This document shows positions 1 through 64,000 of a stretch of DNA of 64,000 nt, one piece after another. The notes under the pieces were generated by a model. The model made no database searches and was not told where the DNA came from. It saw nothing but the letters and a program-made list of their open reading frames with translations. Source of the stretch: a virus; IMG/VR virus record IMGVR_UViG_3300030118_007055, positions 20,210 through 84,209 of that record. One strand, 5' to 3'. The position numbers and the translations under genes were made by a program. The number at the start of each line of letters is the position of its first letter. Positions within the stretch are counted from its first letter, which is position 1.

Positions 1-1
1 C

Positions 2-190
2 GGAGGAGTTAGCTCCACCTACACAGGAACTCACGATAATATATTAAATTTAGGTTTCTATAATAGCAATCCTTCCACTTCATTTAACTTTGAAGGTTTA
101 ATGCAAGAGACTTTAATCTATACAGGAAGCCAGTTGACTACTAGAACTGGCATAGAAAAAAATATGAATGATCACTATGGAATGTTTTAA
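2..190 (+). CDS. Tail protein with LamG-like lectin fold, C-terminal end only
   Basis: The gene enters from the left edge; the last 62 codons are visible and end in TAA at 188-190. The visible end contains ETLIYTGSQ, RTGIE and NMNDHYG. This is the usual last strand of concanavalin A/LamG-like modules found at the C-terminus of phage tail proteins, where a helix ending in an INxHYG-like motif closes the fold. From family knowledge such modules bind carbohydrate or support fibre trimers; the function here is inferred. It runs in the same direction as the tail tip genes at 3905-18814, which suggests it is another adhesin or fibre. The start and N-terminal domains lie outside the window. Confidence 0.7.
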   Translation, partial: GGVSSTYTGTHDNILNLGFYNSNPSTSFNFEGLMQETLIYTGSQLTTRTGIEKNMNDHYGMF

Positions 191-193
191 AAA

Positions 194-424
194 ATGAAAT
201 ATTTACTTTTTAACACTAGAGAAGCAGCATTTGATAGGAGCATGCAAGAGGCCGATGTCAGATCATGCGGTCCCTCAACTAAATACTGGTGGGGAGCAAG
301 TATAACAAAAGCTGGTAAGTGGGCCTTATGTATACCAGATAATGAAACAAGTCATCTTACGCCAACAGAAAAATCTAATCTAAAAGATTCTGTTGTTTGG
401 CCTGACCCTGTAGATCCCAGCTAA
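194..424 (+). CDS. Small protein of unknown function (76 aa)
   Basis: A 76-residue ORF begins 3 nt after the stop of the LamG tail protein and is followed directly by a GC-rich hairpin, so it is the last gene of that transcription unit. The protein is soluble-looking, has no membrane segment, is rich in Trp (YWWGAS, GKWAL, VVWPDP) and ends in a proline- and acid-rich tail. I do not recognise the family. Position behind a tail gene suggests a small virion accessory or tail assembly protein, but nothing in the sequence proves it. Confidence 0.6.
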   Translation: MKYLLFNTREAAFDRSMQEADVRSCGPSTKYWWGASITKAGKWALCIPDNETSHLTPTEKSNLKDSVVWPDPVDPS

Positions 425-427
425 AAA

Positions 428-453
428 ACCCCCAAGCCCAAAGGGGAGGGGGT
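428..453. terminator. GC-rich hairpin between convergent genes
   Basis: A run ACCCCC at 428-433 pairs with GGGGGT at 448-453, and an inner CCC/GGG pair flanks an AAA loop. It is by far the most G+C-rich stretch nearby and sits between the stop at 424 (plus) and the stop at 475 (minus). No long T run follows on either strand, so termination efficiency is uncertain; it may act in both directions. Confidence 0.6.
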
Positions 454-474
454 GTCTAAGATTATAATTAAAAT

Positions 475-663
475 TTACTCAGACTTCTGCTTGGCTTTAC
501 CAATATTAAGGGCTGCCCAATCAATGATTGCGTAAACTTTAGCCCAAATTGATCCTTTTTTCGGAGTAGGTGTGGCAGCAGCTATTGCTGAAGCGAGAGC
601 TATGGCAGCTGTTACAACACCAAACCAAGGGTTGTTCTCTATTAATGAAATGATTGTATCCAT
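475..663 (-). CDS. Small membrane protein, holin-like
   Basis: The 62-residue protein starts at MDTIIS. I chose this ATG over one 12 codons upstream because the longer form would overlap the pyrophosphatase gene and because a GTGTAA motif lies 8 nt before this ATG. A hydrophobic segment (GVVTAAIALASAIAAA, about residues 13-28) is followed by a basic PTPKKG turn and a second, more amphipathic segment with AKVYAIIDWAAL. Size and topology fit a small phage membrane protein such as a holin or pinholin, although a larger holin candidate lies at 2784-3101. It could be an antiholin, or unrelated to lysis. Confidence 0.6.
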   Translation of the reverse strand: MDTIISLIENNPWFGVVTAAIALASAIAAATPTPKKGSIWAKVYAIIDWAALNIGKAKQKSE

Positions 664-677
664 ACTAATATTTACAC
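664..677 (-). promoter_or_regulatory. GTGTAA promoter-like motif upstream of the 62-aa membrane protein
   Basis: On the minus strand GTGTAAATATTAGT is followed directly by ATG at 663. The same core at a similar distance precedes several other unit-leading genes (see the findings). It resembles the T4 late promoter core TATAAATA and would give an almost leaderless transcript. Confidence 0.5.
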
Positions 678-1256
678 TTAATCTGGATGAACTATGCATT
701 TCTCGTCAGAGATTTCTTCATAAAATATACTCTTATGATTATCAAGCCATCTTTGATGAGCCTCTTTAGCAATTTGAAAGGCCACATCATGAGATTGCCA
801 TTTACCGACTTGAGTATCTGAATCTCTATCTATTTTATAAATTTTAAAAAATTGACGATAAATTTTAAGATGTGATGATTCAATATCATTGATTGTTTTA
901 TACTTTTCTACAGGAGACCAATGAGGCACTGCAATAATTTTGTTATCTATTTTACCACCGTCAACAAATCCTAGCACCCCTAAAATTCTACATGATACCA
1001 TACTTGCTCTATCAATTGGGTCATGGTTAAAAATCAAAACATCTAAAGGGTCATTATCTAAAGCAATTGTTTGAGGTATAAAACCATAATTAATAGGATA
1101 TTGCAAAGATGAAACTAAACATCTATCTAATTTAAATATATTTAAATTCTCATCATACTCATATTTTGTGTTAGTTCCTTTAGGAATCTCTATGATGCAG
1201 TTTACGTGATCGTAATTATCATCAGTTATAGGTATGTCATTTACTAAATTCATCAT
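678..1256 (-). CDS. ppa: Inorganic pyrophosphatase, soluble family I
   Basis: Hydrolyses pyrophosphate to two phosphates in the cytoplasm and so pulls nucleotide-polymerising and nucleotide-sugar reactions forward. Visible family I hallmarks are IEIPKGT followed by KYEYD, the YPINYGFIP motif, the signature DNDPLDV (metal-binding aspartates) and, downstream, GFVDGGKIDNKIIAVP, which supplies the two further aspartates equivalent to D97 and D102 of E. coli PPase. At 192 residues it is close to the usual bacterial length (about 175), with a short C-terminal extension. The start overlaps the upstream SET gene by 20 nt, so the two are probably co-translated. A phage copy is unusual. It would fit the replication and sugar-nucleotide genes elsewhere in the window, yet it sits in the lysis block. 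Identity is secure; the role is inferred. Confidence 0.92.
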   Translation of the reverse strand: MMNLVNDIPITDDNYDHVNCIIEIPKGTNTKYEYDENLNIFKLDRCLVSSLQYPINYGFIPQTIALDNDPLDVLIFNHDPIDRASMVSCRILGVLGFVDGGKIDNKIIAVPHWSPVEKYKTINDIESSHLKIYRQFFKIYKIDRDSDTQVGKWQSHDVAFQIAKEAHQRWLDNHKSIFYEEISDEKCIVHPD

Positions 1257-1545
1257 TAAGTGTATAAAAAACGCAAAGCTCTTCAGCTTTACGTATTGGT
1301 TTTACGGTATAAAGATTTCTTTCTTTACCTGTATTTAAAATAAAACAATTCGGGTGCTGAGAATGGTTTATAAATCCTCCTAATGGAGTTCTTATCCAGC
1401 CACGTTCATCATGTAATATATGAGTAATACCTAAGCAAACGCCAGCATTAATATCTTTAGAGCAAATCAAACCTAATCCATGTATGAAACTGTCGTCCAC
1501 AGTTACATTATCAGGTAAAGGTTTATAAGTATTAAATTTTAACAT
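1237..1545 (-). CDS. SET-domain protein (minimal lysine methyltransferase fold)
   Basis: The 102-residue protein shows the SET core: an N-terminal HGLGLICSKDI strand equivalent to the GxG...A.. opening, then GGFINHSQHPNC matching the (R)FINHSxxPN knot-forming motif, and AEELCVFYTL matching the GEEL..DY end motif. There are no pre-SET or post-SET zinc clusters. SET enzymes transfer methyl groups from S-adenosylmethionine to lysine, and small free-standing SET proteins occur in bacteria and viruses. The substrate is unknown here. The final aromatic motif reads VFYTL rather than DY, so activity should not be assumed. It overlaps the gene upstream by 7 nt and the pyrophosphatase by 20 nt. Confidence 0.8.
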   Translation of the reverse strand: MLKFNTYKPLPDNVTVDDSFIHGLGLICSKDINAGVCLGITHILHDERGWIRTPLGGFINHSQHPNCFILNTGKERNLYTVKPIRKAEELCVFYTLNDEFSK

Positions 1546-1838
1546 TTTAAATTTACAAATCTAGGCGCGATCTCCTCTATCTCTTCACATAATCTACATA
1601 TTTCATTTCTAGACATTTGAGGAGCATTATTTTTTAATTTTGTTACCTCCCAGCAAAATTTAGCATAGATCTCATCTTGATTGTATTTATAATCAGTTTC
1701 ATTATCGTAAATAAAAGTGTCAAAAACTTCGTACCTTGTGGAGTCTATACATTTCTCCATGGGGTCAAACATAGAGTTACCTATAACAAATAAAAAAATG
1801 TCCTCTTTTTTGACTTTGATTTCGTGTTTGTCAAACAT
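1539..1838 (-). CDS. Hypothetical protein (99 aa)
   Basis: An acidic, Cys-containing soluble protein without a family I recognise. The middle is rich in Asp, Glu and Tyr; the end has a CRLCEEIEEIAP helix and a final Cys. There is no membrane segment. It heads the SET-pyrophosphatase group, overlaps the SET gene by 7 nt, and is separated from the endolysin by 41 nt that contain a small perfect inverted repeat just before its ATG. Confidence 0.55.
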   Translation of the reverse strand: MFDKHEIKVKKEDIFLFVIGNSMFDPMEKCIDSTRYEVFDTFIYDNETDYKYNQDEIYAKFCWEVTKLKNNAPQMSRNEICRLCEEIEEIAPRFVNLKC

Positions 1839-1839
1839 C

Positions 1840-1854
1840 TTACTATATTAGTAA
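1840..1854. repeat. Inverted repeat before the start of the 99-aa gene
   Basis: TTACTA, three bases, TAGTAA: a perfect 6-bp dyad that ends 2 nt before the ATG at 1838 (minus strand). Read on the minus strand it includes TATAGT five bases before ATGs such as this, so it may be a -10-like element rather than an operator. A related dyad, TAACTA-A-TAGTTA, precedes the holin gene at 3103-3115. Confidence 0.3.
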
Positions 1855-1879
1855 AACATCTACGAATATCAAAAAAAAA

Positions 1880-2503
1880 TTATAGAATTCTTATTCTGCT
1901 TCTAATACTAGAGACATGGCGTTTTTTCTCTAAAACCGAGCCGCCTTCACGACTACCAGCGCCATTTGTGTTTCCCTCAATAGTTTTTACATAACCTCTA
2001 GAATCAATATCTTTGACAGCTAAGCCTATATGAGAGAAAGTAAAGACTACGATATCTCCAGCTTTAATATCCTCATTTGTAGGTTTACGTAAATCTATAT
2101 CATTTGCAATTTCTTGTTTTGCCCAATTTTCAAAATCCCAAGCTCCAGCAGTTCTTGGTCTTTTGAATTTTACATCTTCATCCTCTATGGATTCTCTAAC
2201 CAACCAACAAATAAATGCGGCACACCAAGGCCAACCCTTACTAGCATCAAGCCATGTAGCCGCCTTGTATTGATCAACTCTTGGTCCACAATTTGTCCCA
2301 TCTACTTCGGACACGCCGATTTCTTCACGGGCTAATTGAACCATTTTTTCTGGTATATTACCTGAAACATTTAATGGTGAGTCTTTTGCAGATAACTCAG
2401 CTAAGATAGTGCTCCAAGTTACAGGCCCATCGATTCCATCAGCGGTGATCCCTAAAACACGCTGCACTGCTCTAATTGCTTCTTTTTTTCCTCTAAAATT
2501 CAT
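1880..2503 (-). CDS. Endolysin: peptidoglycan-binding domain plus CHAP amidase/peptidase
   Basis: Cleaves cell-wall peptide or amide bonds to release progeny. Residues 6-37 (AVQRVLGITADGIDGP and following) form a PG_binding_1-type repeat with the DGxxGP turn. Residues about 50-207 match a CHAP/NlpC-P60-like cysteine peptidase: WPWCAAF with nucleophile C94, AGDIVVF, SHIGLAV with H158, and the IEGNTN strand with E177 and N180. No signal peptide is visible, so export must depend on the holin. It overlaps the upstream membrane-protein gene at a TAATG-type junction and is followed by a T-rich stretch on the transcribed strand. The identification is firm; amidase versus endopeptidase cannot be decided from sequence. 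Confidence 0.88.
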   Translation of the reverse strand: MNFRGKKEAIRAVQRVLGITADGIDGPVTWSTILAELSAKDSPLNVSGNIPEKMVQLAREEIGVSEVDGTNCGPRVDQYKAATWLDASKGWPWCAAFICWLVRESIEDEDVKFKRPRTAGAWDFENWAKQEIANDIDLRKPTNEDIKAGDIVVFTFSHIGLAVKDIDSRGYVKTIEGNTNGAGSREGGSVLEKKRHVSSIRSRIRIL

Positions 2504-2784
2504 TAACTACAATTTTTTTTAAATGATACACACACACCCATTACAACTAATAATACGATTGTCATTAACATCATCTCTTTAAAATCGCATATTTTAGATT
2601 CAATAATATTAAATTTTTCTTTTAATTCGCTGTCATGACCTAAACCACAAAAATCACATGACCAAAGCTGAGATGAATCTTTTAAATCTATAACTTCATT
2701 TATTTCATCCAATGCCGCGATGCCGCACCAACTAAAAATTATGCAAATAACTACTAAACAATAAACTAGATGCTTGGGTTTCAT
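2503..2784 (-). CDS. Two-pass membrane protein in the lysis block (93 aa)
   Basis: Residues 7-25 form a hydrophobic N-terminal segment that could be a signal anchor, and residues 70-87 (MMLMTIVLLVVMGVCV) a second. Between them lies a polar loop with a CDFC pair. The loop would be periplasmic if the first segment is inserted N-in. The gene sits between holin and endolysin with one-base junctions on both sides, so a role in lysis (antiholin or lysis regulator) is plausible. I do not recognise a family. The Cys pair could be redox-active, in the manner of secreted disulfide switches, but that is speculation. Confidence 0.55.
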   Translation of the reverse strand: MKPKHLVYCLVVICIIFSWCGIAALDEINEVIDLKDSSQLWSCDFCGLGHDSELKEKFNIIESKICDFKEMMLMTIVLLVVMGVCVSFKKNCS

Positions 2785-3101
2785 TATTTTTTAAAAAATT
2801 TAAATGGATTATTTTCAAAGTTTTGAGCTAATCTCACAACTCCTCCAATAATCTCTGGGCTTACAACGCCAATGATACCATAAGTTATAGCTTTGGTTAA
2901 AGATGATACATCTGTTTGTTCTAAAACAAACCATGCAACTCCAGAAGCTATGGCTGCGGTAACAATTCTTTTAAATTGTTGTTTTATCGACAAACCACTA
3001 TCTCCAGATAAAAGGCGAGCAAACATAGCCGCTGCACCAATTAAAGGCACTAGCCAACCCCCATTAAGGAATTCTTTTAAAAGCGACTTTTCAGGTTCCA
3101 T
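2784..3101 (-). CDS. Holin
   Basis: 105 residues with an N-terminal amphipathic start, a first hydrophobic segment (GGWLVPLIGAAAMFARLL, about 14-31), a second (RIVTAAIASGVAWFVL, about 45-60) and a third (AITYGIIGVVSPEIIGGVVR, about 71-90), then a basic tail NPFKFFKK. Three short segments, a Gly/Ala-rich character and the basic C-terminus match phage holins of the LydA-like type. It would form the inner-membrane lesions that release the endolysin. It leads the lysis sub-operon holin, membrane protein, endolysin. The GTGTAA motif lies 11 nt upstream of the ATG. Confidence 0.75.
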   Translation of the reverse strand: MEPEKSLLKEFLNGGWLVPLIGAAAMFARLLSGDSGLSIKQQFKRIVTAAIASGVAWFVLEQTDVSSLTKAITYGIIGVVSPEIIGGVVRLAQNFENNPFKFFKK

Positions 3102-3118
3102 ATAACTAATAGTTACAC
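3102..3118 (-). promoter_or_regulatory. GTGTAA promoter-like motif upstream of the holin
   Basis: On the minus strand GTGTAACTATTAGTTAT runs directly into the ATG at 3101. The motif overlaps the dyad TAACTA-A-TAGTTA at 3103-3115. It matches the GTGTAA(n)TATT consensus seen at other unit starts. A run of eight T lies just upstream on the minus strand. Confidence 0.5.
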
Positions 3119-3166
3119 GAAAAAAAAGTCTAACAAAAGTTTTTAAAAATTTATTTTAAAATTTAT

Positions 3167-3457
3167 TTATTTGCTATAATAATAAATTTCTCTTTCTAGT
3201 TTTCTAAATCTAGTGTCAGAGTGCCAAATTTCAGTAGTTTGCGGCGTATAAACACCATCAATTGTTTTTATCTTTATCCCTTTCTGTAGCCTCAGTGTAG
3301 AAGGTTGATAAATGTTTAAATTGCCTACGCTCGGTGCTGAGGTAGTTTCGCAAGAGGTCAGCCCTATTAGCGCTATGGCTGTCACCCCTAATCCTAAGCT
3401 CTTCAATTTCTTCAATAAATTTACGCTCTTTTTCTTTGAACTCTTTATGTAATTCAT
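3167..3457 (-). CDS. Small lipoprotein, probable outer-membrane spanin
   Basis: A basic N-terminus (KSSKKK...KKLK) is followed by a hydrophobic stretch and the lipobox LTSC at residues 33-36, giving a predicted mature lipoprotein of about 60 residues beginning at Cys36. The gene starts inside the 90-codon gene at 3258-3530 in a different frame and runs 91 nt past its end. This is the overlapping arrangement typical of Rz/Rz1 spanin pairs. From family knowledge o-spanins disrupt the outer membrane in the last step of lysis. Location beside holin and endolysin supports this; similarity of the mature part to known o-spanins cannot be judged by eye. Confidence 0.6.
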   Translation of the reverse strand: MNYIKSSKKKSVNLLKKLKSLGLGVTAIALIGLTSCETTSAPSVGNLNIYQPSTLRLQKGIKIKTIDGVYTPQTTEIWHSDTRFRKLEREIYYYSK

Positions 3458-3530
3458 AATAAAATTTTTTATTTTTTAGTTTTAAATATAATTCTACTGA
3501 TTTTATGATTGACTTTATTGAGGAAAACAT
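3258..3530 (-). CDS. Coiled-coil protein overlapping the lipoprotein; possible i-spanin partner
   Basis: The 90-residue protein is strongly charged and helical. An amphipathic start (SSIKSIIKSVELYLKLKN) leads into KEFKEKERKFIEEIEELR, a coiled-coil-like helix, and then a basic C-terminus. The arrangement with the embedded lipoprotein gene suggests an i-spanin, but a genuine inner-membrane spanin needs an N-terminal membrane anchor and this one is only weakly hydrophobic. It may instead belong to a separate marine-phage family with the RGDSHSANRADLLRNYL pattern that I recall next to lysis genes. Confidence 0.5.
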   Translation of the reverse strand: MFSSIKSIIKSVELYLKLKNKKFYYELHKEFKEKERKFIEEIEELRIRGDSHSANRADLLRNYLSTERRQFKHLSTFYTEATERDKDKNN

Positions 3531-3536
3531 AACTAT

Positions 3537-3827
3537 TTAATTACTTTGCTCTTTAATTTCAGACGGTCCAATAGTAAATGGCATAAATTTTAATTGAGCA
3601 ACACCAACATTTTGACCGCCATCTGATAAAAAGCCGTTTAAGTAAGCCGCCTCTGGACTAAATTCAACTTGCTTCTCCTCAAAAATAAAATTTCCTGTTT
3701 TGTTTTTAAGTTCGAAAATAGTTGATCCTGTAGCTGATTTGCTCTTTGAGACTACCTTTAATTCTGTGTCTAATAGTTCTTTAAGAGTTTCATTAGCTCC
3801 TACTACTTTAAAAATAATACCCCTCAT
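3537..3827 (-). CDS. Hypothetical protein (96 aa)
   Basis: A beta-rich soluble protein with alternating charged and hydrophobic residues (IFKVVGAN, TIFELKNKTGNFIFEE, QLKFMPFTIGP). No signal, membrane segment or known motif. It is the first gene of the leftward lysis block, reading divergently from the tail tip operon across a short AT-rich region with a large dyad. Function unknown; proximity suggests late expression. Confidence 0.5.
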   Translation of the reverse strand: MRGIIFKVVGANETLKELLDTELKVVSKSKSATGSTIFELKNKTGNFIFEEKQVEFSPEAAYLNGFLSDGGQNVGVAQLKFMPFTIGPSEIKEQSN

Positions 3828-3857
3828 AGCATTTTATGTTTTAATTATTATATAATT

Positions 3858-3896
3858 TTACACTGTTTTTTATATTATAATATAGCAAAAGTGTAA
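3858..3896. promoter_or_regulatory. Symmetrical divergent promoter region between lysis and tail genes
   Basis: A 39-bp dyad lies between divergent genes. TTACACT at 3858-3864 and AGTGTAA at 3890-3896 are perfect inverted copies placed almost symmetrically around the 14-bp palindrome TATATTATAATATA at 3871-3884, which contains TATAAT on both strands. The right arm ends 8 nt before the ATG at 3905 as GTGTAAGTATT, which fits the unit-start motif; the left arm gives GTGTAA on the minus strand 30 nt before the start at 3827. It probably drives both late operons. Confidence 0.55.
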
Positions 3897-3904
3897 GTAT
3901 TGTT

Positions 3905-5836
3905 ATGGCAGAAGAAGGTAAAAATATAGTAGCAAAAAATTTATTAGATTTGCAGCCCTCAGCTGTTTTAGAATTTTTTCAACTAACATTAATAGATCCT
4001 AAAACTCAGACAGAGCAGCAAGTTTTTTTTCATGGGGGTAGCTTATTTGGAGGCAGTGTAACTTGGCAAGGTAATAAATATAGCGCAGTGCCTATAGAAT
4101 GTGAGGGTTTTGAAGTTTTAGGAGATAGAACATTGCCCAGACCTAAGATTAGAGTATCTAATAATAATTTTTTAATCACTGCTTTACTGCAAAGATTTAA
4201 CGATTTTGTAAATGGTAAAGTCACTAGGAAAAAAGCCTTTGTAAAGAATTTAGATGACGTTAACTTTGATGGAGGAAACCCTTGGAGCGAGGCTAATGCT
4301 GGAGCAGAGATATCATCACAAACTTGGATTATAGGTAGAAAAACACAAGAATCTAAACTTTTTGTTGAGTTTGAACTTAATTCACCCTTAGATTTAGAAT
4401 CATTTAATGTAAACGATAGAAGTATAGTCGCTAAATATTGTTTTTGGAAATATAGGGGGCAAGGTTGTAGATACGAGGGTTTACCAATCGAAACAGAGGG
4501 CGCGAAAGCTTTTAAAGATAAAGATGGCAATGCAGTTACTCCTACATTCACTACATCGCCAGACAGTGACCAAACATTTTTTTTCCAAAGCCCTGAAGCT
4601 GAGTGGCAAATCGATAAAAATTATCAAAAAGGTGATATAATATATGTAACTGGCGAACCTATTCCATCAATACTTTCGTCATCAACGGATGGAAATGCGC
4701 CTACACAGCCTAGTAAAACTGTTTATGTTTCTGTAAGCGGTAACAATTCAGGCAATCATCCAAATGAGGGGCCGTCATTTTGGCAAAAGGATGTTTGTGC
4801 AAAAAATTTATCAGCGTGTCGTAAGAGATTTAATTTAAATAATCAATTTACATATATAGCTACAGCTACAGAAGCTACTGGTTTTAAAGTGATGAACTTA
4901 TCAGGTAATAAAATAGTGGATCAATCTGATGCGTTTAATGGCGCTGGTCTTTTTCATGGACCAAAAGTTACAGGAGCTTTGACTGGAGCTTTTACAATCA
5001 TGGGATGGGTAAGCGGAAATAGTTTATCAAGTCAAAAATCATCCATTTTAAGCACTACATCTAGGGATAATTTGAATAATTTTTTTAATTTAAACAGAAA
5101 AGTCACTGAGGATGAGAGCAAAGTTAATGATATTGAATTTAGTTACCTTTTAAATGATTCTACAAATAACCCACCTTATGCTAACGCTAATTATACTGTC
5201 GGTGAGGTTGATGCGGGATGGAATCTTTATGTGATAACTAATCAAAGCGATAAAAGCATTAGATATATTAATGAAAGTAGCCCTACAAGCTTTACCGTAA
5301 AACGGGACCAAGCGCCGTATCCTTTTATAAAATTTAAACAAACTTTAAATTTAACATATAGAAAAGAAAATCCAAGCTTTTTACCTGAGCATTTTACTTT
5401 AGGCGGCATCCCTTTAGGAGATGGTAAACACGCTTCAATAAATGGCGCACTTGGTCCGTGGGCGATATGGAATAGAGCTTTATCTGACGTAGAAATAAAT
5501 TATTTAAGAAAAGATGTTTATACTCCTGCTAAAGAAACAATTGATTTTATGCCTAGAAATTATTATGAAATCACAGGAGATTTTGGAGATGTTACTGGGG
5601 ATAGTTTATTAGCATGGTGGGACATGTCAACTGGCCAAATAGGGTCAACAACTTACACTGGGCTACTTGATATTCATACAGGTGGTAATCATTTAACTGG
5701 TTCAGGGTTTTTTGAGACTGGCTTTTATAACATAATTCGGAATGATCAAATCGTAGTCTCAAACCCTAGTAGTTACTATCCTAGATTTGGAGGTTTCCCA
5801 GGAACAGATGGATTTGGTTACTACAAAAGTTTATGA
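3905..5836 (+). CDS. L: Tail tip protein L homologue fused to a LamG-like module
   Basis: Residues 1-310 resemble lambda gpL, part of the tail tip complex between tape measure and J. The first part has QLTLIDP, a FHGG...VTWQGNKYSAVPI strand set and FELNSPLDLE. A cysteine domain follows with C179 and C188 (CFWKYRGQGC) and C298 and C305 (DVCAKNLSAC). The same four-cysteine pattern in gpL is known to hold an iron-sulfur cluster. Between the Cys pairs is an insertion of about 90 residues. Residues about 310-643 form a concanavalin A/LamG-like domain (FTIMGWV, ending in WAIWNRALSDVE) and a further extension, so the protein is nearly three times as long as lambda gpL. The stop overlaps the K gene by 4 nt. 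A GTGTAA motif lies 8 nt upstream. The added lectin domain suggests glycan contact near the tail tip. Confidence 0.85.
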   Translation: MAEEGKNIVAKNLLDLQPSAVLEFFQLTLIDPKTQTEQQVFFHGGSLFGGSVTWQGNKYSAVPIECEGFEVLGDRTLPRPKIRVSNNNFLITALLQRFNDFVNGKVTRKKAFVKNLDDVNFDGGNPWSEANAGAEISSQTWIIGRKTQESKLFVEFELNSPLDLESFNVNDRSIVAKYCFWKYRGQGCRYEGLPIETEGAKAFKDKDGNAVTPTFTTSPDSDQTFFFQSPEAEWQIDKNYQKGDIIYVTGEPIPSILSSSTDGNAPTQPSKTVYVSVSGNNSGNHPNEGPSFWQKDVCAKNLSACRKRFNLNNQFTYIATATEATGFKVMNLSGNKIVDQSDAFNGAGLFHGPKVTGALTGAFTIMGWVSGNSLSSQKSSILSTTSRDNLNNFFNLNRKVTEDESKVNDIEFSYLLNDSTNNPPYANANYTVGEVDAGWNLYVITNQSDKSIRYINESSPTSFTVKRDQAPYPFIKFKQTLNLTYRKENPSFLPEHFTLGGIPLGDGKHASINGALGPWAIWNRALSDVEINYLRKDVYTPAKETIDFMPRNYYEITGDFGDVTGDSLLAWWDMSTGQIGSTTYTGLLDIHTGGNHLTGSGFFETGFYNIIRNDQIVVSNPSSYYPRFGGFPGTDGFGYYKSL

Positions 5837-6231
5837 GTAAATTTAATTCTCCAAAAAGCGCTTTAGAGCATATAAAAATTTTATGTAATAAAAGTTTACG
5901 TAATGAAATATGTGGTTTTTTAGGTTATTGCCCAAAAAATAATGTTTTTGTTGTCAAAGAAGCAGACAATATAGCTGATGATCCTAAAAGTTTTTTCTTA
6001 ATCGATCCTTTAGAATACCTATTATTTAAGGAGGAATATTCACTTTTGGCTATATACCACAGTCATTTGATTGGAGATGAAGAGCCATCAGATTTTGATA
6101 AGAATATGTCTGAGAATTGTTGCTTGCCATTTTTAATATTTAGTTTAAACACACAAAAAATATATATTTATGAGCCACAAAATCCAGATTCAGATGTAAA
6201 TACATTAGAAAGGATAAAGGCTTTAGTATGA
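5833..6231 (+). CDS. K: Tail protein K homologue, JAMM/MPN metallopeptidase domain only
   Basis: Residues show a complete JAMM signature: E25 (NEICGFL), H76-S-H78, S86 and D89 in the spacing HSH-x7-S-x2-D, which would bind one zinc. In lambda, gpK joins an N-terminal JAMM domain with a C-terminal NlpC/P60 cysteine peptidase; here the protein stops at 132 residues and the NlpC/P60 part is missing. Neighbours L before and I after are in the lambda order, with ATGA-type overlaps on both sides. It takes part in tail tip assembly, and peptidase activity on cell-wall peptides or on a tail protein is inferred from the motif. Confidence 0.85.
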   Translation: MSKFNSPKSALEHIKILCNKSLRNEICGFLGYCPKNNVFVVKEADNIADDPKSFFLIDPLEYLLFKEEYSLLAIYHSHLIGDEEPSDFDKNMSENCCLPFLIFSLNTQKIYIYEPQNPDSDVNTLERIKALV

Positions 6232-6872
6232 CCACTGTATATTTACATGGAATTTTAAAAAAAGAATATCAGGATTATTTTAAATTAAATTTAAATTATC
6301 CAAGTGATGTTGTTCGCGCTATAGACTGTAACAGACGAGGTTTTAAAGGTAGATTAAATGAGTTAAGTCTCCAAGGTTTTAACTATGCTATTTTAATTAA
6401 TAAAAAATTAATTAAATCATCTGACGAATTAAAGTCTTTTGGTTCTTGTGAAAGGATAGATTTAGTGCCAATGATAATTGGATCGGGTGGTGGTGTAGGT
6501 GCATTTATCGCGGGTATTTTTGGTCTAACTGGTACAGCCGCGACAATTGCAGCAGCTGTAGTCAACATTGGAATAGCTTTTTTGTTAACTCCTAAACCAG
6601 ACTTAGGGTTACCCGCTGAACAAGATATATCAGCAACCAGTAATGCTAATAAAGAGTCTTATGTTTTTTCATCAAATGTAAACTTAGCTCAACAAGGTAG
6701 TTTTTTACCTATAGGTTATGGTAGATTAAAAATAGGCTCATCAGTTATACAAACTTCAATAAAATCTTTCCCAGTCATTAAACCTGATAGCGAGGCACTG
6801 CAATCAGATAACTTTATTAACAAAGTTGCTGCTGAAAATGATTCATTTTCAGCTAATTCTTTTAATACCTAA
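6228..6872 (+). CDS. I: Tail assembly protein I homologue
   Basis: The 214-residue protein starts with a ubiquitin-like beta-grasp segment (VYLHGILKKEYQDYF, then VVRAIDCNRRGFKGRL). A glycine/alanine-rich hydrophobic stretch follows (about 85-120: GSGGGVGAFIAGIFG, TAATIAAAVVNIGIAFLLTPKP) and then SSNVNLAQQGSFLPIGYGRLKIGSSVI, which corresponds to the conserved QG..LP..YG...VGS segment of lambda gpI. The hydrophobic hairpin may insert into membrane or pack in the tail tip. Position between K and J matches lambda. The exact role of I in tip assembly is not known even in lambda. Confidence 0.8.
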   Translation: MTTVYLHGILKKEYQDYFKLNLNYPSDVVRAIDCNRRGFKGRLNELSLQGFNYAILINKKLIKSSDELKSFGSCERIDLVPMIIGSGGGVGAFIAGIFGLTGTAATIAAAVVNIGIAFLLTPKPDLGLPAEQDISATSNANKESYVFSSNVNLAQQGSFLPIGYGRLKIGSSVIQTSIKSFPVIKPDSEALQSDNFINKVAAENDSFSANSFNT

Positions 6873-9800
6873 TGGATCATATAATTAAAAAAACAAAACT
6901 GGCTGGAGCAAATACGCCTATGTATAGACCTCCCAAACTTGGTGAGATGTCATATGGCGCATCTTATAGTTTTGTAGAAACTTTAGATTTGCTAAGCGAT
7001 GGTCCAATAGCTGGTCTTGTCAACCAACAAGGTCAAATTGTTAGAGACGCTGATCTACTACAAGGTGTTTATTTAAATGACACACCAGTGGCTGTTAACA
7101 CCCAACCACAAAAAGCAGTTGATAAAATTTTTGAAAATACAAAAACTTCTGCACAGGTAACTGGTCAAATTCACATTACGGGTTTTTTTAATCAATTAAA
7201 TGGTAAAGACCCAACATCTTTGATAGTTGAACCAATTGGGCAAACAGCGCACACTGCGTTTAGCTCAACCAATTTAAGCGCGACGGCAGGTATTGCTCCA
7301 AATTGGTCACATCTCAATAGCGCAGAAAGTAAAGTTCATAATGATTCAACTGAGGTAAATGTCAGTAATGCTTTTTTATATGGCTCAGTTGTGCATCATA
7401 TAGCCGACAGATCTCTTAAAGGAAGTATGGTTAGCGTTAAAAATGATTTTAAAGCACATAATAATTTGTTTGGCCTTTACATGGGAAATACCCCCAGGAG
7501 CACAAGTGATAGAAAATTAGAATATATAAGCGGATTTGAGCCGACTGCGCCAAATGCAATATTAGAGAGGAAATCAAAGAAAGGAGGACCAAGCGCACAG
7601 GCTAATTATAAATCTTATTTAATTTATTCTGATTTACAAGATGTATCAAAATCTATTAATACGACTAAAAGTTCATTCGCATCATCAGGCACTATAACTT
7701 TCACCGATGGCGTTTATACTTTTACAAATGCAGCTGTAAATGGATTTATTCAAGAAACTGATAATACTAATATAGTTGAGGGTAGAGTTTACAGAGTTCA
7801 ATTCACTATTTTTGATTACTCTTCAGGTGCGATCAAAGTACGTCACCCTTTCAATAGCGCTAACGTTAGCGGCGATGGCAAATTCACCTTCACGGCAGTA
7901 GCCACTTCAAGCGGTACTGACGCTGGGAAATTTATGCTGATGGTTCAAACTGCCGCAGCAAATTTTAAAGTTAAAGATATTTCTATATGTGAAATAGTTG
8001 AAAAAGTTCCAGATAATTACAAATTTTTGTTTGGTTTTGGTAAGCGAGGTCTTGAGAACATACCATCTAGAGGTCTAAAGTTTGAAAGAAGAAAATCTAC
8101 TGATTCAAATAAAAATTTTAATTTTTTCACAAACCCAATAAAAGATACATCGTCTAACTCGAACTCTATATTTGAATTGACAAAAGTTTTAAGTGATGAA
8201 TTTGCGACGATGTCTAATCTGAAAGCTGAGGGTGAGAGCAATACCGCAAATGGTGGTAAATATCAATCTCAGTTAGTGGATCAAGTTTTCGAGCGATTCA
8301 CGAATGTACAAAGTTTGTCAGTTGAGTTCAATGGCGAAGCGGAAAGCTGGAAAAAATCTTTAGATAGTTTTTTCAGGAGAATTGATAAAGATGCTTTTAT
8401 AGTTTATAGACCTTTTACAAGCCAGCCAAATTTAAATTTTTCTTTGATAGACCCAAACTCACCAAAGATAAATGATTTTGAAAGTAATTTTACTTACCAA
8501 GGTTTAATGGATTATGAGTTTAACTTTCAAAGCTCTGAATTATCTGATGGTATTAATTTAAAAGATTTTGCCTTAGCTAATAAAGAACAAATAGAAGTTT
8601 TTGATTTTGTTCTACCTAAAATTGATAATAATGGAACTTTGTCTCAAGAAGTTGTTGGGTTTTATTTGATAGCTTTAAAGTCAGAATCATCTAGTAGCAC
8701 AGATGAAAAAAGAGGAAAAGGCCAAAAGTATGATTTCACCACTCACTTCCATGGATTTAATCAAAATGTTGTAAATATATTAAAGAACATTACGACTTTT
8801 AAATATCAACAATCTACTGCATTTAGTTCTAGTATTTTATCTAATCTTAATTCACAAAAATTTAATTACTCAAATGTTTTAGCTGAGTTAAAATTAGGAA
8901 CGGAGCTTCAACAGCCTTTTAAATTTTTTAATAAAATTTATATTGATAAAATATATAACGAAAAACTTTTTGGACCATTTAGGCAAGAAGGTAATGTTCA
9001 AAGAATAATTTCTAATGAAAAAATGCTCTCAAAAAATGATTTTGAGACTCAATTAAGTGAAAGTGATGTAGAGGGTAGTCAAGATGAAAGGAAGGCAGAT
9101 GGCAGTGCTGGCGAGATAAAATTTTTAAATTATTCTCAATGGGCTGATAATCTTAACCCTAGTTTTGATGAAGAAGCGTCTCCAATAACTCACACCATTT
9201 ATAATCCAAATGTAGATGAGGTTTATGTCACTTTGTTATTAGAGTCTTTAAAAGATACTTTACATAAAGAAGTTCGTCCAGATGCTTTAAAAGATGAGAC
9301 TTTTGCTGCTGATAAAAAAATAGAACCAGCTAATACTTATCCATCCTTATTAGAAGTAAGAATAACAACAGGAACAGTTGACCCAAGAACTAATAAAAAA
9401 ACTCCTAATGGTGAAGTAAGAGATTACAGATTTGTAGCGTTAATTAATACTCCTACTTTAGTAGATTTAGGTAATCCAGAGTCTTCTCCTATGGACTTCC
9501 CTTGGATAAAATTAGGCAGTTTTCAAGATTCAGGAGCTGAAACAAATAAGATAAACACGCCTATAAGCTTGCCACCAGCACTGTTAGTGGATAGAGCGGG
9601 TGTTGGCGAAGGTAATGAGTTACTTCCTCATAGGTATGTTGAGATTAAAAAAATATCCTGCGAAACAAATTCTGTTTTAATTGATAAAGATGTAAAATTA
9701 AAAAGTGTTACTGAAATAATTCCAGTCAACTTGACTTATCCTTTTTCTGCGATAGTAGGCACTAAAATAGATTCAAGAACGGTTGATAACATACCTGACA

Positions 9801-12034
9801 GAACTTTTGATTGCAAATTAAAATTAGTTAGAGTCCCAAGCAACTACCACCCATTAAGAGCTAATGGACAGGATAAGAGATACTATGCTACTGAGCAAGA
9901 ATTCAATAATGCTACAGAGAATCAAAAGAGAGTTTACATTGGAGATTGGGATGGCACTTTTAATCAAGAATTACAATGGACTGATAATCCAGCTTGGATA
10001 GTTTATGATTTACTAACTAATAAACGTTATGGGATGGGGCAGCATTTAGACAAAAATAAAATAAATGTTTGGGAATTATATAAGATTGGTAGATTTTGTG
10101 ATGCAGTAAATGAAAAAGGTGTTTTTGTTGGAGTTCCCGATGGACAAGGTGGACTTGAACCTCGGTTTTCATGCAATATCCTCTTTAAACAAAATGAAAA
10201 AATATATGATGTTATAAACACTGTAGTATCTTTATTTAGAGGTAGTGTCTTTTTTGGAGATGATGAAATAAATTTTGTAGATGATAGACCAAGGAGTTTT
10301 ATAAATTTAATCACAAATGAGTCAGTAAAAGGTGGGTCATTTACATATTCTAATAATAGGAGAGATCAGGTATATAATGTCATAGAGATAAGTTATAATG
10401 ACAGATTTGATAATTTTTTACCAAAAATAGAAACCGTAGAAGACGAAGAAGATATACGTAGAAGAGGTGTATTTAAAACTAGAATTCAAGGTGTTGGCAT
10501 AACATCAAGAGGAATGGCAAGGAGAGCTGCTCTCCATCACATGTTCCACAAAATAAATGAAAATCAAACTGTGTCATTTGTGGCTGGGTTGCCAACTATG
10601 CTATCACAACCTGGAGATTTAATCAACATAGAGGACGAATTAAAGACCAATAGTATTAGTTTTGGTAAAGTTTTAGGTGTTAATGCTGATACACAGGAGA
10701 TAAGAATTAGTAATACATTTGTTCCCAGTGAGATGACTGGCAACTTAACTATTTATAACCCAACAGGGATTGATACTATTTCATCAATAAATAGTTTAGC
10801 TGCTAAAAATAGACAGAGATTAGTTGGCGGTTTTACCATAAGCGGTAATTTATCAAGTAACAGCGCAACCTCTACATGGACTGATAATTTTACAGGTAAT
10901 TATGATTTTTCTGGTTATAGACAAGGATATACTGGAGTTGAGGGCGGTTTTGAAGAATACGCAACATACACTGGCACTGGTTCTAATGTTTTATATTTTG
11001 ACCCAAGTCTAACTGGATGGGTTTATAGTATTGGCGGTAGCTTTGAAAAGGATAATAGCTTTGCCAAATTTATTAGTGAAACTACAACAATAGAGAAAAA
11101 CACTTATCTAAGCGCTCTAAGTACGGGTGTTCTTGCTAATTATGATACCTCCACAGCGACTAATAGAGGAGTAGATAGATTTAGTGGTAGCGGAGCTTTT
11201 TCTGGCAGTATGTTACCTTCAGATGATGTCATTTATACTAAAGGTATATTAGAATCAGAAATAAGTATAACATCTCCATCTCAAATATCAGTACTCAATT
11301 TAACTGGAACTACTAATCCAATAAATCAAAATTATGGAACATTAGTATCGGGAGTAAAGAGTTCTCAAACTGGTTTATTAAATAACATAGTGATAGGAAG
11401 CCCTTGCAAATTTGAAATATCAGGAGCGTCTCCTACCACTTTTAAAATAATGGATATTAGAGAGGAAAACCCTAATGAATTTACTGTTACCGCAAATCTT
11501 TATGATACTGGTAAATATGATTTAATAGAAAAAAATATTAGTATTGAAAAACTAGCTAATACTTTCAGTTATCAAAAAGCTTCCACTCAAGTAAATAATT
11601 TAACTTATCATACATTATCTCCAGTTACCGCGCTAACATTGACAACTGGCACTGGGGTTGAAGATCCAAATTCAAGCTTCTCAATAACTGGCACTTGGTC
11701 AGATCCAAACGGCTCTAACTCAACTGGTTATTTAGTTGAGTTAACAGATCCTACATTATATGTAAACTCTCAAAACGTTGCAACTGCGACTGCGGCTTTT
11801 GATGGATTAGATACAATGGGAACTTACACATTAAAAGTTCAAGCATTAGGCGCTGCGAGTAGTGCTTTAAATTTTGATAGTTCTAACTTAAATGCATATT
11901 ACAATTCCGCTTTTTCAAACACATCTAAATTCATAATCGTTGACGATTTAGTAACTTTTGATTCATCGTTTTTAGAAGGTTTCACAATTGAGCCTGTAAG
12001 AAGAGGCGATATTACAATTTTTGTTCAAGAATAA
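6872..12034 (+). CDS. J: Central tail tip and host-specificity protein J homologue
   Basis: At 1720 residues it is much longer than lambda gpJ (about 1130). The N-terminus (GEMSYGASYSFVETLDLLSDGPIAG) matches the gpJ opening. At about residues 265-375 an inserted beta-rich module (GTITFTDGVYTF...RVYRVQFTIFDYSSG...VKDISICE) looks like a carbohydrate-binding domain. Around 1035-1200 the hallmark gpJ segment appears: NPAWIVYDLLTNKRYGMG, IYDVINTVVSLFRGSVFF, INFVDDRP and RDQVYNVIEISYNDRF. The last 150 residues look like a fibronectin III-type repeat (FSITGTWSDPNGS, GYLVELTD, YTLKVQAL). By analogy J forms the trimeric tip that touches the receptor and opens for DNA exit. The fibre gene begins immediately after its stop codon. 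Confidence 0.88.
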   Translation: MDHIIKKTKLAGANTPMYRPPKLGEMSYGASYSFVETLDLLSDGPIAGLVNQQGQIVRDADLLQGVYLNDTPVAVNTQPQKAVDKIFENTKTSAQVTGQIHITGFFNQLNGKDPTSLIVEPIGQTAHTAFSSTNLSATAGIAPNWSHLNSAESKVHNDSTEVNVSNAFLYGSVVHHIADRSLKGSMVSVKNDFKAHNNLFGLYMGNTPRSTSDRKLEYISGFEPTAPNAILERKSKKGGPSAQANYKSYLIYSDLQDVSKSINTTKSSFASSGTITFTDGVYTFTNAAVNGFIQETDNTNIVEGRVYRVQFTIFDYSSGAIKVRHPFNSANVSGDGKFTFTAVATSSGTDAGKFMLMVQTAAANFKVKDISICEIVEKVPDNYKFLFGFGKRGLENIPSRGLKFERRKSTDSNKNFNFFTNPIKDTSSNSNSIFELTKVLSDEFATMSNLKAEGESNTANGGKYQSQLVDQVFERFTNVQSLSVEFNGEAESWKKSLDSFFRRIDKDAFIVYRPFTSQPNLNFSLIDPNSPKINDFESNFTYQGLMDYEFNFQSSELSDGINLKDFALANKEQIEVFDFVLPKIDNNGTLSQEVVGFYLIALKSESSSSTDEKRGKGQKYDFTTHFHGFNQNVVNILKNITTFKYQQSTAFSSSILSNLNSQKFNYSNVLAELKLGTELQQPFKFFNKIYIDKIYNEKLFGPFRQEGNVQRIISNEKMLSKNDFETQLSESDVEGSQDERKADGSAGEIKFLNYSQWADNLNPSFDEEASPITHTIYNPNVDEVYVTLLLESLKDTLHKEVRPDALKDETFAADKKIEPANTYPSLLEVRITTGTVDPRTNKKTPNGEVRDYRFVALINTPTLVDLGNPESSPMDFPWIKLGSFQDSGAETNKINTPISLPPALLVDRAGVGEGNELLPHRYVEIKKISCETNSVLIDKDVKLKSVTEIIPVNLTYPFSAIVGTKIDSRTVDNIPDRTFDCKLKLVRVPSNYHPLRANGQDKRYYATEQEFNNATENQKRVYIGDWDGTFNQELQWTDNPAWIVYDLLTNKRYGMGQHLDKNKINVWELYKIGRFCDAVNEKGVFVGVPDGQGGLEPRFSCNILFKQNEKIYDVINTVVSLFRGSVFFGDDEINFVDDRPRSFINLITNESVKGGSFTYSNNRRDQVYNVIEISYNDRFDNFLPKIETVEDEEDIRRRGVFKTRIQGVGITSRGMARRAALHHMFHKINENQTVSFVAGLPTMLSQPGDLINIEDELKTNSISFGKVLGVNADTQEIRISNTFVPSEMTGNLTIYNPTGIDTISSINSLAAKNRQRLVGGFTISGNLSSNSATSTWTDNFTGNYDFSGYRQGYTGVEGGFEEYATYTGTGSNVLYFDPSLTGWVYSIGGSFEKDNSFAKFISETTTIEKNTYLSALSTGVLANYDTSTATNRGVDRFSGSGAFSGSMLPSDDVIYTKGILESEISITSPSQISVLNLTGTTNPINQNYGTLVSGVKSSQTGLLNNIVIGSPCKFEISGASPTTFKIMDIREENPNEFTVTANLYDTGKYDLIEKNISIEKLANTFSYQKASTQVNNLTYHTLSPVTALTLTTGTGVEDPNSSFSITGTWSDPNGSNSTGYLVELTDPTLYVNSQNVATATAAFDGLDTMGTYTLKVQALGAASSALNFDSSNLNAYYNSAFSNTSKFIIVDDLVTFDSSFLEGFTIEPVRRGDITIFVQE

Positions 12035-15000
12035 ATGGCTACAATAAACATATTAGATACAAGCTCGACTGGTTTTATACCTTATTATGATGAGGCGTTT
12101 ACAGAATTTATAAAAGCCACTGGCGCTGGTAAAATTTATAATGGCTCTGGTTTGTATGACTCATTTCTAATTGGAATGAGCAAAGACATTGCAGACATAA
12201 CCCCAACCATAAGTGGAACTCTTTCAGAATCTTTAACATTTGCATCTGGAAACACTATAGGCACAGTTGATATAAGAGGTACTGGTGATAATTATTTTAA
12301 TGGCCTTACTGGGTCAACATTTACTGGTCAAAGTTTAGACCCTAGCTCTACGTACTTTCATGGTTTATATGCTAGGATGACTGGTGTTCCAGGTATAGGA
12401 GGTGGTGTTGCAACTGGTATTTTAGGTTCTGGAGCAGATGCGACATCTTTTTCAAGTGGTTTATATAGTGGTTCATTTACAACTGACGCAAGGATATACA
12501 ATTTTGATACTATATATAATACTGGCACTCAAAGTGGTAGTGGAATTTTTTTAGAAAAAAGCTCAGTAATAGGTTTATCAATATTTGATAGACTAGGTGA
12601 AGATATAGATACAAATGAGGAGTTTATAGGCAATCCTTTTATATCAGGAGTTCACATAGATATTATGAACTCTGACGGGTCTATAGCAAAGTCTGGGTTT
12701 TTATCTGGATATAGACAAGCTGAATTTGTTTTTGGTGAAGGTGATAACGTAAATATATTTGGTTCTTTTGCCACGGACTATGGAATAAGAACTAGAATAG
12801 TAAGTTTTGACGAAGACATCTCCACAGGTAATATATTTTTACATGGCAATAGAGTTGAAATTAATTCTATAAATGTTGTAGATGGGACAGGTTCATTTTT
12901 AGATGAAAATCCAATAAATTTCATAGCACCCAATACTGGCTTATCTAATGCGTTACCTTTTACAAATCGTCAAAAAATAAGTGATTATAATATAAGTGGA
13001 GCTATATCACTCAACCTAAAATTTGAGCCGACTAGAGCTAAGTTCAAGGATGTTCAAATTTTTGCAACTAGCGGAGATATTGAATCTTTAGTTTTAGACT
13101 CTAAATCTTTAATTAAAACACAACCAATATTTGGTCGCGTTGCTCCAATAAGATTAGTTAGCGATGATGGCTTAGATGCGAATAGGGATTACAATTTTAA
13201 AATAATTCCTAGCTCTGATGTTGCTACTGGTAGACCTTGGGTTATTGGTCCTTATAGAATTGCAGAAAAGAAATTAGCGAATACGAATCCAATTTTTTCT
13301 AATGTAGGATTTCCTCAAAACATTGAAAGTAAAATAGGTTTTGGTACAAGTGTGCCACCTGAATCTAATACTTTAGAAGTATATGGAACAGCTGCGGGAG
13401 CAACATCGCCATCAATAGTCGTTGGAATAGGCACAACAACGACCACCGCCACTGTTGGAATAGGAACCTCCACTGCCCCTACTGGCAAAAATACTTTTGA
13501 GGTGGTAGGTATAGGTTCAACAGCGCCATCACTTGTAATTGGTACAGGAAGCGCAACCGCTGGTGTAGGAATCGGTACAACGGAAGCGCCGACGGGTAAC
13601 ACTTTAGAAGTCGTTGGTTTAGGAACGACATCGCCATCAATCGTTGTCGGCATCGGATCAACGGCTACTGCGACCGTCGGTATCGGCACAAGTGCAGCGC
13701 CTACTGGTAAAAACACGTTGGAGGTTGTGGGTATCGGAAGTACGATCCCATCTTTAATTGTGGGTTCAGGTAGCGGAACAGCAGGAGTTGGCATAGGAAC
13801 AACTCAATTATCATCAACTGGTAATACTTTAGAGGTTGTTGGTATTGGATCAACAATTCCATCTATCGCTGTTTCATGCGGAATCGGATCAACAGCGGGT
13901 TTTGTTGGCATCGGTTCATCTGACCCAAGTTTTCCATTAGATGCCTCTACCATATCAAAGGCAAATATAGCCGCAGCAAATAGTTTTATTTTTTCTACTG
14001 GCTCAGCAATATTTGGAGGCGCTAATCATATTATAAGTGGAGACTTTAACGTAATAGCTGGAGGCTCAAAAGGTCAAATCTCAGGAAATAATTTTAACTT
14101 TATTGGTGGGGGTACAGGGGTAAATGTAGACTTGAGTCAATTCTCATCGAGTATTGGAGGTTTTGACAATGATATAAATAATGGAAGTTACTCAGTTATA
14201 GGTGGAGGTAGGCAGAACCTTATTAGTGGAGTAGATGGAGAATCTCACTCTGATAACAGTGCCATATTAGGAGGACAGGAAAACAAAATAGTCGCTGCTC
14301 CATATGGATTTATAGGTGGTGGGGCTAACCACTTGATAACTGGCTCAACGTCTATTTATAGTGCAATATTAGGTGGTAATAATAACCAAATAAAACAATC
14401 TCAATTTGGTGTAATTCTAGGTGGAGATGGTAGTAAAATTACACATGCAAACCATGCTCTAACAGCTGGTAATTTTTCTACAGTACAATCAGGGCATAAT
14501 GGAGCTTTTGTTTTATCTGATTCAAGAAGTGCAGAATATACATCTAGTGGTGCTAACACTTTAAATTTAAGATTTCAAAGTGGATTATTTTTAGACACTG
14601 ATAGTGGTATTTTTATTAATGGTAATCCAGTAGTAACTGGAGATAACTCCTCAGATGTAGATACTTTACAAACTGTTACTAGTAGAGGCGCAACCACGAC
14701 TAATGATATAACAGTTGCCGATCTACTTGTTCAAAATGATGGACAAGTAAGAGCAAATGGCGCTGGCGGTTTAACCCTTGGGAATACAAATGGAGGAACA
14801 ATTTTTGTAAGTGGAACTTCAGCTAAAAGCGTAATCACACCTAGAGTTAATCATCTTTATTTACAATCAAATAGAGATGAAGATGACATCATTTTCCAAG
14901 CAGGAGAAGCTGATGTGGAAATGGCAAGGTTTGATTCCGCAAATCAAAGGTTTGGTATAGGGACAAATAATCCACAAGAAAAATTACATGTATACAATGC

Positions 15001-18000
15001 GGGAACAGCAGTAGTTGAAGTAGAAGGCACTAATGGATCAGGAATATTTAAAGCAACAAACAGCCAAGGTTCTTACGCATGGTATGTTGATGAAGATAAC
15101 GATTCATTTAGATTGCATGATTTTATAGATTCCGCAGATAGAATAATGATTACTGGCAATGGTAATGTTTCTATAGCAACAACAGAAGTTGCTCCACACA
15201 AACTGAACGTAAAAGGCACAATTTCAAGGCTTAATAGCTCTAATATACAGGTTGTAAACCTTCAAACGGCAAGTGAGGCTGGTCAGGTATCAGTTCTAAA
15301 TGCTGGAGGAACAGAAAGAGTTTTACTTCATTCTAATGGAGAAAGTTTTTTTAACGGCGGTAGTGTCGGCATAGGAACAACTGATCCAGATGCACCTTTA
15401 CATATAAAAACCTCTTCAAATGTAAACACCTTACGTGTTGACTCTGCTTATAATGAAGGAGCTGGCGCAGTTGCTACAATAAAAACCACAGCTAATGGAA
15501 ATGTTTTAAGCCTAGAATCTGCTACAACTTCTGATAGTAGAGAAATTTTTGAAGTTAAAAATTCAAACGGTACAGTTCTTGAAGTTCAAGGTGATGGTAA
15601 TGTTGGTATAAACAAAACTGATCCTGTATCAGCCCTTCACGTTGTTGGAGATGGATCAAATGCAGTGCGGATTGATAATGGTCATTTAAGAGTAACAACC
15701 ACTTCTAATAATGACGCTATTCAAATCAATTCATCTGTTAGTAACGAAGCTAGAATACTTGCCTCTGATTTTGGAACATCCTCTGCTCATCCATTAAAAA
15801 TAGCAGGAGATTATGTAAGAATTACTACAAGTGGAAATGCTGCTGCAACTGAAGTAGCAAGATTCACAGCAGATGGTGATGTTGGTGTAGGAACAACTGA
15901 TCCTTTAGCAAAAATAAATACCAACGCACAATACTTCAATCCAATTACAGATGGAGAAAGCACGACATTAACAATTGGTACAAGTAATTCTGAAAGCGGT
16001 AAATCTAATATAATATTACAGAGTAATACTGAAATAGATAACGAAATTATGGGTGGAGTTTATTTCGCTCATGGAAGTGGACAAGCAGATGCTCACCGCA
16101 CGGTTGCAGCTATAGAGTCTAGAGTTTCAGCTCATGGTACTACATCTTTGAATGGTGCAGATTTGTTATTCTTCACTAAACCAAAAGGCGCTGGAAGAGG
16201 AAGTGGAGACCCTCAATTATTTATTGGCGATAACGAAGAAGTTGGAATTGGAACTGGAAATCCAGCATGTAGATTTCACGTTAATTGTGAAGCTAATGAA
16301 GAAGTCGCTAGATTTGAATCTCAAGATAATGACGCTTTTATAAGAATAAAAGATAATACTGATAGTGTTTTTATAAGCCATGATGCCTCTGACGATATAA
16401 TGGGTCTTGGTTTTAACCAAAGTGCATCTTCTAGCAATCTTAACATCACTTCAGCAGGTAATGTCGGAATAGGAACAATTGCGGCTAGCACAGTTGGAGG
16501 AACTGCGGCACTCACATTACAAAATTCAAGTGTGGCAATGGCTTGGGGTCCAAGTGTTGGCGAAGTAGTTTATCATAGAAGATTAAGTGCAGGTAAATTC
16601 CAAATCGTGCCATACTATGGAGGAAACATAGGAGAACTTCAATTGGCTCCTTACGGAGAAAATGACACTCCAGTTGTTATAGGAGCAACCGCTGCCGTGG
16701 CAGATGTGAAACTCCATGTAGAAGGAGTTATCTCTGGATCGAGTAATGCAATGTTTGATGGTAATGTTGGTATAGGAACAGTTAATCCAACAAGCCGTTT
16801 TAGTGTCGGAGCGATGGCTGTAGGTAGGGCAGATGGCTCTGCGGTCACTGCAATGACTAAAACTATAGCCAACACCACCATTGGGGCGAAACTTAGCTTC
16901 ACTGGAGGAAACAACTCAAATAACAATATTATAGGTGGCCTAAGTATGGGTAATGAAGGTGAGGAATATGCAGGTATGTATTCTATTGATGGTGGGGCAG
17001 GTGGAGTAACTAACTTAGCTTTGTTTGCAGGAGACTCTACTTCAACTAATGAAGTTATGAGGCTTCAGAGTAATGGTAATATTGGTATTGGAGTAACTAA
17101 TCCTCTAGCACCTTTACATTTGCAGGGATCAGCCTTAGCAGGTTATGAAGCTGGAGATGTGAGTGCAGACACCATGATGGTGATTGAGAATGATGATAAT
17201 GCGAGATTGGCTATTGTTGCTGCCGATCTTTGTGATGTATTCTTTGGAGATGCTGCGGATCAAGATGTAGGAAGAATTAGATATAATCATAGTGCGAATT
17301 CAATGGCATTTTTTACAAATGGCAGCGAGAAAATGCGTATTGACTCCGATGGTAAGGTAGGTATAGGAACAGATAATCCTAGTCAAGAATTAACCATATC
17401 CACTAAATCTGCTTCTGAAAATAATGCTACTTTGCATTTAGAAGTTGATGGCACTAACGTAGAGGGATTCATTAATCAAAATAACGGAGAAATGCAATTC
17501 ATTTCTCGCGAAAACACCACCAACGGTACATTTAAATTTCAAGGATCAAATGGTAGTGCATTTACTAACTACATGGTTATTGATGCTAATGGTAAAGTTG
17601 GTATAGGTAGCAATACTCCTGCTTACAAACTTGATGTTGCAGGTAGCATACAAGCCAAAGATGCTGGAGTTTTAGCTGGCGTTGGTGGTGATGCAGATGG
17701 GTTTATATTTCATGACCTTTACACTGCTGGGGGTAATTATTGGGGATATAAGGCTTTAAGTAGCCCTAATAGACTTGCGATAGTTACTGATGGAACTGAA
17801 GTATTAACCGTTGATTCAAATGCTAGAGTTGGTATAGGAACAAATAGTCCATCAGGGAAGTTAGATGTTGTTGGATTTTATAGAATAGGAAATAACGTAA
17901 CAAACAACAATAACAAATTATCCAGAATATTGGGTAGACATTATAACAACTCTGAGTTAGATCTTAATATTTTAACCTCAAATTCTACAAGCAGCACAAA

Positions 18001-18814
18001 TCACATCAGTTTCGGAGGAGGTTCTTCGAGTTATAATCAGGCAACTACCATTGCTTTTTATACCTCACCGAATAACACTTCAGTTTATGCAGCAGGAACT
18101 GAAAGAATGCGTATAGATATAAATGGTAACGTTGGCATAGGAAACTTTTTTTCAGCTGATAATTCAAATGACCCCACTGGAACAAGGGTTCATATAGCGG
18201 CTGAAGATACGAGTCCAAGTTTAGATGCAGCAACACTTGATGATTCCTCTTTAGTTGTTGGTAATTCTGATAGAGCCTACGGAATGGTATTTGGTGTTAG
18301 AAATGGTGGTCAAGGACAGATTCAACAGAGAAGAATGACATCTGCTCCTAGCGTCAATAACTATGCATTAGAACTCCAACCATACGGAGGAAATGTCGGA
18401 ATTGGAACTGAAGACCCTAGTGACAAATTAACTGTAAATGGGTCTTTTTCTGCTAGTAGTAAAACTTTTAATATTGAACACCCTACGCAATCAGGAAAAC
18501 GATTAATTCATGGTTGTTTTGAGGGTCCAGAACATGGGGTTTACTTTAGAGGTAAAACACAAGATAGCGGTATACAAGCTCCAGAATATTGGTCTGCATT
18601 AGTTGATATAGAATCAATGACAGTTGATGTAACTCCAATAGGTCCGAATCAAAGTATTTATGTTGATAGAATAGAAGATAATGGGGATGTGTATGTTGGC
18701 GCTAATACTAGCGAGCCGCTTAATTATTTTTATATTATTTATGGTGAACGAAAAGATGTAGATAAGTTAGAAGTTGTAAAAGATAATCCTCCTCCAAACA
18801 CAGGAACTGCTTAA
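12035..18814 (+). CDS. Giant repetitive tail fibre (2259 aa)
   Basis: Starts directly after the J stop. N-terminal about 430 residues are beta-rich and unique. Residues about 435-635 hold five near-identical repeats of 35-40 residues built on VGIGT...APTGNTLEVVG. Residues about 655-810 are a GGxxN/IxGG repeat run like the left-handed YadA-type head. From about 970 to 2130 some fourteen VGIGTxxPxxxLHV units recur, each opening a separate beta module, as in trimeric fibre shafts. The final about 110 residues (FNIEHPTQSGKRLIHGCFEGPEHGVYF...) are a C-terminal domain I recall from marine virus fibres; it is not the S74 autocleavage domain. The product is probably the long side fibre that recognises host glycans. 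It is about 6.8 kb long, more than a tenth of the window. Confidence 0.85.
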   Translation: MATINILDTSSTGFIPYYDEAFTEFIKATGAGKIYNGSGLYDSFLIGMSKDIADITPTISGTLSESLTFASGNTIGTVDIRGTGDNYFNGLTGSTFTGQSLDPSSTYFHGLYARMTGVPGIGGGVATGILGSGADATSFSSGLYSGSFTTDARIYNFDTIYNTGTQSGSGIFLEKSSVIGLSIFDRLGEDIDTNEEFIGNPFISGVHIDIMNSDGSIAKSGFLSGYRQAEFVFGEGDNVNIFGSFATDYGIRTRIVSFDEDISTGNIFLHGNRVEINSINVVDGTGSFLDENPINFIAPNTGLSNALPFTNRQKISDYNISGAISLNLKFEPTRAKFKDVQIFATSGDIESLVLDSKSLIKTQPIFGRVAPIRLVSDDGLDANRDYNFKIIPSSDVATGRPWVIGPYRIAEKKLANTNPIFSNVGFPQNIESKIGFGTSVPPESNTLEVYGTAAGATSPSIVVGIGTTTTTATVGIGTSTAPTGKNTFEVVGIGSTAPSLVIGTGSATAGVGIGTTEAPTGNTLEVVGLGTTSPSIVVGIGSTATATVGIGTSAAPTGKNTLEVVGIGSTIPSLIVGSGSGTAGVGIGTTQLSSTGNTLEVVGIGSTIPSIAVSCGIGSTAGFVGIGSSDPSFPLDASTISKANIAAANSFIFSTGSAIFGGANHIISGDFNVIAGGSKGQISGNNFNFIGGGTGVNVDLSQFSSSIGGFDNDINNGSYSVIGGGRQNLISGVDGESHSDNSAILGGQENKIVAAPYGFIGGGANHLITGSTSIYSAILGGNNNQIKQSQFGVILGGDGSKITHANHALTAGNFSTVQSGHNGAFVLSDSRSAEYTSSGANTLNLRFQSGLFLDTDSGIFINGNPVVTGDNSSDVDTLQTVTSRGATTTNDITVADLLVQNDGQVRANGAGGLTLGNTNGGTIFVSGTSAKSVITPRVNHLYLQSNRDEDDIIFQAGEADVEMARFDSANQRFGIGTNNPQEKLHVYNAGTAVVEVEGTNGSGIFKATNSQGSYAWYVDEDNDSFRLHDFIDSADRIMITGNGNVSIATTEVAPHKLNVKGTISRLNSSNIQVVNLQTASEAGQVSVLNAGGTERVLLHSNGESFFNGGSVGIGTTDPDAPLHIKTSSNVNTLRVDSAYNEGAGAVATIKTTANGNVLSLESATTSDSREIFEVKNSNGTVLEVQGDGNVGINKTDPVSALHVVGDGSNAVRIDNGHLRVTTTSNNDAIQINSSVSNEARILASDFGTSSAHPLKIAGDYVRITTSGNAAATEVARFTADGDVGVGTTDPLAKINTNAQYFNPITDGESTTLTIGTSNSESGKSNIILQSNTEIDNEIMGGVYFAHGSGQADAHRTVAAIESRVSAHGTTSLNGADLLFFTKPKGAGRGSGDPQLFIGDNEEVGIGTGNPACRFHVNCEANEEVARFESQDNDAFIRIKDNTDSVFISHDASDDIMGLGFNQSASSSNLNITSAGNVGIGTIAASTVGGTAALTLQNSSVAMAWGPSVGEVVYHRRLSAGKFQIVPYYGGNIGELQLAPYGENDTPVVIGATAAVADVKLHVEGVISGSSNAMFDGNVGIGTVNPTSRFSVGAMAVGRADGSAVTAMTKTIANTTIGAKLSFTGGNNSNNNIIGGLSMGNEGEEYAGMYSIDGGAGGVTNLALFAGDSTSTNEVMRLQSNGNIGIGVTNPLAPLHLQGSALAGYEAGDVSADTMMVIENDDNARLAIVAADLCDVFFGDAADQDVGRIRYNHSANSMAFFTNGSEKMRIDSDGKVGIGTDNPSQELTISTKSASENNATLHLEVDGTNVEGFINQNNGEMQFISRENTTNGTFKFQGSNGSAFTNYMVIDANGKVGIGSNTPAYKLDVAGSIQAKDAGVLAGVGGDADGFIFHDLYTAGGNYWGYKALSSPNRLAIVTDGTEVLTVDSNARVGIGTNSPSGKLDVVGFYRIGNNVTNNNNKLSRILGRHYNNSELDLNILTSNSTSSTNHISFGGGSSSYNQATTIAFYTSPNNTSVYAAGTERMRIDINGNVGIGNFFSADNSNDPTGTRVHIAAEDTSPSLDAATLDDSSLVVGNSDRAYGMVFGVRNGGQGQIQQRRMTSAPSVNNYALELQPYGGNVGIGTEDPSDKLTVNGSFSASSKTFNIEHPTQSGKRLIHGCFEGPEHGVYFRGKTQDSGIQAPEYWSALVDIESMTVDVTPIGPNQSIYVDRIEDNGDVYVGANTSEPLNYFYIIYGERKDVDKLEVVKDNPPPNTGTA
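13338..13935 (+). repeat. Tandem VGIGT/EVVG repeats inside the fibre gene
   Basis: About five degenerate copies of a roughly 105-120 nt unit encode GIGTxxAPTGNTLEVVG IGSTxPSxVVG. Copies differ at many third positions (for example ggaatcggtaca versus ggtataggttca), so the protein repeat is under selection while the DNA drifts. The array could change length by recombination. Confidence 0.75.
14000..14460 (+). repeat. YadA-head-like GG-N-I repeats inside the fibre gene
   Basis: Successive coded segments of the form (S/A)x(I/L)GGxxNxI recur about every 14-20 residues: FGGANHIISG, VIAGGSKGQISG, SIGGFDNDI, VIGGGRQNLI, AILGGQENKI, FIGGGANHLI, AILGGNNNQI, VILGGDGSKI. This pattern folds as a left-handed beta roll in trimeric adhesin heads, so this part of the fibre may be a globular binding head. 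Confidence 0.7.
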
Positions 18815-18857
18815 ATAATGAATTTGAATTTTTAGTATATTTTAATATATTAAATTA

Positions 18858-19541
18858 ATGCTTAAATGTATATTTTTAACGCCAATAGCTGACACTTTAT
18901 CAGGTAATCTTTTACCAAATTATTTAAGACTGCAATCATGGTGTGAAAAAAATAACTCTGCCATACTAACCTGTCATAGATTGTTTTTAAATTTTGCTCG
19001 CAATTATCTTGCAACAGGAGGAAAAGGATTTGTTGATACTAGCCCACCAGAAGCAGAGTGGCTGTTTTGGATAGATTCTGATGTAAATTTTACTATAGAA
19101 CAAGTTGAATATTTACTATCAATTGATCCTAGTAAAAAATTTGTAACAGGTTGGTACAGATCAAATTATTCTGACAACGCAATGGTTGGAAATTGGGATG
19201 AGGATTTCTTTAGGAAGCACCATCACATGCCTTTTAGCTCAGTCGAATGGCTCGATGAGCTTGGAAAAAAATCACCGAATAAACTAGTAGAAGTAGATTG
19301 GTGTGGTTTCGGTTTTACTAAAATCCATAGATCTATATTTGAACAAATGGATTACCCATATTTTCCATTAAATCATGCGGAAATAAAAGATTGTGATAAC
19401 CGACAGGGCGGCAAATTTAATTTAAATGATTTATCTTTTGAGGATGTTAGTTTTTGTCAGAACTGCTACAAAAAAACAGGCATAAAACCTTTGGTAGTGC
19501 CTTCAGTAAGATTACCACATTATAAATCATTCTTCGTTTAA
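18858..19541 (+). CDS. Glycosyltransferase, GT-A fold (GT2-like)
   Basis: 227 residues. The start (MLKCIFLTPIADTLSGNLLPNYLRL) is the usual first strand of nucleotide-sugar binding GT-A folds. The metal-binding DxD is seen in WLFWIDSDVNF (D73, D75). A later VDWCGFGFTKIHR strand, an EDVSFCQ acidic motif likely to hold the catalytic base, and a closing RLPHYK histidine complete the pattern. It lies at the end of the tail operon, 43 nt after the fibre gene, on the opposite strand from the glycan island. It may glycosylate the fibre or another virion protein. The last 15 nt overlap the convergent gene at 19527-19760. Confidence 0.75.
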   Translation: MLKCIFLTPIADTLSGNLLPNYLRLQSWCEKNNSAILTCHRLFLNFARNYLATGGKGFVDTSPPEAEWLFWIDSDVNFTIEQVEYLLSIDPSKKFVTGWYRSNYSDNAMVGNWDEDFFRKHHHMPFSSVEWLDELGKKSPNKLVEVDWCGFGFTKIHRSIFEQMDYPYFPLNHAEIKDCDNRQGGKFNLNDLSFEDVSFCQNCYKKTGIKPLVVPSVRLPHYKSFFV

Positions 19542-19760
19542 TTTTTCGTCTACTTTAAACGCTTGGAAATGCGGAGTATTTCCATTACTAAAATCATTTT
19601 TAAAAATACAAACTTTGTGGAGTTTGCCATCAATGTTTATATTGCCTGATAAAAAAGTTTTGCCGTTTGGTTGTTCTTTGGTCCAAAAAACCCCAACTTT
19701 ATTCTTTTTCCATTTCGATGGTTTTTTGTTCAAGGGCTTCGATGAAGTCTTTTCTTGCAT
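19527..19760 (-). CDS. DUF736-like small basic protein
   Basis: A 77-residue protein with a Lys-rich start, then VGVFWTKEQPNGKTFLSGNI, VCIFKNDF and PHFQAFKVDE. This follows the DUF736-type pattern (IGxxW.ke..gk.ylsG.i....i.vFkN.....PdyrvF) that I know from proteobacteria and phages. Function is unknown for the family. It overlaps the 56-codon gene upstream by 62 nt; no internal ATG or GTG gives a shorter start. Its last 15 nt overlap the end of the convergent glycosyltransferase. Confidence 0.55.
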   Translation of the reverse strand: MQEKTSSKPLNKKPSKWKKNKVGVFWTKEQPNGKTFLSGNINIDGKLHKVCIFKNDFSNGNTPHFQAFKVDEKLNEE

Positions 19761-19869
19761 GATGCGGTAATGATTTATATTTTGATTTTAGATTTCTGTA
19801 AACTCTCCTAGTAAAATCATTCATAGGAGGGCAAATTTTTCTAAGCCTTTTAGCGACTCTTCCATTCAT
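19699..19869 (-). CDS. Small basic protein (56 aa)
   Basis: The ATG at 19869 overlaps the TGA of the GNAT gene as ATGA, and translation runs to TAA at 19699-19701. The product is helical and basic (MNGRVAKRLRKICPP, then RRVYRNLKSKYKSLPHHARKDF, EALEQKTIEMEKE). The RxYRxLKxxYKxLP pattern recalls small phage proteins that bind nucleic acid, but I do not recognise a defined family. It fills an otherwise unexplained gap of about 105 nt between neighbours. Confidence 0.6.
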   Translation of the reverse strand: MNGRVAKRLRKICPPMNDFTRRVYRNLKSKYKSLPHHARKDFIEALEQKTIEMEKE

Positions 19870-20324
19870 ATTTTAGCGACGTATGTTTCTGAGTCTTTTA
19901 CAAAACCCATTTTTTTATAAAAATTACATATTTTTTCAAACTTATCTGACTTACAAACGGCAGACATACTAACATATTCAAACTCTTGTTTTTTAGCAAA
20001 TTCTAATGCTTTAGCTAGCAATTTAAAGCTTGCTTTTGGGTTATTAGATATCCAAGCATATTCTACAAATATTTTTTTTGCAAACTTTTCACTCTTATGG
20101 TTCATGAAAGATATAACTGCATCATAATTGCCATCGGTATTTAAATTAGCCCAAACAAAAAAATCCCATAATAAAACTTTACTGTTAGCGTAAGATGACA
20201 TGATTGATTCTATATCATGTGGAAAAAACTGATGGAACCCATCCTGATCTTTTTCTCCAAATAAATTATAAATATCTCGTGCGACCTTTCGAAATTTATC
20301 AGGGTTTGTGATCCTCTCTATCAT
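19866..20324 (-). CDS. GNAT-family N-acetyltransferase-like protein
   Basis: 152 residues. The C-terminal third has the GNAT layout: FAKKIFVEYAWISNNPKASFKLLAKALEFA resembles the V/A strand and helix that carry the acetyl-CoA pyrophosphate loop, and KICNFYKKMGFVKDSETYVAKI is the classic last helix and strand (xFYxKxGF). The Q/RxxGxG/A loop is degenerate, so acetyl-CoA binding needs proof. The substrate is unknown; phage GNATs can modify host proteins, virion proteins or amino sugars. It meets its upstream gene at a TAATG junction. Confidence 0.65.
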   Translation of the reverse strand: MIERITNPDKFRKVARDIYNLFGEKDQDGFHQFFPHDIESIMSSYANSKVLLWDFFVWANLNTDGNYDAVISFMNHKSEKFAKKIFVEYAWISNNPKASFKLLAKALEFAKKQEFEYVSMSAVCKSDKFEKICNFYKKMGFVKDSETYVAKI

Positions 20325-21085
20325 TATTTTTTTAATACTGCTATTAACTTCCTAGCGTCTTTAGCTGATATATCTTCAAAAGAGGACCAGTCTCTTGCCT
20401 GTTCATTGCGATAAGTTTCTTTCTTCCAAAAATCTCTTAGTATCGATTTAAAATCATTAAATGATGTAACATTATGTTTTGTTTTAAGTATTTTCTCTAA
20501 AAGATCAGTTGGAGTTATTGCAGGTGCATCATCATATTCAACGCTAATTGAATTATCGGCATTTTTAGATTTATCAATTTCATCTGCACCTACGATATGC
20601 ACATTCAAATAATTCCTCACACATCTTACAAAAGCTCTATTGCAAGCTATAGTCTCTAAAAATTTCATGCAAAAATCATCAGTATTTAGTTCTGAAGCGT
20701 TAGCAAAATCTGTATACGTAATGATAGAGTCGTTAGCGGTCTCGTAATTATTTGACCAACATATGGTGCATTTAGCAGTTACATAACTAGCTGACACATT
20801 CTTAACATCAAAATCAACTGATATATAACCTCTTAACTTAGCAAGCTCTTTTATACCACCCAACATGATTAGAAGTTGTCGATCCTCTAACCCCTCAATT
20901 GAATCTGGTACAGGTTTTTTTCTAATATTAAACCAATCCTTATTAGGATATAAAAACTCAGGTTTAATCATAGCTCTCCAATTTACAGAGCCGTCATCAT
21001 TAAAAATATAATTTACATTATCTAAAAGCCCGTGCTCATTTCTTTTATAAATATCGGGTCCATACTTTTTTTTAGCTTTGCTCAT
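20324..21085 (-). CDS. Conserved phage protein, possible single-strand annealing or recombination function
   Basis: I chose MSKAKKKYGP as the start (253 aa); an upstream ATG at 21124 would overlap the preceding gene by 53 nt. The middle contains GGIKELAKLRGYISVDFDVK, and then FLETIACNRAFVRCVRNYLNVHIVGADEI. The last resembles the conserved core seen in phage single-strand annealing proteins (ETxAxxRAxxRxxR). The C-terminus has a helical, basic SAP- or HEH-like stretch. I cannot assign it to Erf, RecT or Rad52 by eye, so annealing is a hypothesis. It lies among glycosyltransferases and a GNAT, away from the replication genes. Confidence 0.45.
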   Translation of the reverse strand: MSKAKKKYGPDIYKRNEHGLLDNVNYIFNDDGSVNWRAMIKPEFLYPNKDWFNIRKKPVPDSIEGLEDRQLLIMLGGIKELAKLRGYISVDFDVKNVSASYVTAKCTICWSNNYETANDSIITYTDFANASELNTDDFCMKFLETIACNRAFVRCVRNYLNVHIVGADEIDKSKNADNSISVEYDDAPAITPTDLLEKILKTKHNVTSFNDFKSILRDFWKKETYRNEQARDWSSFEDISAKDARKLIAVLKK

Positions 21086-22214
21086 ATATAAAAAATTGTT
21101 GTGATTCTTGCCAGAATTCATCAATATCTATCACTCTATCATTATTGTCAAGATTTTTTTTCATGTGAGCCGCGCTAGCATAAACTTTTCCATCTTTTAA
21201 AATTTTCTTCTTAGTAAAAAATTTAGATTTATGGTCTGTAACACAATTTTTAGCACTATCTATATTATAAGTTTGTATATTATAATCAAAATATTGGTTT
21301 TGAATTTTTGGGAGTGATTTAATATTTTTAACTAATATTGTGTATTTTATATTTAATATATTTAAATTTTCAAAATACTCCGAATCAATCTTATCAGAGT
21401 CCTCATCAACAAAAATAAATATTTCTTTTATATTAGATTTATATGGCATCAATTGCTCCATATCAATCGCAAAATCAAAGAATAGTGAACTTTTATGCGC
21501 CGCACAATATTTTTTTAAAGAGTCCATGTCTAAGCCATAATCTGCTCTAATAAATATGTTATAATTTTTATCAACCTCTATGTTATGAAAACTTGTGGGT
21601 ACGATTTCTACAGCGGGATTTCCAAAGGCATGACCAGCTTGCAATGTTTTAAAATTAACTTTTAATTTTTCTATTTTAATTAACTTTAAAATTGATTGAG
21701 CTATTAACTCTGGTTTGATAAAATTTATCTGTCTTTTAGGATCTTGAGGCGCAAAACAAGGATTTTTATCCCATTCTGGCTCTAAGTCTATAACTTTAGA
21801 TGAATCACCTAATAATGGCTTCGTAAGGCTCTTATAAATGTTTCCGTAAATGTTAACTGAGGGTATCCTTTTAAAGTTCGCTATCTGACTTAAAACTCCA
21901 TCACAGCCAACGTAAAGCATACTTTTCGATATTATATAAGCTTGCTGTTTTAAAGGCAAATTAAGTGTTTTATTAACTCCCTCTATATGATTAGCTGAAC
22001 CTAACTGCACAACTTTTATGTTATGTTTATGGAATAAAGGTCTGAGTATATGTACAACTATATTAAAATATTTATAGTTTCTAGAATGAGTTGAATCCTC
22101 ATTATATATGACTATATATTTATCAAATTCTAAGGGGAAAAAATGATCTTTAAATATTGGCTTAGATATTTTAACACCTAAACTTTTTGCATATTCTTTT
22201 AATAAGTGGGGCAT
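21072..22214 (-). CDS. C-terminal half of a GT9 (heptosyltransferase-like) fold plus an extra domain
   Basis: The first about 150 residues match the C-terminal Rossmann half of GT9 enzymes: IVIYNED near the start, KVVQLGSANHIEGV, and SKSMLYVGCDGVLSQIAN...PSVNIYGN, which is the usual sequence binding the ADP-sugar (D-G-x-x-x-x-A and P-x-V-x-x-Y-G). The N-terminal acceptor half is absent here but is found at the end of the preceding gene. Residues about 165-380 form another domain with QAGHAFGNPAVEIVPTSF that I recall only from phage glycosyltransferases. Its start codon overlaps the previous stop by one base (TAATG), so the halves are probably made in equal amounts. Confidence 0.65.
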   Translation of the reverse strand: MPHLLKEYAKSLGVKISKPIFKDHFFPLEFDKYIVIYNEDSTHSRNYKYFNIVVHILRPLFHKHNIKVVQLGSANHIEGVNKTLNLPLKQQAYIISKSMLYVGCDGVLSQIANFKRIPSVNIYGNIYKSLTKPLLGDSSKVIDLEPEWDKNPCFAPQDPKRQINFIKPELIAQSILKLIKIEKLKVNFKTLQAGHAFGNPAVEIVPTSFHNIEVDKNYNIFIRADYGLDMDSLKKYCAAHKSSLFFDFAIDMEQLMPYKSNIKEIFIFVDEDSDKIDSEYFENLNILNIKYTILVKNIKSLPKIQNQYFDYNIQTYNIDSAKNCVTDHKSKFFTKKKILKDGKVYASAAHMKKNLDNNDRVIDIDEFWQESQQFFIYEQS

Positions 22215-24103
22215 TACGTTAAAGAAAATTGAATTTTATCTTTACCATTATGTAGATATGATATTTGTTTTTGAGTTGTAGCATGAGGATGAAAAATCAT
22301 TTCAAAATAACCCTCATGATCTGAGCATCCTTCCATTGCTAGCGTGTCCTCTAAGATGGGACTATATGGTAAAAGTTTATGAATATTTGGGTGGTCATCG
22401 ACACAGGAAAAATACTTTGGGTTTGTGAAAACATATATATTATGTTTTTTGTAAAGTTTTTTTACGTTAGTTAGTAAGCAATTAACAAAAAATAAATCAA
22501 TCTCAGATTGAGGTAAAACAACGGCAATTCTTTTTTCTTTACCTTCATTGTCAAGCAACTCGCTCAAATCCCGCGTAGATCTTTTAGCTATTATATCTTG
22601 AGCGGTTTTTTTAAAATGATTAACAATTTCAATGGGTTTTACACCAGAGTTTATATGACCCATCCAATGTTTAAATCCTGCTGTATTCTCATCTACGTCC
22701 TCATTTAAAATATTTTTATATATATCTATCAAAAAATCTTTAGAGCTTGGATAATTATTCTTTGGCTCATAATCAATATTAAAAAATAATTTTTTTAAAT
22801 TAAAATCATAATCAACATCGGGCATCTCATCAATTATTTTTTCTAATTTTTTACCTATAACCTCTACTGAAAAATTGTCTATTACCCACTGCCTAGATTT
22901 TTGTCCTAATTTTTTTCTATCATCTAAGCTCATATCATGAACTTTTTTAAGATTTTCAAAAATACTATCTGGTGAAGTTGAAGCTTTAATGAACTGAGTC
23001 CCAGGTTCTCTGTACTCACTCCAAGTTAATGGCAGACCGCCGCTTTCATGTGAACAGCTATCCTCACCGCATGAATAATTAGTTACAAGAGTAATCAATT
23101 CTGTTAATTTAGCCTCTTGAACTGGTATCTCTTGACCGCCACTAGTAAAGGGATGGCAATAAACATCCATTAAATTATAAATTTCATTAAGCTGCTTCTC
23201 TGTAACCCCTTTATTGGTATTAGTTGTATTTAAGCATTTTTGCGCTCCACATTTATTACAATTATTTTCTTGCCCGCTAAAGACTTTAACTTGGTATGAA
23301 TTACAGTTGCTACAAACATAAGTTGTTAAAATATCGTTTATATCAATATTTTTTTCCTCTAGCATCCTAGGTATATCCCAACCCTCAGCCCAATGAGTAT
23401 GCAGTAATAATTTAGCTCTAGGCTGCACTTTTTTAAACAACTTAAAACCATCTAATAAATTTGGCACACTCTTTCTTAATTGATTTCTAAAAACAAAACC
23501 TATTATATATTCATTACTTAAATTATTTTTTTGTCTTAAAATGTCCCTATCTTGATCAGATAGTCTATGAAAACTACTAGTATCTAAAGAACCTCTTAAA
23601 GTCTTTACGTGGTCATATCCCATTTCTTTGAAGGCTTTTTCAGCAAAAGTAGACCACACGTAATAATTTTTAATCTTAGGAGCGAAATCTACAGCTTGTG
23701 GTAATATTGGTAGACTATCTAAAGTAGTCCAAATCATCGTATTGACTTTGTTCCACCAAGGTTTGCTAGAAAAATCACCAAAAGCCCAAATATCTTCTAT
23801 GCCTATGTAAACATCAGGTTTAAATTCTTCTATAGCTTTATCCACTAACTTATTACCATACCCCTCCTTTCTTTGTTCATCTGGACTTAATCCTTGTAGT
23901 TGATTATGAGGCGGTAACGCTCCTTTACATGTCCAAGGAACAGTTTTTGCATGAGCATCATCCCATTGTAAAGCGTTCGCTAACTCAACTATGTTATACT
24001 TTCCAGTATTATAAAGATAACGTAAAATATTTTTTTTATTTTTGCCAAAACCAGTAAAAGCTCTGCAAAAATTAGAATGAATTAAAACTGTTTTTTTCTT
24101 CAT
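22214..24103 (-). CDS. GT4-like glycosyltransferase with zinc ribbon, DUF4214 and GT9 N-terminal half
   Basis: A 629-residue multidomain protein. Residues 1-255 and 295-430 form a GT-B fold of GT4 type: IHSNFCRAFTGFGKN start, VGFVFRNQLRKSVPNLL-like donor-domain entry (about 200-217), and SGGQEIPVQEAKL, the E-x7-E-like donor site. A zinc ribbon with C264, C267, C282 and C285 is inserted between the halves. Residues about 455-503 (FLIDIYKNILNEDVDENTAGFKHW) match DUF4214. Residues about 524-629 (RIAVVLPQSEIDLFFVNCLL...IYVFTNPKY) look like the N-terminal half of a GT9 enzyme whose C-terminal half is the next gene. It probably transfers sugars to surface glycan. Confidence 0.7.
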   Translation of the reverse strand: MKKKTVLIHSNFCRAFTGFGKNKKNILRYLYNTGKYNIVELANALQWDDAHAKTVPWTCKGALPPHNQLQGLSPDEQRKEGYGNKLVDKAIEEFKPDVYIGIEDIWAFGDFSSKPWWNKVNTMIWTTLDSLPILPQAVDFAPKIKNYYVWSTFAEKAFKEMGYDHVKTLRGSLDTSSFHRLSDQDRDILRQKNNLSNEYIIGFVFRNQLRKSVPNLLDGFKLFKKVQPRAKLLLHTHWAEGWDIPRMLEEKNIDINDILTTYVCSNCNSYQVKVFSGQENNCNKCGAQKCLNTTNTNKGVTEKQLNEIYNLMDVYCHPFTSGGQEIPVQEAKLTELITLVTNYSCGEDSCSHESGGLPLTWSEYREPGTQFIKASTSPDSIFENLKKVHDMSLDDRKKLGQKSRQWVIDNFSVEVIGKKLEKIIDEMPDVDYDFNLKKLFFNIDYEPKNNYPSSKDFLIDIYKNILNEDVDENTAGFKHWMGHINSGVKPIEIVNHFKKTAQDIIAKRSTRDLSELLDNEGKEKRIAVVLPQSEIDLFFVNCLLTNVKKLYKKHNIYVFTNPKYFSCVDDHPNIHKLLPYSPILEDTLAMEGCSDHEGYFEMIFHPHATTQKQISYLHNGKDKIQFSLT

Positions 24104-24591
24104 TAATTGCTAGACGATCTAAGATCTTTAGCTTTTTGCAATCTATGTAAGTAAAGTTCTTGCAAATAAACCTTTAAAAACTCCAGTAAAGAGTAAGCTT
24201 CAGACATTTCAACTCCAATACCAAATTTATTTGCTGAGTTTCTATTTATAGAGAAAGAAAACGCTTTTGTACCATCTTTTTTATTATATGGTTTAAAAGA
24301 TATGGCTGTTTTATTATCTTGATAAGAATGAAAAGCAGAGAATTCGCAATAATTAGTTATTGCATTTATCAAACCGCCAACCTCTATCTCATTAAGTTTT
24401 AGTGAGATGGATTTCTCTGTGTTTTTGGCGTTTTCCGAAAATGATCCAGTTCTTTTTTCTTGATTCCAAGAAAATTGTTTTATGGCTCTTACAAAAATAC
24501 AAGGCTCTTTATTTTTTTGGTTTGGCCCAATATCAAAGCTGACGGCACACCCAGTATTTTTAGAATTAGGCTTATAGTATTGTACAATCAT
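24103..24591 (-). CDS. Conserved phage protein, possible ssDNA-binding (PC4/whirly-like) fold
   Basis: 162 residues. The pattern MIVQYYKPNSKNTGCAVSF, AIKQFSWNQEKRTGSF, LKLNEIEVGGLINAI and the final FGIGVEMSEAYSLLEFLKVYLQE is one I recall from marine phages, where repeated beta strands end in a long helix as in PC4/whirly-type ssDNA-binding proteins. That assignment is weak; a separate OB-fold SSB exists at 57791. It overlaps the next gene by one base at TAATG and is preceded by 40 nt without an evident GTGTAA motif. Confidence 0.45.
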   Translation of the reverse strand: MIVQYYKPNSKNTGCAVSFDIGPNQKNKEPCIFVRAIKQFSWNQEKRTGSFSENAKNTEKSISLKLNEIEVGGLINAITNYCEFSAFHSYQDNKTAISFKPYNKKDGTKAFSFSINRNSANKFGIGVEMSEAYSLLEFLKVYLQELYLHRLQKAKDLRSSSN

Positions 24592-24631
24592 GTACGATAC
24601 TATTAATAAAGTAGTATTTTTCTATATAAAA

Positions 24632-24769
24632 TTACTTTTGAGCTTTTTTTATTTGATCAGTAGTAGGAGCGCCCTTATCTCCTTTTTTACGCATTTTTTC
24701 GCCTGATCCTCTTTTAATGCGTTCTCTTTTTTTTCTAATATTTTCCCAAAGACTACTCTTTACTTCGCC
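24632..24769 (-). CDS. Minus-one frame extension (45 codons) of the repeat protein
   Basis: This open frame has no plausible start of its own (only an internal ATG 20 codons before the end). It begins exactly where a -1 shift on the A AAA AAG heptamer would enter and ends at TAA, 40 nt before the next gene. It encodes GEVKSSLWENIRKKRER, IKRGSGEKMRKKGDKGAPT and DQIKKAQK. The SLWxNIxxKRxRIxxGSGExMRxxGxKGAPT peptide is one I recall as a conserved C-terminus in marine phage proteins. A conserved sequence in this frame argues that it is translated as part of a fusion of about 390 residues. Confidence 0.7.
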   Translation of the reverse strand, partial: GEVKSSLWENIRKKRERIKRGSGEKMRKKGDKGAPTTDQIKKAQK

Positions 24770-25803
24770 TTTTTTTTTTCTTTAAGAATTTCTTTATGGC
24801 GCTTCATGAACTGATCATGACTTCTTCCAGGCATATAGACGGGCTTTCCATCTTTACCTTTATGCATATGAATACCCTGCAAACCTAATTTTTTTGCATC
24901 TTTCATGGCCTCTTTAGCTGTAGGGAAAGAGTGATCCATAGGGTCGTCAGCAGCCTCTATTTTTTTCTTATGATGCATCCCAGCCTTAGTTTTTTCATCT
25001 TTGTGCATACCACCTTTCATTTTTTCCTTATCCTTGTGCATGCCGCCTTTCATTTTCTCTTCATCCTTGTGCATGCCAGCCTTAGTTTTCTTGTCCTCAT
25101 GCATGCCACCTTTCATTTTTTTCTTGTCTCCGTGCATACCAGCCTTCATTTTCTTCTTATCCTCATGCATACCAGCTTTTGTCTTTTTCTTTTCATGCAT
25201 GCCAGCTTTGCTTTCTTCATCTCCATCATGATAATTGGCCTCTTTTGTATCATAATGATGATTAGCTTTACCTTCCTCTTTCATTTTTTTAAGGATGGCC
25301 TCTTGTAAAGCTGGTGGCAACTTCTTTTGTTTTTCAGTAAGTTGGCCATTTGTATTTTCCATGAGCATTGGCCTATCCTTGCTATACTGAACGCCACACG
25401 CTTTCATAGTATTATCCAAATTCATATCCTTGGTATCTATCATATCAGCGTCATTCATAGCACAATGACTCATATAGGATTTGAATATTTTAGTTTCTTT
25501 TTCGTCCATTTTATGACGATTAGATTTTGACTTTTCGTTATCGTGATAGCTAGCTTCGCTCATTTTAGTTTTTGGTTTATTAAAGTAAAAAAATAAATCT
25601 TCATCATCCCATGGACCTTTTCCATCTAAAAACTCATTTCCTACAGAAACAGAAGCTTTTTTGGATGCTTTTTCGAATTGTGATATGCAAACAGCAACTC
25701 TTTGTTTATTATCTCCAAACTCCCCCTTTTCAGATAAATTAGCAACGCATCTACTCATAAAGTCAGAGCGTTTTTCTTTATCATTTGGCGTTGGAATTGG
25801 CAT
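24760..25803 (-). CDS. Virion-type repeat protein with PIPTP start and Met/His repeats
   Basis: The start MPIPTPNDKEKRSDFMSRC (ATG 25803) is preferred over one 13 codons upstream because proteins of this type begin MPIPxPxxxExxxDFxxRC. The segment continues FGDNKQRVAVCISQF. A middle part has LTEKQKKLPPALQEAILKKM, then eight GMH repeats of 10-11 residues (24958-25206), then GIHMHKGKDGKPVYMPGRSHDQF. Each piece is one I recall as a separate small domain in large marine phages, often near prohead or capsid genes; none has a proven function. The zero-frame product is 347 residues; a -1 shift would add 45. A GTGTAA motif lies 13 nt before the ATG. Confidence 0.65.
   Translation of the reverse strand: MPIPTPNDKEKRSDFMSRCVANLSEKGEFGDNKQRVAVCISQFEKASKKASVSVGNEFLDGKGPWDDEDLFFYFNKPKTKMSEASYHDNEKSKSNRHKMDEKETKIFKSYMSHCAMNDADMIDTKDMNLDNTMKACGVQYSKDRPMLMENTNGQLTEKQKKLPPALQEAILKKMKEEGKANHHYDTKEANYHDGDEESKAGMHEKKKTKAGMHEDKKKMKAGMHGDKKKMKGGMHEDKKTKAGMHKDEEKMKGGMHKDKEKMKGGMHKDEKTKAGMHHKKKIEAADDPMDHSFPTAKEAMKDAKKLGLQGIHMHKGKDGKPVYMPGRSHDQFMKRHKEILKEKKKAK
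24769..24775 (-). promoter_or_regulatory. Predicted -1 ribosomal frameshift site A AAA AAG
   Basis: Within a run of ten A on the minus strand (24779-24770) followed by G, the zero-frame codons are GAA AAA AAA AAG GCG AAG TAA. The last seven bases of the run give A AAA AAG in phase, the heptamer used by E. coli dnaX. Slipping by one base continues into GGC and an open frame of 45 codons; without slipping the ribosome ends two codons later (Ala, Lys, stop). No stimulator hairpin or upstream Shine-Dalgarno was identified by eye. Confidence 0.65.
24958..25206 (-). repeat. Eight tandem (A/G)GMH repeats of 30-33 nt
   Basis: The coded units are AGMHEKKKTK, AGMHEDKKKMK, AGMHGDKKKMK, GGMHEDKKTK, AGMHKDEEKMK, GGMHKDKEKMK, GGMHKDEKTK and AGMHHKKKIE. 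Unit length alternates between 10 and 11 residues. Methionine and histidine side by side in every unit suggests metal (copper or nickel) binding or a charged, flexible linker; both are inferences. DNA copies are similar enough for slippage to change copy number. Confidence 0.85.
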
Positions 25804-25822
25804 TTTGTATACAATATTACAC
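25804..25822 (-). promoter_or_regulatory. GTGTAA promoter-like motif upstream of the repeat protein
   Basis: On the minus strand GTGTAATATTGT begins at 25822 and the ATG at 25803 follows 13 nt after the GTGTAA core. It overlaps the last bases of nothing coding (the upstream gene stops at 25829). The hexamer TGTAAT also matches a sigma70 -10 box at five of six positions, but no TTGACA was seen upstream. Confidence 0.45.
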
Positions 25823-25828
25823 AAAATA

Positions 25829-26881
25829 TTACTTTTTTGCACCTAAAATCGGCTCAGTCAATGATTTTAGAATGAAATCTTTATTATTTATAAAAATAGG
25901 TATTTTTTTAAAATAATTTAAATTATTATGAAACTGACTTATGCACTCGGTAATGTGTTCGGCTCTTAGAAATTTTAAAAAATAAATCTCCCTTAGATAC
26001 GTAGAAATTGTTTGTAAAAGTTTCTTTCTTACGGCGAATGCGAAAAAATTATTGAAATCTGCAAAGCTAGCATCTTTATAAGACTCTATAAAAGATTTAA
26101 TCAAAAGGTTTTTTTGCGCCTCTGTTAAGCCCATTTCTAATATTAAATCGCATAAATCTATAAATGGGTGAAAATTACAAAAATTATCTAATTTATCAAA
26201 AAAAATTAAATTTTCTTTTAAATATATAGAATTGGTGCTCATGTTACCTAAACAGGGTTTATAGCTAGATAATTCAGGCAGATGTTTTTCAAGATCTTTG
26301 GCTAAATCCTTATATATTTTTTCGAAACATTTATAATCACTGTTTTTATCTATATTAGCTTTGGTTTCAGTATCGAAATACGCAGTAAAATTACACTCAT
26401 CAAATAGCTCTTTTAAATAGCTTGTTTTACCTCTATTTACTTGTAAATCATCACATAAATATTGGTGAGTTTTAAATAAAGCATCTGAATTTTGTATGAT
26501 AAAGGTTCTACCTAAATTTTTTAAAGATAAAGAATTTGGAAACTGAATAAGTGAGCAAACGATCTCCTCTGTAATTTGAATTTTTTTTAACGTAATAAAT
26601 TTGCCAGAGGCATAACCTTTAAGCTTTTTTAATATATTAGCCTCCCTCTTTAAATATTTGTCATTTATATCAAAAGATATTTTCAGTAGGTAAAATTTAT
26701 TGTCAGAAGATGTTATTGAGTAAGTGTCATAATTTAGACAAGTATCAAAAAAATCTAAATTTTTAATATCTATAGAAGCGCCAAGTTTATCTAAAACTAC
26801 GCGTAAAAACTTTTCAGATGAAGATTTAAAAGACGGGGTATTTATTATGTATGCTCTGTTATTAAATAAATTTATATTCAT
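25829..26881 (-). CDS. Aminoglycoside phosphotransferase/choline kinase-like fold, probably a pseudokinase
   Basis: 350 residues. YSITSSDNKFYLLKISFD looks like the strand with the ATP-binding lysine (YLLK), followed by YLKREANILKKL, the acid-containing helix. The place of the catalytic loop HGDLSPxNI is taken by LGNMSTNSI, so the catalytic His and Asp are replaced by Leu and Asn. The metal motif is still suggested by IFFDKLD and by HPFIDLCDLI, a common APH end motif. If the alignment is right the protein binds but may not phosphorylate. It lies directly after a Clp ATPase (1 nt gap), so it could be an adaptor or target for it; that is a guess from position only. Confidence 0.45.
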   Translation of the reverse strand: MNINLFNNRAYIINTPSFKSSSEKFLRVVLDKLGASIDIKNLDFFDTCLNYDTYSITSSDNKFYLLKISFDINDKYLKREANILKKLKGYASGKFITLKKIQITEEIVCSLIQFPNSLSLKNLGRTFIIQNSDALFKTHQYLCDDLQVNRGKTSYLKELFDECNFTAYFDTETKANIDKNSDYKCFEKIYKDLAKDLEKHLPELSSYKPCLGNMSTNSIYLKENLIFFDKLDNFCNFHPFIDLCDLILEMGLTEAQKNLLIKSFIESYKDASFADFNNFFAFAVRKKLLQTISTYLREIYFLKFLRAEHITECISQFHNNLNYFKKIPIFINNKDFILKSLTEPILGAKK

Positions 26882-26882
26882 T

Positions 26883-29324
26883 TTATGAACAACATATACT
26901 TTTATTTTTAACTTTTAATTCTACTTTTTTTGCGTCACAATTTTTGATGAAGTGTTGAGATATTGGGAATTGAATAAATTTTTTAACAAAGCTTTTAATA
27001 TCTCTAGCATGAATTTTTTTACTTTTTATTTCATTAAAAATAAATTTTTTAACATAGGGAGTTAGTTTTAAGATAATGCCCTTCATTTCTAATTTTATTT
27101 TTAGATTATTTATCTCTTTGTTAATAATACTTAGATAAACAGAATCTTTTAAATCATTAAAACTTATAATTTCATCTATTCTTGAAATTAATTCTGGCCT
27201 TAGATATTTTTTTAGAGCCTCACTTTCTAAATTTTTCGGTTGATCTTTATCTTCTAAGAAGCCCATGCTTCTTTTTTGTTTCTGTCGTTGACCAATATTT
27301 GATGTCATTACGACTATGGTGTTAGTAAAATCAATTTTTCTATTCAAATTATCTGTTATATAGCCCTCATCTAGTAAATGCAGTAAAATATCTAATATTT
27401 TTGGCTCGCATTTTTCTATCTCATCAAATACTACCACGCAGTTAGGGTTATTTCTTACGTGTTCAGATAATATGCCACCTTCTTCATAGCCAACATAGCC
27501 AGCGTTTGCACCAATTAGTTTATTTATGCTAGTTTTATCCTGATATTCGCTCATATTAAGTTGAATATATGATTTTTCACTACCAAAAAAGTATTTGGCT
27601 ATATTTTTAGCAGTAAATGTTTTACCTACTCCAGTAGAACCTACAAACAGAAAACTTGATAGGGGTTTATTTTTATCTGATAGACCTGTTTTAGCGCATG
27701 ATAGATTGCTATATATTCTTTCTAATGCGTCATCTTGGCCAAAAACCTCAGATTTCATATTTTCCATAAACTTAGAGAAAATATTCTTTTTTTGCATAAT
27801 TGCTTTCTTTGATACGCCGCTTTTTTCACTAACTACATCTATTATATCATTTTCTTTAATTTTTCTTTTTCTACCCTTACCATTAGAGTTCATAAATGTA
27901 GACATTGTAGTTATATAATCTTTTATGATTTCAGTAAATTTAGCCTCATCAAACTCTGAATTATCATCTAAATTTTTTATTAGGCCAGTAAAAGTCTCGC
28001 GAGCATCAATGACTTTATCTGAGTTTTTAAAATATTTTATCTTAGTTTTAGCTCCAACTTGATCAATCACATCAAAAGCCTTATCTGGAAAATTTTTATT
28101 ACTTAAAAATGTTTCACACAAATCTAAAATCAAATCTATTTCTTTTTCTTCATACTTAACACGATGAAAATTTTCGTAGTATTCTAAGGTATTAATTATA
28201 ATTTTTTTAGTATCTGATTTACTAGGCTGATTAACTAAAATTTTATCAAATCTTCGAGTGATTGCAGAGTCTTTCTCAAAGAATTTTTTGTATTCTTGAA
28301 GGGTTGTAGCACCTATGCATTTTATATTACCGCGAGCTAATGCAGGTTTTAACATATTTGAAGCATCAACACCCCCCTCAGAACTACCAGCTCCAATGAT
28401 AGTATGTATCTCATCTATAAAAAGTATAATATTGTCATCTTTAGAAACTTCATTTATCAATTGTTTAAATCTCTCTTCAAACTCTCCACGATACTTTGTA
28501 CCAGCTAACATTGAAGTTATATCAACTGAGTATATTTGCATTAATGCTAAATGACAGGGTACTTCTTGGTTTACAATCTTTTGTGCTAAACCCTCTACTA
28601 TTGCAGTTTTACCAACTCCAGCATCACCAATGAGAATCGCGTTACATTTATTTTTTTTAAGTAAAATCTCAATCAACTCATTGATTTCTGTGTCTCTGCA
28701 AGAAATTGTTGATGAATTTTCTGTTATAAATTTATGATTTAAATTAACGCAATACTTCTCTAATATTTGTATGCTTTTTAAAGTTTTTTTAGTGTCAATT
28801 TTTTCAAATGAAAAAACTTTTTTACCCTCTATGTGAAAAATATTTTTAACCTGATCTGTAGATGGTATTGATGTCTCTACAACATGAGCTTCTATGATTT
28901 CTTTAGCGTATTGAACCTCAACATTTTTTTGTTTTAAGAATTTTACAAAATCACCGTCCATGTCAAAAATAACGTACAGTATGTGCTCTACTCCAATAAA
29001 ATAGCTGTCAAAGTTGTCTGAAAAATCTTTAGCAAAAAATATCACTTCGTTCACCTCTTCGTGCCAACCTTCTTCATCAGTGTCATACAAATCTTTTCTT
29101 TCTTTGCAGAACTGCTTGAATAATTTTAAAAATTCTTTTATATCTGGATCAAATCCAAAACTTTTAAGTTTTACAACACAACTATCAGATAAATTTACTA
29201 AACACCCATAAATTAAATGACTTATATTGATTAACTTATGGTTGTTAGATTGTGCAAAAGCTTTTGAATCCTTTATGCATTTCTTTGCTTTTGGAGTTAA
29301 ATTGAAATCTGTTAAACCCATCAT
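26883..29324 (-). CDS. clpA: ClpA/ClpC-type AAA+ unfoldase
   Basis: 813 residues with a Clp N-domain (about 1-150), then two AAA+ modules. D1: Walker A GDAGVGKT (233-240), pore loop KYRGEFEER, Walker B LFIDE (301-305). D2: Walker A GSTGVGKT (562-569), pore loop GYVGYEEGG, Walker B VVFDE (631-635) and a closing ARDIKSFV sensor-2-like helix. After sensor 1 (VVMTSNIG) comes RSMGFLED with MGF at 687-689, the place where ClpA and ClpC carry the (I/L/V)G(F/L) loop that docks on ClpP and where ClpB has none. There is no long coiled-coil M-domain as in ClpB. So the enzyme may feed host ClpP. No clpP is present in the window. GTGTAA lies 6 nt upstream; a second ATG follows directly. Confidence 0.9.
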
Positions 29325-29336
29325 AAATATTTACAC
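29325..29336 (-). promoter_or_regulatory. GTGTAA promoter-like motif upstream of clpA
   Basis: GTGTAAATATTT precedes ATG at 29324 on the minus strand; the core overlaps the stop codon of the polymerase gene. It is identical over 10 bases to the motif before the membrane protein at 663. Confidence 0.5.
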
Positions 29337-31906
29337 TATTTTATCTCAGATAACTTCATGTAGATCTTATCTTTTAAAGAATACATTTTTTCAATAAAAA
29401 TAATATCCTCACCCAATCTACCATAAATTACGACAATATCTTCTTTTTTAGGTATTTTATTACCAGAATTTAAATAATTAGTTAATTTTTGCTCTCTATC
29501 AGAATCCATAAATAAAGCACTTATTAGCGCACTTTCATCTTGTAAATCTAATCTAACATACTTATTACCATTTCTGCTAGTTCTTTTTACAGAATCTGTT
29601 ACAACACCTATAAATTTTAAATCTCTAAAAGCAGGAGACTCCTCATTAGATTCTATTTTGATTTGTTCAGCTGATACAAAGTCTTGAGATAAGTCAAAAA
29701 TATCTTTTAATTTATGCGAATAACTGTACCCAAGCAATTTGTTTTCGAAAAACCAATTAGCGTATCTAAGATATTTTTTATTCATTTCATAAATATCTTT
29801 GTATGGACCATACTTTTTCTTAAAAGTCTGAAACCTTTTTTCAGTCATCATTAATCTGCCGTCATCACCGACAGACTTGCTAGAATATTGATCATGGACT
29901 GCATTTAAAATATCAAAGTCATATTTTGCACCAAGCTCAATAAAATTACGCTTTTCTCTATCTGTTAATATATTAAACGTTTGAGCTTCAAGAACTAAAC
30001 GGCATCTGTTTGAACACACAAAAGAATCTAATAATCCTGCTTGAATTAACGCTGATAAAATGCCTATGTTCATTCCTGCCTGTTTAGCAGAAACAAAAAT
30101 GTCATATTTATTAGAAAAACTTTCTTCCCTAAAATTTAATAATGACTGTAGAACTTTATCAGAAACTCCTTTAATAGAATTTAAACCATACCTTATATTT
30201 GAGCCTTCTATTTTAAAATCTATGTCCGATTTGTTTAAATCAGGTGGTAAAAGTTTAATGTTAAATGATGAAAGCTCTTGGGTGATTTTTGCTATCTCTT
30301 CATGAGAGTTTGGCTCATATTTTGCATATTTTAAAAGACTTAAAAAGAATTCTTTAGGATAATTAAACTTTAAATAAACTGTTATTGCAGCTAAATAGGC
30401 ATAACTTATTGAGTGTGACTTATTGAAAGAGTAATTAGCTGAGTCTTCAGCCACTTTCCATAAAACTTTACCAATTTTTGGGTCTAAATTATTGTCTTTT
30501 ATTTTTTGTGTTATTTTAGCTTTCCAAGCTGGCATTTGCTCGGTTTTTTTCTTACCAATTATTCTTCTTAATTGTTCTGACTCATCTAAACTAAAGCCAA
30601 CTTTAACAGCCATTTTCATGAGCTGCTCTTGGTAAAGAGGTATACCGCCTGTATAGCTTAAAATATCGTCAAAAAACTCATGAACAGATGAAAAATCGCC
30701 TGTTCTAGCGTATGCTGCATAATAGTCTAAAAACTCTAAAGCTCCAGGTCTTGCTATAGCCACAACAGCAGATAGTTCCTCTAAACTTTTGGGGCATATT
30801 GTGCGACAGACTTTATAGTTTGTGTCGGCTTCAATTTGAAATAATCCTTGAGGAGATCGTAAACAAGATAAAGCTGCATATATTGATGGGTCGTGAGGAT
30901 CTATGTCTTTTACATTTATTTTAAGCTGTTTGCAGACATCATTTACAACAGATAAAGTTCTTAAACCTAAAATATCAAACTTGACTGTTAAACTAGCGAC
31001 ATCATTCATATCATAAGCTGATATTAGTGAGTCGTCATTAGTTAACTGTAAAGGCATGATATCCTCTAAATCAAAAAATGATATTGATATGCCTGAAGGG
31101 TGTACCCCTGTGTTTTTATTTAAACCCTCTAATTTTTTTGCTATGGCAAAAGCTTTTGCATGATTATCTGCATGCTTTTTAAAAGTTTCACTCTCATCGC
31201 AAGCATTATTTAAACTTGCAACTTTACCAAAAGTTTTAGGTATGCTTTCACTAATTATATTGACATCAGTTTCAGAAAGCTCTTCAACTATTTTACAACA
31301 CTCTTTCATGCAAAGCTTACTGCTTAGAGTGTTCAATGTTAAAATTTTAGAAGTCCTACCTTTAAATTTTTTTTCAATGTATTCAATAACCTCAGATCTA
31401 CGATCATAAGAGATATCATTATCAACATCAGCTAATAAGCTTCCATCTAAATATATTTCACCATTATGTTCTATTTTTTTAGCTCTGCTTTTAGATACAA
31501 ATCTCTCAAAAAATAAATCATGCTCTATGGGATCTATGTCTGTCACGCCAATGACATACAGCACCAAAGATCCAGCAGCACTGCCTCTACCTGCGCCTAC
31601 AGGAATATCATTCTGTACACAAAAATTTATTATGTCCCAGTTTAGAAGAACATAATCAATAAAACCAAGATCCTCAAAAATTTGTAGCTCCTCCTTCAGT
31701 CTATCATAGTAAATTTGAGCATTCTCTAATTGATCTATACCTTTTTGTTTTAGTCTATTAAAGCAAAGCTTTCTTAGGAACTGATAGTTACCTTCCAGGT
31801 CTTTACAAGAAACCTCGTCGTAATATTTTTTTTCTATCTTGATCTCTGGCAATTTTACGCCAACTGGAAAAGGCGTTTTATATGGCTTATAACTTGAAAG
31901 TTTCAT
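29336..31906 (-). CDS. dnaE: DNA polymerase III alpha subunit, polymerase part without PHP domain
   Basis: 856 residues covering palm, thumb, fingers, HhH and OB regions of a DnaE-type replicase. Visible: VGAGRGSAAGS (103-113), LLADVDNDI with catalytic D162 and D164 (as in PDFDVDF), VKFDILGLRTL with the third catalytic D311, GVHPSGISIS, PLYQEQLM, and SANYSFNKSHSISYAYLA. An OB-type segment (KFIGVVTDSVKRTSRNGNKYVRLDLQDESA) is near the end. The N-terminal PHP domain is missing here; it is encoded separately at 32528-33247 with an exonuclease gene between them. It overlaps the exonuclease gene by 4 nt. It is the phage replicase; whether it uses the host sliding clamp is unknown. Confidence 0.92.
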   Translation of the reverse strand: MKLSSYKPYKTPFPVGVKLPEIKIEKKYYDEVSCKDLEGNYQFLRKLCFNRLKQKGIDQLENAQIYYDRLKEELQIFEDLGFIDYVLLNWDIINFCVQNDIPVGAGRGSAAGSLVLYVIGVTDIDPIEHDLFFERFVSKSRAKKIEHNGEIYLDGSLLADVDNDISYDRRSEVIEYIEKKFKGRTSKILTLNTLSSKLCMKECCKIVEELSETDVNIISESIPKTFGKVASLNNACDESETFKKHADNHAKAFAIAKKLEGLNKNTGVHPSGISISFFDLEDIMPLQLTNDDSLISAYDMNDVASLTVKFDILGLRTLSVVNDVCKQLKINVKDIDPHDPSIYAALSCLRSPQGLFQIEADTNYKVCRTICPKSLEELSAVVAIARPGALEFLDYYAAYARTGDFSSVHEFFDDILSYTGGIPLYQEQLMKMAVKVGFSLDESEQLRRIIGKKKTEQMPAWKAKITQKIKDNNLDPKIGKVLWKVAEDSANYSFNKSHSISYAYLAAITVYLKFNYPKEFFLSLLKYAKYEPNSHEEIAKITQELSSFNIKLLPPDLNKSDIDFKIEGSNIRYGLNSIKGVSDKVLQSLLNFREESFSNKYDIFVSAKQAGMNIGILSALIQAGLLDSFVCSNRCRLVLEAQTFNILTDREKRNFIELGAKYDFDILNAVHDQYSSKSVGDDGRLMMTEKRFQTFKKKYGPYKDIYEMNKKYLRYANWFFENKLLGYSYSHKLKDIFDLSQDFVSAEQIKIESNEESPAFRDLKFIGVVTDSVKRTSRNGNKYVRLDLQDESALISALFMDSDREQKLTNYLNSGNKIPKKEDIVVIYGRLGEDIIFIEKMYSLKDKIYMKLSEIK

Positions 31907-32535
31907 ATCTCTAAATCAAAAAGCTGTTTTTTAAATATTTTAAAATTCATCTCTATGTCATAAAGGGCATCATGAAGTTTTTTAGGGTCATGCTTGATAT
32001 TATAATGTTTTAATAAAAAACCCTGTGATGTTTTTAAGCCTCTTTCCTTGTAGTTTAAAAGTCTATATTGCCAGTTAATAAATTTATCATTGTTATATGG
32101 TATACTTTTAGCTATAGCAGTTGCTAAAGCTTTAGTATCTATGATTCTTTTTATATAACTCTGATCTAATTTTCTACCCATCGCTCTACGCCAGACATCA
32201 ATCATATATACATCAAATCCAAGTAAGTTTTGACCGACTATCAAAGTATCTTCATCGTACAGATACTTAGAAAACTCATCCCATACTTGATTTGGCGCTA
32301 AGCATTTAGAATAGTATTTTTTTTCTGAAAAACCTGTAACTTTAGCTGCCCCTTCAGATACATTTATATTAGGCCAATGTATAAATTTATCATGCCTCTC
32401 TTGAATTTCATCACCTTTTACCACAAGCCAAGCGATTTGCCAAGGTCTTGATGTAATTAAATTCAAACCCTCCGTTTCAGTATCAAAAACAATATATTTT
32501 TGATTTTTATTAAATCTTAGTAAGGTATCATCCAT
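31903..32535 (-). CDS. dnaQ: DnaQ-type DEDDh 3'-5' exonuclease (proofreading subunit)
   Basis: 210 residues with all five catalytic residues: D18 and E20 (FDTETEGL), D108 (VGQNLLGFDVYMI), H188 and D193 (LHDALYDIEMN). It removes mismatched 3' ends behind the polymerase. The gene lies between the PHP gene and the polymerase gene, overlapping them by 8 and 4 nt, which strongly suggests that the three products form one replicase. In E. coli epsilon binds the PHP domain of DnaE, so the order PHP, exonuclease, polymerase is sensible. Confidence 0.9.
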   Translation of the reverse strand: MDDTLLRFNKNQKYIVFDTETEGLNLITSRPWQIAWLVVKGDEIQERHDKFIHWPNINVSEGAAKVTGFSEKKYYSKCLAPNQVWDEFSKYLYDEDTLIVGQNLLGFDVYMIDVWRRAMGRKLDQSYIKRIIDTKALATAIAKSIPYNNDKFINWQYRLLNYKERGLKTSQGFLLKHYNIKHDPKKLHDALYDIEMNFKIFKKQLFDLEI

Positions 32536-33247
32536 TTACGTACTCCTTAAAACTTTCAAAGCAAAATTCATTACTACCAAAATGATTCAAATTTGGGCAA
32601 CTTAATGTGGAGGGTCTGCCAAACTTCCTACCGCATATAATTTTATATGTCTGTAAAGCCTCTACATCATCTTTTTTTTCATACAAAACGCTTTTTACCA
32701 ACTCTGTATCATATTTATCCTTACAATACTCAAAAACAGCTTGAGATATAATATCGTCAAATGGTAAATTGTTTTTCTCTATCCAAAAAATAGGTTTAAT
32801 TTTATTAAAATTAGGTATGCAATTTTTTAAGTATAATTGGTTTTGATATACAAAAGAATCGTAAAAAGGTATAACTAACTGCAAACTATCATTATCCCAT
32901 ATTGTATTTAAATAATTAAAATCAACTTGACCTTTGTTACCTATATGAGCAAAAGAGTATATTTTATTTAACAACTTACAACCTTGATCGTTTTTTGCTA
33001 AAATTACAACTTTATGATCTGAATTATCATTTTCTTTTGATACGTCGTTGCAACAAGACACTCTCAACCCAAAAACTAGATGTATGTCATTTTGTTTTGT
33101 CAAGTTATGAGCTTTCACAAAACCAGTCATAGAGTCCTCAACTAAGACCAAAAACTTTTCATTAGTTTTTTTGTAAAGCTTTACTATGTTTTCTATAGTA
33201 AGAATACTTTTACCTATTGAATAATCTGACTTAAAAATTGGGGTCAT
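32528..33247 (-). CDS. Separate PHP-like N-terminal domain of DNA polymerase III alpha
   Basis: About 239 residues from MTPIFKSDYSIG (an upstream ATG at 33274 is possible). SDYSIGKSILT corresponds to the HSxYSxLDG opening of DnaE. LVLVEDSMTGFVKAHNLTKQNDIHLVFGLRV matches the next helix-strand-helix (lalTDh..m.g...f...c...gik.I.G.E), and VILAKNDQGCKLLNKIYSFAHI matches the following (lla.n..Gy.nLl.l.s.a). The metal-binding histidines are replaced (IFKSDYS, VEDSM), so it should be inactive as a phosphoesterase and serve as a scaffold. In nearly all bacteria this domain is joined to the polymerase. Confidence 0.75.
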   Translation of the reverse strand: MTPIFKSDYSIGKSILTIENIVKLYKKTNEKFLVLVEDSMTGFVKAHNLTKQNDIHLVFGLRVSCCNDVSKENDNSDHKVVILAKNDQGCKLLNKIYSFAHIGNKGQVDFNYLNTIWDNDSLQLVIPFYDSFVYQNQLYLKNCIPNFNKIKPIFWIEKNNLPFDDIISQAVFEYCKDKYDTELVKSVLYEKKDDVEALQTYKIICGRKFGRPSTLSCPNLNHFGSNEFCFESFKEYVNG

Positions 33248-33277
33248 GTAAAAAATATATGACCACATCATCAACTG

Positions 33278-34303
33278 TCAAGTTAAATGAGCAGGACAAC
33301 CCTCATAATATTTTATTTCATATGTAAAATTTTCAGGTAATGATTTTTCATCAAAATCTTCTTCAAAAACAGATGAATGTAGATCGCCTTTTTCATCAAA
33401 CACTTTGTAATAGAAAAAATCAAACTTCATAGGGCAATGCCATTTTGGATCGCCATCAATTTTTAATTCACCTTTTTTTGTAGCAAAACCACATAAAAGT
33501 TTACCGCTAAATGACCCATCATTCGGAAAACCTTTATAGGCTGCGTAATTGCTTTTAGCGTCTTTTATAGTAAAATTATCTAAATATCTCTGTATTTCAG
33601 ATAGTTGTAGCTCAAATCCATGCAATTCATCATTATCTAATGGTTTCATTTTTACAAGACCAGAATTATTAGAATTTTCATCTAAATCAAACTTTAAAAA
33701 CAAAAATTCACTAACTCTTGTAGAGTACTCAGGGAACATTTTTTTTACAGCTAAACTGTACATTAGGTCTTGAAGATTATCAGTGTAATCTTTACCTTTA
33801 AAAACTGATTTACTCGTTTTGAAATCTCTTATAATAGCAAATTTTTTTCTTTTATATAAAAACAGTTTATCTATGAAGCCTCTTATTTTATATTTTATAT
33901 CGCCATTATTTTCTATTATTAAAAAATCTTTTTCAGAATAATCTTCAGTGGGTTTGCCTAGCTCTTTACCAAAAAAATCATAAGTTAAGCCATTAAATAT
34001 CATCTCCTTCATTAACTGCACGTTTTCATCATCAGAAACACCCTCTCTAACAGCATGTTTTAGTATTAGTTTTTTTATCGATGGGATAGAAAAGACATCT
34101 TGTGTTTTTATAATTTTATTAAAATATTTTTTTCTTTTAGGTAACCCTAAAACCTCAAATATTAAATGGCAAATAGACCCTCTTTTTGCGCCATCATTAC
34201 TTTTATCTGGTAAATTTAATTTATATTTACACCAGTAAAGCCAAGAGCACGATTCAGCCGTTTTAATTCTGCTGGCAGATAAAGGTGTCTCAGGAATGTT
34301 CAT
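33278..34303 (-). CDS. RecB-family PD-(D/E)XK nuclease, possible Fe-S protein
   Basis: 341 residues. LSASRIKTAESCSWLYWCKYKLNLPD and RGSICHLIFEVL are the typical start of Cas4/AddB-like RecB nucleases (sxSri.....Cp..y.......; G...H...). IRGFIDKLFL followed by AIIRDFKTSK gives the D and D-x-K of the active site, and NLQDLMYSLAVKKMFP the Q-x3-Y helix. Cysteines in AESC near the N-terminus and in LLCGF, WHCPM and YEGCPA near the C-terminus could ligate a 4Fe-4S cluster as in AddB and Cas4. Next to primase and polymerase, it likely processes DNA ends during replication or recombination. Confidence 0.8.
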   Translation of the reverse strand: MNIPETPLSASRIKTAESCSWLYWCKYKLNLPDKSNDGAKRGSICHLIFEVLGLPKRKKYFNKIIKTQDVFSIPSIKKLILKHAVREGVSDDENVQLMKEMIFNGLTYDFFGKELGKPTEDYSEKDFLIIENNGDIKYKIRGFIDKLFLYKRKKFAIIRDFKTSKSVFKGKDYTDNLQDLMYSLAVKKMFPEYSTRVSEFLFLKFDLDENSNNSGLVKMKPLDNDELHGFELQLSEIQRYLDNFTIKDAKSNYAAYKGFPNDGSFSGKLLCGFATKKGELKIDGDPKWHCPMKFDFFYYKVFDEKGDLHSSVFEEDFDEKSLPENFTYEIKYYEGCPAHLT

Positions 34304-35363
34304 TGCTTAACACTAACGAAGTTTTTATTTCATTCTTAGTGAAGCATGAATTGTTCTTATCTATAAATTCTAAGATTTTTTGAAATTGTTTAGGTTGGTC
34401 TACGCTATCATAGTACCAATTTTTAAGTTCAAAATCGTCTAAATTAGCATCACCAAAATCATTATAAGGTTTTGGCGGCATTTTTATACTTAAATTTTGT
34501 AAATCAAAGTATTTCGATAATTTTAAATAATTTTTAACAGCTGCAATATGTCCTCTATTTTGCGAACTATGGTCATCATTATTAGTACAAATATAGATAT
34601 TGTTGACACACTTACTGCTAAGAAAATTAATAATATTGTTGTTAACGCATAAGCCAAATATGACAAGCACGTTCTTAATATTTTGTTCATAAAGGGCAAG
34701 AGCATCTCCTATACTTTCTACTAATATTACTGTTTTATTTTGTTCAATGGCCTCGTTAACGCCTGTTTTTACATTGAATGCAGGGTAAACCCAATTATTT
34801 CTTCTTCCTATGTGCTTCCACTTTGGATAATTATTGTCGTTATCAACTTTTCTTCCAGAAAATCCTATAATTTGTTTATGTTCATTATATATTGGAAAAA
34901 CCATTCGTCGATACATTTTTCCCACACCTGCTAAACCAACATCAAAGAGTTGTTGGGTTGCCTCAGATATCTTCCTATCATTATAAAATTTATAATTAGG
35001 AAATAATTTTTCTAAAGATTTTGCAGGGTAAACTTTTTCCATTTCTATAGTCTGCTTTTTTACATATTGTTCTACAGTACCAGACTTAATTTTTGAAATG
35101 ATTGAGCTATAATCCTCATTTCTTAATGATGCAGTAGCCCTAACAAGTGATTCAAAGGGTTGAGAACCTTTATTTTGGACAAAATCCATCCAAACTCCTG
35201 TATTTTTATATATTTTTACAGCAGTTTTATTATCTCCATTTCTATATAGAGCTTGAGTTCTCCAGTGATCACCGCAATCTATAAGATTGTAACCCAAAGA
35301 CTCTAAGGTTTGTTGAAAATCATCCGAGCTGATCAAAGTCTGGTATTTCTTGTTGCTGTCCAT
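34290..35363 (-). CDS. dnaG: DNA primase, DnaG/TOPRIM type without zinc finger
   Basis: 357 residues. The N-terminal DHWRTQALYRNGDNKTAVKIYKNTGVWMDF resembles the primase CHC2 region in layout, but the zinc-binding cysteines are absent. The RNA polymerase basic region shows MYRRMVFPIYNEHKQIIGFSGRKV. TOPRIM follows: VILVESIGDALAL with the acidic glutamate and IYICTNNDDHSSQNRG replacing the usual DxD with NND. It primes lagging strands with the adjacent helicase. It overlaps the helicase gene by 44 nt; no later start codon is evident. The altered TOPRIM metal motif is worth noting. Confidence 0.82.
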   Translation of the reverse strand: MDSNKKYQTLISSDDFQQTLESLGYNLIDCGDHWRTQALYRNGDNKTAVKIYKNTGVWMDFVQNKGSQPFESLVRATASLRNEDYSSIISKIKSGTVEQYVKKQTIEMEKVYPAKSLEKLFPNYKFYNDRKISEATQQLFDVGLAGVGKMYRRMVFPIYNEHKQIIGFSGRKVDNDNNYPKWKHIGRRNNWVYPAFNVKTGVNEAIEQNKTVILVESIGDALALYEQNIKNVLVIFGLCVNNNIINFLSSKCVNNIYICTNNDDHSSQNRGHIAAVKNYLKLSKYFDLQNLSIKMPPKPYNDFGDANLDDFELKNWYYDSVDQPKQFQKILEFIDKNNSCFTKNEIKTSLVLSNEHS

Positions 35364-36840
35364 CTGTATTTAACTCAATGTCGCCATTTAATACACGAGC
35401 TATATCTCTCAAGTCGCCCCTTTCGGTGATATTAAAATTATTAAAATCTAAATTAATTGAATTTTTTCTCAAGGTATCGCCAACTCTAACAGGCTCTACA
35501 GCGCCAGCTATGTCATTTCCTAAATGTCTAGATTTTACGTTTATCAGCTTGTGAGTGCCAAAAGATGCGCCCTCCCTCTCTATTTCATCAGCAGTTTTGT
35601 TTCTTAATATAAACATGTGCGAACAGAACTGTGTAATCCTATCAGATAATGAAACAACTGATTCATCATCTACTATTGTATCTGAGTTTCGGTTATTTGT
35701 TATACCATACCTATTGGATTGAACTGAAGTAATCATAGGAATAATTGGCTCGCTATCATACAAAATTTCTTTCTGAACGCATTTTTTAAACTTATCGACC
35801 ATCTCTCCAACGATTTGCCACTCTGATTTATTCATCATGGATTCAGAAGTTGTTTTAATGTAATCAAAAGAAAAAATCATCTGATTACCTCTACCAACTT
35901 TAGAATAATAAAATCTTTTTAAAGTATTTATCATTGAATCTACATCCATACCTCCCACATTGTAATAGTAAAATTTTAAATCTTTTACTTTGGCCCAAAC
36001 TGATCTAACTTTATCTACAACTGTTTTACCAGCCTGTCGCCACTTACCACTCTCTAATAAATGCATGGGTATGTTTGAGAGAGCGGAGCATTGTCTCATA
36101 ATAAGCTCCTCTTTGCTCATCTCTCCGTTATCAAAATGCAAGACGGGAACATTATATTTTAGACTAACTTTAGTGCAATAATCCATACAAAACTGAGTTT
36201 TACCAACTCCAGATCTAGCAACAACAACAGTTATATTTCCAGGTCTTAATAAAGATCCATATATGTCATTGATTTTCTCATGAGGACCAAACATGCCAAA
36301 CTCCGTAACAGGATTGTTACCTCTATCCTCAATAAGATTTTCCATGTCATCATATATGTTGACAGGAATGTCATTGCCGATCTCATATAAATTTATTTTT
36401 GAATTATAAATTTTATCAGCCGCCTCGATAATATCTGCGTAAGATGTCTCAGGAGACATCCCCTTCATCTTTTTAGCTATAGTATTTGATGATTTAAGTA
36501 TCTCGCGTCTAATTGAATACTTTTTAAGTTCCTTAGCAGTTTTTATTGTATTTCCAGAAGGAACTTTTCTTAGACATAAAGACTTTATATAGTCTGATGG
36601 ATTTAGATTGTCTTCAAATGATATACCTACTTCATTAACTCTTTGAGCTATAATAATTTCATCGACATCCTCGCCCGCATTTACAGCTTGCTCTATAATT
36701 CTAAATATAGTGCTATTTAACGATGACTGTTCAGAGTAAAAATCTGAAACACTTATAAAGTTGCATATTTCTGTTAACGCTTGAGGCTCTTTTAACAAAC
36801 CTGCTAAAAGCTGTTTTTCTAATTCGTAAGAGTATATCAT
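35320..36840 (-). CDS. dnaB: Replicative DNA helicase, DnaB type
   Basis: 506 residues. The N-terminal helical domain (ELEKQLLAGLLKEP, VSDFYSEQSS, NTIFRII-like) is followed by a RecA-like motor with Walker A ARSGVGKT (208-215), PVLHFDNGEMSKEEL (motif 1a), Walker B MIFSFD (321-326), a VQSNR motif 3 segment and a late VKSRHLGND loop. It unwinds DNA as a hexamer at the fork and recruits the primase encoded next. No separate helicase loader was seen. The gene overlaps the small gene upstream by 4 nt. Confidence 0.9.
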   Translation of the reverse strand: MIYSYELEKQLLAGLLKEPQALTEICNFISVSDFYSEQSSLNSTIFRIIEQAVNAGEDVDEIIIAQRVNEVGISFEDNLNPSDYIKSLCLRKVPSGNTIKTAKELKKYSIRREILKSSNTIAKKMKGMSPETSYADIIEAADKIYNSKINLYEIGNDIPVNIYDDMENLIEDRGNNPVTEFGMFGPHEKINDIYGSLLRPGNITVVVARSGVGKTQFCMDYCTKVSLKYNVPVLHFDNGEMSKEELIMRQCSALSNIPMHLLESGKWRQAGKTVVDKVRSVWAKVKDLKFYYYNVGGMDVDSMINTLKRFYYSKVGRGNQMIFSFDYIKTTSESMMNKSEWQIVGEMVDKFKKCVQKEILYDSEPIIPMITSVQSNRYGITNNRNSDTIVDDESVVSLSDRITQFCSHMFILRNKTADEIEREGASFGTHKLINVKSRHLGNDIAGAVEPVRVGDTLRKNSINLDFNNFNITERGDLRDIARVLNGDIELNTDGQQQEIPDFDQLG

Positions 36841-37082
36841 TCTTCGTCATCTTGAGATCGCTTTTCTACAGTAGAACTCTCAAGAAAATCTTGCAAGCAT
36901 TTACTTAGTGCAAGCTCAGTCATTGCACAATCAAATTTTCTGTATATTAAAGGCTTACCATTCTCAGATGAAACCGCCATTATAATTCCTTTGTATTTAT
37001 CCGCGCCGCCTGAAAGCTCATATAGTTTATCAACCATCTCGCTTGGTATATGAAAATCACTTTCTTCATCTTCAATATTCAT
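36837..37082 (-). CDS. Hypothetical acidic protein (81 aa)
   Basis: A small acidic protein between nuclease and helicase genes, overlapping both by 4 nt. The central VSSENGKPLIYRKFDCAMTELALSKCLQDFL suggests a short strand-helix fold; the tail is very acidic (SQDDEE). No known family recognised. Position suggests a replication accessory, possibly a loader or regulator of the helicase, but nothing in sequence proves that. Confidence 0.5.
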   Translation of the reverse strand: MNIEDEESDFHIPSEMVDKLYELSGGADKYKGIIMAVSSENGKPLIYRKFDCAMTELALSKCLQDFLESSTVEKRSQDDEE

Positions 37083-37486
37083 AGGTATATATCTTGATTT
37101 TTAAATAATGATGCCTGTATCTCATCTTGAGGATAAACCTCTGCTAACTTTATGCCATTTGCTTGACAGAAATCAAGTTTCTTTTCATCCCTTTTTAGTT
37201 GGTCAGAATACTTAAAGTGATTTTTATGAAAAAATTTAACATACTTTGTATGTTGTGCGCCTTGAACTTCAACAGCAATTTTTTTATTGGCGTTATAAAA
37301 ATCTAAAGTTAATCTAGTCCCTACAACTCTGAACTCCTCAAAAACAATATCGTTCTGCCAATATTCAAAAAGAAATTTCTTAACCTTTGTTTGAAATTTG
37401 CTACGACTAGGTTTATGCCAATCTATTAAATATTTTTTTGCGTTTTTAAGATTTCTTTGTTTACCATATTGATCAACAAACTTCAT
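37079..37486 (-). CDS. Vsr/DUF559-like PD-(D/E)XK endonuclease
   Basis: 135 residues. RLTLDFYNANKKIAVEVQGAQH gives a PD-(D/E)XK core of the Vsr/DUF559 type (D-x-n-I-x-V-E-V-x-G-x-x-H), followed by DQLKRDEKKLDFCQANGIKLAEVYP, the matching helix and last strand. These enzymes cut mismatched or branched DNA. Next to the RecA-like gene it may serve as a recombination endonuclease or junction resolvase. It shares 4-nt overlaps with both neighbours. Confidence 0.75.
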   Translation of the reverse strand: MKFVDQYGKQRNLKNAKKYLIDWHKPSRSKFQTKVKKFLFEYWQNDIVFEEFRVVGTRLTLDFYNANKKIAVEVQGAQHTKYVKFFHKNHFKYSDQLKRDEKKLDFCQANGIKLAEVYPQDEIQASLFKNQDIYL

Positions 37487-38592
37487 GACGTTATTTGCTG
37501 TTTAAAGTAATCAATTAAAAATTTGCAAAGTTTTTCATCTTCATCAAGAACTTTAAATAGATTGTTATCTCCTTGAATTTGCTCAGGAAACTCTAATTTA
37601 TTATCATTTAATAAATCTTTGAAATCATCTGTAGGTTTAATCCAAGATCCTTTTTTTTCTACAAAGTCCCAAGCATAAAGTAAATCAACTACCTCTTTTT
37701 CAATCCATATAGAGTTACCACCAGATCTATTATACCTAACAGGATAACTTAAAGTGACATTTGATTTTTCATTAGGAGATTTAGCTATTAAAACCTTTGC
37801 AAAATGACCGATGATTGGATTTTTTCTCTCATCAATAGTTTTTAAACTTGGGTTATGAAGAATCAAATCGGCTTTATACCTAGGTTGAAACTGTATGCAA
37901 GTATTAGCATAATGCTGTAAAGCATATCCACCTGTAGCTACAGATTGTCTAGGCGGCTCTTTAGAATATTGATCTCTCATTTCTGATCTTACCTGACTAA
38001 TAAAAATAGCCATGTGACCTCTCTTGCCTAAAGCTATACTAGTTTGAGCACACCATCTAGCTGCAATGGACGCTCCAGAGGCTATTTTAGCAAACTCTTC
38101 AAAACCTTTAGATGCGTCATTTTTTGCCGTTAATCCATCAACAGAATCTAATATAAAACAATATTTTTGTGGGTTTTTTACATTATCTATAAGCTGCTTG
38201 ATACAAGTCATAGCTGTTTCATAGATGTTGGTTTCTAAAACAAAGCAAGTGCCATCTACCCACTCATCTGCTGACCAAACAAACTTTACACCTGATCTTT
38301 CCCTTATTTCTGGAGCGAGTCTACCTTCAGCTTTAATATACAAACCTCTTGGCTTCTCTACAGTCTTTAAAAAATTTTTCATTACTTCCAAAGCTTCAGA
38401 GGTTTTACCTCCCTCAGTCAGCCCAGTAAAACGATGTAATCCAGGTCCAAAGCCTCCATTCATGCAAAGGTCAAACTGCAAAGATCCACTAGAGACTTTG
38501 TAATCGTACTCTTTTTCAAAGTTATAATGATCGCTTTTGTTTGATTTCAAAAAATTACCAAGAATATCGTTTGGGTCTGGTCCTTCACTCAT
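37483..38592 (-). CDS. recA: RecA/UvsX-like recombinase
   Basis: 369 residues. SGSLQFDLCMNGGFGPGLHRFTG leads to Walker A GLTEGGKT (57-64). LYIKAEG holds the catalytic glutamate region, YCFILDSVDGL is Walker B (about 144-154), and IFISQVRS with GGYALQHYAN corresponds to the L1/L2 DNA-binding and sensor region. A C-terminal helical part follows. It pairs homologous strands during replication and repair. Walker A has Glu where Ser is usual, as in some phage homologues. It overlaps its neighbours at both ends (4 and 8 nt). Confidence 0.85.
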   Translation of the reverse strand: MSEGPDPNDILGNFLKSNKSDHYNFEKEYDYKVSSGSLQFDLCMNGGFGPGLHRFTGLTEGGKTSEALEVMKNFLKTVEKPRGLYIKAEGRLAPEIRERSGVKFVWSADEWVDGTCFVLETNIYETAMTCIKQLIDNVKNPQKYCFILDSVDGLTAKNDASKGFEEFAKIASGASIAARWCAQTSIALGKRGHMAIFISQVRSEMRDQYSKEPPRQSVATGGYALQHYANTCIQFQPRYKADLILHNPSLKTIDERKNPIIGHFAKVLIAKSPNEKSNVTLSYPVRYNRSGGNSIWIEKEVVDLLYAWDFVEKKGSWIKPTDDFKDLLNDNKLEFPEQIQGDNNLFKVLDEDEKLCKFLIDYFKQQITS

Positions 38593-38932
38593 TTAAAAAA
38601 TCTCTAACTGTTTTTTTATTATATTTAATATTGGCATCTTTACCAACCTTATCGCCAATACTATACTTCGGATATTTTGAAAAGTCTACCTTAAAATTAA
38701 AAGCTCTAAATTTTTCATCTAAAGTTTCTGTCAATTTGGGACTAGTCAAATAAGCTAAAGAGTCAAATTTTTTTGGAAAGCTTACCTCGCACATAAACTC
38801 TTGTGAATATCTATCACATAGATCATTTAAAAGCTTCATTTCGCGAGAAAAAAAAGGTCTACGACCCTTTTCAGGAACTTCTAAAAGCTTAAATAATATT
38901 TCTCTTTTATTTAGCTTAAATTTTTTACTCAC
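38585..38932 (-). CDS. Hypothetical protein (115 aa)
   Basis: A basic helical protein with no family recognised. FKLNKREILFKLLEVPEKGRRPFFSREMKLLNDL resembles an N-terminal part of phage proteins that act with recombinases; the end has IKYNKKTVRDFLN. It sits at the boundary between the recombination genes and the glycan island, overlapping recA by 8 nt and following gmd by 2 nt. Confidence 0.5.
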   Translation of the reverse strand: MSKKFKLNKREILFKLLEVPEKGRRPFFSREMKLLNDLCDRYSQEFMCEVSFPKKFDSLAYLTSPKLTETLDEKFRAFNFKVDFSKYPKYSIGDKVGKDANIKYNKKTVRDFLNE

Positions 38933-38934
38933 TA

Positions 38935-39999
38935 CTAAAGATTTAATTCTTTCAAATCTTTGTCAATCATTTTTTTAACAAGGTTTTGAAATGAACTATT
39001 AGGCTTCCAATTTAACTCATTCCTAGCTCTAGCAGAATCACCCCAAAGAGCGCCAACCTCGGCTGGTCTATAAAATTTTGGATCAACCTCCACTAATAGA
39101 TCATCACCATGAAAATATTTAGCGTCTTCTTTAGTTCCTTCCCACCTACACATTGATCTATGAAAACCAGCGACATTGAAAGCTTCCTCGACAAACTCTC
39201 TAATAGTGTGTGTTTCATTAGATGAAAGCACATAGTCATTAGGAGTTTTTTTAACTGCATCAGTTAAGTGCTTTTCTTGGTTTAGCATTCTCCAAACGCC
39301 GTCCATAAAATCTTCAGCATCACTCCAATCTCTAGTAGATTCAATATTACCTAATCTTAAAGGTTCAAAACTTTTTTTATCTGTATAGTCTTTAGATATT
39401 CTTGCTACATTTTTAGTTATTTTTCTTGTAACAAATTCCTCACCTCTTCTATCGCCTTCATGATTGAATAACCAACCTTGAACAGCATAAATATTAAAAG
39501 ATTCTCTATATACTTTAACTATATGTCTGGCTGAGCATTTTGAAGCTCCATAGGGGCTTCTAGGTCTTAAAGGGTGATTTTCATTTTGAGGTTCAAATAC
39601 AATATCTCCAAATTCTTCAGAACTTCCCGCGTTGTAATAGCGACACTGCGGGCAATGCCTTTTTATAGATTCTAGTTGATGTAAAACTGCAATTGAATTA
39701 GTTTGAATATGATTTAGTGGCATATCCCAACTACTACCTACAAATGAATTTGCGGCAAAATTTATAAAGTAATATGGCTTATATTTTTCTATAACTTTAT
39801 CTATATTTTGAGCGTCGGTTACATCTAAGTCTGCTAAAATAAATCTTGGGTTTTCAAGTAGGTTTTTTATATTTATGTGATTTTTAACACTTAATCTTCT
39901 AACTCCTCCAATAATAGTAAAATCTGTATTTTTTAGAAGATAGTCTGCCATTAAACTACCATCTTGACCTGTCACACCTGTTATAATTATTGTTTTCAT
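38935..39999 (-). CDS. gmd: GDP-mannose 4,6-dehydratase
   Basis: 354 residues, a full-length extended SDR. The NADP site TGVTGQDG (7-14), SSEEFG (126-131), Y150-x3-K154 and the strongly diagnostic NHEGDRRGEEFVTRKI are all present. It converts GDP-mannose to GDP-4-keto-6-deoxymannose, the precursor of fucose, rhamnose, perosamine and colitose. Related enzymes act on GDP-heptose. The next gene is a GDP-fucose synthase homologue 3 nt away, so GDP-L-fucose or a heptose analogue is the likely product. Confidence 0.92.
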   Translation of the reverse strand: MKTIIITGVTGQDGSLMADYLLKNTDFTIIGGVRRLSVKNHINIKNLLENPRFILADLDVTDAQNIDKVIEKYKPYYFINFAANSFVGSSWDMPLNHIQTNSIAVLHQLESIKRHCPQCRYYNAGSSEEFGDIVFEPQNENHPLRPRSPYGASKCSARHIVKVYRESFNIYAVQGWLFNHEGDRRGEEFVTRKITKNVARISKDYTDKKSFEPLRLGNIESTRDWSDAEDFMDGVWRMLNQEKHLTDAVKKTPNDYVLSSNETHTIREFVEEAFNVAGFHRSMCRWEGTKEDAKYFHGDDLLVEVDPKFYRPAEVGALWGDSARARNELNWKPNSSFQNLVKKMIDKDLKELNL

Positions 40000-40002
40000 A
40001 AA

Positions 40003-40914
40003 TTACTTATGATTAATATATCTTTTATTATAAGTTTTTCTAATGCCTTCCTCTAAAGATTTAAAAGTAAATGTCGGAAATTTTTGTAAAAACTTTTTTG
40101 AACAAGCATCTTTACGAATTTGGCCATCAGGCTTGCTTGTGTCCCAAACTATTTCCAAATCATTAACATCTAAAGATTTCATAGCTATTGCTGCTATTTC
40201 TCTAATATAATGATTTTCAGGGTTACATACATTGTAAAGAAATGGACGCTGTTCATTTATTAATAATGAAATAGCTTTAGCTAAATCATCAGCATACATA
40301 AACTGTCTAAAAACACACCCTGTTCCAAAAAGAGTAATTTGTTTATGATCGTTAACTTTAGCTTGATGTATTTTGTGTATCAAACTTGATACAAAATGAG
40401 CTTTATCTCCTTCAAAATGATCATGTTCAGAGTATAAATTACATGGTATTACAGAACTATAATTAGTTCCGTATTGTTTGTTATATGCGTCGATTTGCAC
40501 TGACATAGATCTTTTTGCGTATCCGTATGCAAAATTACTTTTGGTTGGCGGCCCTGAATGCAATTGATCTTCCGTCAACGGATAATTCGTTACATGATCA
40601 GGATATATGCAAGTGCTTAAAACTGATATTAAGTTTTTGCATCCACTTTGATAAGCATATCTTATAACGTTTGTATTTATTAAAACATTATCATCAAAAA
40701 AAGTGGCGGGATTGTTTATATTATCCATTATACCGCCAACTTTAGCAGCTAAATGTATTATCAGATCTGGTTTTAAATCATTAAAAAGATTTTTAACTAA
40801 TTTTTGATCTGTTAAATCACAATCTTTACTAGAAAGATATATTGCATCTGGTAGGTATTGTTTTAAATGTTTACCCACCATACTAGAGCCTCCTGTAACT
40901 AAAATTTTACTCAT
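40003..40914 (-). CDS. fcl: GDP-L-fucose synthase homologue
   Basis: 303 residues. TGGSSMVGKHL binds NADP, AAKVGGI is the family motif, STCIYP carries the epimerase cysteine C102, Y130-x3-K134 is the SDR pair, and DKAHFVSSLI carries the second epimerase residue H173. With both C and H retained, 3,5-epimerisation and 4-reduction of the keto sugar are expected. Its start is 8 nt inside the isomerase gene. Together with gmd it makes GDP-fucose unless the substrate is GDP-heptose. Confidence 0.9.
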   Translation of the reverse strand: MSKILVTGGSSMVGKHLKQYLPDAIYLSSKDCDLTDQKLVKNLFNDLKPDLIIHLAAKVGGIMDNINNPATFFDDNVLINTNVIRYAYQSGCKNLISVLSTCIYPDHVTNYPLTEDQLHSGPPTKSNFAYGYAKRSMSVQIDAYNKQYGTNYSSVIPCNLYSEHDHFEGDKAHFVSSLIHKIHQAKVNDHKQITLFGTGCVFRQFMYADDLAKAISLLINEQRPFLYNVCNPENHYIREIAAIAMKSLDVNDLEIVWDTSKPDGQIRKDACSKKFLQKFPTFTFKSLEEGIRKTYNKRYINHK

Positions 40915-41521
40915 TTATAGGATCTCTCACTAAGGGTTGAGAAAGGTTTTTTCTAATCACTTCTTGTTTTATACTTGGGCATTCAGCTCCTAAGTCATGT
41001 ATTAAATCATAAAAAAGAATTAAACTTAAAACTTCAACCGTATGAAAGTACTTACAATTCAAATTAATCTCATTTACAGCGTCTTCCAAAATACCTCTTG
41101 ACTGTCCAGAGATCATTGCTGTTTTAAAATTATTTTCTAAAGCCCAGTGACAACATGATATCACATTTTTAGAACTTCCTGAACAAGATAATCCTATTAT
41201 CATGGATTTTTTACTCATTTTGCCGCTATTTTTTTGCAATTCAAGCCATCTTAAAAATAAATGATTATACCCGTAATCATTAGCTATGCTAGTCATTAAA
41301 CATTGACTTTCCATAGCGCTAACTGATTTTTTAATTCCTGCTTTTACAAAAAGTCTAGTGCAATCGTCAGCAGCGTGATTAGCTACCGCCCACAAACCTC
41401 CATTTGCGACTAAGTATATGTCATCGCTTTTTTTAAAATCTTCAGTTAATTTTTTCCACTCAAGGCTATTAAGAGTCGTATCAAATTTATTTTCTATATT
41501 TTCAAAATCAATATGCCTCAT
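40907..41521 (-). CDS. gmhA: SIS-domain phosphosugar isomerase, GmhA-like
   Basis: 204 residues. The SIS fold is seen in VANGGLWAVANHAADDCTRLF (phosphate-binding strand-loop-helix, as in GNGGSAxxAxHxAxD of GmhA), then MIIGLSCSGSSKNVI, the serine-rich phosphosugar loop, and the closing HTVEVLSLILFYDLIHDLGAE. GmhA converts sedoheptulose 7-phosphate to D-glycero-manno-heptose 7-phosphate. Sedoheptulose is a transketolase product, and a transketolase pair is in the same island, so a heptose route is possible. Kinase and guanylyl transferase steps are not seen. Confidence 0.75.
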   Translation of the reverse strand: MRHIDFENIENKFDTTLNSLEWKKLTEDFKKSDDIYLVANGGLWAVANHAADDCTRLFVKAGIKKSVSAMESQCLMTSIANDYGYNHLFLRWLELQKNSGKMSKKSMIIGLSCSGSSKNVISCCHWALENNFKTAMISGQSRGILEDAVNEINLNCKYFHTVEVLSLILFYDLIHDLGAECPSIKQEVIRKNLSQPLVRDPINE

Positions 41522-41528
41522 GATAAGA

Positions 41529-42680
41529 TTATATACTTTTTTTAATTATTTCTAAACTTTGTTCAACTTCAATTTCTTTTACTGCTAAATTTGGCCTCAT
41601 TCTAATTGAATTTTTTCCAGTAGGGTTACATAGCATGCCATTTAAAAATAATTTTTTATAAAATTTATCTCTTAAAACTTTAGACTCAAAATCAAAGGCT
41701 AATAATAAACCTTTAGATCTTACATTATGTATATCTTTAATTTGCGATAACTGTGTAGTTAGAATCTTTCCCATTTTAGTAGCGTTTTCTTTTAGTTTGT
41801 TTTTTTTAATTGCTTTGATTATATAGTGGCATCTTATCATATCTATAAGATCGCCATCAAATGTTACGGACAATTTCTTTGGCATTTCAAAAACTTTAGA
41901 ATGAGATTCTTTTACCATTATGCCAGAAACTTGTGATTTTTTGCCAAAAACTACAATATCAGGAAAAACTTCTAAATGTTCAAAATACCAAGTTTTACCT
42001 GTGCTACAAAAGCCTGTTTGAACTTCATCAAAAATCAATGGCACATTTTTCTCTTTGCATTTTTTGTAAAGAGATTGTAATTGATTTTTATCTAGATAAT
42101 TATCTCCAAAAGTGGATTGTATAGGTTCTACTAGAACTCCCTGAACTTTATCGTTATCATTTATAGCATTTATAGCTTCATCTATGGATGAGGCATGAAT
42201 TTGTTTATCATGATAATCTCGAAAAATATCACCAAGCCTCTCATCCACTGCTGCGAAACGCGTTGTTAAAAAATTACCAACTGAATTAATACCATGAAAG
42301 CTATTTGCTATTGAAATAATTTTGGCATCTGGATCTGGATTTTTATGCCACATGGCAGTTTTTACAGCCGCCTCATTTGCTAAACCTCCAGTACAAGTAA
42401 AGTGATAATTTTTGTAAACATCTAAACATGTAAACTCTTTAAAACATTTATAAAACTTATCAAACTCATCAGATAAAATTTCGCAATTAACTAATTTAAG
42501 TTTGCAAGCTCTACTAATATCTTTTTTAAACTGTCTATTTTTAAATATTCTATGATTGTAACCAAGAGGAAGCGATGAATACATCCCCATAAAATCTAAA
42601 TATTTTTTTTTAGTAGTTTTATCATAAATATAACTACCTTTGCTTTTGTCAAAATTTATTTTGATGTTAAATAAACTCAT
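41529..42680 (-). CDS. lat: Class III aminotransferase, L-lysine 6-transaminase-like
   Basis: 383 residues. CTGGLANEAAVKTAM is the phosphate-binding region, VEPIQSTFGDNYL and IFDEVQTGF contain the PLP-ring aspartate, and FGKKSQVSGIMV holds the PLP lysine (K247 or K248). FGKKxQVxG, together with ISIANSFHG and TFDGDLIDMIR, is typical of lysine 6-aminotransferases rather than of GABA or ornithine transaminases. The usual reaction yields aminoadipate semialdehyde. In a glycan island the substrate could instead be a keto sugar or a small amine to be attached to sugar. It overlaps the HAD gene by 14 nt. Confidence 0.75.
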   Translation of the reverse strand: MSLFNIKINFDKSKGSYIYDKTTKKKYLDFMGMYSSLPLGYNHRIFKNRQFKKDISRACKLKLVNCEILSDEFDKFYKCFKEFTCLDVYKNYHFTCTGGLANEAAVKTAMWHKNPDPDAKIISIANSFHGINSVGNFLTTRFAAVDERLGDIFRDYHDKQIHASSIDEAINAINDNDKVQGVLVEPIQSTFGDNYLDKNQLQSLYKKCKEKNVPLIFDEVQTGFCSTGKTWYFEHLEVFPDIVVFGKKSQVSGIMVKESHSKVFEMPKKLSVTFDGDLIDMIRCHYIIKAIKKNKLKENATKMGKILTTQLSQIKDIHNVRSKGLLLAFDFESKVLRDKFYKKLFLNGMLCNPTGKNSIRMRPNLAVKEIEVEQSLEIIKKSI

Positions 42681-43053
42681 GCGACATAAGATCTTTCATA
42701 CAATTTTTCCAACTTTCAAATCTAAATGATTTGTCATCTACATAAAATACAGCCCTTGGTTTTTCTGAAGTTACGCTAGTAACAAAACAATCTAATTTAT
42801 ATTTTTTTAACCAGTCCCAAATCAACTCATCTCCTGTTTTATTGTTGATAAGCATGCGGTCTTTCCTAGCTTTTGCGCTAAAAATTATTATTTGATACTT
42901 CTCAGATAGCTTTTTTAAAGCATCGTAAACGCCCTCCACTGGTTCGTCATATACAGTCCCATCATAAAAACCTTTTGAATTTTTATGAATTACTCCGTCA
43001 AAATCTATTCCAACTTGATATGTTTCGTCAGGAAATGAGTGTTCTCTAATCAC
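42667..43053 (-). CDS. HAD-superfamily phosphatase
   Basis: 128 residues. GIDFDGVIH contains the nucleophile motif DxDGV (motif I), IIIFSAKAR is motif II with Ser, and VFYVDDKSF is motif IV with two aspartates. The cap is minimal, as in KdsC, GmhB or phage polynucleotide 3'-phosphatases. In this context it may remove phosphate from a sugar phosphate before activation by the CMP-sugar synthetase encoded next to it. Overlaps of 8 and 14 nt with neighbours support coordinated expression. Confidence 0.75.
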   Translation of the reverse strand: MIREHSFPDETYQVGIDFDGVIHKNSKGFYDGTVYDEPVEGVYDALKKLSEKYQIIIFSAKARKDRMLINNKTGDELIWDWLKKYKLDCFVTSVTSEKPRAVFYVDDKSFRFESWKNCMKDLMSHEFI

Positions 43054-44179
43054 TTGAATCAGCTGGGTAAATGTGATTAATATCTTCTCTGTTTACGGCT
43101 AATCTTATAGACTGTTCAGATCCTATAGCAGTTATTTTATGGTGTTTATATCGCTCAATAAATACAATATCGCCTTGTTTTACAGTCATAGTTTCGCCAT
43201 CAACAAACCACTCCCATTCACCTTTTACTATGTACCACCACTCATCCCAGTCACTATGATAGTGTAAACGATTTCCCTCTCCAGGCATTTGCGCTATGAG
43301 CGTAACACAAGTTGATTTAGAGTTTATTAATGTATGAGACCAAAACTTATCTTTTGGATTATTATCTATTATTTGTTTTATAGAAGCTACATCTTTATTA
43401 AAATTATCCATGTTGTTATTATCCGTAACACCATCCTCTAATAAAACTCTTAATCTATCATTATCATAAACTTCTCCAGCTTGATAATATTGCACTTTAA
43501 AATTTTCTTTTGATTTTAGATAACGAGCAGTTATCTCAGCTAATTGAAAATCCTCCTCAGTGTCTATGTCTATAGTAGAGTAACCTTTTAAGGTAAAATA
43601 TCCAACTTTGCCATCTCCCCCATGATAAGCCGCGTTATATTTTTTCATATTTTCTAAAAAATTAGACTTATCCCAACCCATTAAAGAGCAAGCGTAAGTT
43701 TTTATAGGTTCTAATTCTTGAGACGGAGGCGTTACTTTTTGTTTATCAAAGTTTATAGAAGTGCCTTGATACAGAGACTCTATTTGTTGATCAACAGTGG
43801 AAATTAAAGTGTCATAATTATCCATTTCTGAAATAAAGTTTTTTATTTCTTTTACTGTTATAAATGGTGAAGTAGGTAGAATTTGAATTAGTTTATGGCA
43901 ATCTACATTTTGTAAAAAATCTTCAGCAAAATGATCATTTGTTTTATCGTCCTCTGATAGATATTCAGGTCTATGATAAAACTTAATTTTATATTTTTCT
44001 GCTATTTCTTTAAATATCAAAGACTCTGAGTTTAAGTAAATTTCATCAAAGCATTCAGATTGTATGGCTACCTCTATAGCGTAAGCTACTAAAGGTTTAT
44101 CATTTAAAATCCTTAGATTTTTTTTTGTAATTCTTTTGCTGCCGAGTCTGGCAGGTATCATAGCTACTAATTTACTCAT
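43046..44179 (-). CDS. CMP-sugar synthetase (NeuA-like) fused to a C-terminal cupin
   Basis: 377 residues. Residues 1-225 form a cytidylyltransferase of NeuA type: MIPARLGSKRITKKNLRIL (nucleotide-binding loop), LPTSPF and DIDTEEDF, giving activation of a sialic, legionaminic, pseudaminic or Kdo-like acid with CTP. Residues about 230-377 are a cupin with motif 1 around NRLHYHSDWDEWW (H306, H308, E313) and motif 2 at KQGDIVFIERYKHHKI (H346, H347). The cupin could epimerise or isomerise the acceptor sugar, or regulate the enzyme. The fusion is unusual. The next gene is a GT29-type transferase, which uses CMP-sugars. Confidence 0.8.
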   Translation of the reverse strand: MSKLVAMIPARLGSKRITKKNLRILNDKPLVAYAIEVAIQSECFDEIYLNSESLIFKEIAEKYKIKFYHRPEYLSEDDKTNDHFAEDFLQNVDCHKLIQILPTSPFITVKEIKNFISEMDNYDTLISTVDQQIESLYQGTSINFDKQKVTPPSQELEPIKTYACSLMGWDKSNFLENMKKYNAAYHGGDGKVGYFTLKGYSTIDIDTEEDFQLAEITARYLKSKENFKVQYYQAGEVYDNDRLRVLLEDGVTDNNNMDNFNKDVASIKQIIDNNPKDKFWSHTLINSKSTCVTLIAQMPGEGNRLHYHSDWDEWWYIVKGEWEWFVDGETMTVKQGDIVFIERYKHHKITAIGSEQSIRLAVNREDINHIYPADSSD

Positions 44180-45026
44180 TGCTCAAAAACTTTTCTTTTA
44201 AATAATCGTCTAAGTATAAAGGATTTAAATGATATTTTCTAATAATTTTTTTGAAATAATTTATTTGGGGCTTTTGAACATGTATGTCAGACCGAGATGC
44301 GCGAGCATCTACAAGTCTATCAGGATTCCAAGATCCATAAGTGTCTCCAGTCGCCGCTTTGATTGAATCATAATATTCATCAAAATAAACATTGCCCCAT
44401 TTATCCATATCAAAAAATGTCATGCCCGTTAAAAAAAGTTCCTCTATTTTGTAATTTAGTAATACAATTAAACTTGCAAAACCCGTGTTGCATATTGTTC
44501 CTACTTCTTTAAATATTTTAAATAGATAACCATCACAAACATTATGATAAGGAACTCCAGTAGCATCAAACCATTTATTTTGTTCGTTTAAATCCCACAT
44601 TGATAACATTGGACAAACTAAAAGTTTTAAGCTTTTTATATAATCTTTATTTTGATTACACTCCCACACGTTTAAATGATTAAAGCTGCCAAACATAATA
44701 TCAGTCTTACTTCCAAAGTCTTTATATTTGTTTTCTGGTATGGCGAATTTTTGATTTAATCTAATTACAATATCATAAGAATCTATTTTTTCTCCATAGT
44801 TTAAACCCTCTAAATGTGGAGATGGACCCACAACAGCTATTTTTTTACCTTCAATTAATTTAGCTAAATTTTGATCTTTTTCATAATCTTTAAAGTCTCC
44901 AACAAAACCTTTAGATTTCAAATCTGACAACTGATCCTCTGGCATTGGCGTACTAGATTGCCACTCATTAACATTTTTTTTAAGGGGTATGCCTATTATA
45001 TTTTTTTTTAGATTTTTACTCCACAT
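44172..45026 (-). CDS. GT29 (sialyltransferase)-like glycosyltransferase
   Basis: 284 residues. KKIAVVGPSPHLEGLNYG and IDSYDIVIRLNQ (61-92) match sialyl motif L (VGNS..l...yG..ID..d.viR.N). NTGFASLIVLLNYKIEELFL and TGMTFF (180-205) match sialyl motif S (.StG...l..al..c.ev...Gf). GT29 enzymes transfer sialic acid from CMP-Neu5Ac and are best known from animals, with some bacterial and viral members. The gene overlaps the CMP-sugar synthetase gene by 8 nt, which makes a donor-transferase pair. The acceptor is unknown. Confidence 0.78.
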   Translation of the reverse strand: MWSKNLKKNIIGIPLKKNVNEWQSSTPMPEDQLSDLKSKGFVGDFKDYEKDQNLAKLIEGKKIAVVGPSPHLEGLNYGEKIDSYDIVIRLNQKFAIPENKYKDFGSKTDIMFGSFNHLNVWECNQNKDYIKSLKLLVCPMLSMWDLNEQNKWFDATGVPYHNVCDGYLFKIFKEVGTICNTGFASLIVLLNYKIEELFLTGMTFFDMDKWGNVYFDEYYDSIKAATGDTYGSWNPDRLVDARASRSDIHVQKPQINYFKKIIRKYHLNPLYLDDYLKEKFLSNE

Positions 45027-45036
45027 AATATTAAAT

Positions 45037-45876
45037 TTAAAATTTGCAATTGCATGTTTCTTTAAAAAACTTTAAGGTTTCATTATTAAAACATTCGTTT
45101 GTAAAAAAATCAATACCTCTCTGCATTTCCTCATCGCTACAAACACCCCAGCCTTGACAATAATGCCAAACTTTTATTTGTTTGCTTTTTGATATATATT
45201 CATGTGTGCTAGTAAAAAGTTTATTGTTAATGACTTTATATTTTTTAATATATTTAGCCCAAGGTAATGAGTTAGGTTGAGCTACAAAGTTTCCTTTTGA
45301 TCTAACGTTATAAACTACATCTGAATTTTTAAAATCCCCATCGACCGTTTTGTTTTTAAATCCAGTCAACACACTCGTTCGATTACAAATAATGTTTAAA
45401 GCTGCTTGTTCTTGATAAGTAAATTTATTTTCATTCCAAAGACGTAATAAATAACTTAGACTGTCTTTATTGTTAAAGCAAACTACATCTGCATTAACGT
45501 GATTTTCGCTAGTAGATACTGCAAGATTGTTAACTTGTAGATCATACGGATAATCTAATGTCGTCAAAATATCATGAGTGTTATCATTTAAAAATTCATG
45601 TAATCTGGAGCATGTTATTGTATCTGCCCCTAAAATAATTAATTTATCTAAATTTTTATTTTCAAGAAGCAAATAACCTAAACCATATTTAAACGGTCCA
45701 GCTGGAATATTTTTTCTCATTGTTTTTTTAGCGAACTTTATAAACTCACAGTCGCTAGTATAATCAAAAGAATACATTTCTACATCTGGATGAAATGCAG
45801 TGAAACTATTTACCGCATTGTCATGTAAATTTTTAAATTTTTTATGGTCAGAATATATTAGACAGCCTACTTTCAT
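45037..45876 (-). CDS. Glycosyltransferase, GT-A fold (GT8-like)
   Basis: 279 residues. A first strand MKVGCLIYSDHKKF, DKLIILGADTITC (metal and nucleotide binding, with GADT in place of DxD), NADVVCFNNK, YQEQAALNII (as in DQ.ALN of GT8) and VWHYCQGWG, supplying the late histidine. The pattern fits retaining GT8-type enzymes. Donor and acceptor cannot be told. The gene overlaps the SDR gene upstream by 4 nt. Confidence 0.6.
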   Translation of the reverse strand: MKVGCLIYSDHKKFKNLHDNAVNSFTAFHPDVEMYSFDYTSDCEFIKFAKKTMRKNIPAGPFKYGLGYLLLENKNLDKLIILGADTITCSRLHEFLNDNTHDILTTLDYPYDLQVNNLAVSTSENHVNADVVCFNNKDSLSYLLRLWNENKFTYQEQAALNIICNRTSVLTGFKNKTVDGDFKNSDVVYNVRSKGNFVAQPNSLPWAKYIKKYKVINNKLFTSTHEYISKSKQIKVWHYCQGWGVCSDEEMQRGIDFFTNECFNNETLKFFKETCNCKF

Positions 45877-46646
45877 TGATTTTTAATTTGCTTAAATGTT
45901 TTCTTTAATCCTTTTTTTAAACCTAAAACTTTTACAGGTAAATCAATTTTTGGACCAATGTAATGATCATAACTATAACTTTCAACTTCTATTTTTGATT
46001 TAAAATCGCTTATTGAATTTATAAAGTTAGCCACATTAAAAAGAGTAAGTTTGTCTTTATAGCAACAATCTATCTCTTTTTTTGGGTTTTTTGATTCAAT
46101 GTAATATTCAACTAAGGAGCATAAATCAGGCATATAGATGTAATCCATCATTTTGTTGTTGAATATAGATATTTTTTCTTTGGCTAAATTAGACTTTATA
46201 GATCGTTTTATAAATTTAGTTTCTGGCTCATTTTCATCAAACACTCCATAGATTCTAAGGTCATAAAAATTCTCTGTTTCATGAATAAAATTATTAATTA
46301 ATTTTTTACTCAACCCATAATACTTAGGTTGTAATGTAAATTGCGCTCCTGATCCAAAGTTAAGTAACTTGCCAAAATTTTTTTTATTTTTTAATATATT
46401 TAAAAATATATTAATATTACTTTTTAAACAGTTTATGTTGTCAGGATATACTCTGTTGCCACCTACTATGGCTGAATGTATTACTACATCATAAAATGAT
46501 TTATTAAAAAATTCATCAGTTTTCACTGTATTCTCTAATGAAAAGTCCTCTCTACCAATGGCAGTAACTTCATGCTTGGCAGAAAGATATTTTCTCAGCT
46601 CAGTGGCTATATATCCAGATTTTCCAGTTATAAGAATTTTTTTCAT
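45873..46646 (-). CDS. NAD(P)-dependent sugar epimerase/reductase (SDR)
   Basis: 257 residues. TGKSGYIATEL is the Rossmann glycine motif, VIHSAIVGGNR the active-site strand, LNFGSGAQF and Y-G-L-S-K the serine and Tyr-x3-Lys residues. It is short for an extended SDR and resembles the terminal 4-ketoreductases such as RmlD or Tyv-like enzymes. It may reduce or epimerise the 4-keto sugar made by the dehydratase two genes upstream. Its end overlaps the GT8-like gene by 4 nt. Confidence 0.7.
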   Translation of the reverse strand: MKKILITGKSGYIATELRKYLSAKHEVTAIGREDFSLENTVKTDEFFNKSFYDVVIHSAIVGGNRVYPDNINCLKSNINIFLNILKNKKNFGKLLNFGSGAQFTLQPKYYGLSKKLINNFIHETENFYDLRIYGVFDENEPETKFIKRSIKSNLAKEKISIFNNKMMDYIYMPDLCSLVEYYIESKNPKKEIDCCYKDKLTLFNVANFINSISDFKSKIEVESYSYDHYIGPKIDLPVKVLGLKKGLKKTFKQIKNQ

Positions 46647-47113
46647 TTAGATAAGTTTAAATATGCTGGTTCAGGCTTATTTAAAAAGTTATCAAAAGTT
46701 TTTTTATCTAAAGAATCAGGTTTAAACCTTTTTATATTTTTAAAGTTTTTTAATATTTTTAAATCATCCTCAGCCCAATGAGAAAAACCTAAATTACCGT
46801 AATCTTTATCTCTACCACCTCCTATTAATTTTACTGGCATCTTTTCATGATCAATATAATTTCTTATAAATTCAAAAGGTCTGTACAGTAAAAAAGGAGT
46901 TATTGAATAACAGATCGGTATTTTTTGTTCCATGCACATGCCTACTGCTGCGCCAATCATAAGTTGCTCTGATGAGCCAAAGTCATAAAATCTATCTGGA
47001 TAATCTATTTTTATTTGATCCCAAAGCCCATAACCTAAATCAGCTGTTAAAAGCTGAATGTTATGATCTGTGGCCATTGCCTCATGTAACATTATTGCAA
47101 ATTTTTTTCTCAT
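46643..47113 (-). CDS. Transketolase-like subunit, pyrimidine-binding (C-terminal) part
   Basis: 156 residues. LTADLGYGL and FGSSEQLMIGAAVGM contain the glutamate that activates thiamine diphosphate (the E in SEQ), and FLLYRPFEFIRN matches the F-x-R-x-x-x-x-I-R segment of transketolase and DXS. The C-terminal third domain is absent. It overlaps the other subunit by 4 nt. Two-gene transketolases transfer two-carbon units; in glycan loci they are linked to branched or higher-carbon sugars. Confidence 0.82.
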   Translation of the reverse strand: MRKKFAIMLHEAMATDHNIQLLTADLGYGLWDQIKIDYPDRFYDFGSSEQLMIGAAVGMCMEQKIPICYSITPFLLYRPFEFIRNYIDHEKMPVKLIGGGRDKDYGNLGFSHWAEDDLKILKNFKNIKRFKPDSLDKKTFDNFLNKPEPAYLNLSK

Positions 47114-47721
47114 ATGGATTTGTAATCATTTTCTGACATTATGTGATAATGCCCATTGAGACCTTTTAAAAATTTGTACTTATCGACTTTTGTTTCTATG
47201 ATTTTTATGCTTGGTAAGAAAGCTTTTAGTCTATCCCTTAAATAAGCTTGATCAACTGTGTTGTAAGCGCAATATCCATTACAGTTAACATATACATGTA
47301 TATTTTGTATGTTCTTTTCTTTGATGCATTTTAATGACTCCCAGACAGACCCTTCAGCGGCCTCTCCATCACTTATAAGAACATAATAATTTTTATTTTT
47401 ATTAACTAGCGCCCTGCCTACAGCAACAGTAATACCCATGCCTAAACTTCCTGTAGAGCAATGAATTCCATATTTTAAATTTCTGTGTGGATGGCCACCT
47501 AATTGATTGAATAAAGTTTCCGCACATTGAAACTCAAAATGCTCCAATACAACATAAAGAGCTAAAGCTGCATGACCAGAAGACAATATAAAAACATCAT
47601 TTTTATTTTTATTTAAATAAATATTATAAATTATAGGTAAAGCAGTTAAACAAGAAGTGAGGTGGCTTATTTTGTATTTATAAGCTATGTCTAAAAGTCT
47701 ACGCTCTAATTTTTTTACCAT
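47110..47721 (-). CDS. Transketolase-like subunit, thiamine diphosphate-binding (N-terminal) part
   Basis: 203 residues. FILSSGHAALALYVVL holds the HA motif; HPHRN and CSTGSLGMGITVAVGRAL are the usual transketolase strands; and SDGEAAEGSVWESL with VYVNCNGY form the thiamine diphosphate motif (G/S-DG...N-x-N). Together with the next gene it makes a complete transketolase catalytic core. Possible donors are sedoheptulose, xylulose phosphates or pyruvate-like ketoses. Links to the GmhA-like isomerase (sedoheptulose) are an inference. Confidence 0.82.
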   Translation of the reverse strand: MVKKLERRLLDIAYKYKISHLTSCLTALPIIYNIYLNKNKNDVFILSSGHAALALYVVLEHFEFQCAETLFNQLGGHPHRNLKYGIHCSTGSLGMGITVAVGRALVNKNKNYYVLISDGEAAEGSVWESLKCIKEKNIQNIHVYVNCNGYCAYNTVDQAYLRDRLKAFLPSIKIIETKVDKYKFLKGLNGHYHIMSENDYKSI

Positions 47722-48659
47722 ATGAATTTATTATTATAATAATCTATAATTTTTGGTAATTCATCGTCAAAAACCGCCTCTGGAGACCATCCTAACTTTT
47801 TAATTTTATCATCGTTGAGGGCATATCTCATATCTTGGCCATCTCTATCATATGAAAAGTCTGCGTGGTCCTCTACTGACCCCTTATCCAAATGATTTAA
47901 TATTTTTTGGAAAACTGTATAATTTCTCTCTTCAAAAGATCCAGCTATATTATATATTTGATTGTAAGCTCCTACATCAATAATTTTCATGACTGCTGAG
48001 GCTGTATCTTTAGCATGTAGCCAATTTCTCACTGGTAAACCCTTGTTATGTAAAGGCAGTTTTCTTTTTAAGTGTATGTATTTACAAGCTTTAGGTATTA
48101 ATTTTTCAACATACTGACCCATGCCATAATTGTTTGTAGGTCTAACTATTACGTAGGAGATTTGATGGGTTCGTTGCCAAGCCATTATTAGCATATCAGC
48201 TGCTGCTTTAGTTGCTGAATATGGGTTACTTGGTATTAAAGGATCTGTCTCTAAGTGTTCTCCCCTGTTAATATCCCCGTATACTTCATCAGTGCTAAAA
48301 TGTATTAAGATAGGTTTTTTAGAAGTTTCTTGCCTATAGTTTTTTAGTAATTTCAATAAATTATGGACACCATTTATATTAGATGAAATAAAATCATCGC
48401 TATTTGATATGGAGTTACCAACATGAGTTTCAGCTGCCGTGTTGATTACATAATCACACTCATATAAAAATTTTAAATCATTTATATCAGACTTAACAAA
48501 AGAAAATCTTTCATTTAATTTAAACTCTTCAAGTAGATCTTTATTTGATGCGTAAGAGCATTTATCAACACCCTTAACAAAATAACCTTTTTGTAAACAT
48601 GCTCGTGTTATGTACGAGCCTATAAATCCTAAACAGCCAGTGATATAAACTACTTTCAT
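47715..48659 (-). CDS. rfbB: NDP-glucose 4,6-dehydratase (RmlB/RfbB type)
   Basis: 314 residues. TGCLGFIGSYI binds NAD, HFSTDEVYGD holds the T-D-E triad (123-125), NPYSATKAAAD the Tyr147 and Lys151 pair, and RPTNNYG and DRDGQDMRYALNDDKIKKLGW are RmlB signatures. It yields an NDP-4-keto-6-deoxy sugar. The neighbouring RfbH homologue needs the CDP version, so the nucleotide may be CDP or dTDP; sequence by eye favours the RmlB branch. It overlaps the transketolase subunit gene by 7 nt. Confidence 0.88.
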   Translation of the reverse strand: MKVVYITGCLGFIGSYITRACLQKGYFVKGVDKCSYASNKDLLEEFKLNERFSFVKSDINDLKFLYECDYVINTAAETHVGNSISNSDDFISSNINGVHNLLKLLKNYRQETSKKPILIHFSTDEVYGDINRGEHLETDPLIPSNPYSATKAAADMLIMAWQRTHQISYVIVRPTNNYGMGQYVEKLIPKACKYIHLKRKLPLHNKGLPVRNWLHAKDTASAVMKIIDVGAYNQIYNIAGSFEERNYTVFQKILNHLDKGSVEDHADFSYDRDGQDMRYALNDDKIKKLGWSPEAVFDDELPKIIDYYNNKFIW

Positions 48660-48662
48660 TGT

Positions 48663-49994
48663 TCAAATTTTTGAGAAAAACTCATCTATTCTATCTCCTA
48701 TATAATTCATTTGCTCTTCTGTTATTCCAGGGTAGACACCCATAAAGAAAGTGTCTCTTGTGCTTCTAGTTGCGACAGGAAAATCTTCTATAGGATTATC
48801 ATACTTCTGTGCAAACTTGGAATACGCAGGGTGCAATAACGCATTTCCAGTAAAATATGATCTTGTTTGTATTTTTGAATCTTCTAAAAAATTCACTAAA
48901 TCCTGCTTCTTAAAAGGCGCATTTTCTTTTACAGTAACTAGGTAGCCAAACCATGAAACATCTGCTTTTTCATGCTTTACTGGTAAATGTAAATACTCAG
49001 AATATTTTGAAAGTGAGTTAGTAAGTTTTTCAAAATTCTTCTTCCTAGCAGAATGCATGTAATCTAATTTATCTAATTGAGCTAAACCCATCGCCGCTTG
49101 CATCTCAGTAGGTTTTAAATTATATCCTATCTCAGTGAATACATATCTATGATCATAGATTATTTCTTTGCAGTCTTTAAACCAAGAATTAAATCTATTA
49201 CCACAAGCTGTGCCGCAGGTGACATCCCCAGGTTTTTTAGCATTGCAATAACATGCTCTACCCCAATCTCTAAGGGAAGCTAAAGCATTTCTATGAATTC
49301 GATTATTGGTTGCAACAAAACCCCCCTCTCCCATCGTCATGTGGTGCGCTGGAAAAAAAGAACAAGTTGAAACATCACCAAAAGATCCTAAAGGATCTCC
49401 ATTCCATGTAGACCCTAGGGCATCACAAGAGTCCTCTAAAAATATTAAATTATATTTTTTAATTATCTCCATTAGTCTATCCATGTCAGGTGGATTTCCT
49501 AAAACGTGTGCAAAAGTAATACCTTTTATGTCTTTATCTTTTTCTAAAATTTCTTCTACTTTATCTAAATTTAAATTAAGATTTGGAATCTCTACATCTA
49601 CAAAAATAGGTTCAAATCCATTTTGTATTAAAGGATTTATAGTAGTGGGAAAACAAACAACTGGCGTTATGAATTTACTGCCTTCTGGCAAAGAACCTCC
49701 TCGTTTAGTTTTAAGTAAAGAAGCCATAAGCAAATTGGCAGAACTTCCAGAATTTACTAAAACGCCATCAGCCTTGCCTAAATATTTTGCAAATTTTTGT
49801 TCAAATTCTCTGCCTTTTTTACCTAATATAAACCATCCCTCTAGTAAAGATTTTATAGCATTTATATATTCATTGGAATCAAAAGTTGGGCCAGAGTATT
49901 GAACCCAATCCTCACCAGCAACCCATTTAGGTTTTTCTTTTGCGTCAATATATTCTTTTACTAAGTCTAATATTTGTTCCATAATTTTCTCCAC
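48663..49994 (-). CDS. rfbH: RfbH-type 3-dehydrase (PMP and 2Fe-2S)
   Basis: 443 residues (ATG at 49982 is an alternative start). The DegT/aminotransferase fold has SFFPAHHMTMGEGG, where His218 replaces the PLP lysine, as in the 3-dehydrase E1 of 3,6-dideoxyhexose synthesis. A cysteine cluster (C248, C250, C260, C264) in the same place as the iron-sulfur site of E1 makes RfbH more likely than ColD. E1 removes the 3-hydroxyl of an NDP-4-keto-6-deoxyhexose. The reductase partner E3 (RfbI/AscD) is not in the window; the host may supply it. Confidence 0.88.
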   Translation of the reverse strand: MEKIMEQILDLVKEYIDAKEKPKWVAGEDWVQYSGPTFDSNEYINAIKSLLEGWFILGKKGREFEQKFAKYLGKADGVLVNSGSSANLLMASLLKTKRGGSLPEGSKFITPVVCFPTTINPLIQNGFEPIFVDVEIPNLNLNLDKVEEILEKDKDIKGITFAHVLGNPPDMDRLMEIIKKYNLIFLEDSCDALGSTWNGDPLGSFGDVSTCSFFPAHHMTMGEGGFVATNNRIHRNALASLRDWGRACYCNAKKPGDVTCGTACGNRFNSWFKDCKEIIYDHRYVFTEIGYNLKPTEMQAAMGLAQLDKLDYMHSARKKNFEKLTNSLSKYSEYLHLPVKHEKADVSWFGYLVTVKENAPFKKQDLVNFLEDSKIQTRSYFTGNALLHPAYSKFAQKYDNPIEDFPVATRSTRDTFFMGVYPGITEEQMNYIGDRIDEFFSKI

Positions 49995-50695
49995 TTGCTT
50001 TGAATTATGCTGTCATAAGAAATTGTTTTTCTATGCATTTCCCATGTAGATTGTTTTTCATTTATTCCGTAATAGTAGCCTATAAACTCGTTTATATTAT
50101 GTATATAAATGTTTTTATCTAAAAGTTTAAAATAAAATTCATAATCAGCAGCCCCACTATAAAGCTCAGGCTCCCTTTTTAAAGTTTTATCTTTAAAAAT
50201 ATCAATATGATAAAATACTGAAGGTGTATTTACATAACAGCCCGTTAGCATTTTTGATTTTAAATCTTCAATATCTAAATATTGATGTCTTGTTTTTTGA
50301 ATTGCTTGATTATCTCTAATCCATACTAAATCAGATTGAGCACATAGTATAGTTTTTTTTTGTGTTTTAACCCAGCCACAAAAGCTAGAGATGTAAGTTT
50401 CAGCTATAAAATCATCAGAGCCTACAATTGTGTAATAATCGCCATCTAAATAATCAAAAGCTTTCTGTAAACACTCGTCCCAGCATTGAGGATATATGTT
50501 TTTAGCTTGATCTATTATATAATCTTTATTACCTGATGACAAGATTTCTCTAGCTATGTCCAAACTTTTATCAGTGCTTTCGTTATCAATAAAAATTATT
50601 TTATAATCTTTATGATCTTGATTTATACAACTATCCAAGCACCTTGATAAAAACTCAGCTTTGTTAAAATTTGGTATAATTACATTAACCCGCAT
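49967..50695 (-). CDS. GT2 family glycosyltransferase
   Basis: 242 residues. VNVIIPNFNKAEFLSRCLDSCI and KIIFIDNESTDKSLDI are the classic GT2 N-terminal strands, and YTIVGSDDFI contains the DxD metal site. No membrane segments follow, so it is a soluble enzyme that transfers one sugar. It shares a 28-nt overlap with rfbH and an 11-nt overlap with the gene before it. Confidence 0.88.
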   Translation of the reverse strand: MRVNVIIPNFNKAEFLSRCLDSCINQDHKDYKIIFIDNESTDKSLDIAREILSSGNKDYIIDQAKNIYPQCWDECLQKAFDYLDGDYYTIVGSDDFIAETYISSFCGWVKTQKKTILCAQSDLVWIRDNQAIQKTRHQYLDIEDLKSKMLTGCYVNTPSVFYHIDIFKDKTLKREPELYSGAADYEFYFKLLDKNIYIHNINEFIGYYYGINEKQSTWEMHRKTISYDSIIQSKWRKLWNKY

Positions 50696-51584
50696 AATTT
50701 AAAAGTTGGTTAACTCTGCAAAAGTACGTATGATTATCTTTAATGTGTTCAATGTTTTTTGATTTAATACTGCAAACATCCTGATTTAAATAGTCTGAAG
50801 CGTATTCACAAAGTATTTCAGGATCATTAGAGGTTTTACAATCTGGAAAATATTTATCTATCTGAGCATTTTCATCACTAACTAATAACCCATTTATACC
50901 TAAAGATTTAAAAGTTCTCTCATTAGCGTCTAATTTTAAAACTCTTTGATATTTATCATGTATATTCAAAGCTATTTTAGAATTTTTCATTATATAGTTT
51001 TCTTGCTCATGACTAATATTTTGGCCAACTGAAAAAGCACAATTAAATTTTTTATTCAAAAATGCCGTTAATGTTTCATTCATGATTTGAATTTTCTCAT
51101 TAAATCCATTATCAGCATAACCTCCAACAAAGCATATATCATATTTAAAATCTTTTGTGTTTGGATCTACAGATTGATATTTAAGGTCATCAAAAGCTAA
51201 AGGCACAGTCCTTACATTTTGCCAAATATTATAATACTCCTGTTTTACTTCACTAAATGTCCATTTAACAACATTAGTAAACTGATTAATTTTTTCGATA
51301 GTTTTTGCTGGTAAAGAGCAAACAAAATTAGGATGCAACCCCCAAGGCTTTGGAAAAGAATTTGACGAACAAAACAAAAAACAATTTTTGCTTTTTTCTA
51401 TGTGTTTTAAATTACTTTCCGTGGCCCATGAATCAGTGATCATTAACAAATATTCAGCAGAATCTATTTCGTCTAACGACTTTATAAATTTTGCTTCAAA
51501 CCCCTTTTTAACCCAAGCTCTATAATAACCATTATATATCCAATGGCCAGCGTGACTTGGATGGTCTTGAATATAAACTATCAC
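50685..51584 (-). CDS. CgeB-like GT-B glycosyltransferase
   Basis: 299 residues. YDICFVGGYADNGF and the later NSKIALNIHDKY...LDANERTFKSLGINGLLVSD are the pattern of the C-terminal half of CgeB/GT1-like proteins (S.i.lN......R.fE..a.G..lls). It probably adds a sugar in the same pathway as its two neighbours. ATGA-type overlaps link it to the upstream gene. Substrate unknown. Confidence 0.7.
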   Translation of the reverse strand: MIVYIQDHPSHAGHWIYNGYYRAWVKKGFEAKFIKSLDEIDSAEYLLMITDSWATESNLKHIEKSKNCFLFCSSNSFPKPWGLHPNFVCSLPAKTIEKINQFTNVVKWTFSEVKQEYYNIWQNVRTVPLAFDDLKYQSVDPNTKDFKYDICFVGGYADNGFNEKIQIMNETLTAFLNKKFNCAFSVGQNISHEQENYIMKNSKIALNIHDKYQRVLKLDANERTFKSLGINGLLVSDENAQIDKYFPDCKTSNDPEILCEYASDYLNQDVCSIKSKNIEHIKDNHTYFCRVNQLLNYAG

Positions 51585-52486
51585 AGTTTATCTAAAATGT
51601 TTTTTAATCTAATTTTTGAAGTATGCTCTTTCAAAAATCTTTCATAGCCTTTTTTAGCAATCGACTCTCTTTCAAAATCATTTTCTATATAATAAGCTAT
51701 TTTATTTAGAGCTTCTTCTTTTGTTTTAAAAGTTACTATTTCTTTCTCTAGCTCAAATAAATCTTCTAAGCCATCTACATATTCTGTAATTAATAAAGAT
51801 CCTGAGCAAACAGCTTCAAAAATCCTTAACTTCATTTGAGCTTTTTTATCAGCATCGTTATTGTTAACTGTTAAATTAAAAACTATCTTAGATGAGCCGT
51901 ATATTCTAAATATATCTTCATAAGAAACTCCATAAAAATTAGTAAGCGGCGCACCATTACATTTTAAATAATTAAAAATATCAGATCTACTTTCAGTGAT
52001 GCCTCCACAAAAACCCACGCCAATTTTTTTTTCGCAATCTAATCTTAAAGATTCATTGCAATGCCAATTGCCTAGAATAATATTTTTATATCCTATATCT
52101 TTATATTTTTTTAAATACTTTTTTTCTGGTGTTGTGCAGTATGTAAATTTATTACAAACCTGTTTATTAAATGAATCAAATCTCCAAGTATCATCACAAA
52201 ACCAATTTAAAGTTTTTACTTTACCTTGTTTAGTAATTTGTTCTATTATGTCTAAAGGTTCGTGTGGGGCCACTGAAGGATTACCAGTCAAGCAACTTAG
52301 TATTAAGTCAGGAGCGAATGAATCTACTATTTGTAGAAAATTATTTTTATCTCCTTTGACTGTATCATAAAATAATACATTATGGCCCAATTCTAAAAGT
52401 GGTATGTAAAAATTAAAATAACCAGCATCAAAAAGATTTTGACCATTTCTGTTTAATGTTTTGTTATATACTAAAATTATTTTCAT
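51581..52486 (-). CDS. CgeB-like GT-B glycosyltransferase
   Basis: 301 residues from MKIILVYNK; the ATG at 52486 makes an ATGA overlap with the preceding gene, which favours it over an ATG four codons upstream. DLILSCLTGNPS is the N-domain end; VGFCGGITESRSDIF and KIVFNLTVNN...MKLRIFEAVCSGSLLITEY, then FKTKEEALNKIAYYI, are typical CgeB/Glyco_trans_1_2 motifs. It resembles the gene that follows it, and the two may have arisen by duplication, though identity is low by eye. Confidence 0.75.
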   Translation of the reverse strand: MKIILVYNKTLNRNGQNLFDAGYFNFYIPLLELGHNVLFYDTVKGDKNNFLQIVDSFAPDLILSCLTGNPSVAPHEPLDIIEQITKQGKVKTLNWFCDDTWRFDSFNKQVCNKFTYCTTPEKKYLKKYKDIGYKNIILGNWHCNESLRLDCEKKIGVGFCGGITESRSDIFNYLKCNGAPLTNFYGVSYEDIFRIYGSSKIVFNLTVNNNDADKKAQMKLRIFEAVCSGSLLITEYVDGLEDLFELEKEIVTFKTKEEALNKIAYYIENDFERESIAKKGYERFLKEHTSKIRLKNILDKL

Positions 52487-53325
52487 ATCTTGCTCCAAAA
52501 ATTTGATGCTGCGGTTTCACAGCGTTGTTTAAATTCATCATACCCTACTTCTTGAAACTCTAAGTAAGAGCCTATTTTGTTTACGTCGCCTACTATTTCT
52601 TCAACTCCACACAATAACGCCTCCCCCACCATTCTGCAAAAAGGCTCATTTACAATAGGCGAGTGATAAAGTGCCTTTGATTGTTTAAAAACTTGAGCTA
52701 TTTCTTCATGAGATTTTAAACCTAAATATTCAACATTTTCCATACCATTAAAAAAATTAGAACAATCGCCATCGCTCCAGCCAAAAACACTTATTTTTCT
52801 ATCTTCATTTTTTTGAGCAAATGCTTTTAAATTATCTAATCCTTTAAGTGGATGTAAATATCCACAATAAACTATGTCATATATTTTTTCAGTGTCATCT
52901 TTGTTAAAAATTTTAGTATCAATAGGGTCATATACTATTTCAACATTTGTAAAATAATCTCCATATAAATCCTTAAAAAACGAATGATGGAATTTACTTA
53001 AAAAAAAGTTTTTTTTAGAACTGGTAAATATATGCGCTCTAGTTCTAGTGTCTAAATATGAGCATGAATCGTGCTCTAATCTAACTTTTTCAGGCACATT
53101 CTTTAAAAATTCTATTTTTGCAGGGTTTGTTTTATTTATTAATTCTAAATTAGAATGTATAACTAAATCATAAGAACTTAAAAAGTCTGTTATTGAAGAT
53201 GAATAGTGATGCTCAATAATTTCATGGCCTAGACTTCTACCCTGTTCAATTATAATTTGGTTACTGACCTGCGCTCCACCTTTTCTTTGTTTTAAAGTGA
53301 AATCTGATACAAATAATATTTTCAT
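52483..53325 (-). CDS. GT4-like GT-B glycosyltransferase
   Basis: 280 residues. Starts with KILFVSDFTLKQRKGGAQ, the GG loop of GT-B enzymes. VYDPIDTKIFN is the usual linker strand, YDIVYCGYLHPLKGLDNL the start of the donor domain (vG.l...KG...l), and HSPIVNEPFCRMVGEALLCG the E-x7-E donor motif. It is the first of the island glycosyltransferases after the structural protein gene, 19 nt downstream of that gene's stop. Confidence 0.8.
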   Translation of the reverse strand: MKILFVSDFTLKQRKGGAQVSNQIIIEQGRSLGHEIIEHHYSSSITDFLSSYDLVIHSNLELINKTNPAKIEFLKNVPEKVRLEHDSCSYLDTRTRAHIFTSSKKNFFLSKFHHSFFKDLYGDYFTNVEIVYDPIDTKIFNKDDTEKIYDIVYCGYLHPLKGLDNLKAFAQKNEDRKISVFGWSDGDCSNFFNGMENVEYLGLKSHEEIAQVFKQSKALYHSPIVNEPFCRMVGEALLCGVEEIVGDVNKIGSYLEFQEVGYDEFKQRCETAASNFWSKI

Positions 53326-53344
53326 GCAATAGCATGATTATATA

Positions 53345-54325
53345 TTATATGTCTGTCTCTTCAATAAAAATAAATACGTTTTCTAAATCTGGATTTTCAG
53401 AAATTAAATCACTTTGCTCTACAAAGTTATCATCATCCCAGCCCCATTCGCTTAAAATTTCGTCATCATCCCATGCAACAGCATCGCTTGATGTCATTTT
53501 GCTGACTGGCTTTTTGCTCCAAAATCTGCACGACCAATACCTAGCTTTGTACTTTGGACCTGGGTTTGTGTCACATTGATGTCTAGCTCTAAAGTTTTTT
53601 CTTCGCTCAGGGTCGTCTCTTTTTATTTCCATGTTTGGATCACCAAACTTGACCATAACGACATTACCCTTTTCATTCTTTACGTAAACCCCGAATTTTT
53701 TTTTTGAGCCAGAGGGTAATCTAAACGGTTTATTTAAAGTTTTTTTTTCTGCCTCTGAATAATCTATGTCTTCAATATCGAGATCCATTTCCTCTTCGAG
53801 TACTCCAGCCTCTAATAAATCTATTTTAGCTAAAGCAAAATTGAGTTCAGAAAAGTCATCATATACAAATCTTGCTTCTTCGTTATAGTATTCTTCGCTA
53901 CCCCTAGCTATATCTGAATCAGCGGCTCTGTAAGATTTTTTTACTTTGCCTCCTCTCATCATTCTTAAAAATGTATTGACCCTAGCCATAGCCCATTGAC
54001 CTCTAGATTTACCAGGTCTATGAGTACTTGAAAAAGCGCCAGCGCCTCGCCTGTAAACTTTTTTAAGTTGGCCTAATGTGACTTTTCTTGAGTGTTTGGA
54101 GTTGTGCTCTTTAACTTTATTTTTTAGGGCAGTTACAACTTTTTCAGAGAAATTAATTTTCGGAGCTTTTTTGCCACCACCAGCTGATCCTTTAGGATTT
54201 TTCTTAGAACCTTTTTTGCGCTCTGACGGCTTAGCTGGAGTCTGTGCTCCACTTCTTGGCCCAGGTCGCTTGGCGGCCTGTGATTCCAAAAATTCCTTTG
54301 CTTTATCTGAAAAATCGTACTCCAT
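53345..54325 (-). CDS. Conserved phage structural-type protein (DUF5872-like plus a C-terminal RRKNFRARHxC module)
   Basis: 326 residues. A lysine- and proline-rich N-terminus precedes VTALKNKVKEHNSKHSRKVTLGQLKKVYRRGAGAFSSTHRPGKSR and QWAMARVNTFLRM, which I recall as DUF5872. The C-terminal FRLPSGSKKKFGVYVKN, VKFGDPNMEIKRDDPERRK, NFRARHQC and ARYWSCRFW form a second module common in large marine phages, often linked to prohead or capsid proteins. The acidic end (WDDDEIL, WGWDDDNF) is unusual. The role is unknown; a head component is likely. GTGTAA lies 11 nt upstream of the ATG. Confidence 0.65.
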   Translation of the reverse strand: MEYDFSDKAKEFLESQAAKRPGPRSGAQTPAKPSERKKGSKKNPKGSAGGGKKAPKINFSEKVVTALKNKVKEHNSKHSRKVTLGQLKKVYRRGAGAFSSTHRPGKSRGQWAMARVNTFLRMMRGGKVKKSYRAADSDIARGSEEYYNEEARFVYDDFSELNFALAKIDLLEAGVLEEEMDLDIEDIDYSEAEKKTLNKPFRLPSGSKKKFGVYVKNEKGNVVMVKFGDPNMEIKRDDPERRKNFRARHQCDTNPGPKYKARYWSCRFWSKKPVSKMTSSDAVAWDDDEILSEWGWDDDNFVEQSDLISENPDLENVFIFIEETDI

Positions 54326-54342
54326 CTAGCAATGATTTACAC
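54326..54342 (-). promoter_or_regulatory. GTGTAA promoter-like motif upstream of the DUF5872-like gene
   Basis: On the minus strand GTGTAAATCATTGCTAG is followed directly by ATG at 54325. It lies in a 40-nt gap between the reductase gene and this one. The TATT part is changed to TCATT. Confidence 0.45.
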
Positions 54343-54365
54343 AAAAAATTAATTAAAATGAATTT

Positions 54366-56012
54366 TTAACCCTCGCAAGATGAACAAGATAGTATGGATC
54401 TTGCAAGCTCTTGACTAGGATTGGCGCTTCTTTGGTAATAAAAGCTTTTTATACCTTGTTCCCAGCCAAAAATTAGTAGTTCGCTTACCTGTTTTGGTGG
54501 GCATTTAGGGGCTATCATTAAGTTTAGGCTTTGACTTTGATCTATATACTTTTGCCGTTGAGCCGCCTGTAATACTATTTCTTTTTGTGAAATTTCGCCA
54601 AATGTTTTAAAAACATCCTTTTCCTCATCGGATAGGAAATCTAAATGCTGTACAGATCCACCTTTAACTAGAATAGATTTCCATGTAGTTTGGGTATTCT
54701 TTTTCTTTTCGGTTAAAAGTTTTTCTAGGTAAGGATTTTTGTATGTGAATTTTCCTTTTGCTAAGTCTTTTGTAAAGTAATTACTATTCAAAGGTTCTAT
54801 AGATGGCGAAACTTGACCTAAAATAAATGAGCTTGAGGTAGTAGGAGCTATCGCCATCGTTGTTAGATTACGTCTGCCATAGCCTTTTAAATATTCAGGT
54901 TCACCTAGTAAAACAGCTAAATCTTGTGTTGCTTCATCACAACGCTCTTTTATAAGCTGATGTATCTCTTGATTTAAAAATTTAGCTTCTAAACTTTCAA
55001 AAGCTATCATTTTATCTTGTAAATAAGAATGCCAACCTAAAACTCCTAAACCTATGGCTCTCTGCCTTTTAGCAAACTCATGAGAGCTTTTCATAAATGG
55101 GATATTCTCTGTTTTTTGTACGTACTCCTCCATCACTGCATCTAAGAAAAATGTCAAAGTTTCGACAGCGTCAGTCTCTTTGATTTCCTCCCAGTTCACT
55201 AAATTTAAAGATGACAAACAGCAAACAAAAGACTCCTCTTCAGATGAGTGCAAAGCTATTTCGCTACAAAGGTTAGAGGCGTGTATTTTTAAATTTTTAT
55301 CCTGATAAGGTTGAGGGGATGAATTGTTAACAGTATCAGTAAAAAATATGTAAGGGTATCCTGTTTCAAATCTTTTCTTTATGAGAGCTGCCCAAATATA
55401 CCTCTTTGATTTATCTCCAGATATCAATTCTCTCATCCAAGAGTCGCTTATGCAAACACCAAAAGATAAATCTTGTATTGGGTGGCCCTCGCTTCTTATT
55501 CGTAAAAACTCTTTTATATCTGGATGATCAATAGGTAGATATCCCGCGAAAGAACCTCTTCTGACATTACTTTGAGAAACGACAGATGAAACTTTGTCAA
55601 AAAGTTCCATAAAATGCACTGATCCACTAGAAGTGCCGCCAGAGGATATTTCCGCACCTCTACCTCTAAGCGCTCCAAAATAAGCTGACGTTCCTGATCC
55701 GTGTTTAGTTTGCATGCCAACCTCAGCTTGCTTGTCTAAAATAGAATCCATTCGATCCTCAATGTAAACCCCATTGCAAGAGATTGGTAGACCTCTTTCT
55801 CTACCAAAATTTGCCCAAACTGGGCTAGCTAAAGAGTAAAAACCTCTAGCCATGTAATCTTCAAATTTTGCGGCAAAACCTTTTACTTTTAAATAATTTT
55901 CAGCAGCTTTAGCAATATCTGAAATTCTTTGCTCTGGAGTTTCTCCAGCTTGTAAATAACCCCTTTTTAAAAAAGCCTTTGAATCTTTATTTAGCCAGTA
56001 ATATTTGTTCAT
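54366..56012 (-). CDS. nrdA: Ribonucleotide reductase class I, alpha subunit
   Basis: 548 residues, far shorter than E. coli NrdA (761), mainly because the N-terminal ATP-cone is absent. Active-site residues are present: C79 (PISCNG) and C264 (VCCLSSLN) as the reducing pair, N247, C249 and E251 (SNLCSE), the tyrosine pair in SFYYQRSA, and the C-terminal C543 and C546 (SCSSCEG) that receive electrons from thioredoxin or glutaredoxin. It makes deoxynucleotides for phage DNA. Without an ATP-cone it should escape dATP inhibition. The start overlaps nrdB at TAATG. Confidence 0.92.
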   Translation of the reverse strand: MNKYYWLNKDSKAFLKRGYLQAGETPEQRISDIAKAAENYLKVKGFAAKFEDYMARGFYSLASPVWANFGRERGLPISCNGVYIEDRMDSILDKQAEVGMQTKHGSGTSAYFGALRGRGAEISSGGTSSGSVHFMELFDKVSSVVSQSNVRRGSFAGYLPIDHPDIKEFLRIRSEGHPIQDLSFGVCISDSWMRELISGDKSKRYIWAALIKKRFETGYPYIFFTDTVNNSSPQPYQDKNLKIHASNLCSEIALHSSEEESFVCCLSSLNLVNWEEIKETDAVETLTFFLDAVMEEYVQKTENIPFMKSSHEFAKRQRAIGLGVLGWHSYLQDKMIAFESLEAKFLNQEIHQLIKERCDEATQDLAVLLGEPEYLKGYGRRNLTTMAIAPTTSSSFILGQVSPSIEPLNSNYFTKDLAKGKFTYKNPYLEKLLTEKKKNTQTTWKSILVKGGSVQHLDFLSDEEKDVFKTFGEISQKEIVLQAAQRQKYIDQSQSLNLMIAPKCPPKQVSELLIFGWEQGIKSFYYQRSANPSQELARSILSCSSCEG

Positions 56013-56983
56013 TAAAATAGATCGTCTGCGTCAAATGTCTGTGAGTTTTTAGAATATTCAACAGGTCGAGAATGAAAAAAATCAGTAGCATTATTGCCCA
56101 TCAATTCTTCCTCGAACCACATTGTATTTTCTAAAACAGAAGTGTCAACATTAAATGCAGAAGAAAACCCTATTTTTTCTAAAGAGTCATTTATTCTATT
56201 TTTTATAAATTCTTTTAAGATATCACCATTAAGACCTGTCTCATTGAAACCATTGATCATCCAATCAACAATTTTACTTTCAGCTTTAAAAGCTTCTTGA
56301 GCTTCATTCACAATCCTAGCTTCTAACTCATCATCAAATAATTCTGGGTGCTCGCTTCTAATTGTATTAATTATTTTGATTCCAGCCAACGCATGAATGT
56401 TTTCTTCATTGCGAGTATACTTGACTTGCTGTCCAGTATCTTTAAGTATATTCCGATAACGATTAAACCAGTTAATAATATAGAACTGCGAAAACAGAGA
56501 AACATTTTCCACAAAAAGCGTGAAAAGAATGATCGAATACACATATTGCTTTTTTGAATCTTTGTAAAATTTATGATTATATTTTCTAAGATAGTTTACC
56601 CTGCCTTGAATAAAATCAAGTTCTAGATTTTTCTCAAAGACATCTTCAAGACCCAGAACTTTCAGTAATCTTTCATAAGCATTGTTATGAATGACCTCGA
56701 CGTTTGCCATTACATACCCCAAATCTGTCAAACTCGGATGAGGTAGATTATCGCCTAATTTGCTCCAAAACTTTTTTACCGCTACTTCAATCTGCCCAAT
56801 CGCTGAAAGTGTTCTGATAATAATTTCTTTTTCCTCTGAGTTTAAATTAACATTAAAATCTTGTATATCGCTGCTAAAACTAAACTCTTTATCGGTCCAA
56901 AAACCGTTGTGCATTGCCTCAATAAATTCTTGCGCCCATGGATAATGGTCGGGCTTCCTTGATATTTGTTCTTCGAAAATCAT
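56012..56983 (-). CDS. nrdB: Ribonucleotide reductase class I, beta subunit
   Basis: About 323 residues from MIFEEQISRK. I chose ATG 56983 over 57013 because GTGTAA lies 11 nt before it. Metal ligands are seen as E in QIEVAV (D84 position), E and H in EVIHNNAY, E in FVEN, and E and H in EENIH. The tyrosine in EVIHNNAY is in the position of Tyr122 of E. coli, so a tyrosyl radical is expected. Glu in the first ligand position differs from Asp of E. coli. It is the first gene of the 37-kb leftward block. Confidence 0.9.
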   Translation of the reverse strand: MIFEEQISRKPDHYPWAQEFIEAMHNGFWTDKEFSFSSDIQDFNVNLNSEEKEIIIRTLSAIGQIEVAVKKFWSKLGDNLPHPSLTDLGYVMANVEVIHNNAYERLLKVLGLEDVFEKNLELDFIQGRVNYLRKYNHKFYKDSKKQYVYSIILFTLFVENVSLFSQFYIINWFNRYRNILKDTGQQVKYTRNEENIHALAGIKIINTIRSEHPELFDDELEARIVNEAQEAFKAESKIVDWMINGFNETGLNGDILKEFIKNRINDSLEKIGFSSAFNVDTSVLENTMWFEEELMGNNATDFFHSRPVEYSKNSQTFDADDLF

Positions 56984-57021
56984 GACTATTGTTTTTACAC
57001 CATACTTGAGCAAGCTGTCAA
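56984..57021 (-). promoter_or_regulatory. Promoter of the leftward block before nrdB
   Basis: On the minus strand TTGACA at 57021-57016, 16 nt, then TGTAAA at 56999-56994 within GGTGTAAAAACAATAGTC and ATG at 56983. The -35 box is perfect. The -10 box overlaps the GTGTAA motif found at other units, so host sigma70 and a phage sigma could both act here. Confidence 0.5.
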
Positions 57022-57044
57022 ATTGTATTTAAAAAATTTTTTTC

Positions 57045-57072
57045 TTGACAAAATGGATTTAATTTGTATCAT
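57045..57072 (+). promoter_or_regulatory. Sigma70-type promoter for the rightward early genes
   Basis: TTGACA at 57045-57050, a 16-nt spacer and TATCAT at 57067-57072. This is the best host-type promoter in the window. It mirrors the TTGACA at 57016-57021 on the other strand and would drive sigma factor, SSB and the genes up to 59238, leaving a leader of about 110 nt full of inverted repeats. Confidence 0.6.
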
Positions 57073-57179
57073 ACCGTATAACGGTTTAAGGACGTAATTA
57101 TACATATAACGTAATAGGTAAAGCTATACGTTATTCTGTTCTATTACGTTTTATAAAATATTTAAATTATATATAAATA
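57073..57179. promoter_or_regulatory. Inverted-repeat cluster and TATAAATA before the sigma gene
   Basis: ACCGT-ATA-ACGGT at 57073-57085 is a perfect palindrome just after the -10 box. AACGTAATAG at 57108-57117 is repeated inverted as CTATTACGTT at 57141-57150 and, with one base missing, as CTATACGTTAT at 57124-57134. TATAAATA, the T4 late promoter core, lies at 57172-57179, ten bases before the sigma factor ATG. These look like operator sites for a regulator plus a possible self-activating promoter. No other gene lies here. Confidence 0.45.
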
Positions 57180-57189
57180 TAATAATAAT

Positions 57190-57798
57190 ATGGATAAAGG
57201 TTTTAATTTTACAGAATCGCTTGCTTCGCAAAGCGACTTATCTTTGATCAATAAAATTAAAGATAGCAACGATGAGGGTAGTTTAATGGAGCTTATCAAC
57301 CGTCATTCTGGCATTTATCACACAATGGTTAATAATTTTTTATCTGGCCCTAAAAATGTTGGAGATAAAGGCAATTTGCTAGATGACAAAGTGCATGAAG
57401 TATACTCTTGCGCCATAAAATTTGACCCAAGTAAAAACACTAAGTTCCCTACATATTTAGCTAATCATACAAAGTGGAAATGTTTAGGAGTTTTAAATAA
57501 AAAGAAAAAACAACAGGAAATTTCTTTCGAAGACGAAAATATTTTTTTTGAACCGTCATGCGATTCTTTTATAGAAAATTTAAGTAAAGATGAGATCTTA
57601 AAAACTTTTTCTAAATTTTTGGAAAAAGAAACAGATGATAGAGTTAGAAAAATTATTGACAAGAGATACAATGTGGATAATCATAAGCTCAGACCTTGGA
57701 AAATCATAGCTGAAGAGCTAGGAATGAGTATTCAAGGTTGTATAAACATTCATAATAAATTTTTAACTAAAATAAAAAAACAAACTAAATATGTATAA
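57190..57798 (+). CDS. Phage RNA polymerase sigma factor
   Basis: 202 residues. Region 2 is seen in LMELINRHSGIYHTMVNNFL and DDKVHEVYSCAIKFDPSKN followed by TKFPTYLANHTKWKCLGVL, the classic sequence for core binding and -10 recognition (kFdps.g.kF.tYa...i). Region 4 follows as RPWKIIAEELGMSIQGCINIHNKFLTKIKK, a helix-turn-helix. Region 3 and the N-terminal region 1 are lacking, so it is of the short ECF/gp55-like type. It probably directs host polymerase to late phage promoters. Its own start is preceded by TATAAATA. It overlaps ssb by 8 nt. Confidence 0.85.
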   Translation: MDKGFNFTESLASQSDLSLINKIKDSNDEGSLMELINRHSGIYHTMVNNFLSGPKNVGDKGNLLDDKVHEVYSCAIKFDPSKNTKFPTYLANHTKWKCLGVLNKKKKQQEISFEDENIFFEPSCDSFIENLSKDEILKTFSKFLEKETDDRVRKIIDKRYNVDNHKLRPWKIIAEELGMSIQGCINIHNKFLTKIKKQTKYV

Positions 57799-58159
57799 TT
57801 CAATAACTGCGGCAGCTTATCTTGTTAAAGATCCAGAATCTAGAACAACATCAACTGGTAAAAAAGTAACAAATCTTAGAGTAGGTATATCTTCAGGTAA
57901 CACTAAAGATAAATGTTATCTTGATGTTCAATATTGGGATAAACAAGCTGATATTGCTGAAAAATATTTAACAAAAGGGCGTGAGTTTATTGTTCAAGGT
58001 GAACTTTGCATGTCATCTTGGGAAAAAGATGGCAAAAATTTTAGTAAATATTTTATAAGAGGTAAGGATCTTCAGTTTCTTTCATCTAAGAAAAAAGAGT
58101 CTGATGATTCTACTGCACCTGCAAAGGAAGAAAAGGTTGCTGAGGAAGTTCCTTTTTAA
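57791..58159 (+). CDS. ssb: Single-stranded DNA-binding protein
   Basis: 122 residues. An OB-fold of bacterial SSB type: ITAAAYLVKDPESRTTSTGKKV, NLRVGIS, CYLDVQYWDKQADIAEKYLTKGREFIVQGEL and KYFIRGKDLQFL. The charged linker ends in EEVPF, the acidic tip that binds host or phage replication partners (DDDIPF in E. coli). It covers single-stranded DNA at the fork. It has 8- and 1-nt overlaps with neighbours. Confidence 0.92.
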   Translation: MYNSITAAAYLVKDPESRTTSTGKKVTNLRVGISSGNTKDKCYLDVQYWDKQADIAEKYLTKGREFIVQGELCMSSWEKDGKNFSKYFIRGKDLQFLSSKKKESDDSTAPAKEEKVAEEVPF

Positions 58160-59238
58160 TGAAGCTTTTACTAGAGCTACCATTAAATAGTTTAAGTTTT
58201 GGTAATGTTTCTATAAACATACTGCGAGAACTTCATAAAAAAAATATTGAAATAGGTCTGTTTCCAACTGGCGACATTAATGTCGATAGTTTTGAATTAA
58301 CGGACGATTTTAAAAAATATCTTGAAGATGCAGTAAACAATAGGTTTAGTTTTTTAGATCATGATATACCAAGCCTTAAACTATGGCACTTAAATGGTTC
58401 AGAAAATAAAAAGAATAAAAATCAGTTTTTATATACTTTTTATGAATGTAACCAGCCTACAAATGTTGAAGTAGCAATAGCTCGCAATCAAGAGAAGACT
58501 ATATTTAGTTCTCAATATGCCAAGAATCATTTTGATTCTAATGGTTTAAATAATTGTGAAGCTATTCCACTAGGTTTAGATTCTTCATTCAAGCCTACTG
58601 GCAAAACATACATGCAAGACCGCATTCATTTTGGGTTAATGGGGAAGTATGAAAGTAGAAAGCATACTCAAAAAATTATTAGAAGTTGGCTAAAAAAATA
58701 TGGCAATAATAATAAATATTTGTTAACATGCTGTATTACAAATCCCTTTTTCAAACCTGAACAAATGCAAGGTTTAATTAACCAAACATTAAATGGTGAG
58801 CATTATAACAATATAAATTTTTTACCTCATTTAGCTACAAATAAAGAAGTTAATGAGTATTTAAATTCAATTAATATTGATTTAGGCGGCTTGTCTGGTG
58901 GAGAAGGTTGGAATCTACCGTCATTTAACGCTACGTGTTTAGGTAAATGGAGCGTCGTATTAAACGCCACTTCTCATAAAGATTGGGCTAATGAAAATAA
59001 TTCTATTTTGGTTGAGCCGTCAGGTCAAATGCCAGTTTACGATGGAGTTTTCTTCAATCCTAATCAGCCATTTAATCAGGGAACTTTTTATACTTGGACA
59101 GAGGATGAGGCTATCTCTGCTATGGAATTAGCTGAATCTAAAGTGGGTCAAGTTAACACAGAGGGTGTCAAAATGGGTGACAAAATGTCATACGAAAAAA
59201 CTGTAGACTCTATTTTATCCCTTATTTTTAAGGGTTAA
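58159..59238 (+). CDS. GT4-like glycosyltransferase in the early operon
   Basis: 359 residues. KLLLELPLNSLSFGNVSINILRELHK is the GT-B first strand and helix; AIPLGLDSSFKPTG is the linker; IHFGLMGKYESRKHTQ starts the donor domain (fg..Gr...rKg...l), and LGGLSGGEGWNLPSFNATCLG is the EGWGLP donor site common in phage-borne GT4 enzymes. It is separate from the glycan island and expressed with sigma and SSB, so its sugar may be needed early, for example to modify host surface or DNA. Start overlaps the ssb stop by one base. Confidence 0.75.
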   Translation: MKLLLELPLNSLSFGNVSINILRELHKKNIEIGLFPTGDINVDSFELTDDFKKYLEDAVNNRFSFLDHDIPSLKLWHLNGSENKKNKNQFLYTFYECNQPTNVEVAIARNQEKTIFSSQYAKNHFDSNGLNNCEAIPLGLDSSFKPTGKTYMQDRIHFGLMGKYESRKHTQKIIRSWLKKYGNNNKYLLTCCITNPFFKPEQMQGLINQTLNGEHYNNINFLPHLATNKEVNEYLNSINIDLGGLSGGEGWNLPSFNATCLGKWSVVLNATSHKDWANENNSILVEPSGQMPVYDGVFFNPNQPFNQGTFYTWTEDEAISAMELAESKVGQVNTEGVKMGDKMSYEKTVDSILSLIFKG

Positions 59239-59242
59239 TTAG

Positions 59243-59269
59243 TTGGCATATTTAATGTTAATATATAAT
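59243..59269 (+). promoter_or_regulatory. Promoter before the Hsp20 gene
   Basis: TTGGCA at 59243-59248, a 15-nt spacer and TATAAT at 59264-59269, only 5 nt before the ATG at 59275. The transcript would begin at or next to the ATG and be leaderless. The spacer is slightly short for sigma70. Confidence 0.45.
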
Positions 59270-59274
59270 GCATT

Positions 59275-59580
59275 ATGAACACACTATTTAATTTATTAAA
59301 CGAACAACTACAATATCCTGTCCAACCGACAGATAACAAAGACGCTTATGAACTTGAACTTTCATTTGCTGGTTTTTCTAAGAGCCAAATAAAAATAAGC
59401 GCCACGGACAGCCTATTAACTGTGGAAGCTAAAAATAAAAAAGATTCTAAGAAAAGAACTGTCAGACTTGCTAATCAAGTTGCTATAGATCATATAGTAG
59501 CCGAATACACGCATGGATTACTAAAATTAACATTACCGAAAAAAGGTGTAAATGAAGGTAAAGAAATAAAAATTACTTAA
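59275..59580 (+). CDS. Small heat shock protein, Hsp20 family
   Basis: 101 residues, a bare alpha-crystallin domain: YELELSFAGFSKSQIKISATDSLLTVEAKN (beta strands 2-4), RTVRLANQVAIDHIVAEYTHGLLKLTLPKK with the typical GLLxLxLPK motif, and a short IKI-like C-terminal tag. It keeps unfolded proteins soluble. Marine phages often carry such genes, where a role in capsid assembly or phage-induced stress is proposed. Its stop overlaps the next start. Confidence 0.9.
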   Translation: MNTLFNLLNEQLQYPVQPTDNKDAYELELSFAGFSKSQIKISATDSLLTVEAKNKKDSKKRTVRLANQVAIDHIVAEYTHGLLKLTLPKKGVNEGKEIKIT

Positions 59581-59966
59581 TGCCTATTTACGTTTATAAA
59601 CATCCTGATAAAGAAGAATATGTTGAAGTCCTTCAAGGTATGAATGATGAACATGTATATGAACAAGATGGTTTAGCATGGGAGCGAGTTTTTCTCGCTC
59701 CTAATGCATCCATTGATTCTGATGCTGATCCATTTAATAGTAGACAGTTTATAGATGCAACTGCCGCAAAAAAAGGAACGTTAGGCAATATGATGGATTA
59801 CTCTAAAGAGCTTAGCGAAAAAAGAGCACAAAAAAATGGAGGCGTTGATCCTGTAAAAGAAAAATATTATAAAAATTATTCAAAAGCTCGTAATGGAGCT
59901 AAACACATAAATCAAATAAAAGAAAAAGGCTACGAGAGCAAAAACGTAAAAATTGAGTATGATTAA
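59580..59966 (+). CDS. FmdB-like protein without zinc-ribbon cysteines
   Basis: 128 residues. The start MPIYVYKHPDKEEYVEVLQGMND and AWERVFLAPNASIDS follow the pattern of FmdB/zinc-ribbon regulators (MPiYeY.C..Cg...e...), but the cysteines are missing. The C-terminus is basic and helical. Such forms occur in marine phages with unknown function. The stop codon shares the TTAA sequence with the convergent tail gene, leaving no room for a terminator. Confidence 0.6.
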   Translation: MPIYVYKHPDKEEYVEVLQGMNDEHVYEQDGLAWERVFLAPNASIDSDADPFNSRQFIDATAAKKGTLGNMMDYSKELSEKRAQKNGGVDPVKEKYYKNYSKARNGAKHINQIKEKGYESKNVKIEYD

Positions 59967-61561
59967 TAATCTGTACCACTCAAGGTAAGTCCAACAGTTT
60001 CATTTACAGGAAATGTAAATGAAGAATCAAAAGACATTATTCCATTAATTGGTATTGAAGAATTATACGATTCTAGTCTAGCTTCTGAAATTGAATATTT
60101 TATTGATTTAGGGTCTCTATCACCATCGTTTTTAAGGTATTCAGTAGCCTTACTATTTTGTTCAAACTGCACCCCAAATACAAAAACCTCATCAGCTGGG
60201 TCTGAAGGATCTGTCATATCGAACCTTACAGCTATACTGCCAGATCCAGTTGGAGTTGCAGTAATCTCAAACCTTTGAAATTCATCTGTGAGAGTAAAAA
60301 GCCCAACACTTGTTGGACCTGTTGCAGTTCCAACACCAAACCAAATTTGTAATCTAAATGATTTACCAATAGTGCTACCTTTACCTTTAGCAAACGCTGA
60401 TAAAGTATAGGGTTTACCTGCCTCGACAAACAAGTGTTTTACATCGCTAGGATTACTACTAAATATAAGTGCATAAGCATCAGTGGTATTAGCTCTGAAT
60501 AAAGTCGCATTATTTCCACCTCTAGGATCAGGATTATCTTCACTTACTACTGACATAGGACCAGAGGAGTCTTGCAATGACCATTGACTGCTAAACCTTT
60601 GTGAGAACGCAACCATGTTACGATTTTCAGTAGCTAAAACTAAATCAAAACTATAAGTTTCTTCATTGGGAAGCACACCAGTAATGTTGCCATTTTCATA
60701 ACCTGACACTAATGATGAAATAGAAAATGATCCGTTAGCTGGCATTTCAGCTTTCCTATCATAAGAAAAATCACTACCAAAGCCATAATTAGAAACTCTT
60801 TGTAATCCAACTGACATGTCTAGGGATTGGACTAAATGACTCCCTGATATTTTTTGACCACCAACCTGCAAATTTTCAAACGATATTGAACTTCCTGTAT
60901 CATTTGGAACAAGAACCATTGCTGGATCTTTAATTCCGCTAGCAAAAGAAAATTCTACTTGTCCAATATTACTATTATTTCCACTAATTAAGTTTATGGC
61001 TGGTGATTGCATGTCTGAACCAGTCAAATTCTCAAACTTAGCATTTGAGCCTATATAAGTTGTTGTAACAATAGGTAACGAGTCAATAGAATAACTTAAT
61101 CCATAAGATGTTAAATAACAATTTCCAAAAGATGCCGCTTCAAAACCAGTCAAATCAATCGCTGATCCATCAATCGTTATTGAACTTAAAGCGTCCTCGC
61201 CTTGAGTTGGATTTGTTATAAATAAAAAATTACGATTGTAAGGCAGAACACCAGATAAAGCCTGAATAGGTTTAGTATAGTCATCTGGTATTTTTAAAAA
61301 ATTAGTATTTATCTCATTCTGTAATTTACTTTCTGGCAAGTAAGATAGCGTTAACTCCACATCTGGCTGAGTAAAAGTGTTATCTATTGCATATTGCTGT
61401 GAACCAATCTGCTTTGATTTTTCATGAGGCAGGGCAAAAGAAAAAGCAAGATTTTGGGTATTATTAATTAAATTTAAATTAATATTAAAAGTGCTAAATG
61501 ATCCAGTATGGTTACTTGCAGCGACTATCGCGTTTTGACTTTTTATAATATTTTTAGCCAT
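59963..61561 (-). CDS. Tail protein with inserted carbohydrate-binding module
   Basis: 532 residues. The N-terminal 310 residues are beta-rich, and recall the tail-tube-like gene at 62543 (CYLTSYGLSYSIDSLPIVTTTYIG against GYLSNWSINCAVGAPVKEQATFIV there). Residues about 340-470 form a beta-sandwich module: VEAGKPYTLSAFAKGKG, FTLTDEFQRFEITATPTG, VFVFGVQFEQNSKATEYL, typical of CBM_4_9-like domains with a G.QxE...ATxY end. The final part returns to the tube-like fold. It is likely a decoration on the tail with sugar-binding activity. Last gene of the leftward tail unit; follows the M-like gene by 1 nt. Confidence 0.65.
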   Translation of the reverse strand: MAKNIIKSQNAIVAASNHTGSFSTFNINLNLINNTQNLAFSFALPHEKSKQIGSQQYAIDNTFTQPDVELTLSYLPESKLQNEINTNFLKIPDDYTKPIQALSGVLPYNRNFLFITNPTQGEDALSSITIDGSAIDLTGFEAASFGNCYLTSYGLSYSIDSLPIVTTTYIGSNAKFENLTGSDMQSPAINLISGNNSNIGQVEFSFASGIKDPAMVLVPNDTGSSISFENLQVGGQKISGSHLVQSLDMSVGLQRVSNYGFGSDFSYDRKAEMPANGSFSISSLVSGYENGNITGVLPNEETYSFDLVLATENRNMVAFSQRFSSQWSLQDSSGPMSVVSEDNPDPRGGNNATLFRANTTDAYALIFSSNPSDVKHLFVEAGKPYTLSAFAKGKGSTIGKSFRLQIWFGVGTATGPTSVGLFTLTDEFQRFEITATPTGSGSIAVRFDMTDPSDPADEVFVFGVQFEQNSKATEYLKNDGDRDPKSIKYSISEARLESYNSSIPINGIMSFDSSFTFPVNETVGLTLSGTDY

Positions 61562-61562
61562 T

Positions 61563-62546
61563 TTATGATCCTGTTGGAATTACACCCAATGGGTCTTCTA
61601 CAAAGTTAACAGTTAAATTATTAGTATCACTATAAATCCAAGTGTGAGTCCAAGATGGAGAATAGTAAACTTTTGGCCTGTTATAAACAGAGGGTATTTG
61701 ATGCTCGAACCTTCTATATCCAGCTTTGTTTTCTAAAAAGTGCAACATAGATTTTAATTGACGGTCAGTTATATTAGTAAAATTATAACTTAAATCAAAT
61801 TTAGCTATGTTTTTTGTATTTTTTGGCCCACCTAATCTTTGAGTAAATGAATTTTTAAACTTAATTATGTCTGATTTAATACCCACATTAAAATCTTGAT
61901 TTTGATCAGGCTCGAAGAAAAACTTTTGAGTCCATTTTGTAGACTCGCCAGTAGGACTATTAGAATGAGATGCAGTATGATCGCCGCTACAATAATAAAA
62001 ATTATTTAAATTATTAGTGCTAACCCCAGAAAAAACAACATCATACTTTTTGTATGAAGTAGAAGGAACCCAATTCCGAAAAGACAAATTAGTAAAATTA
62101 TTGCCTGACCAGTTAAATAAATTAGGAGCTGTATCTACGTCAACCTTGGCTGAAACACTAAAGTTTTGATTATTAGATGGGGTGACTTTATATGAATTAC
62201 AAAAGCCGCTTACATTTTTATAGATTCCAGAATTATCTGGATTAAATCTCATGGCAAGAAATCCAGATTTACTTTCAAAAAAGTTAGCTAAAGATCTAGC
62301 ATTAGTTTCATTAACTTGATAGTTAACATTGAAACTAGCTGTTAAACTGTTTAGCGATAATGGAACTGATTCATAGTAAAAATTATCAGTTATGTAAGTA
62401 TTTGCTTTTGCAGAAAAGTTAGCAGTTGAACCATAAACAGGTGTCAAAGATAAACCTGTTAAATCTTCAGGAGCTGTTACGCCAGAAATATTTCTATCTC
62501 TATTGTAAAGTAAATTTTCTTGATCTAATCCTGTTAAAGTGCTCAT
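61563..62546 (-). CDS. M: Minor tail protein M-like, internally duplicated
   Basis: 327 residues. Two copies of the M-like pattern are seen: FNVNYQVNETNARSLANFFESKSGFLAMRF and FDLSYNFTNITDRQLKSMLHFLENKAGYRRFEH, each a strand, a helix and a G-x-x-x-F turn, as in lambda gpM (ls..ea..i..fl...gG...F). The second is followed by YYSPSWTHTWIYSDTNNLTVNFVED, the closing strands. A carbohydrate-type insertion (PSTSYKKYDVVFSG, FYYCSGDHTASHSN) lies between. In lambda, M joins the tape measure complex to L; here L is encoded on the other strand far away. Four-nt overlap with the upstream gene. Confidence 0.65.
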   Translation of the reverse strand: MSTLTGLDQENLLYNRDRNISGVTAPEDLTGLSLTPVYGSTANFSAKANTYITDNFYYESVPLSLNSLTASFNVNYQVNETNARSLANFFESKSGFLAMRFNPDNSGIYKNVSGFCNSYKVTPSNNQNFSVSAKVDVDTAPNLFNWSGNNFTNLSFRNWVPSTSYKKYDVVFSGVSTNNLNNFYYCSGDHTASHSNSPTGESTKWTQKFFFEPDQNQDFNVGIKSDIIKFKNSFTQRLGGPKNTKNIAKFDLSYNFTNITDRQLKSMLHFLENKAGYRRFEHQIPSVYNRPKVYYSPSWTHTWIYSDTNNLTVNFVEDPLGVIPTGS

Positions 62547-63358
62547 GACGTATGCCCCATATAATTAAGAGTTAATCTCAAACTTCCATCTGAAGATGCA
62601 CTTAAAGTTTCACTTGTTAAACAAGCATTAGGAACGGAGGCATCAACAAGGGCTGGTCCACCATTTCTACCCTCAATTCTAAAATTAACACTTCTACTAC
62701 TTTTTCCTGTTTCTAAAAAATTTCTACCACTTTCTAAAAAAGCATCATCAACCTCTATCTGAACCGAAGCATTAATATTTACAGGCGGTATAAATTTAAC
62801 TTCTACTGGAGCTTTTTGACCAATAGAATAATAAGGTTTTCTATTGCAAGTTATTGCATAATCAAATCCTATAACACGGTTAGTCGTACTATTATCGCAA
62901 GTGGCTGTGATACTACCTTGACTTGGGATTGTTATACTGGGTGCAGCATCACTTCCTGATGCGCTTGCCCCAGTTCTCATTTCATCATAAACAATAAAAG
63001 TTGCTTGTTCTTTTACAGGTGCTCCGACAGCGCAGTTTATAGACCAATTACTTAGGTAACCACTTTGAAAGCCGTAGGATTGATCCTCATAATGAATACT
63101 ACCAGATAAATTGTTTGATCCAGTAAATGGATCACTACCACCAACTCCTGAAACACCGATTGATTTGTAAACTAAATCTCTAGTAAAAGAAAAAGATTGT
63201 TGTATTTCGCCATTTACAGTTGTTAATCCATTTTTAAAACCAAGAGGATTTATCGTTTGAGCCGAAGTGTTATAAGCAAAATCAACACTTTTTATGCCAG
63301 ATACTTCTTCACCCTCTAAAAATAATCTAGAGTCATAATTTAATTTAGTGCCAAACAT
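62543..63358 (-). CDS. Tail-tube-like protein
   Basis: 271 residues. DSRLFLEGEEVSGIKSVDF at the start and strands such as QQSFSFTRDLVY, GYLSNWSINCAVG, VIGFDYAITCNRKPYYSIG and VEVKFIPP, then DGSLRLTLNYMG at the end, fit a double beta-sandwich of the tail-tube/distal tail family, but no diagnostic motif was found. It lies between the tape measure and the M-like gene, so it may be the distal part of the tube or a baseplate ring. One-base overlap at the start. Confidence 0.5.
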   Translation of the reverse strand: MFGTKLNYDSRLFLEGEEVSGIKSVDFAYNTSAQTINPLGFKNGLTTVNGEIQQSFSFTRDLVYKSIGVSGVGGSDPFTGSNNLSGSIHYEDQSYGFQSGYLSNWSINCAVGAPVKEQATFIVYDEMRTGASASGSDAAPSITIPSQGSITATCDNSTTNRVIGFDYAITCNRKPYYSIGQKAPVEVKFIPPVNINASVQIEVDDAFLESGRNFLETGKSSRSVNFRIEGRNGGPALVDASVPNACLTSETLSASSDGSLRLTLNYMGHTS

Positions 63359-64000
63359 TAATCTGCAAGCATGCCTCCTAATCTTTTCTCAGTTGATATG
63401 ACATCTTTGACTGCATCTTTAATTTTTGTTGCTAATGTCTTATCTTCTTCCTCAGCATTTGTTGTATCCTCTTGATCAGCGGATCTATCTGAATTGACTA
63501 CTATGCTTATGTTAGTGTCGCCTTTCGTTATGGACATATTAGAGCCTCCTCCTATTGATGCGCCAGAATTCAAAGCTTGTAAATTAGCAGCTCCTATCCT
63601 AGCTGTGGAAGCAGCGTTCATAACAAACTCACCGCCAGATAACATTGCTGGAACTGTATCAACACCAGCAGCGTAGCCAACTCCACCTCCTCCAGCCATG
63701 TATGGAATCATTCCACCCATAGGATTTTTAAATGGCCCTACGTTACCGCCAGATAAATTTGGTGGCCCTATGAAATCAGCGGGTGAACCGTAACCTTTCC
63801 TACCTCCAAACAATCCACCTCCCCCAAACATTAACCCAGACACAACAGCCAATCCAAGAGATCTTAATAATCCACCACTTGAACTACTTCGAGCAGCGGC
63901 TTGTTCTCTTTTTTGTCTATCTGATTGTAACTTTTGAACAAATAATCCAAAAGCTTCAGACTTGGCTTGTTGAGTTCTCCTGAATGCTGGACTCATAGAT
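63358..64000 (-). CDS. H: Tape measure protein, C-terminal end only
   Basis: The reading frame is open to the window edge (an ATG at 63996 is probably internal). The visible 212 residues contain LRSLGLAVVSGLMFGGGGLFGG, a glycine-rich hydrophobic stretch, and AGVDTVPAMLSGGEFVMNAASTARIGAANLQALNSG, the conserved C-terminal tape measure motif (GGtDtVPamLtpGEfVi...a....G...L..lN.G). The tape measure protein sets tail length and passes into the host during DNA injection. It is followed by the tail genes down to 59963. Confidence 0.82.
   Translation of the reverse strand, partial: SMSPAFRRTQQAKSEAFGLFVQKLQSDRQKREQAAARSSSSGGLLRSLGLAVVSGLMFGGGGLFGGRKGYGSPADFIGPPNLSGGNVGPFKNPMGGMIPYMAGGGGVGYAAGVDTVPAMLSGGEFVMNAASTARIGAANLQALNSGASIGGGSNMSITKGDTNISIVVNSDRSADQEDTTNAEEEDKTLATKIKDAVKDVISTEKRLGGMLAD

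Follow-up and report, generated by a model that had tools for sequence, protein, structure and literature searches.

Gene content of the viral locus

The window analysed here is a 64,000-nucleotide stretch of an 84-kb record from an uncultivated virus, and it also encodes a phage tail, a DnaB-like helicase, a recombinase and a ribonucleotide reductase. The cassette that concerns us lies entirely on the minus strand, and its region holds the following features:

48663..49994, minus strand: RfbH/DdhC (E1)-type 3-dehydratase using PMP and an iron-sulfur cluster, 443 aa, first gene of the set (NF011936, 456.8 bits)
47715..48659, minus strand: RmlB-like NDP-glucose 4,6-dehydratase, 314 aa (TIGR01181, 295.3 bits)
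47110..47721, minus strand: compact transketolase PP (ThDP/Mg-binding) subunit, 203 aa (Transketolase_N, E 1.3e-9)
46643..47113, minus strand: compact transketolase PYR subunit, 156 aa, without C-terminal domain (Transket_pyr, E 8.7e-13)
45873..46646, minus strand: extended SDR reductase, fifth gene (Epimerase PF01370, E 3.8e-12)
49967..50695, minus strand: family-2 glycosyltransferase (Glycos_transf_2, E 1.6e-17), overlapping RfbH by 28 bases
50685..51584, minus strand: glycosyltransferase-like, in the transcription unit of the cassette (PF13524, E 4.4e-9)
51581..52498, minus strand: glycosyltransferase-like, in the same transcription unit; named from its neighbours alone, with relatives that adjoin the cassette in other viruses
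40907-41521: GmhA-like protein, in the same region as the cassette

An earlier note on this DNA had placed four genes at 46643-49994, and exactly these open reading frames are present, all on the minus strand. That list was nevertheless incomplete, as the SDR gene at 45873-46646, found in 61 of 72 viral loci, belongs to the set too. Since neighbouring cassette genes share 4, 4 and 7 bases or sit 3 bases apart, the five are very likely co-transcribed; a lack of co-transcription, which the earlier note had named as refuting its reading, finds no support in such tight packing.

The 4,6-dehydratase is named RmlB-like only, because its score of 295.3 bits against TIGR01181 is below the cut-off of 365.1; against the CDP-glucose type model TIGR02622 it reaches only 73.5 bits. 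Its STDEVYG and NPYSATK motifs are largely kept across 59 viral dehydratases, with STDEVYG and YSAxK at 90% or more. TDE are dehydratase residues, and YxxxK is likewise functional in RmlB-type enzymes. Near 88 viral transketolase loci no gene had the RfbG model as its best match, and weak RfbF-model matches occurred nearby in 3 of the 88, the window not being among them.

A minimal transketolase on two genes

In the PYR subunit, Pfam covers only positions 5-141 of the 174 of Transket_pyr and gives no match to the C-terminal domain. Moreover, all 87 viral PYR sequences are 149-176 aa long and so too short for that domain; a full-size bacterial relative of 305 aa has Transketolase_C. Pfam and lengths thus agree with the earlier description of a transketolase lacking its C-terminal domain.

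The PP residues D118, G119, E120 and N148 are found in 88/88 viral sequences and the catalytic Glu49 of PYR in 87/87. The catalytic motifs of both subunits are therefore intact, as had been claimed; the ThDP motif reads SDG...N (Ser in 87/88) and not GDG...N.

The predicted PP fold (pLDDT 91.4) has as its best solved match the split transketolase 6yak (Z 22.1, rmsd 2.2, 203 residues aligned), with human transketolase at Z 20.7 and the first DXPS at Z 18.6. Among solved structures, the PYR model (pLDDT 90.4) comes closest to DXPS (Z 22.1) and next to the split transketolase 6yaj (Z 20.5). In a sequence search, split transketolase came first for both subunits. Judged by sequence and predicted fold, PP and PYR are a split-gene transketolase with its domains on adjacent genes, for which ketol transfer is predicted. 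Among 50,697 records of named phages, a protein search turned up 16 with a transketolase match, all weak and all covering less than 80% of the query.

RfbH and its electron supply

RfbH exceeds the NCBIfam cut-off of 423 bits for NF011936 (456.8 bits), and its best PDB match is the CDP-4-keto-6-deoxyglucose 3-dehydrase 3bcx/3bb8 (E 1.5e-102). In its PAHHMT motif, aligned with E1 (3bcx), His217-His218 replace the PLP lysine in 47/48 viral sequences, the remaining one having a gap. The cysteines form the pattern C190-X57-C248-X1-C250-X13-C264, where C190 is present in 47/48 (one gap) and the other three in 48/48. The histidine and the cysteine cluster reported earlier are both confirmed. We take the E1 spacing to be X57, X1 and X7, so the last spacer is longer in the RfbH of the window.

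The earlier note had also remarked that RfbH stands without its own reductase, of the RfbI/AscD type. Indeed, domains for [2Fe-2S] ferredoxin, NAD-binding ferredoxin reductase and flavodoxin (PF00111, PF00175, PF00258) were found neither in the 84-kb record nor in 15 related virus records, all of which may be fragments. What did not hold is the weight given to this absence. Of 60 bacterial RfbH loci sampled, only 6 have an E3 gene within 8 kb, and its absence is therefore unremarkable. We thus ruled out the missing E3 as the odd feature of the cassette; an RfbH without E3 in the same locus is ordinary, and an encoded E3 does not truly define RfbH. For SpnQ, which is related to RfbH, one report describes ferredoxin/ferredoxin reductase or flavodoxin/flavodoxin reductase pairs in place of a dedicated E3 (PMC8987622).

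Conserved neighbours of the viral transketolase

The 158 viral transketolase loci were reduced to 88 by removing those with at least 95% identity in PP, and 72 of the 88, flanked by 6 kb or more in both directions, were retained as wide loci, shorter-flanked ones being left out; the PYR scan kept 80 of 114. The SDR reductase, found in 61 of the 72 wide loci, adjoins the transketolase pair in most loci, and its SGA and YGxSK motifs are kept over 72 sequences. We propose that it would reduce the keto group of a new branch. A glycosyltransferase of the family-2 type precedes the cassette in many relatives, and relatives of the glycosyltransferase-like gene at 50685..51584 also lie upstream of it in other viruses; the family-2 enzyme at 49967..50695 is the probable user of the sugar.

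A histidine-type 3-dehydratase is associated with RmlB at the transketolase loci, being found in 43 of the 48 wide loci with RmlB versus 4 of the 24 without (p 1.2e-9). The blocks RfbH-RmlB and PP-PYR-SDR hold together in two orders: in 25 loci the RfbH-RmlB block comes upstream of the transketolase, in 20 it comes downstream, and in one it is split. A third of the wide loci, 24 of 72, have no RmlB, and 20 of these have no histidine-type dehydratase either, so the compact transketolase is active in other contexts too.

Exchange of the carboligase beside RfbH

From the best 80 of at least 525 viral RfbH relatives, a set that leans to close kin, 58 loci remained after removal of those with at least 95% RfbH identity. 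Among these 58, a transketolase pair was present in 19, a YerE-like enzyme (best solved match 8rph, which we take to be JanthE) in 22, a compact E1-type pair in 7 and none of these in 11. Transketolase never occurred together with YerE (p 9.7e-6) or with E1 in these 58 loci drawn from the best 80 of at least 525, and YerE and E1 did so once. On the tree of RfbH from the same set, with the one double locus (L282, YerE and E1) labelled YerE and the 11 carboligase-free loci left out, the carboligase type changes at least 16 times, versus a shuffled mean of 19.9. Near relatives on this tree thus often differ in their carboligase. For example, L305 and L320, whose RfbH proteins are 94.8% identical, share the same 4-base overlap, followed by PP-PYR in one and by an E1 pair in the other; L309 and L303 (95.0%) have transketolase and YerE behind RfbH, respectively. 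The exclusion is not absolute: one virus record (L082) combines YerE with a transketolase pair, and an E1-type gene is found in two of the transketolase loci (L077, L117).

Bacterial RfbH loci were sampled as well, and 53 of the 60 were kept after dropping seven from three genomes picked through transketolase matches. Split transketolase was the less common partner of RfbH there, found in 4/53 versus YerE-like enzymes in 20/53, with no overlap. Over all 60 loci the two never occurred together (p 0.07), which is not significant alone, and it is therefore the viral set that carries the exclusion argument. One bacterial locus (L202) has, in a row, E3, RfbF, an SDR dehydratase, RfbH, PP and a full-size PYR.

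We read the putative transketolase as a branching carboligase because its slot is exchanged for YerE-like and E1-type carboligases. This natural swap in one slot beside RfbH, RmlB and the reductase is the best evidence for such a predicted role and adds an independent argument to the earlier reading.

A candidate pathway and its alternatives

We hypothesize, with fair confidence, that the five genes encode a phage pathway to a branched 3,6-dideoxy sugar, similar to that of yersiniose with the transketolase replacing YerE. The hypothesis builds on the genes, their predicted folds, catalytic residues that are intact in 48-88 divergent viral sequences, the conserved association and the exchange of the carboligase. 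RmlB would convert NDP-glucose, probably dTDP-glucose from the host, to NDP-4-keto-6-deoxyglucose, from which RfbH, with PMP, [2Fe-2S] and host electron carriers, would remove O3 to give NDP-3,6-dideoxy-4-ketoglucose. PP and PYR may then form a minimal ThDP enzyme whose donor would be a host ketose phosphate. Transfer of a two-carbon ketol unit from this donor to the C4 ketone would yield a tertiary alcohol that carries a hydroxyacetyl branch. Reduction of the branch by the SDR would give 1,2-dihydroxyethyl, and the glycosyltransferases encoded next to the cassette could link the finished sugar to a glycan of the host or of the virion. We infer the nucleotide, the donor, the branch position, the step order, the product and the final use of the sugar. 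The addition of two carbons to a 3,6-dideoxy-4-keto sugar, as suggested earlier, is supported as a predicted product and fits every test made here as well as the exchange of carboligases in the same slot.

The same pathway could use another donor, through a DXPS- or YerE-like decarboxylation of pyruvate or another 2-oxo acid, leaving an acetyl-type branch that the SDR would turn into hydroxyethyl as in yersiniose. We consider this unlikely: DXPS is ahead of 6yaj for PYR (Z 22.1 versus 20.5), which makes a pyruvate donor possible, whereas PP favours transketolases over DXPS (6yak 22.1 and human 20.7, versus 18.6) and the sequence search ranks split transketolase first for both subunits. In favour of such a donor, the slot is common to the YerE and E1 types, whose known donors are 2-oxo acids according to a review (PMC12247030).

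Somewhat less probable still is a separate role for the transketolase in making or consuming a sugar phosphate, such as sedoheptulose 7-phosphate for the GmhA-like protein, RfbH and RmlB then making an unbranched 3,6-dideoxy sugar, for example paratose or abequose. The GmhA-like gene does lie in the region of the cassette, and four loci (L122, L065, L142, L054) have a 386-389 aa gene directly upstream of PP, which in L122, the one scanned, has a ribose-phosphate isomerase domain. Over the 158 transketolase loci, however, GmhA-like genes occur in 4, versus SDR best matches in 128 and RmlB best matches in 114, and a pentose-phosphate role leaves the exclusion of YerE and E1 from the same slot unexplained. 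The locus context thus disfavours a general pentose-phosphate enzyme, and by its context the pair does not belong to central carbon metabolism, the case that the earlier note had named as refuting its reading.

It is improbable that the ThDP pair uses the RmlB product (4-keto-6-deoxy, with O3 still in place) or some other keto sugar as acceptor, with RfbH serving later or for a different sugar. Five of the 48 wide loci with RmlB (L078, L065, L105, L128, L120) have no histidine-type dehydratase nearby, and there are also records in which a transketolase-SDR pair has no RmlB close to it; against this, the other 43 do contain RfbH or a histidine-type relative, and it was around RfbH that the carboligases were seen to exclude one another. 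That the cassette is decaying or contaminating host sequence with no function in the virus is very improbable even for an uncultivated virus record, given catalytic residues intact in 87-88 sequences from many contigs and phage tail, DnaB-like helicase, recombinase and ribonucleotide reductase genes in the window.

Significance

Returning to the branched-sugar pathway, we tentatively suggest, at a little under an even chance, that viruses of bacteria carry an exchangeable branching cassette, in which a fixed set of 4,6-dehydratase, RfbH, branch reductase and glycosyltransferases surrounds one carboligase slot of transketolase, YerE or E1 type. Here, a minimal transketolase would add a ketol unit to an NDP-sugar ketone, leading to 3,6-dideoxy-4-C-(1,2-dihydroxyethyl)hexoses, and lineages may switch the occupant to change the sugar that is displayed or put on the host. 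To our knowledge, no such hexoses have yet been reported in surface glycans. If true, viruses may remodel surface glycans by swapping a single carbon-carbon bond-forming enzyme, and an RfbH without its own reductase is no longer puzzling.

A 2025 review names three of nine ThDP superfamilies as users of ketone acceptors (PMC12247030); the three viral occupants are just those three, which speaks for the branched-sugar pathway. For transketolases, the same review describes ketone acceptor use as lacking experimental proof, with all 13 listed candidates from Streptomycetes, and it presents split transketolases for branched sugars as proposed but not proven in vitro (PMC12247030). Their role in branched-sugar loci, which the earlier note took as known, is thus published as a proposal only. 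With their compact enzymes of two subunits and a well-defined predicted substrate, the phage cassettes make this use of ketone sugars directly testable, and the loci in which YerE, an E1 pair or transketolase stands behind an almost unchanged RfbH provide natural matched controls. We found no description of a viral RfbH/transketolase cassette in the open-licence literature; rfbH/ddhC/ascC figure among marine viral metabolic genes, and transketolase is unmentioned in that report (PMC10653327).

Comparison with known systems

The yersiniose pathway has the same succession of 4,6-dehydratase, RfbH-type 3-dehydratase, ThDP carboligase and presumed branch reductase, with a C4 ketone as acceptor. 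Its carboligase is the flavoprotein YerE, the known branching enzyme, which acts with CDP-3,6-dideoxy-4-ketoglucose, whereas that of the cassette is a two-subunit transketolase. Its dehydratase is RfbG, whereas ours is RmlB-like and comes without RfbF or E3; its branch is acetyl, whereas a two-carbon ketol is predicted here.

The split transketolase of Carboxydothermus (6yaj/6yak) likewise has two matching folds on two genes, but its PYR subunit is 341 aa long, compared to 156 aa without C-terminal domain in the phage, and its PP subunit 309 aa, compared to 203 aa. SpnQ acts on a dTDP-2,6-dideoxy sugar, unlike the RfbH of the cassette, and we know of no branching enzyme that follows it. It resembles our system in that C3 deoxygenation in spinosyn relies on an RfbH-like enzyme and general ferredoxin or flavodoxin reductases (PMC8987622).

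Two further likenesses are drawn from the review (PMC12247030). The branching enzymes of the alpha-keto acid dehydrogenase type 2 (aldgamycin, kibdelomycin and others) are also ThDP enzymes that branch keto sugars, and a compact E1 pair occupies the viral slot as the transketolase does; their ThDP superfamily is not that of the transketolase, and the window has none of them. The split transketolases of miharamycin and amipurimycin share with the cassette a proposed hydroxyacetyl transfer to a ketone sugar; they come from natural-product clusters, with the listed candidates all from Streptomyces, whereas the subunits described here are truncated, viral and placed beside RfbH and RmlB.

Gene set of the window

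The source virus record (84,209 bases, uncultivated) is that of a tailed phage, since the window carries genes for lambda-J-like and minor-tail proteins, a DnaB-like helicase, a UvsX-like recombinase and ribonucleotide reductase. Its genes for sugar synthesis and transfer are, in reading order:

52498 down to 49967, minus strand, glycosyltransferase-like genes
48663-49994, minus strand, RfbH
47715-48659, minus strand, RmlB-like dehydratase
47110-47721, minus strand, transketolase PP subunit
46643-47113, minus strand, transketolase PYR subunit
45873-46646, minus strand, SDR reductase

Spacing is tight between the glycosyltransferase at 49967 and the SDR: four junctions are overlaps, of 28, 7, 4 and 4 bases, and the remaining one leaves a 3-base gap. 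Based on its parts and on the exchange of carboligases at viral RfbH loci, we read the transketolase (TK) pair as a putative carboligase acting on the RfbH product. A ketose phosphate would donate the ketol unit, leaving a hydroxyacetyl branch for the SDR to reduce; donor, nucleotide and branch position are all inferred.

The same region appears to hold a second sugar route, with a PseF-like cytidylyltransferase fused to a cupin domain (43046-44179), an adjoining sialyltransferase-family-29-like protein (44172-45026) and, farther along, a GmhA-like protein (40907-41521).

Integrity of the enzymes

The earlier note had described TPP- and pyrimidine-binding subunits that are catalytically complete but devoid of the C-terminal domain, and both points hold across the viral set. 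The PP ThDP motif SDG-E...N-G is invariant or almost so (88 sequences), the PYR catalytic Glu49 is present in 87/87 and, given that PYR measures 149-176 aa in all 87, its C-terminal domain is missing throughout. Predicted models were confident (pLDDT 90.4 for PYR, 91.4 for PP). The best structural match of PP is the split transketolase 6yak (Z 22.1, rmsd 2.2, 203 aligned), and PYR matches both DXPS (Z 22.1, rmsd 2.1, 154 aligned) and the split transketolase 6yaj (Z 20.5, rmsd 2.1, 150 aligned). Because the predicted PYR fold is equally like DXPS, the chief rival to a ketose phosphate would be a pyruvate donor, which we consider unlikely.

The window RfbH passes its curated cut-off (456.8 vs 423), and its nearest known structure is E1 (3bcx, E 1.5e-102). 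The histidine said to replace the PLP-lysine and the cysteine cluster were both confirmed: the histidine pair is kept in 47/48 viral sequences (one gap), and each cysteine of C190-X57-C248-X1-C250-X13-C264 in 47 or 48 of 48. The RmlB-like dehydratase has the STDEVYG and YSATK motifs; it scores below the RmlB cut-off (295.3 vs 365.1), and its CDP-type score is far lower (73.5).

Conservation across viral transketolase loci

Three viral scans gave 158 PP-gene loci including the window (88 once near copies were removed), and PP, PYR and SDR are contiguous in most of them. Wide loci, those flanked by 6 kb or more in both directions, number 72; the SDR is present in 61 of them and RmlB in 48. RfbH or a cysteine-free histidine-type relative occurs in 43/48 wide loci with RmlB vs 4/24 without (p 1.2e-9). 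Moreover, the RfbH/RmlB and TK/SDR blocks are found in both orders (25 vs 20 loci, 1 split), which speaks for a functional bond rather than mere inheritance. Neither RmlB nor a histidine-type dehydratase is present in 20/72 wide loci, indicating that the compact TK has other uses too. In 15 whole virus records, which may be fragments, RmlB was close in 4 (E 1e-113 or better in two, the others lying between 3.7e-113 and 1.8e-147) and weak or absent in 11.

Several viral loci carry variants. A DegT-family protein (L007:4816-5958; closest to E1, E 5.5e-60) keeps the RfbH histidine and lacks the iron-sulfur cysteines; it and similar proteins in L104, L039, L076, L008 and L023 occupy the usual RfbH position, and this type is possibly an iron-sulfur-free 3-dehydratase. 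ColD-like proteins, assigned by motif only (histidine, no cysteines), adjoin Gmd and Fcl in L005 (8832-9983), L016, L089, L008 and L078, and may point to a parallel route to a GDP-linked 3,6-dideoxy sugar. Beside the compact TK, the product of L122:6222-7388 combines a C-terminal RpiB ribose-5-phosphate isomerase domain with what looks, by eye, like a nucleotidyltransferase N-terminus; genes similar in size and start lie at that position in L065 and L142.

Exchange of proposed carboligases beside RfbH

An RfbH-centred viral scan (best 80 of 525 relatives, a sample leaning to close kin) yielded 58 non-redundant loci. Within this sample, 19/58 carry the TK pair, 22/58 a YerE-like gene and none both (Fisher p 9.7e-6). 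A third pair, a compact E1 alpha/beta of about 206 + 179 aa, occurs in 7/58, including L282, which also has YerE; 11/58 have none of the three, several of these loci being incomplete. Two scanned E1-type pairs matched E1_dh (E 4.9e-16 and 3.6e-14) and Transket_pyr (E 3.4e-4, below its cut-off, and 5.7e-8), and the nearest solved relatives are pyruvate dehydrogenase alpha.

The RfbH tree (48 sequences) requires at least 16 occupant changes, compared with a shuffled mean of 19.9; on well-supported branches, TK and YerE must each have changed 7 times or more. Close relatives differ in occupant: L305 (TK) and L320 (E1) share 94.8% RfbH identity, both pairs beginning at an identical 4-base RfbH overlap; L309 (TK) and L303 (YerE) share 95.0%, with an additional gene intervening and YerE spread over two frames; L285 and L284 share 93.7%, the L284 YerE gene lying elsewhere in the locus. 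As exceptions, the L082 record holds TK and YerE, and L077 and L117 hold TK and E1.

Electron supply to RfbH

RfbH had been reported without its reductase, and a search of the source record and related ones agrees: none of the 16 virus records searched, which are possibly fragments, gave a match to a ferredoxin-reductase NAD domain, a [2Fe-2S] ferredoxin or a flavodoxin. The RfbH-centred loci (best 80 of 525 relatives) gave no E3-model match, and a TK locus, L127, gave one weak match (56 bits). Host carriers are the simple answer, as most bacterial loci have no nearby E3 and, according to the available text of PMC8987622, SpnQ works with general reductases. Near the YerE-type cassette of L284, a 385 aa protein (4773-5930) with two CxxCxxC-type 4Fe-4S motifs, noted by eye, could perhaps carry electrons to RfbH.

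Cellular counterparts

A PYR-alignment scan of bacterial and archaeal genomes gave 36 loci, many from Patescibacteria and marine assemblies; certain short marine contigs among them could be of phage origin. RfbH exceeded a strict threshold in 36/398 and 17/299 genomes of two phyla. Sixty bacterial RfbH regions contained RfbF (37), YerE-like genes (24), split TK (6) and E3 (6), with YerE and TK together in 0/60; when seven loci whose genomes had been picked via TK matches were dropped, the counts in the remaining 53 were 32, 20, 4 and 6. One cellular locus, L202, holds E3, RfbF, an SDR dehydratase, RfbH, PP and a full-size PYR with the C-terminal domain. These counterparts indicate that viruses did not invent the pathway, whereas the compact TK is characteristic of the branch formed by viral and Patescibacteria-like sequences.

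Other cellular compact TK genes have different neighbours. In L183, L188, L189, L191 and L193 (Pelagibacteraceae, Planctomycetaceae, Opitutaceae and a Methanocellales assembly), a distant pair adjoins an alcohol-dehydrogenase-like protein (Pfam in L191, the rest by eye), apparently a second, different pathway. In L164, L165, L169, L173 and L177 (Patescibacteria, Omnitrophota and Elusimicrobia assemblies), the compact TK adjoins, in place of RfbH, a Gmd-like SDR and a 304-328 aa gene, the one copy scanned (L164) being a methyltransferase.

Comparison with known branched-sugar systems

The branch reduction proposed for the SDR would resemble that of the reductase assumed for yersiniose, a step still uncharacterised in the available text of a 2016 paper (PMC4753412). 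A PanB-like ketopantoate hydroxymethyltransferase (Pfam) is encoded in 7/22 viral YerE loci (L260, L274, L275, L282, L287, e.g., 6234-7172, L298 and L300) vs 0/36 other RfbH loci (best 80 of 525 relatives). It could provide a hydroxylated 2-oxo acid donor, e.g., 4-hydroxy-2-oxobutanoate, listed as a donor of ErwE in the review PMC12247030. In the portion of that review available, ketone acceptors are used by three of nine superfamilies, namely decarboxylase, transketolase and alpha-keto acid dehydrogenase 2, and the viral occupants (TK, YerE-like and E1-type) correspond to exactly these three.
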